A stretch of DNA of 40,152 nucleotides from a virus. The position numbers were made by a program, and so were the translations under genes. Positions 1 to 40,152 of this stretch are shown here, in pieces. The DNA lies in IMG/VR virus record IMGVR_UViG_3300025853_000227, positions 1 through 40,152 of that record. The stretch is one strand, 5' to 3'. Each line of letters begins with the position of its first letter. Position 1 is the stretch's first letter. Below the pieces are notes generated by a model that was given only the letters and a program-made list of their open reading frames with translations, had not been told where the DNA came from and searched no databases.

Positions 1-156
1 CCTAGCTTTGAAATAATTATGCCTGACAACAGGCGAATTGACTTGACAGAACAGGTCAAGAGTGCTAAGAGTGAGCAAGAATTGAAGCAAGCATTGAAAG
101 ATGCTATGCAAACACAAGATGTAGTAGGTACTACATCAAATACAGGAAAAAAGTAA
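1..156 (+). CDS. C-terminal end of an unidentified protein (5' end outside window)
   Basis: An open frame runs from the first base to a TAA at 154-156 and gives about 51 residues (begins PSFEIIMPDN, ends SNTGKK). It carries no stop and no clear start with a ribosome site, so it is read as the tail of a gene that begins to the left. The stop overlaps the next ATG by one base (TAATG), the same coupling used throughout this operon. The visible part is charged and probably helical (EQVKSAKSEQELKQALKDA). No family is recognised. Confidence 0.6.
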   Translation, partial: PSFEIIMPDNRRIDLTEQVKSAKSEQELKQALKDAMQTQDVVGTTSNTGKK

Positions 157-374
157 TGGATAAGCTAAAAGTAATAAGAGAATTAGATCACTTGTTAAAA
201 TTATGTCAAGGTAAAGTTGCCATCCTAGATGCATTAGATAGAGATACATCTACGTCTGATGCTTATGACATGCATGATCAGATAAACGGTATGTATGTTG
301 GTCTAAAAAAGGTACGTGAAACAAGCCAACGTGCTGAATTAGTTATACCAAAAACTACTATTGAGGAGAACTAA
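156..374 (+). CDS. Small phage protein, unknown function (72 aa)
   Basis: The protein is mostly helical and charged: MDKLKVIRELDHLLKLCQ, then a middle rich in Asp, and a basic stretch (GLKKVRETSQRAEL). It starts on the A of the upstream stop (TAATG), which indicates translational coupling. The next gene starts just after its stop, behind GAGGAG. There is no membrane segment, signal peptide or metal motif. No function can be assigned; small genes of this kind at the start of podovirus early operons are usually accessory. Confidence 0.6.
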   Translation: MDKLKVIRELDHLLKLCQGKVAILDALDRDTSTSDAYDMHDQINGMYVGLKKVRETSQRAELVIPKTTIEEN

Positions 375-375
375 C

Positions 376-615
376 ATGAGACTGTACAATCCAACAGGTC
401 GTAAGACACAGGCCCATATCGTAGTGATTAAGGATGTCAAGTATTATTTTAGCTATGAAACTTGCATAGCTGCACATGGTAAATTCAAAGGCAAGTATCG
501 TCGTATCCGAGTAGCTAATAGTTGGGGGCCTACTACTGGTAGGCACTTCAATGAGCTAGGTTGTAAAGACTTTGAAGTCTTAGAAGATAACATCTTTAAC
601 AAAATAATTAACTAA
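376..615 (+). CDS. Small phage protein resembling DUF8033 (79 aa)
   Basis: The ATG at 376 follows TTGAGGAGAACTAAC, a strong ribosome site, so it is preferred over upstream in-frame starts. The protein has a YYFSYETCIAAH segment followed by NSWGPTTGRHFNELG. I recall the pair 'aromatic-SYET ... SWGPTTGxHxN' from small marine phage proteins grouped as DUF8033. That link is from memory and not a search. The function of the family is unknown. The protein lies in the accessory block upstream of the replication genes. Confidence 0.6.
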   Translation: MRLYNPTGRKTQAHIVVIKDVKYYFSYETCIAAHGKFKGKYRRIRVANSWGPTTGRHFNELGCKDFEVLEDNIFNKIIN

Positions 616-627
616 GGAGAATACATT

Positions 628-930
628 ATGCAAACCGATTTAAAAGATAAGTGGATTGATGCTCTTGAGTATGAGTACGCCTTTAAAAAGGGTCAGGATT
701 CATTAGAGTGTGAAGGAAAGTTCTGTTGTTTAGGTGTATTGCAGATGCTTACACTTGGGCATACAGCTCCTATACACAGCACCTACGGAGAAGTAGAGGA
801 AGAGATGCCTACCTATGAATACTTAGATGAAGTAGGTCTAAGTAGAGATGATGCTATGACTCTAGCTTATTTAAATGATCAGTCAGAAGATTTTACAAAC
901 GTAATCAAACATATACAGGAGAATATATAA
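628..930 (+). CDS. Conserved phage protein with GKFCCLGVL motif (100 aa)
   Basis: The start follows AAGGAGAATACATT. The protein has an N-terminal 'DKWIDALEYEYAFKKGQDSL', a Cys pair in GKFCCLGVL, and a C-terminal 'GLSRDDAMTLAYLNDQSEDF'. This layout (K/W-helix, GKFCCLGVL, then 'GLS...LA.LND...F..I...I') recurs in many phage hypothetical proteins, where it is usually annotated only as hypothetical. The conserved Cys pair suggests a structural or metal role, but nothing more can be read. Its stop overlaps the following ATG by one base (TAATG). Confidence 0.65.
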   Translation: MQTDLKDKWIDALEYEYAFKKGQDSLECEGKFCCLGVLQMLTLGHTAPIHSTYGEVEEEMPTYEYLDEVGLSRDDAMTLAYLNDQSEDFTNVIKHIQENI

Positions 931-1799
931 TGCCATTAGATCAATCACCAGCAGAACTACTAGCTACACCAGATAATCTTAAGTTTGATATCATGACAGT
1001 TCCGGTATCAGACATACTTAAGGAAGGTATGGCTATTGGCAACAACAAGTATGCACTAGTAGATAACGTAGGTAATGTACTGAACCTGATGTCTAATAGG
1101 TACAACTACCTTATGCATGAGGAAGCAGAGAACGCACAGAATGAGGTGCTACTTAGTAGTGGTCTTAACTTAGATGGTATGACTATTAATCGTGAGTACA
1201 CCTCTAACGGAGCACGACTTAAGCGTTACATCACCTTACCTAATGAAGTAATACAACCAGTGGTTGGTGATGTTATGCAGTTTGGTATTGAGTTATTTAA
1301 TAGCTATGACAGTAGCTATCCCTTTGAGCAGACTACTAAAGCATTCCGTTTGTGGTGTCTCAATGGCTGTACTACACCATTGCATACATACAACACACGC
1401 CGTAAGCACACGACTAACATCTCTATTGAGGGAGAGGGAGCCAAGCTTGCATTAGGAGTAGAAGCTTTCTATGATAGTGAAGGTAAGTATCAGGCATGGA
1501 GTAAGCAAAGGTTACTAACATCACAGGTAGAGCGTTTGTTTAAAGCTACCATTGTAAAGAAAGAAGGCGGTAAGTTCCCTTACACTGTCAAGACTTTTGA
1601 TGAGCTGATGCAAGAGTGGCAACGTACTTCCATTACTATGGGGCTTAACGTATGGACAGCCTACAATGTAGCTACCGCTTGGGCTAGTCATATACGTAGT
1701 GATAGTGGTAGCTTTGCTGAGAACACTCGTAGACAACGTCATGCTAAGGTAGCACAGATGCTAACACATGACCTATGGAAAGAGATGGAGGAAGGATGA
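930..1799 (+). CDS. DUF932 family protein (289 aa)
   Basis: The length and pattern fit the DUF932 phage/plasmid protein family. An N-terminal segment handles a 'VDNVGNVLNLMSNRYNYL' motif, a central strand-rich region includes 'NGARLKRYITLP', and an 'AFRLWCLNGCTTPL' motif precedes the basic HTYNTRRKHT. The C-terminal half is helical (LNVWTAYNVATAWASH). DUF932 proteins are common in phages and plasmids and are often annotated as phage/plasmid-like proteins; their biochemical role is not established. The gene starts on the previous stop (TAATG) and ends in TGATG with the next, so it belongs to the same transcript. Confidence 0.75.
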   Translation: MPLDQSPAELLATPDNLKFDIMTVPVSDILKEGMAIGNNKYALVDNVGNVLNLMSNRYNYLMHEEAENAQNEVLLSSGLNLDGMTINREYTSNGARLKRYITLPNEVIQPVVGDVMQFGIELFNSYDSSYPFEQTTKAFRLWCLNGCTTPLHTYNTRRKHTTNISIEGEGAKLALGVEAFYDSEGKYQAWSKQRLLTSQVERLFKATIVKKEGGKFPYTVKTFDELMQEWQRTSITMGLNVWTAYNVATAWASHIRSDSGSFAENTRRQRHAKVAQMLTHDLWKEMEEG

Positions 1800-1966
1800 T
1801 GGCAAGGATGTCAGACATCGACATCGACACTCGTACTATCTTAGAGTATGAAGCAGAACAACTTAGTCTTGACACAAACGATAAGCTAGAGTATATTAGT
1901 AATAGGTATACATACTTATCAAACATATTAATAAAGGAGAAGAGCAGTGAGATGTCACATATGTAA
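1799..1966 (+). CDS. Small acidic protein, unknown (55 aa)
   Basis: Two adjacent in-frame ATGs lie at 1796 and 1799. The second has better spacing from GGAGG and sits in a TGATG overlap with the DUF932 gene, so it is used here. The product is short and helical (DTRTILEYEAEQLSLDTN) and ends in KEKSSEMSHM. The stop overlaps the GTG start of the zinc-ribbon gene. There is no recognisable domain. Confidence 0.5.
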   Translation: MARMSDIDIDTRTILEYEAEQLSLDTNDKLEYISNRYTYLSNILIKEKSSEMSHM

Positions 1967-2150
1967 CAGATTACTAGAGCCAACTCAAGTGCGGCAAGAC
2001 AAGCATGGTGAATGGATGCCGTGTCACGCTTGTGTCACAGCGAGTTGGATTGATCCAAGTGAGAACAATGTCACAGGGTTAGATGATGAGGACGTAGAGT
2101 TCTTTATCAGTGACGCAGATGCAGTGGGGTTACACAACAATGAATCGTGA
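1947..2150 (+). CDS. Small zinc-ribbon protein (67 aa)
   Basis: The start is GTG at 1947 behind AAAGGAGAAGAGCA. Two CxxC knuckles are visible, CHIC at residues 3-6 and CHAC about 20 residues further on. Four cysteines so spaced would hold one zinc. The rest is strongly acidic (GLDDEDVEFFISDADAV). Its 3' end overlaps the helicase-primase start by 11 bases. Such small zinc proteins next to a primase could aid DNA binding, but that is only context. No specific family is recognised. Confidence 0.6.
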   Translation: MRCHICNRLLEPTQVRQDKHGEWMPCHACVTASWIDPSENNVTGLDDEDVEFFISDADAVGLHNNES

Positions 2151-3768
2151 TGACTTTCCTACCTCAACTGAAGTAAGTAGAGGTGGATGTAATAAGTGTG
2201 ACAGTACTGATGGCAACATCTTGTATGATGATGGACATCAGTGGTGTTACGTTTGTGAAACGTATACACATGGTAACAAGAAAGGAAGTACACATATGAA
2301 TGTAGTATCAATACAAGACAAGACTTTACCTGACTTAACTGACACTAAGGTAGGGCCACTGAAGGACAGGAACATTGTAGCAGATACTATCAAACACTTT
2401 AAGGTACGCCTTAAACTTAAGGATGGTATTGTCGTAGAACATTACTACCCCTATACAAACACTGATGGTGACATCATTGCGTATAAGAAACGTACTGTAG
2501 CTAACAAGGGCTTCAGTGCAGTAGGTGACATACGTAAGGGTATCTTATTCGGTCAGTCATTGTTTACTAAGGGTGGTAAGTACATCACTGTATGTGAGGG
2601 TGAGATAGATACGATGTCAGCCTTCCAGATGCAAGGTAGTAAGTATGCATGTGTTGGTGTCAAGTCTAGTAGTGATGCATACAAGCAATGTAAGAGAGAG
2701 TACGAGTACCTTGATAGCTACGACAACATCATTGTGTGTATGGATAACGATGAGGCAGGAAAGAAAGCGGCTAACATGGTAGCCTCTCTGTTTCCTAAGA
2801 AAGCTAAGATCGTTAAGCTTAAGCTCAATGATATAGGTGAGTACCTTGAACGTAGTAAGGAGTCAGAGTTTACTCATGCATGGTGGCAAGCAGAGAAGTA
2901 TCGTGCTACTGACATCATCAGTGGTCATGAAGCTGCTTACGCTATCAGTAAACAACCACGGGCAGAGGCAGCTTTCCACTACCCTTGGGAAGGACTCAAC
3001 AACAAGACGTATGGTATGCGGTGTGGTGAGATGACTACCCTGATAGCTGGTAGTGGTAGTGGTAAGACATCAGTGTCACGTGAGATAGCTTACCAAGTAC
3101 TCAAGCATAATGTTGAGGCACCTATCGGTCTACTCTATCTAGAAGAGACAGCATGGGAGACAACACGTGGGCTTATTAGTCTTGATTTGTCTAAGCCTAT
3201 CCATCTACCTGACTGCCATTACACAGAGGAAGAACATGAAAATGGTAGTAAAAATACATGGGGTACTGAGCGTGTTCACTCACTCAACGATAGCTGGGAG
3301 AACAATAGCATTGACTTCATAGCTGATAAGATCAGTTACTTTGCTAAGGGTTTAGATTGTAAGCTAGTTATCCTTGATCACATATCGTTTATGGTAAGTG
3401 ACAATGACAGTAACGATGAAAGGCGGTCACTAGATGCTATCGCACATAAGCTTAAGGCTCTCACGGTGGAGCTTGACATCCACTTACTCATCATCGCTCA
3501 CACCAAGCGAGTGTCGGGCAAGCCTCTTGAAGAGGGTGGCACCATTAGTCTGTCAGACATACGAGGAACAGCTGGTATCGGACAGCTATCCAACATTGTC
3601 ATGGGTATCGAACGGAACGGACAGTCTGATGATCCCATCGAAGCCAACACTACGACTATCCGTGTAGTAAAGAACAGGTTCTGTGGTAGGACAGGCATAG
3701 CAACACGCTTGTTTTACGATGAGCATACAGGACGTATGACTGAGGTAGAGGAGACAGAAGATGAGTAA
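2140..3768 (+). CDS. T7 gp4-like bifunctional primase-helicase (542 aa)
   Basis: This enzyme makes RNA primers and unwinds the replication fork as a hexamer. The N-terminus has a four-Cys zinc motif (CNKC at residues 17-20, CYVC at 36-39). A TOPRIM primase core follows with CEGEIDTMSA near residue 150 and VCMDNDEAGKKAA. The C-terminal RecA-type helicase has a Walker A loop (GSGSGKTS, about residue 303), a Walker B-like strand LVILDHISF, and the DnaB-type SDIRGTAGIGQLSN motif. The length is close to T7 gp4 (566). ATG 2140 gives the zinc motif its usual N-terminal position; an in-frame GTG at 2110 is an alternative start. It overlaps the zinc-ribbon gene upstream and a small basic gene downstream. 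Confidence 0.93.
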   Translation: MNRDDFPTSTEVSRGGCNKCDSTDGNILYDDGHQWCYVCETYTHGNKKGSTHMNVVSIQDKTLPDLTDTKVGPLKDRNIVADTIKHFKVRLKLKDGIVVEHYYPYTNTDGDIIAYKKRTVANKGFSAVGDIRKGILFGQSLFTKGGKYITVCEGEIDTMSAFQMQGSKYACVGVKSSSDAYKQCKREYEYLDSYDNIIVCMDNDEAGKKAANMVASLFPKKAKIVKLKLNDIGEYLERSKESEFTHAWWQAEKYRATDIISGHEAAYAISKQPRAEAAFHYPWEGLNNKTYGMRCGEMTTLIAGSGSGKTSVSREIAYQVLKHNVEAPIGLLYLEETAWETTRGLISLDLSKPIHLPDCHYTEEEHENGSKNTWGTERVHSLNDSWENNSIDFIADKISYFAKGLDCKLVILDHISFMVSDNDSNDERRSLDAIAHKLKALTVELDIHLLIIAHTKRVSGKPLEEGGTISLSDIRGTAGIGQLSNIVMGIERNGQSDDPIEANTTTIRVVKNRFCGRTGIATRLFYDEHTGRMTEVEETEDE

Positions 3769-3916
3769 AACAACTAAGTGGCGTAAGAAAGGTAAAAAAC
3801 GTACTATCAAAGTGCTTGCTCAGTTAAACAGCAACAACATAACTATAATAGGTAAACAACCTAAGGATACAAAGGGGGTAGTTAAGTGGTTAAACGAACA
3901 GTTGTCTGTGACATAG
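3761..3916 (+). CDS. Small basic protein bridging helicase and polymerase genes (51 aa)
   Basis: The frame starts at ATG 3761 behind GTAGAGGAGACAGAAG, overlaps the helicase stop (ATGAGTAA), and ends inside the polymerase gene at a TAG at 3914-3916. The N-terminus is very basic (SKTTKWRKKGKKRTIK); the rest reads as strand-helix (LNSNNITIIGK, then GVVKWLNEQL). The good ribosome site and coupling argue that it is real. The position between the two main replisome genes suggests a replication-related DNA-binding peptide, which is inference only. Confidence 0.55.
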   Translation: MSKTTKWRKKGKKRTIKVLAQLNSNNITIIGKQPKDTKGVVKWLNEQLSVT

Positions 3917-5754
3917 AAGCAGATGGTTTACTGTTCAATGCGACACGTATCTGGTGCATAGCTGCTAAGGATTACAATACAGGTGAGACATTCTTCTGGT
4001 CACCTGATGAGTTGGATGACTTCGCAGTCTTTGCAGATACAGTTGACCGTTGGATAGGTCACAACTTTATAGCTTACGATCTACGTATGCTTAAGAAGTT
4101 CTTAGGTATTAAGATCGGAGCACTACGTGTGACTGACACACTGTTAGTCTCTCGTTTACAGAAGCAAGGTAGGAAGGGCGGTCATAGCCTTGCTAACTGG
4201 GGTAAGATACTAGGGCATGGCAAGCCTGAGCATGATGACTGGTCACAGTACAGTGATGCTATGCGTCACCGTTGTCAGCAGGATGTTGAGCTTAACTATA
4301 AGGTTGCCTGTTATTTAAAGTCAGAGGGCGCACAGTTCGGAAGCGTAGAAGCAAGCAAGATAGAACATCTTAGCCAACACATTCTAGAAAATCAGAGGGA
4401 GTACGGCTTTGCTCTTGATGTACAGAAAGCTCATGAGTTGTTCGCCCTATTCAATAACAAGTCTAACAAGCTAGAGTTAGAGATACTTAGTAAGTTCCCA
4501 GCTATCCCTATCAGTAAGGGTGTAGTCACACCACGGTACAAGAGAGATGGTACGCTATCTGTCGTAGGTCTTAAGTTCTTAGGTGAGGATGTATGGTCTA
4601 ATGTTGGTGGTGAGTTCACACGTATTGATTGGCAAGAGTTCAACCTTAGTTCTACTAAGCAGAAAGTTGGTAGGCTCAGTAAGTGGTGGTCACCTACTGT
4701 ACGTACAACAGGATACCGCCGCCTTAACGACAAGCTCAGAGGTTGGGGTGACAGTAAGAAGATTACTCAAGAAGAGTTCGATGACAAGCAACAGTACATG
4801 TGGAAGTTATGTGAAGAGAACTTTGACACGCTCCCTGCACATGCTCCACAAGAGCTGAGGTTGCTCGGTGAGTACGCAATGTTAACTGCTAGGTATAAGG
4901 AGATAGAAGGATGGTTCAATGCTCTCGGTGATGACGATAGGGTTCATGGTAGTGTGGCCTCTGTTGGTTCTATTACTCATCGTATGTCTCACAACTCTCC
5001 TAATACTGCTAACATACCGGGGAGTGACTCACCTTACGGTAATGAATGCCGCGCTTGTTATACTGTTGACAACCCTGACACTCATGTTCTTCTTGGATGT
5101 GATGCTTCAGGTATTCAGTTACGTATACTAGCACACTACATGAATGATGCAGACTACACTCATGAGGTTGTCAATGGTGACATACATGAGAAGAACTTAG
5201 ATGCAATGGGTATTGACAAAGGAGAATACGATGCAGAACACAGACAACACAGCAGACGATCAGTTGCAAAGACTTTTATCTATGCGTGGCTACTCGGTGC
5301 TGGTGATGAAAAGGTTGGGCTTATTACAGGCGGAACTGCAACAGATGGACGTAGAGTTAAACAGACTTTCCTTGATAGCCTCCCAGCTCTTGCTAACCTT
5401 AAAGAGCAAGCAGCAGAGTCAGCTAGAACTGGAAGACTGGTTGGACTTGACAAAAGATACATAGAGATTAAGTCAGCACACTTCGCCCTGTCTTGTTACT
5501 TACAGGGAGCTGAGTCATGTATCATGAAGTACGCTATGATACTATGGCACCACTGGGTACAACAACGTAAGCTAGATGCTCGACAGGTAGCAGTAGTTCA
5601 CGATGAGTTCCAAGTGGAGGTACTAAAGGAACACGCCATAGAAGTTGGCGAGTTGATTAAGCAGTCTATTATTCAGGCAGGGATACACTTCAAACTGAAC
5701 TGTCCCTTGGATGCTGAGTACACGACTGGAAATAATTGGGCAGAGACACATTAG
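3886..5754 (+). CDS. Family A DNA polymerase with 3'-5' exonuclease (T7 gp5-like, 622 aa)
   Basis: This is the replicative DNA polymerase. The N-terminal proofreading domain has DIEADG (D9, E11), GHNFIAYD and DTLLVSRL. Polymerase motif A is LLGCDASGIQLRIL (D406). Motif B is RRSVAKTFIYAWLLGAG (K462), and motif C is VVHDEF (D573). The residue matching E. coli Pol I position 762 is Tyr466 (KTFIY), as in T7 Y526. The start is GTG 3886 behind AAAGGGGGTAG, which places the exonuclease motif at the very N-terminus as in T7. At 622 residues it is shorter than T7 gp5 (704). No thioredoxin gene is seen nearby, so a host processivity factor, if any, is unknown. Confidence 0.95.
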   Translation: MVKRTVVCDIEADGLLFNATRIWCIAAKDYNTGETFFWSPDELDDFAVFADTVDRWIGHNFIAYDLRMLKKFLGIKIGALRVTDTLLVSRLQKQGRKGGHSLANWGKILGHGKPEHDDWSQYSDAMRHRCQQDVELNYKVACYLKSEGAQFGSVEASKIEHLSQHILENQREYGFALDVQKAHELFALFNNKSNKLELEILSKFPAIPISKGVVTPRYKRDGTLSVVGLKFLGEDVWSNVGGEFTRIDWQEFNLSSTKQKVGRLSKWWSPTVRTTGYRRLNDKLRGWGDSKKITQEEFDDKQQYMWKLCEENFDTLPAHAPQELRLLGEYAMLTARYKEIEGWFNALGDDDRVHGSVASVGSITHRMSHNSPNTANIPGSDSPYGNECRACYTVDNPDTHVLLGCDASGIQLRILAHYMNDADYTHEVVNGDIHEKNLDAMGIDKGEYDAEHRQHSRRSVAKTFIYAWLLGAGDEKVGLITGGTATDGRRVKQTFLDSLPALANLKEQAAESARTGRLVGLDKRYIEIKSAHFALSCYLQGAESCIMKYAMILWHHWVQQRKLDARQVAVVHDEFQVEVLKEHAIEVGELIKQSIIQAGIHFKLNCPLDAEYTTGNNWAETH

Positions 5755-5757
5755 TTG

Positions 5758-5786
5758 TTGACAGTCTAATACTACTGAGTTATACT
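5758..5786 (+). promoter_or_regulatory. Consensus sigma70-type promoter upstream of SSB gene
   Basis: TTGACA at 5758-5763 is a perfect -35 box. A 17-base spacer separates it from TATACT at 5781-5786 (one mismatch to TATAAT). It begins just after the polymerase stop and 36 bases before the SSB ATG. Host RNA polymerase would be expected to use it, giving the SSB and exonuclease block its own boost. Confidence 0.8.
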
Positions 5787-5822
5787 AATACTATAAACAC
5801 TTTAAATAAAGGAAGAAACACT

Positions 5823-6299
5823 ATGGCTATTACATTTAATGCAACTCTTTACTGGAACTGCTTATCTAACGTAAACGATCTGTCTGGTAAGTACCAAGCA
5901 GACTTAGGTAACCTATCAGAGAAAGCTTCCAAGGCTCTAACACAGCTAGGTGTTACAGTTAAGACTGATGCACATGCAAACAAAGACTACGCTAACAAGG
6001 AAAAGTTTATCGTTGGTAAGTCTAAGTTCCCTATCAAAGTATCTTTTGACAGTGGTGTAGACCCTGTAGAGATACCAGCAATAGGTAACGGTAGTAGAGT
6101 ACAAGCTACCATCCAACCTTACAACCATCAGAACGTGGCTAAGTACGGTATGGGTGTAGGACTTAATAAGATTGTTGTTACTGAGGTAACCACCTACTCT
6201 AAAGACGATGATGATGGTGGTGGAAACATCGACGGTGACGATGAGGATACCTCAGCAAGCAATGCACCCTTTGATATGGATGAGTTTGTAGACGAGTAA
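5823..6299 (+). CDS. Single-stranded DNA-binding protein, phage type (158 aa)
   Basis: The protein begins MAITFNATLYWNCL after AAAGGAAGAAACACT. An upstream in-frame start at 5736 is rejected because it overlaps the promoter and lacks a ribosome site. A strand-rich body includes KEKFIVGKSKFPIKV and a 'VQATIQPYNHQN' segment, consistent with an OB-fold. The C-terminus is a long acidic tail (DDDDGGG...GDDEDTS...DMDEFVDE), the hallmark by which SSBs and T7 gp2.5 recruit partners. It sits between the polymerase and exonuclease genes. Assignment as SSB rests on this tail, size and context, because the fold cannot be proven by eye. Confidence 0.75.
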   Translation: MAITFNATLYWNCLSNVNDLSGKYQADLGNLSEKASKALTQLGVTVKTDAHANKDYANKEKFIVGKSKFPIKVSFDSGVDPVEIPAIGNGSRVQATIQPYNHQNVAKYGMGVGLNKIVVTEVTTYSKDDDDGGGNIDGDDEDTSASNAPFDMDEFVDE

Positions 6300-6315
6300 G
6301 TAATTGTTAACTGGG

Positions 6316-6376
6316 CCAAGGTAGTAACGGACCACGTAATTGTCCTTGGGTGTAGCGAAGAGGTGGTAGTGCTACA
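6316..6376 (+). other. Structured leader or attenuator between SSB and exonuclease genes
   Basis: The 101-base gap between genes (6300-6400) holds two back-to-back inverted repeats. CCAAGG (6316-6321) pairs with CCTTGG (6344-6349), and TGTAGC (6351-6356) pairs with GCTACA (6371-6376). A T-rich stretch (TACTTTATTG) follows the second. The runs of T are too short for a textbook terminator, so partial attenuation, an RNA processing site or an mRNA-stabilising structure are all possible. No known riboswitch consensus was recognised. Confidence 0.4.
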
Positions 6377-6400
6377 TACTTTATTGAAAGGTAACATAAG

Positions 6401-7249
6401 ATGAGTAAGTCTATAGACACTGTAGTTAAGGACATCTATGAAGTTATGGATAAGGGTGTAGTTCCTAACCCTGATACTCTTGACTCTTTCTTATGGGACA
6501 TGCGGGACGCTATACTTAAACAGTTGAGTCCTTCTAATCGTAATCGTGATAACTATTTACGTATGTCTAACATAGGTAAAGGTGACAGACAAGTATGGTA
6601 TGATGTTAATGGTAACGATACACAAGAGAAGTTAACACCTGACACACGACTCAAGTTTCTATTTGGTGACATCATAGAAGCTTTATTAATCTACCTTGTT
6701 AAGGAGGCAGGGCATGAGGTTACACTTGAACAAGCTGAAGTACAGATTGGAGGTATTAAAGGTCACATTGATTGTAAGATCGATGGTGCTATGGTTGACA
6801 TTAAGAGTGCGTCTGCATTTAGCTTTAAGAAATTTAAAGAAGGAACTCTTAAAGACAATGATGCCTTCGGGTACATGGCCCAGATTAGTGCGTATGCACA
6901 TGCGGAGAACAGTGAAGAAGCTGGCTTCCTTGTCATGGATAAAGTCTTAGGTAAGCTGTGCTATATGCCAGTACTTAAGGAAGATCGTATTGATCCTGTT
7001 GAACGTATCAATCACATGAAGAAAGCAGTAGCTAAAGATACACCACCTCCACGTTGCCACAAGGCTGTGCCTGAGGGTAAGTCAGGTAACATGAAGCTTG
7101 GTGTTAACTGTTCCTATTGCCCACACAAGGTTACGTGTTGGGATGACGCTAACAATGGTGACGGTTTGCGTTTGTTCTTGTACAGTAATGGACCAATGTG
7201 GTTAACTGAGGTACAGAAAGAACCTAAGGTACAGGAGATAATAGAGTAA
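6401..7249 (+). CDS. Cas4/RecB-like PD-(D/E)XK exonuclease (282 aa)
   Basis: A nuclease core is visible: FGDIIEALL, GHIDCKIDG with the motif II Asp, then the motif III VDIKSAS (D-x-K, about residues 132-134), and a QISAYAHA helix like the QxxxY motif of RecB/Cas4 nucleases. Three C-terminal cysteines (CSYCPHKVTC, spaced C-x2-C-x5-C), with another upstream in PRCHKA, look like the iron-sulphur patch of Cas4-type enzymes, although the full cluster is not certain. T7 fills this role with gp6; marine T7-like phages commonly have this type instead. It likely degrades host DNA or processes replication ends. It is followed by endonuclease I after one base. Confidence 0.8.
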   Translation: MSKSIDTVVKDIYEVMDKGVVPNPDTLDSFLWDMRDAILKQLSPSNRNRDNYLRMSNIGKGDRQVWYDVNGNDTQEKLTPDTRLKFLFGDIIEALLIYLVKEAGHEVTLEQAEVQIGGIKGHIDCKIDGAMVDIKSASAFSFKKFKEGTLKDNDAFGYMAQISAYAHAENSEEAGFLVMDKVLGKLCYMPVLKEDRIDPVERINHMKKAVAKDTPPPRCHKAVPEGKSGNMKLGVNCSYCPHKVTCWDDANNGDGLRLFLYSNGPMWLTEVQKEPKVQEIIE

Positions 7250-7250
7250 C

Positions 7251-7646
7251 ATGGCTAAATGGACAGGACGTAGAAGGGCTATAGGTACGTATCGTAGTGG
7301 CTTAGAAAAGAAAGTAGCTGAGTACCTAACTCAACTTAAAGTAGCTTTTAAGTATGAGAGTGTAAAGATTAAGTATACCAAACCTGAGTCGTACCATACG
7401 TACACACCTGACTTCGTGCTGCCCAATGGTATTATCATTGAGACTAAAGGTATCTTTGATAGTGAAGATCGTAAGAAGCATATACTAGTAAGAGAGCAAC
7501 AGCCTCACTACGATATACGTTTCGTCTTCACTAACTCTAAGACTAAATTGTATAAGGGAAGTAAGACTAGGTACGCTGACTGGTGTACTAATCATGGCTT
7601 CCAGTATGCAGATAAACTGATCCCGAAAGGATGGATAGATGAGTAA
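7251..7646 (+). CDS. T7 endonuclease I-like Holliday junction resolvase (131 aa)
   Basis: The catalytic residues of T7 gp3 (E20, D55, E65, K67) are matched almost position for position: E19 in YRSGLEKK, D54 in YTPDFVLP, and E64 and K66 in IIETKG. The length (131) is close to T7 gp3 (149). The enzyme cuts branched DNA, resolving replication and recombination intermediates before packaging, and helps break down host DNA together with the exonuclease next to it. The stop overlaps the metallophosphoesterase start by 8 bases. Confidence 0.93.
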   Translation: MAKWTGRRRAIGTYRSGLEKKVAEYLTQLKVAFKYESVKIKYTKPESYHTYTPDFVLPNGIIIETKGIFDSEDRKKHILVREQQPHYDIRFVFTNSKTKLYKGSKTRYADWCTNHGFQYADKLIPKGWIDE

Positions 7647-8403
7647 GACACACCTGATTATCCCTGACTCACACGCACACCCTGACCACAACAATGACAG
7701 ATTTGAGTGGCTAGGTAAGTTGATCATGGACGTTAAGCCTGACGTTGTAGTGAACATAGGTGACATGGCTGACATGCCTAGCCTTAGTACCTACGACAGA
7801 GGCACTAAAGGCTTTGAAGGTAGACGGTACAAGAAAGATGTTGACTCTGTACTGGATGCACAAGAGCGTATGTTTGAACCTATCAAGAAGGCTAAAAAGA
7901 AGAAGCCTCGCTTTGTAATGTGTGAGGGTAACCATGAGAATAGAATTAATAGAGCTGTTAGTAGCGACCCTATCCTTGATGGTACTATTAGTGTGGCTGA
8001 CTTGGGATACACTAAATATGGATGGGAGGTACATGAGTTCCTTAAAGCTGTGGTGGTTGACCGGATTGCTTATAGTCATTTCTTTACAAGCGGTGTTATG
8101 GGCCGTCCTGTAGGTGGAGAAAATCCTGCTAAGTCTTTGTTAAGTAAACAACATATGTCTACCACAGCAGGACATACACACACCTTAGACTTTGCTACTG
8201 ATACCAATGCAGCTAATGAACGCATCATGGGCTTAGTATGTGGAGTCTACCAAGACTATGAGTCAGGCTGGAACAACGCTCAGAGTGAAGGGTTGTGGTG
8301 GTCTGGTGTTGTTATCAAGAGACACGTTGAAGATGGGTGCTACGATCCACAGTTTGTATCTATCAAAGCTATCAAGAAAGAGTACGGAGGTAAGAAGAAA
8401 TAA
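7639..8403 (+). CDS. Calcineurin-like metallophosphoesterase (254 aa)
   Basis: The metal-binding signature is complete: D-x-H at residues 10-12 (IIPDSHAHPDHN), GD in VVNIGDMADM, GNHE in CEGNHENR, then H in YSHFF and GHTHT near the C-terminus. The product probably hydrolyses a phosphoester in nucleic acid or nucleotide, with two metal ions. Such a gene occurs in SIO1-like and other marine podoviruses beside endonuclease I. The substrate is unknown; DNA-repair phosphatase or 2',3'-cyclic phosphodiesterase activity are open options. No signal peptide, so cytoplasmic. Confidence 0.88.
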   Translation: MSKTHLIIPDSHAHPDHNNDRFEWLGKLIMDVKPDVVVNIGDMADMPSLSTYDRGTKGFEGRRYKKDVDSVLDAQERMFEPIKKAKKKKPRFVMCEGNHENRINRAVSSDPILDGTISVADLGYTKYGWEVHEFLKAVVVDRIAYSHFFTSGVMGRPVGGENPAKSLLSKQHMSTTAGHTHTLDFATDTNAANERIMGLVCGVYQDYESGWNNAQSEGLWWSGVVIKRHVEDGCYDPQFVSIKAIKKEYGGKKK

Positions 8404-8404
8404 T

Positions 8405-8590
8405 GTGATAGATATAGAAGAGTTACGTATGTTAATGATAGACAAGTACACAGCAGCTGAGATTGTTGAACGAATTGACATGAGTACAGAAGAGTTGCTT
8501 GACATCGTTATAGATACAGTGTATAATAATATTATATTGTTTGATGAGTTGAGTTACCTTTTTAATGAAGACATAGAAGAGGACAACTGA
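8405..8590 (+). CDS. Small acidic helical protein (61 aa)
   Basis: A GTG at 8405 one base after the metallophosphoesterase stop is the likely start; an in-frame ATG at 8429 is an alternative. The sequence includes KYTAAEIVERIDMSTEELL, resembling short phage proteins with a 'helix-turn-helix-like AEIV..L.(I/M)S.EELLD' layout, and ends in NEDIEEDN. It might bind nucleic acid through that segment, but the overall charge is negative. Its function is unknown. It overlaps the next ATG by one base. Confidence 0.5.
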   Translation: MIDIEELRMLMIDKYTAAEIVERIDMSTEELLDIVIDTVYNNIILFDELSYLFNEDIEEDN

Positions 8591-8811
8591 TGGACAACTT
8601 TGAAGATGATCCAATGGCAACATTTTATCCACCTGATATACTAGTAGGACGTATGGAACAGCTACGCTTACTAGTTTTAGAGATGGATGAGGAGAATACT
8701 TCTGAACAACATTACTTTCTTACTGAAGCAGCTAAGCTACTATTAGATAGTTGTTATTTAACTGAGGTTAAAACTAAACATCCTTTTGATAACATTACAA
8801 AGATACATTAG
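8590..8811 (+). CDS. Small acidic protein, unknown (73 aa)
   Basis: The start is coupled to the preceding stop (CTGATG). The product is acidic and helical (MDNFEDDPMATFYPP, then RMEQLRLLVLEMDEEN and EAAKLLLDSCYL). There is no membrane segment or metal motif. It lies between another small gene and the MazG-like gene in the same operon. No family is recognised. Confidence 0.5.
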   Translation: MDNFEDDPMATFYPPDILVGRMEQLRLLVLEMDEENTSEQHYFLTEAAKLLLDSCYLTEVKTKHPFDNITKIH

Positions 8812-8824
8812 AATGGTATACACA

Positions 8825-9244
8825 ATGAAGACGATCACAAGAGAAGATAAAGTTGCAGAGTTTCACAAGGCTACAAAGACTGACGTAGGTGTCCAACCAC
8901 GTGCTAGTCTTGTACAGCTACGTGAGAAACTATTAATAGAAGAATGTAAAGAAGTATGTGACGAGCTTAACAAGATTGAAATGACTTTAACACACGGTAA
9001 ACCGATTGAAAGGGGGCAGTGGGCTGACCTACTGAAGGAACTTTGTGACTTACAATATGTTTTATCAGGGACTATTATTAGTTTCAGCGCCATTGCTGGG
9101 AGTTTTACTCCTGCTTTCAACAGGGTGCATAGTAGTAATATGTCTAAGCTTGACGATGAAGGTAATCCGGTACTCAATAGCTACGGGAAGGTCACTAAAG
9201 GACCGAACTATAAAGCTCCTGATCTTGAAGACTTGATCACATGA
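8825..9244 (+). CDS. MazG-like / PRA-PH all-alpha nucleotide pyrophosphohydrolase (139 aa)
   Basis: The metal-binding helices of the all-alpha NTP-PPase superfamily are present: EECKEVCDEL (E-E-x-x-E type) and, after a gap, KELCDLQYVLSG (E-x-x-D). The C-terminus has 'FNRVHSSNMSKLDDEGNPV' and 'KGPNYKAPDL', both recurrent in phage members of this group. The enzyme would split (d)NTPs or related nucleotides, either housecleaning the pool or altering host nucleotide signals. ATG 8825 is used (MKTITREDKV); ATG 8813 is equally possible since neither has a good ribosome site. Its closeness to the reductase gene supports a nucleotide-pool role. Confidence 0.82.
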   Translation: MKTITREDKVAEFHKATKTDVGVQPRASLVQLREKLLIEECKEVCDELNKIEMTLTHGKPIERGQWADLLKELCDLQYVLSGTIISFSAIAGSFTPAFNRVHSSNMSKLDDEGNPVLNSYGKVTKGPNYKAPDLEDLIT

Positions 9245-9432
9245 CTTTATGGATGCCGGGAGATACCCCACCTCAAAATGCACGTACTGTACTGGCTTAT
9301 GTAGGTGCAGGGAATGTAGCCACAGTGTACTACGAATACAATAAGTGGGTATGGGGAGGAGGACATGAGATGTCTATTCCTCCTTTGTACTGGATGGATG
9401 TAATTCATTTAATGAAAGAGATACCAACATGA
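9241..9432 (+). CDS. Small protein resembling DUF551 (63 aa)
   Basis: The layout 'TLWMPGDTPPQNARTVLAYVG ... VYYEYNKWVWGG ... YWMDV' matches the DUF551 pattern, in which W-x-P near the start is followed by a VL-x-Y strand, a central W-x segment and a C-terminal WM. Function is unknown. It starts within the MazG-like stop (ATGA) and ends with the same overlap into the next gene, so it is translated from the same message. Confidence 0.6.
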   Translation: MTLWMPGDTPPQNARTVLAYVGAGNVATVYYEYNKWVWGGGHEMSIPPLYWMDVIHLMKEIPT

Positions 9433-9587
9433 GTACAAGTAACTTAAAAGCTTTAGAATATAAGTTAATTACTACAAGTGTTAAGTTACAAGAGTTAATA
9501 AATAAGTACCCTTACAATAGTTTAGTACACCAAGTGTTAGTACAGTTTAAAAAAGATATGGATGGAATTGGAAATAACAATGAGTAA
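9429..9587 (+). CDS. Small helical protein, unknown (52 aa)
   Basis: The frame opens at ATG 9429 in an ATGA overlap with the preceding gene and closes at TAA 9585-9587 inside the reductase start. The product is a short helix-rich peptide (ALEYKLITTSVKLQELINK, then LVHQVLVQFKKDMD). Coupling on both sides supports a real gene. No motif suggests a function. Confidence 0.5.
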   Translation: MSTSNLKALEYKLITTSVKLQELINKYPYNSLVHQVLVQFKKDMDGIGNNNE

Positions 9588-11307
9588 TATAGGACACAAC
9601 AGCTACGGACCACAGATACAAGCATGTGATGACTTACATGCACAGAAGTATCGACTACCTAATGAGTCATTCAATGAGGCATGTGCAAGACAGGCAGGAG
9701 CTATGTCTGACGATGATGAACATCGTAGTGCCTTCAAGAAAATCTTACTTAACCAACGGTACATGCCAGCTGGTAGAGTACAGGCAGCAATGGGGTCACC
9801 AAAGAATGTCACAGCGTACAACTGCTTCGTTAGTGGCACAATTAGGGACAGCATGGACAGCATCATGGACAAGGCTAAGGAAGCCGCTGAGACAATGCGT
9901 CGAGGAGGTGGGATTGGCTTTGACTTTAGTCGGATACGTCCTCGTAATGACCGCATCGTTAGTCTGGATAGTTCCGCTAGTGGCCCTGTTTCATTTATGG
10001 CTATCTTTGATAGCGTATGTAACACGATAGTAAGTGCAGGACACAGGCGTGGTGCTATGATGGCAGTGTTACGTGTTGATCATCCTGACATTGAAGAGTT
10101 CATACGTGCTAAGAAAGACTCAACTACCCTCACTAACTTCAATGTCTCTGTTGGTGTGACTGATGAGTTCATGGACTGTGTAGCTAAGAAGAAGATGTTT
10201 AACCTAGAGTTTGAGGGGCGTGTGTACCAATCTGTAGATGCAGCTGCACTATGGGATGAGATCATGCGTAACAACTGGGACTGGGCTGAGCCGGGGGTGT
10301 TGTTCCTTGATCGTATCAATGATGACAACAACCTACAATACGCTGAGACTATTGAAGCAACTAACCCATGTGGTGAGCAGCCTCTGCCTCCATACGGTGC
10401 ATGTTTGTTAGGTAGCTTTAACTTAGTTAAGTATATGTATCGTGGTAATCAACATAAAGACTACTACTCTTTTGACTACCAACAGTTTAAGATGGACATA
10501 CCTAATGTTGTACGAGCTATGGATAATGTTATTGATAGGACTCAGTACCCTTTAGTAGCACAAGAGAAAGAAGCTAAAGCTAAGCGGCGTATGGGACTAG
10601 GTATTACAGGATTAGCTAATGTACTTACTCTTCTAGGTATTAAGTATGGTTCTCCTGAGGCTGTTAGAGTTACTCGTAAGATAACTAAGACACTGATGTG
10701 TGGTACTTACGAAACCTCTGCTATCCTTGCTAAAGAAAAGGGACCGTTCCCTTTGTATACAGAAGAGTATCACGATAGTAAGTTTATCCAACGACTACCA
10801 CTAGACATACAGGATTTAATTAAAAGATATGGTATCAGAAATAGTCACCTCACCTCTATCGCCCCTACTGGTACTATTAGTTTCACTGCTGATAACATTA
10901 GTAGCGGGGTGGAGCCTGTATTCAGCAACCAACTGGACCGAACTGTCCAAACAGAACAAGGCCCTATCATCGTTCCGCTCAAGGATTATGTATACAATAC
11001 GTATGGCCTTAGGAATGTAGAGGCAGACGATCTGTCTACTGATGATCACTTAGATATGCAGATAGCTGTGCAACCATTCGTTGACAGTGCTGTGTCTAAG
11101 ACGATCAATGTATCAGACAAGGTAACCTTTGATGAGTTCAAAGATATCTATATGAAAGCATGGAAGGGTAAGCTTAAAGGCTGTACAACCTTTAGGCTTG
11201 CTGGTAAAAGATATGGGATACTGAATAAGGTAGAGCCACTAGAGGAACCAATAGAGGGAGCAGCTTGTTTCATTGATCCAGCAACAGGTAACAAGGAGTG
11301 CGGTTAA
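9580..11307 (+). CDS. nrdJ: Adenosylcobalamin-dependent (class II) ribonucleotide reductase (575 aa)
   Basis: This enzyme turns ribonucleotides into deoxyribonucleotides for phage DNA synthesis. Class II features: YMPAGRVQAAMG, the first redox Cys82 in TAYNCFVSG, RRGGGIGFDFSRIRP, the NPCGEQ active site (N262, thiyl Cys264, E266), and SIAPTGTISF. A further Cys lies in LKGCTTFR. No NrdB-type radical subunit gene is in the window, in keeping with B12 use. The C-terminal tail has two widely spaced cysteines (ACFIDPATGNKECG) instead of a tight CxxC pair. The protein is compact compared with many cellular NrdJ enzymes. The ATG at 9580 overlaps the upstream stop by 8 bases. Confidence 0.93.
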   Translation: MSNIGHNSYGPQIQACDDLHAQKYRLPNESFNEACARQAGAMSDDDEHRSAFKKILLNQRYMPAGRVQAAMGSPKNVTAYNCFVSGTIRDSMDSIMDKAKEAAETMRRGGGIGFDFSRIRPRNDRIVSLDSSASGPVSFMAIFDSVCNTIVSAGHRRGAMMAVLRVDHPDIEEFIRAKKDSTTLTNFNVSVGVTDEFMDCVAKKKMFNLEFEGRVYQSVDAAALWDEIMRNNWDWAEPGVLFLDRINDDNNLQYAETIEATNPCGEQPLPPYGACLLGSFNLVKYMYRGNQHKDYYSFDYQQFKMDIPNVVRAMDNVIDRTQYPLVAQEKEAKAKRRMGLGITGLANVLTLLGIKYGSPEAVRVTRKITKTLMCGTYETSAILAKEKGPFPLYTEEYHDSKFIQRLPLDIQDLIKRYGIRNSHLTSIAPTGTISFTADNISSGVEPVFSNQLDRTVQTEQGPIIVPLKDYVYNTYGLRNVEADDLSTDDHLDMQIAVQPFVDSAVSKTINVSDKVTFDEFKDIYMKAWKGKLKGCTTFRLAGKRYGILNKVEPLEEPIEGAACFIDPATGNKECG

Positions 11308-11308
11308 G

Positions 11309-11548
11309 ATGCGATTAGTATTAGTTATGGTTATGGGTGTGGTGTTAGCTGGTTGCGGCATCACACCTAAGTACGAGACAGGAACTTTAGTGTGGGCAGG
11401 ATGCCACAGGGTAGAGCAGAACCCTTCACCTGAGGGTAGCAGAGCTATGCTACTACTGTACAATCTAAACAAGGGTGACAAGATGTATCTACAACAGATA
11501 GATGATGCTGGAAATGCTAACGTAACTGTAGGGGAACCATGTAAATGA
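11309..11548 (+). CDS. Small prolipoprotein (79 aa)
   Basis: The start at 11309 follows ACAAGGAGTGCGGTTAAG. The N-terminus MRLVLVMVMGVVLAGC is a lipoprotein signal with lipobox LAGC (Cys16). The mature part is about 64 residues and holds two more cysteines. It overlaps the following SleB-type hydrolase gene (ATGA). A lipoprotein directly before a cell-wall hydrolase could act in lysis, for example as an outer-membrane spanin subunit, but it lacks the Pro-rich look of Rz1, so this is only a possibility. A superinfection or envelope role is equally open. Confidence 0.65.
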   Translation: MRLVLVMVMGVVLAGCGITPKYETGTLVWAGCHRVEQNPSPEGSRAMLLLYNLNKGDKMYLQQIDDAGNANVTVGEPCK

Positions 11549-11979
11549 AACGAGTGTTTGCATTAATAGTACTTGTGTGGGCCTTTATATCACTAGCAAC
11601 ACTAGGGGCTTGGGCGGCACCTGTACAGACTGAACAAGATTGTTTAGCTGAGGCGGTATACTTTGAAGGGAGAGGTGAGCCTTTTATAGGACAGATAGCA
11701 ATAGCTAATGTAGTTCTTAATCGTACAACAAAAGATATATGCTTGACTGTACATGACAAACGGTGTATATTTTCTTATTGGTGTGACGGTAAGCATGAGC
11801 TTATGAAGGATGTTAAAGCTAAAGAGACAGCGTACACAGTAGCTAGGTTAGCATTAGATGGTGCAGTAGTAGCTCGCTTAGACGAGGCTACTCACTACCA
11901 TGCTAACTACGTCAACCCTTACTGGTCTGGTACTCTTGAGTACATGGGCCAGATAGGTAAGCACTTATTCTACAAGTAA
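11545..11979 (+). CDS. SleB-type cell-wall hydrolase with signal peptide (144 aa)
   Basis: A Sec signal (MKRVFALIVLVWAFISLATL, cleavage near AWA-AP) exports the enzyme. The Hydrolase_2/SleB domain follows: CLAEAVYFEGRGEP with the catalytic Glu41, then IANVVLNR, CIFSYWCDGK and ATHYHANYVNPYW. These enzymes cut peptidoglycan glycan strands. In marine podoviruses this family commonly serves as endolysin, here exported by a signal sequence. Its place at the end of the early operon, on the opposite strand from the holin-like gene and facing it, is notable. Confidence 0.88.
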   Translation: MKRVFALIVLVWAFISLATLGAWAAPVQTEQDCLAEAVYFEGRGEPFIGQIAIANVVLNRTTKDICLTVHDKRCIFSYWCDGKHELMKDVKAKETAYTVARLALDGAVVARLDEATHYHANYVNPYWSGTLEYMGQIGKHLFYK

Positions 11980-11990
11980 GGAACAACAGA

Positions 11991-12224
11991 ATGAAATGGA
12001 ATGATATGACAATGAATGAACCAGACCCAATCGTAGCTATCGTAATGAAACGTATGGCAGATCGGAGTGCAGAAGGTATTAAGAAGTACGGTAAGACTAT
12101 GATGCGTACTGATGTCAGTACAACTCAGTGGATTGATCACGCCATTGAAGAGTTACTTGATGGTGCTATCTACCTAGAGCGTGTGAAGAATGACTTAAAG
12201 AACTCAAAGTTATGTGAGTGTTAA
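11991..12224 (+). CDS. Small phage protein, possible NTP-PPase relative (77 aa)
   Basis: The start follows AAGTAAGGAACAACAG. The segment 'IKKYGKTMMRTDVSTTQWIDHAIEELLDGAIYLERV' is a common phage pattern in which a KYG...R.D.S...W..HA.EELLDA.YLE helix resembles the first half of the all-alpha nucleotide pyrophosphatase fold. Only one metal-binding helix is obvious, so enzymatic activity is uncertain. It is the last plus-strand gene of the early operon and ends 2 bases from the end of the convergent holin-like gene, leaving no room for a separate terminator. Confidence 0.6.
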   Translation: MKWNDMTMNEPDPIVAIVMKRMADRSAEGIKKYGKTMMRTDVSTTQWIDHAIEELLDGAIYLERVKNDLKNSKLCEC

Positions 12225-12226
12225 GT

Positions 12227-12619
12227 CTACTTACCACCACGTATACCTTTAACAACATCGACAACCTTCTTCATACCAAAGGAAGCAGCAACAACAACAC
12301 TGAGTAGCATCCAGTACTCGTCTGGTACGTCATTCTTTAGTATTATAAAGGCATCACTGATCCTCATCACCATCTCTGGTTTATCCAACACGGCAGCTAG
12401 AAACATAGCTACGAATGGACTAGTCAGGATGACGGTGAGGTACTCATCTTTCCAAGACTCTCCTGAGTTCTTTGCTTGTATCTCATCCCAAGCTTGGTCA
12501 CCTTTAATGATGGTGACTTCTCGTTCATGCTTAGCTTGAGCCTTCTCAGCCTTGTTAGATAGGTACTGTTTACCTACACCAAAGATGCCTGAGATGATTG
12601 GACCTATGAATGGTATCAT
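12227..12619 (-). CDS. Holin-like membrane protein of the GTA_holin_3TM type (130 aa)
   Basis: The start at 12619 (MIPFIGPIISG) follows GTAAGGAGAGTACC, so the longer reading from 12751 is rejected. Three hydrophobic segments are visible: residues 1-15, around YLTVILTSPFVAMFLAAVL, and around YWMLLSVVVAASFGM. Between the first two is a basic amphipathic stretch with a WKDEYL motif. This order (N-terminal hydrophobic segment, WKDE, two TMs) fits the three-TM holin family first described for gene-transfer-agent release. It would open the inner membrane at lysis. It is the last gene of the minus-strand transcript. Confidence 0.75.
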   Translation of the reverse strand: MIPFIGPIISGIFGVGKQYLSNKAEKAQAKHEREVTIIKGDQAWDEIQAKNSGESWKDEYLTVILTSPFVAMFLAAVLDKPEMVMRISDAFIILKNDVPDEYWMLLSVVVAASFGMKKVVDVVKGIRGGK

Positions 12620-12629
12620 GGTACTCTCC

Positions 12630-12842
12630 TTACTTTTTCCAACTAATCCTTGCAGAACCTTTCTTCTTTTTAGAAGCAGAGGTACACTGTGCTTTGGTAG
12701 GTCTGCAAGCAGGGTAAGGACGTTTAGATTTAGTAGCAGACTTACGACCACAAGGCTTGCCTGTTTTACAATCTATCCAGCCCTTACCTTTATTACGAGA
12801 GAACCATTTGTTTAAGCTATCACTTTTTCTTTTTGCTGCCAC
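12630..12842 (-). CDS. Small basic protein resembling DUF5872 (70 aa)
   Basis: The motif series GWIDCKTGKPCGRKS then RPYPACRPTKAQC is the DUF5872 signature as I recall it, found in phages and large eukaryotic viruses. The protein is rich in Lys and Ser and has four conserved Cys that might bind metal. A GTG start at 12842 (behind GGGGAAACAAAA) places the domain normally; an ATG at 12869 would overlap the upstream gene further. It overlaps the preceding 54-aa gene by 23 bases. Function is unknown. Confidence 0.7.
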   Translation of the reverse strand: MAAKRKSDSLNKWFSRNKGKGWIDCKTGKPCGRKSATKSKRPYPACRPTKAQCTSASKKKKGSARISWKK

Positions 12843-12984
12843 TTTTGTTTCCCCAGTTTTTAGCACCAACTTTACGGCACTTCACTAATGCACCTGATGC
12901 GTAAGCAGAAGGCCACTTAGTATACCGTGACTTTACTTTAGTATAACAAGCATCTTTCTTGCCAGTAGTTTTCTTAGCTGCCAT
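12820..12984 (-). CDS. Small Lys-rich protein with WPSAYASGALVKCR motif (54 aa)
   Basis: It starts MAAKKTTGKKDACYTK and ends in four lysines. The core RYTKWPSAYASGALVKCRKVGAKNWG with Cys and Trp is one I associate with tiny proteins of marine phages and some algal viruses. It begins on the stop of the gene before (TAATG) and ends 23 bases inside the DUF5872-like gene. The charge suggests nucleic-acid binding. No function is known to me. Confidence 0.65.
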   Translation of the reverse strand: MAAKKTTGKKDACYTKVKSRYTKWPSAYASGALVKCRKVGAKNWGNKSGSKKKK

Positions 12985-13133
12985 TACTTTTTCTTTTTCT
13001 TAGGTTTAGTGTGAGAAAGCATCTTACTATTCTTTGTATGCTTTTCTCCTGTCATTAGATTACCATTTGTCTTATGAGTAGGGCCTGTGTACACTGCCCC
13101 ACTTTTTAAGTAATGTGTTTTATCTTTTGCCAT
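12984..13133 (-). CDS. Small Lys-rich protein (49 aa)
   Basis: It starts MAKDKTHYLKSGAVYTGPTH and ends KPKKKKK. The centre 'GPTHKTNGNLMTGEKHTKNSKML' holds repeated T-H-K units and is a pattern seen in other marine phage small proteins. The ATG at 13133 follows AGAAGTAAC; the TAA is shared with the next ATG (TAATG). It is basic throughout with no hydrophobic core, so it is probably disordered or nucleic-acid bound. Function unknown. Confidence 0.6.
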   Translation of the reverse strand: MAKDKTHYLKSGAVYTGPTHKTNGNLMTGEKHTKNSKMLSHTKPKKKKK

Positions 13134-13154
13134 GTTACTTCTTCTCTTTTATTT

Positions 13155-13406
13155 CTACCATTTCTTACAACTCCAGTACCTAGCAGTAAGTTTACTAGGT
13201 GGATTGGTGTCACACTTATGACGCGCTCTAAAGCTCTTCTTGCGTTTAGGCTGGTCCTTCTTGATAGTCATGTTGGCATCGCCAAACCTTATGAGTTTGA
13301 CTTTACCTTTATCTTTAGCTAAGACAGCAAACTTCTTCCCTCCTTTTCTAGAGTTCTTAGGTTTGTTGTACCCAGAGAATTTCTCCCCTGCTCTTTCGAT
13401 AGCCAT
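13155..13406 (-). CDS. Basic Cys-containing protein resembling DUF6321 (83 aa)
   Basis: The segment KVKLIRFGDANMTIKKDQ followed by KSFRARHKCDTN and the terminal ARYWSCKKW is a well-known marine phage pattern, which I believe is DUF6321. Two Cys, a His and many Lys/Arg suggest a small metal-bound nucleic-acid protein. It starts on the previous stop (TAATG at 13406). Related proteins occur in T4-like cyanophages and podoviruses, with no established role. Confidence 0.7.
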   Translation of the reverse strand: MAIERAGEKFSGYNKPKNSRKGGKKFAVLAKDKGKVKLIRFGDANMTIKKDQPKRKKSFRARHKCDTNPPSKLTARYWSCKKW

Positions 13407-13516
13407 TAGTAACTTGACTTTTTCTTCATCATAGGTTTCTTCTTAGCCTTAGCTTTAACTTTAGCTTTAGCTTTGTCTTCTGGTTTCTTCTTCATTCCGT
13501 TCTTTTTCATTAACAT
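13406..13516 (-). CDS. Tiny Lys/Ala repeat protein (36 aa)
   Basis: The ATG at 13516 follows an excellent ribosome site (CAAGGAGAGAAGACT). The product is nearly all Lys, Ala, Met and Pro: MLMKKNGMKKKPEDKAKAK then VKAKAKKKPMMKKKSSY. The KAKAKVKAKAK run looks like the tails of histone-H1-like proteins. The stop overlaps the DUF6321-like ATG. It is the first gene of the basic mini-gene cluster. Nucleic-acid binding is inferred from charge only. Confidence 0.6.
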   Translation of the reverse strand: MLMKKNGMKKKPEDKAKAKVKAKAKKKPMMKKKSSY

Positions 13517-13546
13517 AGTCTTCTCTCCTTGGTTGGTTGGTTAGGG

Positions 13547-13575
13547 TTGACAGGTCTTAAGTTCTAGTGTATACT
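13547..13575 (+). promoter_or_regulatory. Consensus sigma70-type promoter for the antisense membrane gene
   Basis: TTGACA (13547-13552), a 17-base spacer, and TATACT (13570-13575) repeat exactly the boxes and spacing found before the SSB gene. The start of a transcript would fall about 13582, with an AGGAG ribosome site and ATG 13609 downstream. It points into the late genes, which are on the other strand. Confidence 0.8.
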
Positions 13576-13608
13576 GTGTATAAGGTTTACATTTAATTAG
13601 GAGTTGTT

Positions 13609-13812
13609 ATGATTAATACTGTTTTTGATTTATGTGTTACTTTTCTTATTTGGTTAGCACCATTCTTTGACATGACATACAAAGAAATTAACGTGTGGGT
13701 ATTCTGTATCATCTGGCCTATTGAGAACCTTATAGTTTTAGTAGCTCTGATACTGGTCCTAAGTCGAAAGAAAAGTTTGAACCTTGACCGGGGCGTGACC
13801 CAAAAGCTCTAG
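13609..13812 (+). CDS. Two-TM small membrane protein, lone plus-strand gene (67 aa)
   Basis: The ATG follows TTAGGAGTTGTT and a consensus promoter. Two hydrophobic segments are clear: FDLCVTFLIWLAPFF and, after DMTYKEINVW, VFCIIWPIENLIVLVALILVL. A basic tail follows (SRKKSLNLDRG). The middle 'MTYKEINVW(V/I)F..IWP' is a motif I have seen in small phage membrane proteins. The last 83 bases overlap, in antisense, the end of the 506-aa gene. With its own promoter it looks like a moron gene that could act early at the host membrane, for instance in exclusion or lysis timing. Function is not known. Confidence 0.7.
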   Translation: MINTVFDLCVTFLIWLAPFFDMTYKEINVWVFCIIWPIENLIVLVALILVLSRKKSLNLDRGVTQKL

Positions 13813-15250
13813 CTACTCCGTTACGAAGGAAACCGTACAAAGCTGTATCCCCTGTAGCAGTCTTACCCGCCCACTTAGAGACATGGAGGAGTCTCTCAGC
13901 TAGGGTAGCACTTTCAGGTAATGCATCATTGAAGTCATACGTATCTGTTACAATAACACGACCCTCATCATTAATGACCCACTTCATATCCCCTAAGGTT
14001 TTTTGAATAGAGTCCTCATCGTTACCAAATATCTGCCATGAACCACTTGACACACCACTCTGTCCTTTTTGGTAGTCAGTGTCATAATCTACTCGGCCTT
14101 GTTTAGTATCGTCGCCTTGAGCCAACATAGTCCTCTTGATCGCTCTACCTATAATATTCTTATGTGCAGCTTGCTCACCTTTAGAGAAATACGACTTACC
14201 TAGGTTTTCATCACTGATCCCTAAGATGTCTGATGCAAACATACGATATTCAGCTGGTATAAAGTGAGTAACTACCTCATCTACTTCTTCTTTACTGGTA
14301 GGAGCTGCACTACTTTTAATGATAGGAGGCTTACGTGGTGGTGTAGGAAAGCCACTATCTTGTTCAGGCTTACGTGGTGGTGTACCAAACTTAGAGGATG
14401 GCTCGGCAGCAGCCGTAGCTGCATCTGCTTCATCCTGTGTAGGTAGGGGGAGGCCCTTCGTAGCATCAGCAGCTTGCGCTGTACTGATAGGATTGATAGT
14501 GTTGAGTACTTCACTAATCATCTTACTGAAAGGACTCCCCTCGTTTATATTTGCTTGGGCAAACAACCCAGCCTCTTCTTTGCGTCTACGGGCAAGGCCC
14601 CTAGAGTACTCACCGTTGATGTTAACGAAGCCAGCTTCTTCAGAGAACGCTTCGTGCATAAAGTCTTCAATGTTACCAGCTTCAAGGAACTTCTTAGCTT
14701 TACTACTACCCCATGAGCCTGAGCCTACGTTGTAGATTAAGGATGTAATAGCTTGTAGCTTGCCTTCATCATCCTCCATGCCAATCTTCTTCAGTGAAGC
14801 AGAAGCATGTGTCTGCGCCCACTGTGTATCTGCTTTCAGGACTGCTTCAGCATGGTCTTGTGACAGACCTTGACGGTGATCTACAAGCTCTCCATTAATA
14901 CTAATGAAGCCTGACTTAGCTTCTTCAGGTGTAAGCTTGTGACCATACGCAATAGTATGTGTACCTCCTTCTAAGGACTCATGACCATACCATTTATTAT
15001 CTCTACGTCCTGCTCCAGCAGAGTTTTCAAACTCCTTGAGCTTTTCCACTTGTGTCTCTCCTACTTCTGTTTCATTTGATTGCTCCAGACCTAACATTAG
15101 GTCTATATCTACCTTGTCAAACTCTTCAAAAACTTCTTCATCAGACATACCTATAGGTACATCAAACTCTAACATACCGTGAACAGGGTGGTTAATCCCT
15201 ACTTTTTCGTACTTTTCAAAGTCTACTGTTGGTTCTTGAAGTTGTTTCAT
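13730..15250 (-). CDS. Virion-associated protein with T4-type lysozyme domain (506 aa)
   Basis: The start follows AAAAGGACTCTAAC. Residues 1-60 form an acidic N-terminal part (PVHGMLEFDVPIGMSDEE). A T4/P21-type lysozyme domain spans about 68-230: LKEFENSAG (candidate catalytic E73 or E75), GTHTIAYGHKL with the Thr region, SLIYNVGSG, and GLARRRKEEAGLF. A Pro-rich linker follows ('PPRKPEQDSGFPTPPRKPP', a duplicated PTPPRKP unit). The C-terminal 150 residues are a distinct domain ending DTYDFND ... RAFGSRPGQGSN. As the last gene of the T7-like core block it probably supplies the peptidoglycan-cutting activity during DNA entry, as T7 gp16 does. A lysis role is less likely because no signal peptide is present. 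Confidence 0.75.
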   Translation of the reverse strand: MKQLQEPTVDFEKYEKVGINHPVHGMLEFDVPIGMSDEEVFEEFDKVDIDLMLGLEQSNETEVGETQVEKLKEFENSAGAGRRDNKWYGHESLEGGTHTIAYGHKLTPEEAKSGFISINGELVDHRQGLSQDHAEAVLKADTQWAQTHASASLKKIGMEDDEGKLQAITSLIYNVGSGSWGSSKAKKFLEAGNIEDFMHEAFSEEAGFVNINGEYSRGLARRRKEEAGLFAQANINEGSPFSKMISEVLNTINPISTAQAADATKGLPLPTQDEADAATAAAEPSSKFGTPPRKPEQDSGFPTPPRKPPIIKSSAAPTSKEEVDEVVTHFIPAEYRMFASDILGISDENLGKSYFSKGEQAAHKNIIGRAIKRTMLAQGDDTKQGRVDYDTDYQKGQSGVSSGSWQIFGNDEDSIQKTLGDMKWVINDEGRVIVTDTYDFNDALPESATLAERLLHVSKWAGKTATGDTALYGFLRNGVARAFGSRPGQGSNFSFDLGPVSELLKL

Positions 15251-15251
15251 A

Positions 15252-17069
15252 CTAGTTAGAGTCCTTTTCTACATTTCTTAAAGTGTAATCAAGTACACGT
15301 GATAGACTTTTAGCAGCTTTTGAATACCGTTCAGTATTGTTTTTGTTACCTACTTGTAATGACTTTTCAACTCTTTGTCTAAAACTCTTACTTATAGGTT
15401 TAGGATTGATACTAAAGTTTTCAGAAAACTCTTCACCTAACATATGGCGAGAAGCTCTAGTATCTAACCCATGTTCTTTGTATTGATAGTAGTGGACCAT
15501 CTTATCAAAGAAATTGTTTAACTTTTCTGTCTCTTGATTTATTACAATACCAGCATAATTATTACTAGACTTACCAAACTTAGGGATTAGTTTATCGTCT
15601 TGGTATACGACTCCTTCAAAGTTAGGATGGTTTTCAAACTGACTAAGGTGTTGGGTAGCTGATCCGTTAAACACATCAAAAGCTGTTGCACCTACAGCAG
15701 CTCTTTCTTTTTCTGGTAACTTAGCTAAGTACGAATCAAATACAGGACTAGAAATTCGTTTCCGTAAGATATCATAATCTTTAGCTTCTAACCTACCACG
15801 TGCGTGTGCTACAGCTATTGGAACTATAGAAGCTTTAAAAGTTTTATGATTGGTTTCGTCAGGTTGTTGGTTCTTAAGGAGTTCGTCTAATGTAGTTAAA
15901 GAAGCTTTTACTGCAAGGTCTACAGTTTCATCTGTTGAACTAGAAGGCTCTTCATTAACACCAATCCAAGCACTCAAAGCTTGAGCTATTGTATCAAACT
16001 CACCAGTACTCATAGACTTTAGTAAGCCGGGGTTCATAAAATCAGCTAAACCTCTTGGCCCTACTAAATCTCTTATACGGGCTAACGAAGGTAACTTGTC
16101 TCTAAAACTAAGAAGGTTATTACTCTCTACCATTTTATTAACAGTCTCAAGGTTTTTACTTAATCCTTGGGGCGTTTTACTTCCACTAACTATTTCACGA
16201 TAAATTTCTACATGACTTAACATATAAGCTGTAGCTTCCTCTCTATCTGCTTTAGAAGGGAACTTAGCTGCAAGTGAAGCTACCTGTCCTGCTTGCCACT
16301 CATCCATAAGTCGATGAACTTCAGTATAACCTTCTGTAGTAATAATACCTTGCCGCATACTATCAATAGCAGGAGCTATAGCGGTACGTAAAGCTAAAGC
16401 ATCGTCAGAAATACCTCTAAAAAGTGTATCTCTATTAGAAAGGTAAGCTGTTGAGTGTCCGGTAACAACACCTCCTTCACTAATTACTTCAGCCTCTATT
16501 ATAGCTCGTTCAGCTTTACGAACACTTACTTTAGACGTTAATAATCCAGTTTTTTCCCAATCTATTGAACCACTCGCATCCATTATAAGGGTATTATGTT
16601 CATTTGCCTGAGAATAAAGACGTTCTTGTAGTTTTACAGTCGCATTAGCTTCATTCTTAATAAGATCAGAAGTAGGGGTAATCCCCATAACTCTCTTAGC
16701 ATCCTCTACCTCAGAAGAAAAACCGGGGTACTTGTTTTCAATCTCTATAACTTTCCTACGTAGAATTGTAGAGTAAGATGACGTACTTAATTTACCTTGA
16801 GCCTTAGCAGAGTCAACACGTTTTTTAGTAGTTTGAAACTCATCATAAGCTTCATTACGAGCAACTTGTAGCTCACGTACAATATCATCTTCAAACCCTT
16901 CAGCTGTAGCTTCAAAAACCTTACCACCTATTTTACCTAATTCACTTATTGCTTGACCCACAAAAGCCCGATTAGCTGTGGTCCCTGACCCACTCATTAC
17001 AACTTGTTCTTTAGACTGTATATCGCTTGATACAAAGTCAGTAAATCCACTTCCTGTACGAGTAGCCAT
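15252..17069 (-). CDS. Internal core / ejection protein, gp15-like (605 aa)
   Basis: The ATG at 17069 follows AGAGGAAACTAAT. The protein is almost entirely helical and charged, with no signal peptide or catalytic motif. It begins MATRTGSGFTDFVSSD and includes SELGKIGGKVFEATAEGFEDD, a typical start of podovirus internal virion proteins. Its length and its position between the 1525-aa protein and the lysozyme protein match the gp15/gp16 area of T7-like phages. It likely forms part of the inner core that leaves the head ahead of DNA. The assignment rests on position and composition. Confidence 0.6.
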   Translation of the reverse strand: MATRTGSGFTDFVSSDIQSKEQVVMSGSGTTANRAFVGQAISELGKIGGKVFEATAEGFEDDIVRELQVARNEAYDEFQTTKKRVDSAKAQGKLSTSSYSTILRRKVIEIENKYPGFSSEVEDAKRVMGITPTSDLIKNEANATVKLQERLYSQANEHNTLIMDASGSIDWEKTGLLTSKVSVRKAERAIIEAEVISEGGVVTGHSTAYLSNRDTLFRGISDDALALRTAIAPAIDSMRQGIITTEGYTEVHRLMDEWQAGQVASLAAKFPSKADREEATAYMLSHVEIYREIVSGSKTPQGLSKNLETVNKMVESNNLLSFRDKLPSLARIRDLVGPRGLADFMNPGLLKSMSTGEFDTIAQALSAWIGVNEEPSSSTDETVDLAVKASLTTLDELLKNQQPDETNHKTFKASIVPIAVAHARGRLEAKDYDILRKRISSPVFDSYLAKLPEKERAAVGATAFDVFNGSATQHLSQFENHPNFEGVVYQDDKLIPKFGKSSNNYAGIVINQETEKLNNFFDKMVHYYQYKEHGLDTRASRHMLGEEFSENFSINPKPISKSFRQRVEKSLQVGNKNNTERYSKAAKSLSRVLDYTLRNVEKDSN

Positions 17070-17070
17070 A

Positions 17071-20000
17071 TTAGTTTCCTCTCACTTTTGTATTAACATA
17101 CTCAGTACTAAAGAAGTTATAAAGTCTTTTTAAGTTTTCTTTTGTTGCTTGTTTGTTAATAGATTTAAGCATAGATGCCATTTGTCTAGTGTACTCTCTG
17201 TATACATGAGGTTTCTGGTTCTGATATGTAGCTGTCATAGCTGATATACGAGTGTATAAAGCTTTTGCTGTATCTTTGTCATTCGTAAGAATGGCTTTTA
17301 GTAAAATATCTTTGTTAAAAGTTACATGAGTTTTAATCCCACGTTTTATATCTTTCATATCTAAGGTAGCTTTATATACTTCGTCACTATGTATAGGAGG
17401 AAACCCAGCAGCTGTTAAAGTTTTCTCTAAAGTGGTATACTCTTTCATTTCTAAAAGTTTTCCAGACTTATTAATATTAGCGTTATATAAATGCATTGAC
17501 CAAGCCCTATCATACCTACTAGGAGCGGGTAAAGACAAAAAGATTTCTTTTAATAACTCACCACTTTCACTAACAATACCACTAGGAGATAAAGTACCTT
17601 CAGCAAGGCCCCGTAATAACAGGGAGCCTCCTACTGTTTCCATCCAATCACCTACAAGACTTCCTGAAGGGCCTCCAAAGTCAGTTAACTTAAGGTCTTC
17701 AAAGTTAGTTAAGATTTCACTAATAATATTATCCCGTAAAGGTTGCATACGTCCTATATCAGTACCTTCAAAAAGACCTCCGATTACACCATTAGCTATA
17801 ATTTTCCTTGTTGGTCCATCTACTTTTACTTCATTAACTTCTTCATATTTCTCAACAACTCCTTCTATAAGAGAGTCGATACCTAACCCAGCTGTACCGT
17901 ACAAGACAGCAATAGAAGTTCCAAATCTAAGTCTTTCTGCTCCAGTTAACCCATCTGCTTGTTTAAATAGTATTTGCTCAGCTACTCTAATAGGGTGAGC
18001 AGCAAACTGCATAGGAATAGAAGCAGGGCCGCTTTGGTATGCTGCTCTACTAGAAGATTTCATGTTTCCTGCAAAGATTTCTGCACGTGATAGGACAGCT
18101 TCTAAGGCATCCCCTACTGGACGCTTACCTGTTTTAGTGTAATGCTCTAACCAAGCCATAGTAAAACCAGCCATTTGATTAAGTTTCTCACCTTCTTTAA
18201 AGAAAACAAGACCAGCATCTAAAGCTTTATCACTGTACTCCCCTAACCTTCCTAAAGCAGAAGGACCGAATACTCTATTACCATCAAAAGGACTGTCAAG
18301 TTCAGCCTGTGTACCGTTTACTACATGTGCTCCACTATCTCGTATGTCTTCCATCAATTCACGCACTTGCCGTGGTTCAATAGAGTTTACTCCAAGTGGT
18401 GAACCTATCTTAGACGCTTTAGCAGCTAAGAACTCAAGAGCTTTAGGGTTTGACATCCACTCTGACATACGTAAAAGAGGTAACATTGCTAAAGCTTGTA
18501 CTCCTTGCCTTCCTGCTACAGCAGCAGCAACAGGTATCATAGAAGTTTGGACAATTACCTGTGATATATCCCCTAAACCTAGAAATAACTTAAACGTAAT
18601 ACCACGAAGGCCATCAATCCAGTTGTTATCCAGTGCTTTTTCTAAAGTTTCTGATCCAAGTCCTTTTAATGAACCTTTATTAGATAGTGTATACTCATGT
18701 AGTTTATACTTATAATTCTCAATGTCTTTAGCCATGTCAGAACGTGCATGAAGTATACGTTTTAGACCAGTGCGTGTTCTTTCAGCTTGAGCAAGTGCTC
18801 CTGAAGGTACTCCATCCGTTTTAAACTTACCATGTGTAAAAAACCACCAATCAGGTCGTGCTAAATCACCATCTTGAAGATACTGTTTGTAAGTTTGAAC
18901 CCACTCTTGAGTATTACGGGACTTAAACTCTCCAAAAGAACGGGTATTAATAATATGTTTAATGGAGTTTTCTAAGATTTCATTATGCCCAGCTACTTTT
19001 GCTAACTTACCGTAAGGGTCTTTAAGGTGATCCCCACGTGCTGAGTAGTACAAACGTCCTTGGTCTATATACTGCCTCGCACGTGCTGAAAAGTTTACCA
19101 TATCCTCATCAATATCTAAAGCTTCAGGGTTAATAGAGTCTTTGTTAGTTGAGTTGTATTTTGTTACATCATTAAGGGGTGCATCACCTTTATCTCGCCA
19201 CACTTCAAAGGGAGTACGACTAAGTTTACCCTTTGCAATAGCTTCTTTCATCTCATCATAACTGGCATACGGAGTATTCTTATTAATTATAATTGTAGCT
19301 TTAGATATAATATTAGCTGATGTAGCTCCACCAGCGTCTTCAGCTTTTTCAGCTACCTTAAACGCTTCAAGAGCTTTATTATATTCATCAGCTAACTTAA
19401 TACCTTCATCTCTACTTCCTACATTAAAGTGTGTACGAACATCTGTTAACGTGCCTTCAGAGTCAGTTACAGCTTGTTTCATAAAGTGAGGGCTATCGTA
19501 TTCTCTATGAGGGCCATTAAAATGATTTAACACTCTAGAGCGAATAGCTTTCTTAGACACACCTCGTTTGTCTACTAAAACGTACTGAGTTTTATCACCA
19601 CCTTTAGTCTTAACCTCATCTAAAAACTTAACAAGAACAAGGTTATCATTTTCTTCCATCTTCTTTAAAATGACTCCAGCAGTTTCTCCTTTAGGGTAAA
19701 GTTTACCGTTAGTAGCGTCAAAGATAGCTACGTTCTTAGTATTTTTACGGTCAAATGAAGTAAGTTCCTTAGCTATTCTAGGTTCATCTATAACACCCAT
19801 GATCCCGTACTCTTGAAACCCTCGTTGAATAAACTCTTGACGTAGCGCGTAGTTAGAGATGTACTCGTCAGCTTGATGAAGTTGTATAAGAGAACCGTAT
19901 GCAGTAACTTCATCATCTGTTGCTGTTCTTTGTTTATTAGTTTGAAACCAATCTTCAAAAGAATCCATAGACAACCAACGTCCTTCATTGTTACGTTGAG

Positions 20001-21648
20001 TATGTGACATTACTTCATCAATAGCTTGCCTACTGTTAGCTCCTAGTTTAGTGTACATCTTTGTAGTATTTTTAAATACTTCATTCAGTTTAGCTGAAGC
20101 ATTAACTCCAACAATACCACCACGTGAAACACGTTCATTCCAACGTAAGTTTACTCGGTTACCTAGTAAGTACTGAGGTACAAAGTTAATATGAAACTCA
20201 CCGTCTATCTCAGAAAAACCCTTAAGAATAGACTTTCCTCCCTCTTTATAAGGAGTTACATCAAACTTAGAAGTGACGTAGTACACTCCGTCTTTAGTAA
20301 TATCATAGAAACCTTCTTGTAAGCCTAAACGTAAAGCCCCTGCTTTAGCTGCTTCTTCTGATGCAAAACCTTTTAAGCCTTCGTCACCTGTGCCAAACTT
20401 AAAAGTTACACGGTTAATATCTGTATCAAAAGTACCTACGTCTACTAAACTATCTTTAGGGAGTCTAGAAATTAAGTCTTCTCTGATTTCTTTAATAGCT
20501 TCAATACGTTCTTCATCTGACAAGAAATTCTGTCCTTTGACAGTCTTAATAGCTTCTAACTCAGCTGCGTGTTTTTCTAAAGCTCTAGCTGATTTACCAG
20601 ATGTACCATTAACAAAACTGTTACTTGAAGAGGGAATAACACTTTCAAGAAGTTCGTCTGTTTCTGTTTTATTAAGAGGTTTATCAGAATAAGAGGACTT
20701 TTCTACAATTTCAGTTGTTCTTTCAGCGGCTGCATCAGGGTCTTTAGTAACTGTACTTAGTCTGTTAATACGTTTTATTTTAGTTAACGCTCTAAGAGTT
20801 TGACCAGTTCCTGCTATATCTATTAATTCAAACAAAGAACGAACAGTAGCTTCATCATCCATTATAGTTTTATTTGCTAGTGTATCTAACTTAAGGAGGT
20901 TAGGCAAGTCTGACTCATCTAGTTTCTTAATAATTTCTTCAACTTTAGCTACAGGATCAATATTATAAAAGATATCATCAGACTCTCTACGTAGTGCGTT
21001 GCCTAATGTTTCAAATTTACGCTCACCGTTAAGCCATTGGTTAAGAGTATCTATATAAGGAAGAAAAAGTGTGAAAACTTCTGAAATTGTTTCACCTACT
21101 CCTGCTTCCCCAAACTCACGTGCGTATCTACCCTTCTCACTGTTAAGTAGAAGTAAAGCAGCAGTTAAACTTTCTTGTCTTCCTACTGGATCAGTTAGTT
21201 TAGCTAAATCCTCATCAGTTAGTTCTTCACTATCTATAACAGAACTCCGTACATCACTAAACATACTTTTATTAATTAAAGCTTTAGCTGTTTCTCTTTC
21301 TAAGATACTTCGACCTTCTTCAGAACTACTCCTAGAAGTAAGATCATTGAGTACTTGAACCTGTATCGCTGGCTCTGCTGTAGGCTCTGTTGTCTCTCCT
21401 TCAACAAAACTATCAATGTCTTTATTAATTTTAGTATCAGCTAAGTACTGCCTAATATCAGTTTCTTTACCCTCTAAAGCTCTTTGTAACCAGTGTTCAG
21501 GAGGTAGAGCGTTTTCTCCATTAAGGTTCCTATCTGTTATTGCTGACATCTCAGCAATCTGCATAGCTTCGTCTTCAGGAATAGGTGAAGGTTGCTCATC
21601 TAAATTAGAAAGAAGAGGGGGAGGTGGTGCTTCTATTTCTGTAAGCAT
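17071..21648 (-). CDS. Very large internal core protein, gp16-like (1525 aa)
   Basis: It starts with a Pro-rich acidic segment (MLTEIEAPPPPLLSNLDEQP) and is largely helical. Toward the C-terminus there is a hydrophobic, Ala-rich region (LFLGLGDISQVIVQTSMIPV, AAAVAGRQGVQALAM) and a 'FAAHPIRVAEQILF' stretch, which recur in large ejection proteins of marine T7-like phages and could insert in the host membrane. T7 gp16 is 1318 residues; unlike it, no transglycosylase motif is visible at the N-terminus. The lysozyme domain is instead in the separate 506-aa protein. The start overlaps a TAATATG junction with the gp14-like gene. Confidence 0.7.
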   Translation of the reverse strand: MLTEIEAPPPPLLSNLDEQPSPIPEDEAMQIAEMSAITDRNLNGENALPPEHWLQRALEGKETDIRQYLADTKINKDIDSFVEGETTEPTAEPAIQVQVLNDLTSRSSSEEGRSILERETAKALINKSMFSDVRSSVIDSEELTDEDLAKLTDPVGRQESLTAALLLLNSEKGRYAREFGEAGVGETISEVFTLFLPYIDTLNQWLNGERKFETLGNALRRESDDIFYNIDPVAKVEEIIKKLDESDLPNLLKLDTLANKTIMDDEATVRSLFELIDIAGTGQTLRALTKIKRINRLSTVTKDPDAAAERTTEIVEKSSYSDKPLNKTETDELLESVIPSSSNSFVNGTSGKSARALEKHAAELEAIKTVKGQNFLSDEERIEAIKEIREDLISRLPKDSLVDVGTFDTDINRVTFKFGTGDEGLKGFASEEAAKAGALRLGLQEGFYDITKDGVYYVTSKFDVTPYKEGGKSILKGFSEIDGEFHINFVPQYLLGNRVNLRWNERVSRGGIVGVNASAKLNEVFKNTTKMYTKLGANSRQAIDEVMSHTQRNNEGRWLSMDSFEDWFQTNKQRTATDDEVTAYGSLIQLHQADEYISNYALRQEFIQRGFQEYGIMGVIDEPRIAKELTSFDRKNTKNVAIFDATNGKLYPKGETAGVILKKMEENDNLVLVKFLDEVKTKGGDKTQYVLVDKRGVSKKAIRSRVLNHFNGPHREYDSPHFMKQAVTDSEGTLTDVRTHFNVGSRDEGIKLADEYNKALEAFKVAEKAEDAGGATSANIISKATIIINKNTPYASYDEMKEAIAKGKLSRTPFEVWRDKGDAPLNDVTKYNSTNKDSINPEALDIDEDMVNFSARARQYIDQGRLYYSARGDHLKDPYGKLAKVAGHNEILENSIKHIINTRSFGEFKSRNTQEWVQTYKQYLQDGDLARPDWWFFTHGKFKTDGVPSGALAQAERTRTGLKRILHARSDMAKDIENYKYKLHEYTLSNKGSLKGLGSETLEKALDNNWIDGLRGITFKLFLGLGDISQVIVQTSMIPVAAAVAGRQGVQALAMLPLLRMSEWMSNPKALEFLAAKASKIGSPLGVNSIEPRQVRELMEDIRDSGAHVVNGTQAELDSPFDGNRVFGPSALGRLGEYSDKALDAGLVFFKEGEKLNQMAGFTMAWLEHYTKTGKRPVGDALEAVLSRAEIFAGNMKSSSRAAYQSGPASIPMQFAAHPIRVAEQILFKQADGLTGAERLRFGTSIAVLYGTAGLGIDSLIEGVVEKYEEVNEVKVDGPTRKIIANGVIGGLFEGTDIGRMQPLRDNIISEILTNFEDLKLTDFGGPSGSLVGDWMETVGGSLLLRGLAEGTLSPSGIVSESGELLKEIFLSLPAPSRYDRAWSMHLYNANINKSGKLLEMKEYTTLEKTLTAAGFPPIHSDEVYKATLDMKDIKRGIKTHVTFNKDILLKAILTNDKDTAKALYTRISAMTATYQNQKPHVYREYTRQMASMLKSINKQATKENLKRLYNFFSTEYVNTKVRGN

Positions 21649-21649
21649 A

Positions 21650-22156
21650 TTAGCTAAATACCTGTTGTGTTACTTTAACGATATCACTTCTATTACTAAA
21701 GATAGTGCCTCCAAGAGAGCCAACTCCTCTGAAGATAGATGCTGTATTTGCGTCTTGTTGAGCTTGGTTAGAAAACAACGTAGATTGAGAAAGTTGCGCT
21801 CTAGCTTGAAGGTTTAAGTTTGTTGCTTTATTTAAAAAAGATAGGTTTCCTCCTGCCTGTGATTGAATAGACCCTATTCCTCCGTACACAGAAGACCCCC
21901 TATTTAAAGCCCCCGAAGTTTGCGCTCTAGAAATAGCTGCACCCTTTTTAATACGTGCTTGACGAATCTGTTGAATCTTTTGTCTTCGTGCAGTTAAGTC
22001 AGCTCTCTTAGCTGCTATAGTTTCAGCACGTTCACGTGCTTTACTTGCCTTTTCAAGGTTGTCAGCTGCATCAGATGATTTAAGAAAACCAGCTACTGTT
22101 CCAAGAACAGCTGCACCAATACCTAAAACACCTAAAAGACCACTAAAGAAATTCAT
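21650..22156 (-). CDS. gp14-like internal virion protein (168 aa)
   Basis: The start at 22156 follows ATAGAGGAAGTACGAT. An N-terminal hydrophobic segment (FFSGLLGVLGIGAAVLGTVA) is followed by long Ala/Arg/Gln-rich helices (KASKARERAETIAAKRADLT, QQIRQARIKKGAAISR) and a Gly-rich middle. T7 gp14 (196 aa) is likewise a small internal protein with an N-terminal membrane-active segment that ends in the outer membrane at ejection. Its position directly after tail tubular B and before the large core protein matches T7 order. A motif such as 'ARAQTSGALNRGSSVYGGIGS' recurs in gp14-like proteins. Confidence 0.72.
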   Translation of the reverse strand: MNFFSGLLGVLGIGAAVLGTVAGFLKSSDAADNLEKASKARERAETIAAKRADLTARRQKIQQIRQARIKKGAAISRAQTSGALNRGSSVYGGIGSIQSQAGGNLSFLNKATNLNLQARAQLSQSTLFSNQAQQDANTASIFRGVGSLGGTIFSNRSDIVKVTQQVFS

Positions 22157-22168
22157 ATCGTACTTCCT

Positions 22169-24400
22169 CTATACCCTTACATTGTCAGCGAACTGAATAG
22201 CCCAGCCAAACATATCAAAATCAAACCCTGCCTGACTGTCAAAGTACAGGTGCAATGCTTTACCAGTACCTCTTACTTTGTTACGTGTCACTGTTACAGG
22301 ATACCCTGAGTTAAAATCTAAAGCAGCAGGAGTAGGGTTGTATGTCTTTAGTATCCTATACACTTGCTGTCTCGTACTAAACTTACCAGAGTTGCTATTG
22401 TCTGAGAAGTCCCAACGAGCTTGCATAAAGCAACTACTAGGATTTAAAACATTGAAACCACTTCCTCCATCACTTTGGTAACCTGTCTCTGTACGCTTAC
22501 AGTATACCATAACATGAGGGGCTTGTCTAGCATTAGTTACATTACCTTCCAATAAATATCCAGTCTCAAAGAAACTAGGTGCATCTACACCAGTTCCATC
22601 TACTGTAGCCCAGTCATAAAAGGTATCGTTGTTTAGCTGTCCAAAGGTGAACTCAGAGACTGTACCGTCTGGTTTAGCAATTACAAAAGCTGTAGTATTA
22701 GTAGCACTACGAAGCACTTCAACGTCAGCTACTACATTGTTACCTGTACTCGTTTGAATAACATTGTTACCTGTACTCGTTTGAATGATTTGGTTAGTCT
22801 GAGAAGTCTTAGATACAGTAGGGAGTACAAAGACACCAAAAGCATATGGAGTATTTGAAGCTAGGCTACCAAAGGAGAACGGATAAAAGCCTCCTATGTT
22901 TGTATCAAACACTAAAGCTTTGTCGTACTTGTATTGGTAACTGCCTGTGTTTCCTGCTGCATTCCACAGCCATGTAACCTTCTTAGATACTGGATCATAA
23001 GAACCTTGGCAGGATGTTTTAGATACGTTAGGAATAGTGTCATCGTAATACGTTTGAATAGTTTGTTCAGATACAGACTTAGCTTCAATACGGTCAGTTA
23101 CTTCATTACGACCAATAGAGAAGATACCTCGTTCACTCCACCACAGGGGTGTGCCTTCTACGTCTACGATGCTACGTTTTCCTAGTAGGCCAGCATCACC
23201 AATGCTTGTCACTGTGTAGTCAGTAGGTGAGAAGCCAGCACCAGAGCCTGAGATAGCCCATACACCGTTAACAGCAAAGACTAGGAGTGACTCACCAGTG
23301 ACTCTCATAGACAGGATGTTCCCTGCCTGTGGAATAACTATGACACCTCCGTCTGTGTCAATCAAGTCGCTGATCTCTTCTGATGTAGGATCAGCTTCTT
23401 GGTAGCACCTACCTATGTTAGTATCGTTCTCAATGATCTGACTAAAGTAAACTGTACCAGCTAGAGTACTTGAAGTAGGGCCACCATACCATGCTCTACC
23501 AGCAAAGAAAGCAACTGCTTCAGGCCGTGTAGTTACTGTCTCAGCTACAATGTTAGATACACCAGAGATTGTTGTACGGTCTTTGTTAAAGGGGTCTAAG
23601 ATAAAGTGACCACGTGGTGCTCTCGTATTACCAAAGAAGATTTTAGTTAGCTCAGAAGGGTCGAAGTTATCACTAGCGTCTTTAGCTACCCACCACTGTT
23701 TGTTGTTACCGGGGTATTTACTTTGACTACTGAAGTAAGTAGTAATAGGATTAGCTACTCCACCTCCTGAACTGATCCACCCTTGGTTCTTTAAGTTGTA
23801 GTTATGTGCATCAGTTAAAGAAGTAGGTTCTTCATCAATGTCTAGACTGTCTTCTACACCATCAAAGTCTCTTACTAAGACACCTATCTCAGTGTTAACG
23901 ATTGAACCAGAACCTGTTGGAGTGTACTCAATATAGAATGGTTTTAGTTTACTAGATACGACAAACAAATAACCTTTACCAAAGGCTACATCAATCAACT
24001 CAGAGCCTACATCAGTAGCAGCAGGAGCTGCAAAGCTTGCTAAGTTTACAGTAAAACCTTTCTTGTTATCTGAGATAGGTTGAGTACTTAAGTCATAGAA
24101 GTGTAGGGTAGCATCAATCTGTACAACAAGGAAGTGTAACGTACCGTCACCTCCTACTTCTTCCCAGACCCAAGAGCCTACTGCTTGAGTTTCCCATGTA
24201 GCTTCTACTACGTCAAGGTTAGTTAAAGCAGCAGAAGCTTCATAGTCTAGGCCCAGCCTTCTACGTATGTCCCCTTTCTTATCAAAGACACAGTTGTCTG
24301 CACCTAACACTGCGTTCTCAGGGAACGTCAGTGGGGTTGCTTCAGTAACTAAACCAGCTACAAACGTGTTATATACTTTTAGACTTTGATTTCTTGGCAT
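22169..24400 (-). CDS. Tail tubular protein B, nozzle (T7 gp12-like, 743 aa)
   Basis: The N-terminus is diagnostic: LKVYNTFVAGLVTEATPLTF then NCVFDKKGDIRRRLGLDYE, found in T7-type nozzle proteins. The rest is beta-rich (propeller-like), with AVAFFAGRAWYGG and a WWSERGIFSIGRN motif. Length is close to T7 gp12 (794). It forms the distal tail tube through which DNA leaves. A 27-base tandem duplication adds one extra IQTSTGNNV unit near residue 540. It overlaps the preceding 101-aa gene by 32 bases and follows tail tubular A in T7 order. Confidence 0.9.
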   Translation of the reverse strand: MPRNQSLKVYNTFVAGLVTEATPLTFPENAVLGADNCVFDKKGDIRRRLGLDYEASAALTNLDVVEATWETQAVGSWVWEEVGGDGTLHFLVVQIDATLHFYDLSTQPISDNKKGFTVNLASFAAPAATDVGSELIDVAFGKGYLFVVSSKLKPFYIEYTPTGSGSIVNTEIGVLVRDFDGVEDSLDIDEEPTSLTDAHNYNLKNQGWISSGGGVANPITTYFSSQSKYPGNNKQWWVAKDASDNFDPSELTKIFFGNTRAPRGHFILDPFNKDRTTISGVSNIVAETVTTRPEAVAFFAGRAWYGGPTSSTLAGTVYFSQIIENDTNIGRCYQEADPTSEEISDLIDTDGGVIVIPQAGNILSMRVTGESLLVFAVNGVWAISGSGAGFSPTDYTVTSIGDAGLLGKRSIVDVEGTPLWWSERGIFSIGRNEVTDRIEAKSVSEQTIQTYYDDTIPNVSKTSCQGSYDPVSKKVTWLWNAAGNTGSYQYKYDKALVFDTNIGGFYPFSFGSLASNTPYAFGVFVLPTVSKTSQTNQIIQTSTGNNVIQTSTGNNVVADVEVLRSATNTTAFVIAKPDGTVSEFTFGQLNNDTFYDWATVDGTGVDAPSFFETGYLLEGNVTNARQAPHVMVYCKRTETGYQSDGGSGFNVLNPSSCFMQARWDFSDNSNSGKFSTRQQVYRILKTYNPTPAALDFNSGYPVTVTRNKVRGTGKALHLYFDSQAGFDFDMFGWAIQFADNVRV
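22734..22787 (-). repeat. 27-bp in-frame tandem duplication within tail tubular protein B
   Basis: Two head-to-tail 27-base units (22734-22760 and 22761-22787) differ at one base. On the minus strand they encode the nine-residue unit IQTSTGNNV twice in succession. The reading frame is kept. The near-identity at DNA level suggests a recent slippage or duplication event. Confidence 0.9.
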
Positions 24401-24674
24401 TCTTTAAAATATCCATACCACGTGTTTGATCTTCTACTTTAAAAGCAATGTACTTATCGCCAGCTGCTCTCATATCCCTTTCATTAGTATAGTTACCGCT
24501 TAGTTGTTTAGGTAGAGGGCCTCCACCAGCCCATTGAAACTTTAGAAACCCATAAGGATTAGTTTTTATTACTTGTAACTTATGTCCTTTAGCTGTTTCC
24601 CATTGTAACTCACTTACATTAATAACATTACTATCGTTTGCGTCTACTGCTACGTCCATAGTCGGTCCTTCCAT
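24369..24674 (-). CDS. Small protein between tail tubular A and B (up to 101 aa)
   Basis: Two starts are possible: ATG 24674 behind AAGGAATAAC and ATG 24659 (MDVAVDANDSN) behind GGAAGGACCG. The protein has a strand-rich segment 'TAKGHKLQVIKTNPYGFLKFQW' and ends in a basic tail KNAKKSKSKSI. It overlaps both tail tube genes, so translation is coupled with them. The position implies a virion or tail assembly role, but no family is recognised. Confidence 0.6.
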   Translation of the reverse strand: MEGPTMDVAVDANDSNVINVSELQWETAKGHKLQVIKTNPYGFLKFQWAGGGPLPKQLSGNYTNERDMRAAGDKYIAFKVEDQTRGMDILKNAKKSKSKSI

Positions 24675-25404
24675 AAGAGTTATTCCTTGCTTCAGATACT
24701 TTGTGTTTGTCAGACTGCCATCGTATCTTTTGTCTTAAGGCTTGTTGCTCTGCCTTAGGATTTGCTTGTTGATTAAGTTCTACATGCGCTGTAGACTTAG
24801 ACTCATTAAGTAATAGAGGAAATAAGTTTACATCTATATCAGGTACAAAGGTATTTGACATAGTAAAGGTTGGTTCTTCAAGACCCCATACTATAAACTT
24901 ACTTGCTTGTAGTGTATCATCTACTGCACTATCATAAGAGTCAAAGATTAAGAACTCATCATCAAAGCTAGTATAGTAAGTAGGTGCTTTGTTATTGTAG
25001 ATAAATACTTTACCATTATCAACAGTAACAGTAACAACAGTTGAGTCTGTAGACTGACGAGATAGAGTATCTGATAAGAACTGATAAGGCTCTACCCAAG
25101 ATACTACTTCGTATGCCTTAATAGAGTCACCTGTAAGTATAGTATCGTACCTGACTTCATCTATACGTCTGATATTCTCAGGTACTTTCATAGTTGAAGG
25201 TTTAGTTGTATCAGCTAGAGCTGTCAGAGGCACTAACTTACGATGCTCTGGTATCTCAATGTTGTTTATTAGATCATAGTAAGTATCTCTAATAATGTAG
25301 GCAACTTGTTCAGACTCTACGGTATCTGAAAAGGAGTCAACAGCATCACTATCCATACTACTAAGGATACGCTGTGTCATATCTAAGAGTGTTAGCTTAG
25401 GCAT
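24631..25404 (-). CDS. Tail tubular protein A, head-tail adaptor (T7 gp11-like, 257 aa)
   Basis: The protein has the look of T7-type adaptor proteins: the N-terminal 'LDMTQRILSSMDSD' and 'SEQVAYIIRDTYYDLI', the central 'PENIRRIDEVRYD', and the C-terminal Q/R-rich helix (QQANPKAEQQALRQKIRWQS) with basic end GRSSRRKR. T7 gp11 is 196 residues and sits under the portal. ATG 25404 follows AAAAAGGAGCACACTA. In T7-like phages the major capsid gene lies directly upstream; here a coiled-coil gene and then a fiber gene are found instead. Confidence 0.82.
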   Translation of the reverse strand: MPKLTLLDMTQRILSSMDSDAVDSFSDTVESEQVAYIIRDTYYDLINNIEIPEHRKLVPLTALADTTKPSTMKVPENIRRIDEVRYDTILTGDSIKAYEVVSWVEPYQFLSDTLSRQSTDSTVVTVTVDNGKVFIYNNKAPTYYTSFDDEFLIFDSYDSAVDDTLQASKFIVWGLEEPTFTMSNTFVPDIDVNLFPLLLNESKSTAHVELNQQANPKAEQQALRQKIRWQSDKHKVSEARNNSYGRTDYGRSSRRKR

Positions 25405-25447
25405 TAGTGTGCTCCTTTTTCTTTAACGTGTAGGTAAGTGTTAACAT

Positions 25448-25774
25448 CTAACCTAATCCTAACTTATTAGCTAATCCAGTTGTTAAGGCACCGACTATAC
25501 CACCAGTACCACCAATAGCAGCAATGCCAATCAGCATACGTTGTTTAAACTTCTTTAAGTCCCCTATAGCTGACCCATGTGACTTAACATCCTTTTCTAT
25601 CTCAGCTATCTTTATATCATCCTTAGTGATGTTAGTCTGGATGACAACAGTTAGATCAGCCACCATCTTTTTAATGTCACCGACTTGATCGAACAGGGCT
25701 GCACGTTGGTTCTTAGATGCCGTAGCTTCTGCTTTAAGTTCACCGATAGCTGCGCTTACTTGGTCTATACTCAT
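25448..25774 (-). CDS. Coiled-coil protein with C-terminal membrane segment, DUF1515-like (108 aa)
   Basis: ATG 25774 (MSIDQVSAAIGELKAEA) with AGGTAGGG upstream and one base after the fiber stop is preferred to ATG 25804. Residues 1-75 form a heptad-rich coiled coil; residues about 78-100 are hydrophobic (LIGIAAIGGTGGIVGALTTG). The opening 'IGELKAEA.ASK.QRAALF' is one I connect with DUF1515-type phage proteins. It might be a holin-like or spanin-like lysis factor, since such genes often follow the tail fiber. It lies exactly at the boundary between the two virion cassettes. Confidence 0.6.
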   Translation of the reverse strand: MSIDQVSAAIGELKAEATASKNQRAALFDQVGDIKKMVADLTVVIQTNITKDDIKIAEIEKDVKSHGSAIGDLKKFKQRMLIGIAAIGGTGGIVGALTTGLANKLGLG

Positions 25775-25775
25775 A

Positions 25776-28715
25776 TTACTTTGCCCTACCTTGGTTGATC
25801 GCACCGTCTGTTAATGGCTGGATGCCGAAGGCTCCGTAGATATAAGTGGCTCCAGAGTTGTTTAAATGAACCTCAGATCCATTATCCCTAGTTTTAAAAC
25901 CTGTAGATAGGAAGTCCATCTGGGATACAGCATCAGCAGTTAAAGCCTGAGTACCTGACAAATCTAAAGCACTATTAACCTCATTACCGTTGAGTTGGGG
26001 TGATGTAGTAGACCAGAACGTAGCCGCACCAGAGTTCTTACGGAATAAGAATTGAGAGCCACCACCTACGTTCGATACAGGCCCATCAGTATTTCCATTG
26101 CCTGTATAACTTCCAAACGCATACGGGCCGCTGTTCGCCCAGTGGTACGAAATAATGTTGGCACTATCTTGGTTTGAATTTTGTTCATTGCCAACTTTAA
26201 ACTGTGTCGTTGTCGGGGTAAAACTGCCAAATGCTCCAGCATTACTTGCCGCTGTTGCATGGTCTGTAACATCTAATCGTGAAGCGTTACCCGTAGAGAT
26301 GTGGTAAGTCATTGTACGCTCTTGTGTGCTACCATCTCTGTTAAAGAAGACCATAAAACCGGGAGCAGAGTCTAATGCTGAATCATAACTTAATGTTTGA
26401 ACAGTTGGGTGGTCACCAACAAATCCTTTAATCTGGAAGTAACTGCCCACATAAAAACACTCTAGTAAATAAGTTCCAGTTGCCAAATCTGATGGCATAG
26501 TAAATGTGGTTCCCGTTAAGTTCTGATCATCAAACGTGCTTGTACTTTCAGCTTCGGTTACGTCCCATCTTACTGATTTATTAGCTCCACGAACCGTATC
26601 AAATCCATACCAGCTACCTGTAGAATCTGTACGTTTAATACGCACCATCGCACCACCACTGACCGTCTTAGGCAACGTAACCGCTGTCGTTGATCCGTTG
26701 CTGTGGCTTATTCCAGCTTCGATGTAGTATTCATCTTCATAATTAATTGGGGCTGGGGTAGGTAGGTTTTGGGTTCCCATAGAAACAAAACCAGAAGGTG
26801 GAGTTCCTAACCAATCACCACTGTCTGCGTATATGTCTGTGTTACCATCGCCATATAAACTTGAACCAACCAACACCGCTTCATTAGCTGTGAAAGTCCA
26901 AGTTGCGTTAGTCCCTGCTGCTGGTTGATCTGTTGTTCTTGTAGTGCCAGAAGTGTCAACCCACCTAGACACTGAGCCACTGTTATCATAAAAACCTAAC
27001 CAGCCTTTACCCGCTTCACTGTCGATGGCTATAATTGTTCGATCAGGGGATAACATCTTTGTATCAACTGTGGTTAATGAGCCACCGTCTATCTTTAGCT
27101 TAGTGTCAGAAGTTGACAAAGTATGAAGTCCCGCACCTTGGCCTGATGCATTTCCTAGTTGAGCCGTTGACCCCCAAACATTACTTGAGGCTAATGCAAA
27201 ACCAATAATCTCTTCATCGTTCACAAATGTGTTAGGCTTTATTTCAACATAAAACTTACCTGAATTAATAGCTAAAGTAGAAGCCCCACAATAACCAGTT
27301 CCACTCGCGTTTGCAAAATGTCGATTACCATCCGTGTAAACAGGTGTTCCTGCATTAGTGTCAGGTATTAAGGGGTTAAACGTAGCATAATTACCATATT
27401 CATTGTCATCACCACCATTCGTCGGAGAATCGTTGGTGGCGGTTATTGTGCCTGTCTTGGTGAAGTCGTTTGGTAAACCTGTTGCAGACCAATCTGTCCA
27501 GTTGACCGTATTAATAGTTGCCGTGGCATTCGCCCCACCGTGTACAAGACGCAGTGTTCCTGAGTAGCCATTAGCAAATACCGCTTTAAATGCTCCATCA
27601 TAATAAATACTAAGAACAGACCCCTTACGTGTTACTGTTACCCTGACTCCATAAGTTGCCCCAAGACTTGCTGTTAAAGATGCTCCATTAGAATAATAAG
27701 AACCGTCGTTGTGATCTATTAGGAACTGATTACCAGAGAAGCTTCCGTAGTTAGCTCCAGGTTGAACAGCACTGTTATACGTGCCGTCTTCTGAACTGGG
27801 GTATAATAATGTTCGACCAATACCGGTACCTCCATTATAGCCATCGAAAGATATAGAGAAGTCTCCAGTAAAAGTATCATTAACTCTAACACTACTGTTA
27901 CTAGCTACAGTTAAATCATCAGCTAAGAAAGTAGCCGTCCCTGTCGCACCTGTGTATTGGGAAGAACTTGCACTTACTGTTGTTGTCGGTCTATCGGCTG
28001 TTGCTACTAATACACTATCATAACCAGCCGCTACATTAGCACCGCCTTCAATTAAGAAAGAATTTGTGCCTGTAAAGTCTAATTCACTTACATCCGAAAT
28101 ACTCCAGAATCCATCGTCTGTAGTTTCACCGAATGATGTTGGGGCTAGTTGTAATCCGTCTATACTTACTACTCTAGCCACATAATCATTGATAAACGCT
28201 GATCCTCCAGCGTAACTCCCTATCTCATGTGGCACAGTTCCATTCATCCCGAAGTTTTGGTTCTGTGTGGGGTTATTGCGTGTTGCGAAGTCCGTAACTT
28301 CTGTACCGTTTAGATACATACGAACACGATTTGCTGCCGTAGAATTAGTGCTGTCACAAGCCACAATAAGTGACTGATAGGCAGCAGGGTCACGCAGTTC
28401 TTGTGTTGTTTCCAACCACGTTGTCCCCCATCCTACGACACGAACATTGTAACCTGTTGTGCCTGACCCAATAAGCTGAATAGTAAACGAATTAGTATCA
28501 GCTTGGCTTGATGTGGGGTTCACGCCTAAAAGGATTGGGTTTGTCAGCCCAAGGGATAGTTTAAATATAAACTCAACTGTGAACTTGTCTTGGTTTCCTG
28601 CACTACTAGGGGTTCGTGCTAACTGACCACTGCTACCATCAAATAATCCACTGCCATTTATAACAAAATCGCCGCCAGATGCTAAACTGGCAAACATTAT
28701 CTGCTGCATACTCAT
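25776..28715 (-). CDS. Large tail fiber / receptor-binding protein (979 aa)
   Basis: The protein is rich in Gly, Ser, Thr and Asn. An N-terminal concanavalin/LamG-like region (about residues 40-210: FTVEFIFKLS ... YVARVVSIDG) is followed by a second beta-sandwich-like unit (about 245-415: ISFDGYNGG ... SIYYDGAF). A SPRY-like stretch (about 430-620: GKFYVEIKPN, KGWLGFYDN) precedes a C-terminal region (about 640-979) with YIEAGISHSNG, VRIKRTDSTGSWYGFDT and GFKTRDNG...SGATYIYGAF, which resembles the DUF7483 fiber domain. Such fibers bind host surface sugars. The ATG shares its A with the previous stop (TAATG), tying it to the right-hand cassette. Confidence 0.8.
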   Translation of the reverse strand: MSMQQIMFASLASGGDFVINGSGLFDGSSGQLARTPSSAGNQDKFTVEFIFKLSLGLTNPILLGVNPTSSQADTNSFTIQLIGSGTTGYNVRVVGWGTTWLETTQELRDPAAYQSLIVACDSTNSTAANRVRMYLNGTEVTDFATRNNPTQNQNFGMNGTVPHEIGSYAGGSAFINDYVARVVSIDGLQLAPTSFGETTDDGFWSISDVSELDFTGTNSFLIEGGANVAAGYDSVLVATADRPTTTVSASSSQYTGATGTATFLADDLTVASNSSVRVNDTFTGDFSISFDGYNGGTGIGRTLLYPSSEDGTYNSAVQPGANYGSFSGNQFLIDHNDGSYYSNGASLTASLGATYGVRVTVTRKGSVLSIYYDGAFKAVFANGYSGTLRLVHGGANATATINTVNWTDWSATGLPNDFTKTGTITATNDSPTNGGDDNEYGNYATFNPLIPDTNAGTPVYTDGNRHFANASGTGYCGASTLAINSGKFYVEIKPNTFVNDEEIIGFALASSNVWGSTAQLGNASGQGAGLHTLSTSDTKLKIDGGSLTTVDTKMLSPDRTIIAIDSEAGKGWLGFYDNSGSVSRWVDTSGTTRTTDQPAAGTNATWTFTANEAVLVGSSLYGDGNTDIYADSGDWLGTPPSGFVSMGTQNLPTPAPINYEDEYYIEAGISHSNGSTTAVTLPKTVSGGAMVRIKRTDSTGSWYGFDTVRGANKSVRWDVTEAESTSTFDDQNLTGTTFTMPSDLATGTYLLECFYVGSYFQIKGFVGDHPTVQTLSYDSALDSAPGFMVFFNRDGSTQERTMTYHISTGNASRLDVTDHATAASNAGAFGSFTPTTTQFKVGNEQNSNQDSANIISYHWANSGPYAFGSYTGNGNTDGPVSNVGGGSQFLFRKNSGAATFWSTTSPQLNGNEVNSALDLSGTQALTADAVSQMDFLSTGFKTRDNGSEVHLNNSGATYIYGAFGIQPLTDGAINQGRAK

Positions 28716-29689
28716 TAGGTCAATCCCGATCCGCTAATCATCCATCTTGTTGCCGTCATCTTTATGCAAGTTGCGATTCCGTTGGCTGCTAATGAACGTG
28801 ACCCTGTTGTGCCATCTGGTGATAAAACAAGAACGTCAGACGTTATTGCAATAGTTATAACGCCACCACTCGTATCATTTACAAATGTTATGGCAGTGCC
28901 TATCGGATACGCCACAGAAGCGTTAGCAGGGATCGTCCAGATGCGGGCGGTAGTGTCAGCGCCTGGATGGTATATGTGCTTACCAGCGTCAGCTAAAACT
29001 AACGTATAAGCCGCTGATTTGCTGTTTTGCGGTATGCTTCTAATTGTTGAGTATACAGAAGTTAATCCCGCTGGACTTACAGCGCGTGTGGCATCAGTAC
29101 CCGTCAAAGTCTCCGCATCAGTTGCAATCTCAATTAATCCAGCAACGGTAGCACTTGCCGCTGGTGCGTCTGCAATCTTCATAATCTGCATGGTTGAAGT
29201 GGTATCTAGGATACCCATGTAAATATCTGACGCGACATGATCGCCCGCCGCTAATGCCGCTCTGTCGCTTTGCATTGCAATTGTAGACAGCCCGCTAATA
29301 GCAACCGTCATGGCGCCTGTATTAGAGCTAGTTGATGCCTTCCAGAAAAACCGCTGTCCAGCCGCATATGCTGTTATGGCGGGTGTAGGGGCTAAAGTGC
29401 CAGCATCCGCAGCCCCGCCCATTGTACCGCAAAATACATATGCACTGGCTTGAACTTGTCCTAAAGTTGCGCTGTCCGTCGATGCGCTTCCAACAGTTAG
29501 ACCCGTAAACTTTTTGCTCGACATTGGGATGTTGCCCGTAACAGTGCTTTGTCCGTCAACCGCAATTGATTGCGTCAACGCCGTTGCTATTGCGCTGTTG
29601 TTTGCGTCAACTTGGTCGCTGGAAATTACAGTTCCTGCAACGAAATTGGGGTATGGGTTTGTGTAAGACCCTGATCCGTTACGTGCCAT
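28715..29689 (-). CDS. Tail fiber-type protein (324 aa)
   Basis: The start MARNGSGSYTNPYPNFVAGT is typical of short fibers or tail appendage proteins in podoviruses. Next come 'NIPMSSKKFTGLTVGSASTD', an Ala/Thr-rich helical stretch, and 'AGLIEIATDAETLTGTDATR', a segment shared by many collar/fiber proteins. The C-terminal part is strand-rich and ends RWMISGSGLT. It probably attaches the larger fiber encoded just downstream. It is coupled to both neighbours by start-stop overlaps. Confidence 0.75.
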   Translation of the reverse strand: MARNGSGSYTNPYPNFVAGTVISSDQVDANNSAIATALTQSIAVDGQSTVTGNIPMSSKKFTGLTVGSASTDSATLGQVQASAYVFCGTMGGAADAGTLAPTPAITAYAAGQRFFWKASTSSNTGAMTVAISGLSTIAMQSDRAALAAGDHVASDIYMGILDTTSTMQIMKIADAPAASATVAGLIEIATDAETLTGTDATRAVSPAGLTSVYSTIRSIPQNSKSAAYTLVLADAGKHIYHPGADTTARIWTIPANASVAYPIGTAITFVNDTSGGVITIAITSDVLVLSPDGTTGSRSLAANGIATCIKMTATRWMISGSGLT

Positions 29690-29690
29690 T

Positions 29691-31694
29691 TTATCTTGCT
29701 CCTAAAGCTTTTTGCATTGTTTCTTGACCGCCTGTTGCGCCCGTTATTGTTAATGCTTTTATCATTCTGTTTTTAATTCTGTTTGTAATTTCACCAGCGC
29801 GATAAGCTTTTTGTATAGAAGCCAAGTCTTGCCCAGTTAATCCTTCGCCCAATCCTTTTGACAGTTTTTCAGACATTAGTAGCCGATCTTTACTACCACC
29901 AAGAATGTCCACCATGCCGCCAACTGTATCTAAAGGATTAGGTGACTTCATTCTGATTAAACCACGAATAACTCTTGACGGGTCAATTACAGCGTCTGCT
30001 TTAGCCGCTTCACGTTCTGCCGTTTGTGAGCCACCCATCATAGAATAGCCTTTGAACATTTCTTTTTCTGTTTCAAGGCCAGTTATGTATTTCTTAAACA
30101 TCTCATTGTCGCCAAAAGCCATTCTTATTTTGTCTTCAAGCCCTGTAATGTCCATTATTTTCTTAGTTGCGTCCGCTCTGCGCGTCAGGTCGCCAACTTT
30201 ATTTTTAAGCGCCTGCACCGCGCCAATTCTGAAAGTATGCAATTCTTCTGGCGACATTTTAGCTAATGAAGCAGCTAATTCACTAGGATTTATAAATTCT
30301 GATTTACTCATAAACTTAGCACCGCTTTCAAGTGCCTCTTGCTTCATCCATTCGCCACGGGTGCCAACTCTACCGGCTTGGTATGCCGCGCCCGATTCGC
30401 CGCTGCTTTCTATCGCCTCAATAAGCCTATTCGTGTAATCCTTCACACGGCCCTTTGAAACGCTGCCCATAGATGTGCGGGCCTCACCAGACATTAATTC
30501 ATCAATAGCCATCTTTGACTGATGTAGAGTTTCAATCGTTATTTCTGGGTTTCCGTTTTGGTCTACAAGCAAGTCTTTCACTTTTTGCAAGCTTGACTGA
30601 ATGCCGCCTTTAGAATTGGCAATTTCGTCATCAAGGCTTTTTATTAAAGGCATAACGTCTACAAGGTCGCCACCGTCCCGTGCTGCGTTGTAGTCCTTTC
30701 CAAAACCCTTTCTTGCGGCAGTTATACCGGCCTCAGTATCAACATACTTTTCTGGGACAAGATCATCAATCTGCCCTGCAACTCTATTTACCTGACCGCC
30801 TTGAATAACTTTGTCAGCGTCTCTTACGCCTTCTTGCCTGTTGATTAAGAAGTCAGTTATTTTTGTTTTTCCTTCGCCTGGAGTTTGTTGGGCTGATCCA
30901 GCAAGGGCGCGTGTATTCGGGCCAAGGTCTAGCAATGCAGCCTCTGAACCCATTTCTTCCATTTTAGCTGCGGCCTGTTCTGGACTTACTCCATCGCGCT
31001 CCATAGCTTCTGCAATTTTGCGAGCAGCCAGTGATTGCTGTTGATAGGGCAGTCGAGAAACAAGCTGATTAATTCCAAATTTAATAGTTGCAATTAATCC
31101 TTCAACAACAGGGGGCGTGGCTGCTCCAATAACCGCTCCGCCAACAAGACCTGTTCCACCGCCTATTGTTCTGTCAACTACATCGCCTTCTGCATTTGTA
31201 AAACCAGACAACGCGCCAAGAGGCGCTCCAATCTTTGCTCCTTGCGTCATTTTTTGAATCATAGAAGATCCAGGGGCAGGGGTTGGCATAAACCTAGCGC
31301 CAGCAAGCCAAGGCGCTGTTTGTCCAGCAATATCAAGTGTTGGAGCTAGTATTGGGTTTTCTTTTTTGTAAAGTTCTCTTGATCTTTGATATTGTGGCAA
31401 GGCTTGGTCGTATGCCTCACCAAAAGGAAGTCCACCAGAAAATGATTCTTTAGCAGCGGCAACGCCAGCTTTTAATTCGTCGCCTAAACCTTGCAAAACA
31501 CCGCTTGAAAACTGACTACCACCGCCCCAAAGTTCAGGCTGTTGGGTAGTGCCTAGCGGTTGTTCAGGGCGTCTTTCTGGTTGTTCAGCGCTTTGGGCAA
31601 TAATTTTTTTTGCCGCTTGTTGTATAACAGCGGGGCTGGTTCCGTCTGGAAATTCTAATATTGTTCCGTCTGCAAGTTCTACTTCTTGTGTCAT
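29691..31694 (-). CDS. Ejection / internal virion protein (667 aa)
   Basis: The N-terminal domain 'VELADGTILEFPDGTSPAVIQQAAKKI' is a small module seen at the start of many podovirus and prophage ejection proteins. It is followed by a Pro/Gln-rich linker and a Gly/Ala-rich hydrophobic region (GGGTGLVGGAVIGAATPPVV) able to contact membranes. The rest is helical, with SLAARKIAEAMERDG and a C-terminal 'RIKNRMIKALTITGA'. No lytic enzyme motif is visible. It is the last and largest of three ejection-like genes in the cassette, like gp16 in the P22 gene order (gp7, gp20, gp16). Confidence 0.65.
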   Translation of the reverse strand: MTQEVELADGTILEFPDGTSPAVIQQAAKKIIAQSAEQPERRPEQPLGTTQQPELWGGGSQFSSGVLQGLGDELKAGVAAAKESFSGGLPFGEAYDQALPQYQRSRELYKKENPILAPTLDIAGQTAPWLAGARFMPTPAPGSSMIQKMTQGAKIGAPLGALSGFTNAEGDVVDRTIGGGTGLVGGAVIGAATPPVVEGLIATIKFGINQLVSRLPYQQQSLAARKIAEAMERDGVSPEQAAAKMEEMGSEAALLDLGPNTRALAGSAQQTPGEGKTKITDFLINRQEGVRDADKVIQGGQVNRVAGQIDDLVPEKYVDTEAGITAARKGFGKDYNAARDGGDLVDVMPLIKSLDDEIANSKGGIQSSLQKVKDLLVDQNGNPEITIETLHQSKMAIDELMSGEARTSMGSVSKGRVKDYTNRLIEAIESSGESGAAYQAGRVGTRGEWMKQEALESGAKFMSKSEFINPSELAASLAKMSPEELHTFRIGAVQALKNKVGDLTRRADATKKIMDITGLEDKIRMAFGDNEMFKKYITGLETEKEMFKGYSMMGGSQTAEREAAKADAVIDPSRVIRGLIRMKSPNPLDTVGGMVDILGGSKDRLLMSEKLSKGLGEGLTGQDLASIQKAYRAGEITNRIKNRMIKALTITGATGGQETMQKALGAR

Positions 31695-32953
31695 GGTATT
31701 ATATTTCCTTGAGCATCAAGCTTTATTCTTTTTGGTGTGCCGCCTTGCCCTGTATTTCCTTTCTGCAATTTAGCCCAACTAGCTACCGTATTGCCTGGTG
31801 TACCCAAATAAATTGCTGCTTTGCTTACATACCTAGCTAATTTTTGTTGTGCTAATTTCTTTGTTGTTAGCCAATTTTTTAAGGACACAGGATCAAGTTT
31901 TGTTGGCAGTGCCGTTGCTAACGCTAAATCAAGTTCACCTTTAGACAATGCCCCAAATGTTACATTTCCAATAACGTCTAAACCCATTCGTCTTTGCACG
32001 TTATCTAAATTTACAGATGCAGCGGTAAAGCTAGGCAGCATAGAAATTATAGGCCCAGTGTTTGCGCCATTATCAATTTGCAAAATTGCATCATCAATGT
32101 TTGCTATGCTTTGACCTACTTTAGCAAGTGTTTCAAACGCTTTTCCTGATGCTATTACAGATTGTTTTCCTTGTTCTGTTGCGCCAGCAATTAAAGGAGC
32201 CGCTTCAATTTTTGGTTGAAGTTTTGCTTTTTCCCTTGCTTCTATATATTTTAAATCTGAAGCTTTAATTTCAATGAAGTTATTAAGTTTTCTTTTAGCA
32301 TCTGCTTTTCCTGCTGCCGTAGTTGCGTTTGTTACATTGTCTTGAAGTATTGTTAACTCTCTTGAATCTTGTATTGTCGATGTTGGTCTGCCAGTTGCAC
32401 TTGATGGGTATTTTTGTTTTAATTTTAACTCATTTTCTAAATCTTCTCTTTTTTGCACTCTAGCCAATGCCGCTTGCTCTGCCGCTTGGCGTTGTTGCAT
32501 TTCGCCCATTAAAGCTTGTTGCCTAAAGTTAGATAGATCAGGATTGTCCATTGGCCTTAACGCATCAACAATACCAGCAAAACCACCTTTTGTTTTAGTT
32601 TCAGGTGTGCTTGGCTCAAAGTCTCCGATACCAGATTGGCTGTATGTGGCAGGGGTTGCAGGAACAACTCTCGGTGTTGCAGCTTCCATAGCCGTGGATA
32701 TATCACTGCTTAACGCTTGTTCACGCTCTTGCATATCACGTTGTGCTTGACCGCCAAAATAACCGCCTGCAACGCCCGACAATGCCCTTGTAAGCCCTTC
32801 TAATGGCGATTGAACAGGTGCAGTGCTTGATCCTTGTTGCATTAGCTGTTGAGCCATTAAACGCCTTGGATCTTGTGCATAGTCACGCTGTATAGGATCG
32901 CCACCAAGTGCTTTATTCATGCTGCCATAAAATTGTACGTTGCGACTTGCCAT
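31691..32953 (-). CDS. Probable ejection protein (420 aa)
   Basis: It opens MASRNVQFYGSMNKALGGDP and has a Gln/Met-rich region (RRLMAQQLMQQGSS, EMQQRQAAEQAALARVQKRE) followed by long coiled helices (LENELKLKQKYPSS, KADAKRKLNNFIEIKASDL). The C-terminal third is helical with 'ATALPTKLDPVSLKNWLTTK'. This composition fits proteins packed in the head and ejected with DNA. There is no catalytic motif. It overlaps the genes on both sides (TAATG and ATGA). It is the middle of a set of three. Confidence 0.55.
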   Translation of the reverse strand: MASRNVQFYGSMNKALGGDPIQRDYAQDPRRLMAQQLMQQGSSTAPVQSPLEGLTRALSGVAGGYFGGQAQRDMQEREQALSSDISTAMEAATPRVVPATPATYSQSGIGDFEPSTPETKTKGGFAGIVDALRPMDNPDLSNFRQQALMGEMQQRQAAEQAALARVQKREDLENELKLKQKYPSSATGRPTSTIQDSRELTILQDNVTNATTAAGKADAKRKLNNFIEIKASDLKYIEAREKAKLQPKIEAAPLIAGATEQGKQSVIASGKAFETLAKVGQSIANIDDAILQIDNGANTGPIISMLPSFTAASVNLDNVQRRMGLDVIGNVTFGALSKGELDLALATALPTKLDPVSLKNWLTTKKLAQQKLARYVSKAAIYLGTPGNTVASWAKLQKGNTGQGGTPKRIKLDAQGNIIP

Positions 32954-34038
32954 TACAGAACAGCCTCCGAATAATTAACTGCCTTAATACCGTTAAATTC
33001 TTGCACAGCTTTTGGATTAACTTTTTCAACGTCTTGCGCCATAAGGCCAATTTGTTGTGGGCCACCCCATTTATATTGGTATGAGTAAACATCAAGTCCG
33101 TTATCTAATTTGCCAACTTTTTTAATGTTCTTTTTAACTCTACGGTCTGAAAACAAAGAAGTATTACCAGCTAAACCACCACCAACAGCGCCGCCTAAAC
33201 CAAACAACCCGCCCATTGCGGCATTATTTGCGCCTATTTGTTGATTGTAATTATTCATACTGCCTTGGTACGCTGTGTTGATTGGGCCAGCAATATCTGT
33301 TGGGCTGATTCCAGTTTGTGGAATAGCTGAGAATGTTGGGTTGTTGATTTGTGTGCCTGACATTAACGCAGCAACTTCGTTCAATGGCGCGTTTCTGGTG
33401 CGCTCATATTCTTGAATTGCCCGCTCTCTAGCACTGCCTTGCAAACCAAATAACCTAGATTGTTCCGATCCGCCGCCCGTAATAGCGGCATTCATTGCTG
33501 ACTGATATGCATCGTTTTTAGAACGGTTTTGACTTTCCATTGCTTTCGTAAAAGCGTCAGACCCAACGCCAATGCCTTGATTAGCTAGTTGAGTTTCTAA
33601 AGCTGTTTGAGCGTCTGCAAATTGTGGGTCTAAACGCGATTGAAACTGACTAAACATAGAATCAATAGTCTGTTGTCTAGCCGCTGCATCAGCACTAGGT
33701 GCGCCTGGCATTCCTTCATACGAATATGGATCTGCTAAATTGCTGCCAACCCTTGATATTTGATCGCCCGCTAACGCATTAAGCTGGCCTGATATTCCAG
33801 TTTGCTGATCGACAATAGCTTGCTGCGCTGGGTCTAAAGTCGTATCACGCCTGAATCTTTGTATTCCATCAACGGGGCTTCCTGTTTCTGAATATACACT
33901 GCTGCCATAAGGCGTGTATTCATCAACCTGATTTAAACGAGATTGAGCAATTGCCGTTTCTTTGTTTGCCGCACCTTGCGCTGCCGCTGTTGCCGCTGGA
34001 TCAGGAGCCGCTGGTGCGGACGGGGTAGATTTACCCAT
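32953..34038 (-). CDS. Virion protein with short S74-type chaperone domain (361 aa)
   Basis: The N-terminus is Ala/Pro-rich (KSTPSAPAAPDPAATAAA), then come a segment 'YTPYGSSVYSETG' and helical, Gln/Asn-rich repeats. A Gly-rich hydrophobic stretch (GGLFGLGGAVGGGLAG) leads to a C-terminal unit starting FSDRRVKKNIKKVG and including GLDVYSYQYKW and GLMAQDVEKV. That is the intramolecular-chaperone (peptidase S74) signature, with its SDxRxKxNI active-site motif, but it is short and ends soon after VNYSEAVL. Proteins of this layout are common in podovirus tail/ejection cassettes. It may be cleaved or may keep the domain as an oligomerisation cap. Confidence 0.7.
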   Translation of the reverse strand: MGKSTPSAPAAPDPAATAAAQGAANKETAIAQSRLNQVDEYTPYGSSVYSETGSPVDGIQRFRRDTTLDPAQQAIVDQQTGISGQLNALAGDQISRVGSNLADPYSYEGMPGAPSADAAARQQTIDSMFSQFQSRLDPQFADAQTALETQLANQGIGVGSDAFTKAMESQNRSKNDAYQSAMNAAITGGGSEQSRLFGLQGSARERAIQEYERTRNAPLNEVAALMSGTQINNPTFSAIPQTGISPTDIAGPINTAYQGSMNNYNQQIGANNAAMGGLFGLGGAVGGGLAGNTSLFSDRRVKKNIKKVGKLDNGLDVYSYQYKWGGPQQIGLMAQDVEKVNPKAVQEFNGIKAVNYSEAVL

Positions 34039-34453
34039 TTAACCACCTCTTTGCATTGTCTAAGTATAAACCATACGTGCAAGCAGTCTTACCTTTTGCC
34101 GCATATGGATGTGTGCCTTCCAACAAAAAACCAAGCCCACTAAGCAGCTTTCTCGCCTTCTTGTTTGATTTGTTTGTAATTGCGGTCATTCGCTGTACGC
34201 CAAGTTGTTCAAAGGGGTAGTGCAATAATGCCCTGACTGTTCCCTTCGTGGCCCAACGGCGGGTCGAAGTAACAAAAGTTATTTCAATATCATTATGGCG
34301 GTAATTATGATAAATTGCAACGCCAATAATGTTTCCAGCTTTGTCAGCCATTCCAATTGCCGATAACGGTCTGCATAAAGGGGCTGCATCTGGGTAATTA
34401 AGTTCAGCCCATTGTGCTAATTCTTCGTCACGATCAAAGATAAGTTGCGTCAT
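34031..34453 (-). CDS. GNAT-family N-acetyltransferase (140 aa)
   Basis: The GNAT fold pattern is visible: strands 'GNIIGVAIYHNY' and 'IEITFVTSTRRWATKGTVRA' with the acetyl-CoA loop region (RRWATKGTV), then helix ALLHYPFEQLG, strand RMTAITN, and 'NKKARKLLSGLGFLLEG', the usual C-terminal motif. It would move an acetyl group to an amine on a protein or small molecule. Genes of this type recur inside structural cassettes of marine podoviruses between nozzle and ejection genes, and the target is unknown. Start and stop overlap both neighbours. Confidence 0.85.
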   Translation of the reverse strand: MTQLIFDRDEELAQWAELNYPDAAPLCRPLSAIGMADKAGNIIGVAIYHNYRHNDIEITFVTSTRRWATKGTVRALLHYPFEQLGVQRMTAITNKSNKKARKLLSGLGFLLEGTHPYAAKGKTACTYGLYLDNAKRWLNG

Positions 34454-35004
34454 TACTTTTGAACAGGCAAGCTAACTGGATGCTGGTAACAAGCTTCTGG
34501 GTTGCCTTGCCCTGCCTCTGTTAAGAATGTTGTGTTTGCTGGAACTTGTCCCATTGGGCAACGACAAATTGCAATGTTGTCAGGGCCAATCTTGCAATTA
34601 AAGCTGAAACAATTACTAGCATTAAACCCTTGATTTAAACTTGCATCGCATTTTTGTACAACAGCTTGCATCTTTTCTGGTCGTTTGCTGAAGTTGCTTG
34701 CCTCTTGTGGGTAGTATCTCTTTGGAGCAAATAAGCTCCATACGTGATTATCGTCTATTGGATCACATGAACCTTGCATATTTCCCATAGTAGTGTCTGC
34801 AATAGCTTTACCGTCTATAATTGGGCATTTGCATACGACTTCTGGGTATGTGTTGCCGTTATTGGTGGCAATAGTTCTGCCTGTTGGCTGACAAGTCGAT
34901 GCAGCGCAAAGTGCATACTTTCCTTGGCACGTTGTTAGGTCTGCCTGTGCCGTTGAGCTAAAAGCAGCAATGGCAACAATAATAAACAAAAATCTTACAA
35001 TCAT
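34453..35004 (-). CDS. Exported Cys-rich protein (183 aa)
   Basis: ATG 35004 overlaps the upstream stop (TAATG) and follows AGGAAACGCAT, so the longer reading from 35028 is rejected. A Sec signal (MIVRFLFIIVAIAAFSSTAQA) precedes a mature part with about a dozen cysteines in pairs (TCQGKYALCAASTCQ, VVCKCP, CFSFNCKIGP, IAICRCPMG). Disulphide bonding in the periplasm is likely. An exported disulphide-rich protein in a virion gene cassette is unusual. It could be a periplasmic factor, an exclusion protein, or an outer virion part. No family is recognised. Confidence 0.7.
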   Translation of the reverse strand: MIVRFLFIIVAIAAFSSTAQADLTTCQGKYALCAASTCQPTGRTIATNNGNTYPEVVCKCPIIDGKAIADTTMGNMQGSCDPIDDNHVWSLFAPKRYYPQEASNFSKRPEKMQAVVQKCDASLNQGFNASNCFSFNCKIGPDNIAICRCPMGQVPANTTFLTEAGQGNPEACYQHPVSLPVQK

Positions 35005-36548
35005 TACAATGCGTTTCCTGTTTGCCAAATCATATCGTATGCAGAAAACTTAATAGATAAGGCATTCTCCGCACCACGAATTGTTGGCGTTGCACAATCA
35101 CCAATTCCGTAAACGGTCAACCAATCTGCAATAACTATTTCATTTGACCAATTTGCTTCATCCCATTTTGAAACGTCCCACAAGGCAGCATTAAGTGACG
35201 TTGCTGACGGTATGCTTGTCGGTGCAACATCAGAAAAATCAATATTTAAATCAATTGCAACATTTGGAGCGCCATTTGATGTGAAGTGTGGGCGGCACAA
35301 ATTATAAAGCTTATTTACTCCGCGCCGACCAAAATAGTTAAAAGCTGGTTTAATTGTAAATTCAATATTTGCAGTGTTGTCAGATGTTCCTGTATCGGCC
35401 TTGTAGACCACACCGCCTGTTGTAGCACCAAAGTATAGATCACCGTTAAACAGCGCCCAGCAAGCCGCATTTTGCCCTGTAAACTTGCACCATGCGCCTG
35501 TCTGCGTGTTGACTACATACTGATATGATTCAGATATGCTAACTGGAACATTAAACAGCGCATAAGATCCCTGCGGGTAGTGTATTGATTGCCACCCAAA
35601 CACGGTTCCAAAGCTTCTAGCTGAAGCAATAAATGCGTTTTGTATGTTGTCAGACAATGCCTTACCAGCCGCGCCAACTCTATCAATCGGCAGCATAGTT
35701 GATAACGGAATCGCACCGTCCTGAGTTGTGACCATAACCTCAGTGCCAACAACCTCAACGCATCTGCGACCAATAGGCTTACCAATGCTGAACGATGCAC
35801 CGACCAAAAGCCAAGAGTTTGCAGTCCCAGGGTCATTGCCCGAATACAATATAACTTCGCCTTCAGAAGTAATGGCAACAAATATATCATCAGGGCCAGA
35901 ACCACCATCTCTTGTCCAGCTTGCAAGGGCTTGGATCTTGCCGCCTTTCTTGCATAACCCGCCAAGATCAAAAGTTGATACTGTTCCAGCTAAGTTATTA
36001 ACAGGCAGATAACCAACAATTAAACTATCATTAAAAGCAAAGAATAATCGACGTTGATGGGCAATTATATCAACTATATTTGTAGCCGTTACTCCGCTTA
36101 GTGTTGGTGTAGTAAAAGAAGAACCGTTGTAATAAATAGGCGCATCTTCACCGTTGACCATATAAAGAAAATTACCGCCAGCCGTTCCAAACATAACAGT
36201 CTGCCAACGTGCGTTTGATTTGCCCGTAGCAATAGACGTTGATCCACCCGCCGCAGATGCGTCATATATAACACCGCCAGCGCAAGCTAATAGCTTTTTC
36301 GTTGCTGGGCCAGAATACTCAACTAAAGTTTCAACTGCACCCGTTCCGTTGCCCGTTGAATGTGACGCATATCCGCCTCTTAATTCAACGTCAGTTAAAT
36401 TAGGAAACATATTTTCCAGCGTGATAGCCCAATCTTCTTCCATGTCAGCAAGCGAATCTTTAGCGTTCCATCCCCTAACAGGAGCAGGGGTGCTTGACGA
36501 ATTGGATACTGGTGACTTTCTTGAGTTATCTGCTAGTGGCTGGAGCAT
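35004..36548 (-). CDS. Beta-propeller-like tail nozzle / stabilisation protein (514 aa)
   Basis: After a Pro/Ser-rich start comes GWNAKDSLADMEEDWAITLENMFPNLTDVELRGGY, a very common opening of podovirus tail proteins that resemble P22 gp10 in role. The rest is strand-rich with repeats typical of a propeller (KLLACAGGVIYDAS, NFLYMVNGEDAPIYYN, DIFVAITSEGEVILYS, ALFNGDLYFGATTGGVVY). It probably closes the tail tube after packaging. ATG 36548 is used in place of the GTG at 36551. It is not similar by eye to the T7-type nozzle at 22-24 kb, so the window has two candidate nozzles. Confidence 0.72.
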   Translation of the reverse strand: MLQPLADNSRKSPVSNSSSTPAPVRGWNAKDSLADMEEDWAITLENMFPNLTDVELRGGYASHSTGNGTGAVETLVEYSGPATKKLLACAGGVIYDASAAGGSTSIATGKSNARWQTVMFGTAGGNFLYMVNGEDAPIYYNGSSFTTPTLSGVTATNIVDIIAHQRRLFFAFNDSLIVGYLPVNNLAGTVSTFDLGGLCKKGGKIQALASWTRDGGSGPDDIFVAITSEGEVILYSGNDPGTANSWLLVGASFSIGKPIGRRCVEVVGTEVMVTTQDGAIPLSTMLPIDRVGAAGKALSDNIQNAFIASARSFGTVFGWQSIHYPQGSYALFNVPVSISESYQYVVNTQTGAWCKFTGQNAACWALFNGDLYFGATTGGVVYKADTGTSDNTANIEFTIKPAFNYFGRRGVNKLYNLCRPHFTSNGAPNVAIDLNIDFSDVAPTSIPSATSLNAALWDVSKWDEANWSNEIVIADWLTVYGIGDCATPTIRGAENALSIKFSAYDMIWQTGNAL

Positions 36549-36614
36549 CACACAAATACTTTCTTTTTTATTATATTAATGTTACAATGTTTAGTTCCTA
36601 AAGGGGGTAATATT

Positions 36615-36863
36615 ATGAACAAAAAACAATCTGCGTTTAACGCGATAGAATCTGCATTTTTTGTAGCCCAAGTTGCTTGTTTTCCAGACATTGTGGATGA
36701 AGAAATATTTTTCCACGATTTGCCAATAAAAGTGCAAACAGAACTAATAAAAGCACAGAAAAACATCTGTGCAGATTTTGGTGTTACGCCGACAGAAATA
36801 TCTATGGTTGATGATGATAGTTTCTTCATTTATTCTTTAGAACCCTTTCACGGGCAGCCATAG
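36615..36863 (+). CDS. Small acidic protein, lone plus-strand gene (82 aa)
   Basis: ATG 36615 follows AAAGGGGGTAATATT, a strong ribosome site; a TACAAT box lies at about 36583, with no good -35. The product reads MNKKQSAFNAIESAFFVAQV with two cysteines and a 'FFHDLPIKVQTELIKAQK' helix, then an acidic patch (VDDDSFFIYSLEP). It lies between two minus-strand virion genes and overlaps the end of the 503-aa gene by 38 bases. It looks like a separately expressed moron. The competing minus-strand reading of the same bases has no ribosome site. Function unknown. Confidence 0.6.
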   Translation: MNKKQSAFNAIESAFFVAQVACFPDIVDEEIFFHDLPIKVQTELIKAQKNICADFGVTPTEISMVDDDSFFIYSLEPFHGQP

Positions 36864-38337
36864 CCTTATCTTGCCATTGTTGTGTTACTGGTTGTATAAT
36901 TTTATTTTGTCTAAATGACCCTTGCACTTGTGCAGGGGCAAGGCCACGTTCCGCAACTTTTTCAGCCCATTGTGGATATACGACACTGCGTGGCAACTTT
37001 ACATCAAAACCGCCTGGGTAATTACCCTTCATTCCCATAGGATATGTTCCATGTGGAATGTCTAACAATTCATTTGGTATACCTACGTTTCCAGGAATTA
37101 TCTCTGCGGCATTGTACCCAACAAGCGGGTCAAGGCTTGATTGGCGGTAACGGCTATCTGGAGAGCTAATAGAATGTTTTATTTCACCCAAATCAGGTAC
37201 ACCTAATTTCTGCATTCCACCTTTATCTAAAGCAAGAAAAACGGTAGACCTGTTTGTTCCGTTTAGTTTGTTCATCCATTTTTTAAATTTAGGTGATGTT
37301 ATACCAGGAAATCCTGTTACTCCGTCTGGATTTTTTGAAGATTTAAATGTTTTTGCAATTGTTTCATTAATATCGTCAGCGTTAGAAATTGCTTTTTTGT
37401 CAAACAACTCAAAAAATCTTTTGTTTACCATATCATTAAAATGCAAAGCTATAGGTGTCATGTCTGTGGTTAATGCAAATGTTTTTTTATCAGGTGTTGC
37501 GTCAGCAATTGATTGAATCTGATTAACCACAGGGCCATGACTATTCCAAATATCATCACCAACACGTTGTGGGTAACCAAACCCACCGTCTAAATCTACC
37601 TTAGATGTTCCAGACAAACTGTTTTTTAAAACACCAATTCCAGATTGATCACCAGATAAGTTAGTTAAATTTGAACCAATAGGAATATCTTCTGGAGTAA
37701 TAACATTTCGTTTTTGGTACATTCCTGAAGGCGGTGCATCTATTTTTAAAGCATCTTCCATAGAAAACATTTTGCCTAAAGATATTTTTGGCCCTTTAGC
37801 GCCCCAAGGGGGAGCTATCATGTTACCTGTTTCGTTAGCTTGATCAATTAAATTTTGTCTATCAGGTATTCCAAAAGTTCTATTTTCAGCCGCTGTTATA
37901 GCTTTCTGTTCCGCATTAGACAGGTATTTTTTCCCATCATTTATTATATCTGCTGCTCTATCTGGGTTAAGAGCGTCTGCCATGCTCTTGCCTGATTTCT
38001 TTAAAGCGCCTAACACAGCCATGCCAGGAATTGCGGGAGCTAAGACAGAAGCCCCAGAAATGCTAAGATTGCCTGGCGTTAGATTGTCAGGATTATTATA
38101 ATAGTGTGCTGCTTCTGCACCGATTGCTGGAATTGCATCAAACGGATAGGGAGTGACGGTAGATACCGCTGTTAATCCAGCTTCTATAGGATTGTTTTGC
38201 ACCCATTTAAGAATAGCGTTAGGAGCATTATCTATGGTTTTCTTAATGTCTTGAGCAAATTGCAAGCCTTGAGGCTTTCGGCCTGTGTGTGTCATGCCTT
38301 GGTAATTGTTATTTAAGGCTTCTTGCATACTTTCCAC
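36826..38337 (-). CDS. Virion-cassette protein resembling part of phage polyvalent proteins (503 aa)
   Basis: A GTG start at 38337 follows TGGAGTTAATTAA. Residues 1-120 hold a hydrophobic, Pro/Gly-containing stretch (LSISGASVLAPAIPGMAVLG). The central region has 'GFGYPQRVGDDIWNSH', 'FALTTDMTPIALHFNDMVN' and 'FPGITSPKFKKWMNKL', and the C-terminus 'IKHSISSPDSRYRQS ... VVYPQWAEKV'. This succession resembles a domain I recall from very large phage and plasmid 'polyvalent' proteins, here free-standing. It sits between adaptor and nozzle genes, so it could be an ejected effector. The match is from memory and moderate at best. Confidence 0.6.
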   Translation of the reverse strand: MESMQEALNNNYQGMTHTGRKPQGLQFAQDIKKTIDNAPNAILKWVQNNPIEAGLTAVSTVTPYPFDAIPAIGAEAAHYYNNPDNLTPGNLSISGASVLAPAIPGMAVLGALKKSGKSMADALNPDRAADIINDGKKYLSNAEQKAITAAENRTFGIPDRQNLIDQANETGNMIAPPWGAKGPKISLGKMFSMEDALKIDAPPSGMYQKRNVITPEDIPIGSNLTNLSGDQSGIGVLKNSLSGTSKVDLDGGFGYPQRVGDDIWNSHGPVVNQIQSIADATPDKKTFALTTDMTPIALHFNDMVNKRFFELFDKKAISNADDINETIAKTFKSSKNPDGVTGFPGITSPKFKKWMNKLNGTNRSTVFLALDKGGMQKLGVPDLGEIKHSISSPDSRYRQSSLDPLVGYNAAEIIPGNVGIPNELLDIPHGTYPMGMKGNYPGGFDVKLPRSVVYPQWAEKVAERGLAPAQVQGSFRQNKIIQPVTQQWQDKAMAARERVLKNK

Positions 38338-38341
38338 TTAA

Positions 38342-39040
38342 TTAACTCCAAGAACCTTCAGGCACATAAATTCCTGTATTAGATTGATTGCCGCCAGCCA
38401 TATCTAATACCTTTTTGCCGCCAACTCTTGCAGTTTCATTGGCAAGTTTCTGCTCATAAACGCGGAAATCTTCTGAGTAATCCAAGCCGTTCTTTTTCTT
38501 AAAACGCCAGACAATGCCCATTTGCATTAAGTTTTCATCTAGCAAACCAACATCAGTGTCAGCTAACCATGCAGGTTGATCCGTACCGCTGCTAGATTCA
38601 CAGAAGTTTACAGTCTGGTATTCAAACACCCATGTGTTGCCCGCAGGGGGCGCTGGATAAGCGTAAAGCTTCCCGCCTTGTAACCTGTAGCTAGAGTATG
38701 GGCCTGTCGTTACACGGGCTTTCTGAAGCTGCCATTCTTGTGGCGATAATGGGCCAGTAACAGGTTGCGTTAGTGTGCGATTCCAAAACGTCTGATTAAT
38801 AATGTAACCAAAGCCTGGCGCAAGTGTCGCCATTACGCCTTGAAGTTCAGCGCCTAACGTTGTGTGAGTAGCTTCTAGCTGTGTTTGAGGCCAAGAATAG
38901 CGTTCAATTAATTCTCGCCCTTCCGTTTGAGCCAAAGCTAACAGCGTCCTTGTATTGCCGTCAGATGACGAAACAACGACAGATGATCGTGTAAGACCAA
39001 TTGTGTCTTGTGCGCCGTTTACCATCGTCAGCAATGTCAT
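38342..39040 (-). CDS. Head-tail adaptor-like protein (232 aa)
   Basis: It begins MTLLTMVNGAQDTIGLTRSS and continues 'LLALAQTEGRELIERYSWPQ', the usual helical start of podovirus adaptor (P22 gp4-like) proteins. A strand-rich middle holds GPLSPQEWQLQKA and YRLQGGKLYAYPAPP, then a helix 'WRFKKKNGLDYSEDF' and the tail GGKKVLDMAGG. It probably docks the tail on the portal. It is a second adaptor candidate in the window beside the T7-like one at 24.6-25.4 kb. A TAG at 39043 closes the gene before. Confidence 0.72.
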   Translation of the reverse strand: MTLLTMVNGAQDTIGLTRSSVVVSSSDGNTRTLLALAQTEGRELIERYSWPQTQLEATHTTLGAELQGVMATLAPGFGYIINQTFWNRTLTQPVTGPLSPQEWQLQKARVTTGPYSSYRLQGGKLYAYPAPPAGNTWVFEYQTVNFCESSSGTDQPAWLADTDVGLLDENLMQMGIVWRFKKKNGLDYSEDFRVYEQKLANETARVGGKKVLDMAGGNQSNTGIYVPEGSWS

Positions 39041-39042
39041 AA

Positions 39043-39291
39043 CTATTTCGCCTTCTTTTTAGCGGGTTTCTTCTTAACTTTAACAAACGCTTCATTTTCA
39101 GGCGTTGCAGGATCGTCTGCCTTAAACGTACCATCAGCATTGTGCGCTCTTACGACTGCATTGTACGCTATCCATTCGGTTTTGTATTTAACTTTGTGGT
39201 CTTCCGTTGCAATAAGATCAACGGCAGTACTTGCATCAATCTTGATTGATATAAAATCAATGCCATCCCGTTCAAAAAAATGCGTGTCCAT
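39043..39291 (-). CDS. Small virion-cassette protein with basic tail (82 aa)
   Basis: The frame is coupled to the gene before (TAATG). The N-terminal half is strand-rich (MDTHFFERDGIDFISIKIDA), the centre reads VKYKTEWIAYNAVVRAHN, and it ends in a Lys tail (VKVKKKPAKKKAK). Small proteins of this type are common between head and adaptor genes in podoviruses. The function is not known; binding to packaged DNA or head closure are guesses. Confidence 0.6.
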   Translation of the reverse strand: MDTHFFERDGIDFISIKIDASTAVDLIATEDHKVKYKTEWIAYNAVVRAHNADGTFKADDPATPENEAFVKVKKKPAKKKAK

Positions 39292-39902
39292 TACGCTGCT
39301 TTCTTTCTGCGCTTTGGTTCATCTTCTGGCTCAGTCAACTGTTCCATTAACTTCTCAATCTGCAAATCTCTTTTTGTGACAGCTTCACGCAAAGATTCCA
39401 TCTCAACTTTTAAAGCGCTCACTTCTTCACTGTTTTTGTTTAAACCCGCAGACTTCAAATAAGATATAGCCTTATCTTTTAAAGCAACGCCGCCCATGCC
39501 CATTTTGCGAATAGAATCAGCGTTTGATTCTGCTAAATCTTCAACGGTGCGAATGTTGCAGCCTTGGCACATTTTTAATTGCGCTGGGGTAACTCCAGGC
39601 CAGTTTTTTAAATCAATTCCATTTACGGGGGCTTCACGCCCTTCTTTCCATGCCTCATATGCGGATGTGGCAAAGGGAGATGGTGGCTTGCGTCCAGGTA
39701 TACCGCGCTTCCACTCATTTAATAATTCATCAGACACAACCTTATCAACAACAAGATTGCCGCCTGGCATTGTAATGATTGCAATTTCTATATCGTGAAA
39801 AACAGGATAGCCCGTTTTCATTGATTCATTGCGGTCTTCTTCTGCCCGTAATTCAAATTCAACATAAAAACCATGTTTTTCTTCTGGAAGCATATCAACC
39901 AT
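39291..39902 (-). CDS. Protein with helix-hairpin-helix-like segment and coiled coil (203 aa)
   Basis: ATG 39902 follows AATAAGGAAAACAA. The first 100 residues are strand-rich (GFYVEFELRAEEDRN, DIEIAIITMPGGNLVV). A segment 'WPGVTPAQLKMCQGCNIRTVEDLAESN' followed by 'MGMGGVALKDKAISYL' has the spacing of a helix-hairpin-helix unit. A Glu/Lys coiled coil follows (LKVEMESLREAVTKRDLQ) and a basic end KRRKKAA. This family appears beside capsid genes in marine podoviruses and may be a head completion or scaffold-related protein. It is the first gene after the terminator. Confidence 0.6.
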   Translation of the reverse strand: MVDMLPEEKHGFYVEFELRAEEDRNESMKTGYPVFHDIEIAIITMPGGNLVVDKVVSDELLNEWKRGIPGRKPPSPFATSAYEAWKEGREAPVNGIDLKNWPGVTPAQLKMCQGCNIRTVEDLAESNADSIRKMGMGGVALKDKAISYLKSAGLNKNSEEVSALKVEMESLREAVTKRDLQIEKLMEQLTEPEDEPKRRKKAA

Positions 39903-39920
39903 TTGTTTTCCTTATTTAGT

Positions 39921-39949
39921 AAAAAGGGGCTGACAATTAAGCCAGCCCC
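39921..39949 (-). terminator. Rho-independent terminator after the head gene
   Basis: On the minus strand, GGGGCTG (39943-39949) pairs perfectly with CAGCCCC (39926-39932) and can be extended by a G-T and a C-G pair; it is followed by TTTTT (39921-39925). It lies between the stop of the partial gene and the next start, so it would cut back transcription from an abundant head gene into the tail genes. Confidence 0.88.
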
Positions 39950-39956
39950 GATTTAA

Positions 39957-40152
39957 TTAAGCCGCTGTTGCGTCATCCATAAATGAACGTTGCATTTCAA
40001 ATTCAGCTAAACCTGAAGATGGTGTACCAACGGCAGATGCGCCTTTAGCCAGCTTTACACGGTCACCAGCGACAACAGCATCATCAATGCTGCCAGCGGT
40101 AGCAGTTGCGTAAACGAGGCCATTATCAGCGTAACCAGCCAAAGCCTTACCA
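39957..40152 (-). CDS. C-terminal end of a probable head protein (start outside window)
   Basis: The frame is open to the right edge and ends at TAA 39957-39959, giving about 64 residues (GKALAGYADNGLVYATA..., ending MQRSFMDDATAA). The visible part is small-residue-rich with strand-like segments (GDRVKLAKGASAVGTPSSGL). The strong terminator directly after it is what one expects behind a highly expressed capsid or decoration gene. It could also be another head component. A TTG at 40142 is in frame but there is no sign that it is the start. Confidence 0.55.
   Translation of the reverse strand, partial: GKALAGYADNGLVYATATAGSIDDAVVAGDRVKLAKGASAVGTPSSGLAEFEMQRSFMDDATAA

Follow-up and report, generated by a model that had tools for sequence, protein, structure and literature searches.

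A public 40-kb viral record is most likely an assembly chimera of two unrelated short-tailed phages joined within a shared fibre segment

The Cobavirinae (Zobellviridae), among them Roseobacter phages CRP-5 and SIO1 and Lentibacter phage ICBM1, have a genome of two arms, with the replication genes on the plus strand and the lysis and virion genes on the minus strand. Their known gene order runs from fibres through terminase, portal, scaffold, capsid and one small gene to tail tubular A (PMC6775973). A second arrangement is shared by the uncultured podovirus ctMlz233 (MW202489) and the viral contig G011, which is circular (its ends overlap by 99 bp) and about 35.5 kb long; here the order is portal, scaffold, capsid, small head genes, adaptor, stabilisation/amidase-annotated protein, acyltransferase, virion proteins and fibre. 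Chimeric viral contigs arising from shared regions are a documented assembly error, affecting less than 5% of contigs of at least 10 kb in simulations (PMC5610896). Sequence comparison indicates that the record IMGVR_UViG_3300025853_000227, whose whole stretch of 40,152 nucleotides is called the window below, is very probably a chimera in which assembly fused two unrelated short-tailed marine phages, named here phage A (1-27148) and phage B (27149-40152). As in the chimeric contigs described before, the join would lie where two genomes are highly similar (PMC5610896; PMC4247695), but those cases involve closely related strains whereas here the fibre segment is shared by unrelated phages.

The phage A portion carries early and replication genes on the plus strand, followed by lysis genes, internal virion proteins, tail tubular B and A, a coiled-coil gene and the C-terminal half of the fibre gene. 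The replication arm is of the cobavirus type, with DNA polymerase A, primase/helicase, exonuclease, endonuclease and ribonucleotide reductase all present. Identity with the Cobavirinae was found for the DNA polymerase (34-38%), the adaptor (40-42%), tubular B (34%) and parts of the internal virion proteins, while the reductase is only weakly similar to those of CRP-5 and ICBM1. Phage A thus appears to be related to the Cobavirinae, and the window genes left of the fibre, where matched, have homologues in A-clade and Cobavirinae genomes only and none in B-clade genomes. The A-type relatives in IMG/VR are unlike the known cobaviruses in one respect: a fibre-region block lies between capsid and tail tubular A (about 3-6.6 kb in L011, L012, L013 and L019), whereas the fibres of the described cobaviruses lie upstream of, or beyond, the terminase. 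Three contigs tile the left part of the window (1-9750) at about 99.75%, namely L186 (1-4013, 99.75%), L121 (376-7146, 99.76%) and L120 (3667-9750, 99.74%). Coverage by these A-type contigs breaks off for 12 bp (9750-9762), and only relatives at 87-90% identity (L124), whose gene order there is unchanged, span the gap. The remainder of this portion (9762-27148, 17,387 bp) is matched at 99.97%, with 5 mismatches, by the 19.8-kb contig L005/L101 from another metagenome. Two tandem 27-bp copies, a length that is a multiple of three, are present at 22734-22787 in the tail tubular B gene.

The phage B portion contains the N-terminal part of the fibre gene, further fibre and virion genes, an acyltransferase, an amidase-annotated protein and an adaptor, and it ends inside a head gene. 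The 19-kb contig L020/L021 matches 27017-40152 with 3 mismatches in 13,136 bp (99.98%), and L023, which comes from a further sample, covers 33210-40152, likewise with 3 mismatches. From 28715 rightward the matched genes have homologues in B-clade genomes only, while the fibre gene matches both clades. The phage B adaptor/tail tubular protein (232 aa, 38342-39040, minus strand; phrog_6013 'tail protein', E=1.7e-41) is a second and different neck protein of the window; it is 33% identical to the 'putative tail tubular protein' of ctMlz233, in line with the moderate to low protein identity between that phage and phage B, and no similarity to the phage A adaptor was detectable by sequence comparison. 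Phage B is a podovirus unrelated to phage A. It shares the gene order of ctMlz233 and G011 and has extra genes compared with both, such as a 503-aa protein with almost no relatives. The gene for this protein lies beside the adaptor (36826-38337) and matches nothing in PHROG or Pfam; its one phage match is partial and weak, and it has none in two B-type relatives.

The change from one phage to the other was located inside the fibre gene (979 aa, 25776-28715, minus strand). The two parents share a fibre segment of about 780 bp (26676-27458; L005 2110-2889 and L020 14237-15019), which is 95.8% identical between them, while the rest of their fibre genes differs. At all diagnostic sites, those that distinguish L005 from L020, the window has the L020 base from 27149 rightward and the L005 base from 27016 leftward, with a single switch. 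As all diagnostic sites split around it, the switch falls inside a 132-bp tract (27017-27148, also minus strand) that is identical in both parents. The result is in accordance with the per-60-residue identities of the fibre protein, which is identical to one or the other parent throughout, being B up to about residue 525 and A after about residue 565; the A part includes DUF7483 (PF24299, E=1e-27). The hybrid fibre stays in frame across the switch. Since the parents are identical at the tract and remain in frame, the join is invisible from one sequence. A search with the 60-bp core of the tract among 2.9 million viral contigs (IMG/VR viral_contigs) returned, besides the window, only the two parent contigs and no second hybrid.

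The exchange of fibre modules between unrelated phages is a known phenomenon. The shared segment is present in two separate contigs outside the window (L005 and L020), which are otherwise different phages, and further contigs, in which none of the other A and B genes is matched, carry related segments with about 41-55% protein identity. These distributions point to an earlier natural exchange of the fibre segment between the A and B lineages, a real if ordinary piece of biology.

The absence of capsid and portal genes from the window, as claimed in the preliminary description, was borne out, and terminase is likewise absent. Profile searches (PHROG, Pfam) detected none of the three anywhere in the window, and tblastn of the window with capsid, portal and terminase proteins taken from each of the parent clades gave chance-level matches only (E 0.04-0.7); head genes hidden among unannotated window genes are thereby ruled out. 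A complete circular genome with head genes at its ends was also rejected: no terminal repeat is reported and contigs extend past both ends of the window. To the left, the A-type contig L186 continues about 2.1 kb beyond base 1, so this end of the window is not a genome end. To the right, B-type contigs continue 5-6 kb past 40152, where L021 holds the rest of a 167-aa head gene, the major capsid gene, a scaffold-like gene and the portal. The window holds the 3' part of the 167-aa head gene (39957-40152, minus strand; L021 5045-5548, phrog_29386) and is cut there by the contig end, window position 40152 corresponding to L021 5353. The major head protein gene (L021 4026-5003, phrog_9953, E=3.6e-79) has its near end about 350 bp beyond this position, and the portal gene lies at L021 2-1738 (phrog_12082). 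Compared with the Cobavirinae gene order, the head block appears cut out of the window; the head genes of phage A itself would lie upstream of its own fibre, as in L011.

The lack of head genes is explained by the contig being a join of two phages. A short-read assembler most likely walked from the fibre gene of phage B into that of phage A through the shared tract, a step that would be possible because the k-mers or reads of the assembler are about the length of this tract or shorter; short reads have little power to resolve such a tract. Such a walk would have left the genome of phage A before the capsid block upstream of its fibre, and the contig would have stopped inside the gene of phage B just after its capsid gene; head genes would be missing because the walk left A before its capsid block and the contig ended short of the capsid of B. 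The two phages were presumably present together in the window's own sample. The capsid-less two-cassette phage, as recorded, is most likely not real, and the 40-kb public record most likely mixes two phages. If the chimera reading is true, the capsid genes are missing because the contig is faulty and incomplete, not because the biology is odd, and gene-content or host inferences from this record would be wrong, for example that the phage is 'capsid-less' or that it combines A-type replication with B-type virions. It would also mean that recently exchanged fibre segments between unrelated phages are long enough to mislead short-read assembly.

The same junction could be produced by homologous recombination in the shared fibre segment, joining the structural arm of phage B to the tail, lysis and replication arms of phage A. 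A crossover in a tract of perfect homology with the fibre kept in frame fits such an event, and the segment already exchanged between the lineages implies that A and B meet in nature. Near-zero divergence from both parents would, however, require an extremely recent event, and the 60-bp core search yielded the two parents separately and the join in the window alone. The product would carry two unrelated adaptors, two complete neck/tail sets and two fibre sets. With the missing head genes of B (about 7.7 kb, scaled from G011) and the missing left end of A, its genome would reach about 50 kb, whereas the nearest near-complete relatives, G003 (A-type, with contig ends meeting in the reductase gene with imperfect overlap) and G011, have about 42.9 kb and 35.5 kb, respectively. 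The recombination explanation is therefore considered unlikely, and it is equally doubtful that the window represents a very recent natural recombinant of two unrelated podoviruses, with the crossover in the shared fibre segment and now two neck/tail systems. From the three sequences alone it is logically possible that the window is the true genome and that L005 and L020 are both chimeras, each swapped in the fibre gene. Two errors would then have to be assumed in place of a single one. Small genes, an endolysin-like gene and a B-type primase, and not tail tubular A, come after the fibre gene in G011, and in A-clade relatives the head genes that precede tail tubular A are A-type; a true window beside two chimeric contigs is thus very improbable. 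An assembly chimera, by comparison, is consistent with the tiling of the window by two separate sets of contigs and with the switch in identical sequence.

The preliminary description had rightly suspected a join and had placed it at 25404-25778, where a fibre cassette would have replaced the capsid and portal of a T7-like phage; judged against the two parent contigs, the actual switch lies 1.2-1.7 kb to the right of that interval. Its gene layout agrees with the PHROG calls: a 257-aa tail tubular A/head-tail adaptor (24631-25404; phrog_7592, E=3.5e-73; 42% to the CRP-5 'putative adaptor protein'), a 108-aa coiled-coil gene with a hydrophobic C-terminus (25448-25774; an open reading frame with no significant Pfam or PHROG family) and the 979-aa fibre, all on the minus strand, where tubular B and then the internal virion proteins follow tail tubular A downstream. 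A join at this place would suit the known Cobavirinae, in which the capsid lies one gene upstream of tail tubular A, and a change of composition does occur nearby. Contig L005/L101, however, spans 25405-25778 unbroken within its 17-kb match, and the pair of coiled-coil gene directly before tail tubular A recurs in L007 (coiled-coil 86%, adaptor 81% identical) and L011 (68% and 71%). The border is thus present both in an independent contig at 99.97% and in relatives whose coiled-coil protein is 14-32% diverged, which leads to its rejection as a join. In the A-type relatives, moreover, fibre-region genes normally come after the capsid and before tail tubular A, where the earlier account expected the capsid directly upstream: about 2.7-6.6 kb of other genes separate the two in the nearest relatives with both. 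L011 has A-type terminase, portal, scaffold and capsid upstream, the capsid being 2.7 kb from the coiled-coil gene; the distance from capsid to tail tubular A is 6.4-6.6 kb in L012, L013 and L019, which have about ten intervening genes. A join at 25404-25778 is accordingly the least credible of the explanations weighed here, and the border there, with the coiled-coil gene and its flanks (25405-25775), is native to phage A. The neat gene borders and good ribosome sites, remarked on before, are simply native features. The genes had been described as one base apart, which holds for the fibre/coiled-coil pair only; the coiled-coil gene and tail tubular A have 43 bp between them.

The shift of codon choice toward GCC, GCG and CGC on the right, seen by eye before, is real. 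The share of GCC+GCG among Ala codons is 9% left of 25404 and 27% right of 28715, and that of CGC among Arg codons is 3% and 20%, respectively. The best codon change point had a log-likelihood gain of 215 against at most 37 in shuffles. The place of the shift is less sharp than had been described, as the composition curve forms a broad plateau at about 25.6-28.7 kb with a peak near 26.1 kb. Codon usage alone was rejected as a means of placing the join, the peak of the plateau being about 1 kb off the actual switch.

The slot just upstream of tail tubular A is occupied by at least four different small-gene families across the relatives and is naturally variable. An 83-aa gene lies at the lysis end of the window (13155-13406), while in L008, L010, L017 and L112 its homologues (72-86%) stand immediately before tail tubular A; it is a small gene changing position within one phage group. 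Another record, IMGVR_UViG_3300030109_001309 (L110-L113, 69,275 bp), is probably a second chimeric one: its first 29 kb match G004 at 99.3%, after which the sequence passes into a different A-type phage that has a DNA polymerase, a reductase and a tail tubular A of its own, the last with one stop in that frame.
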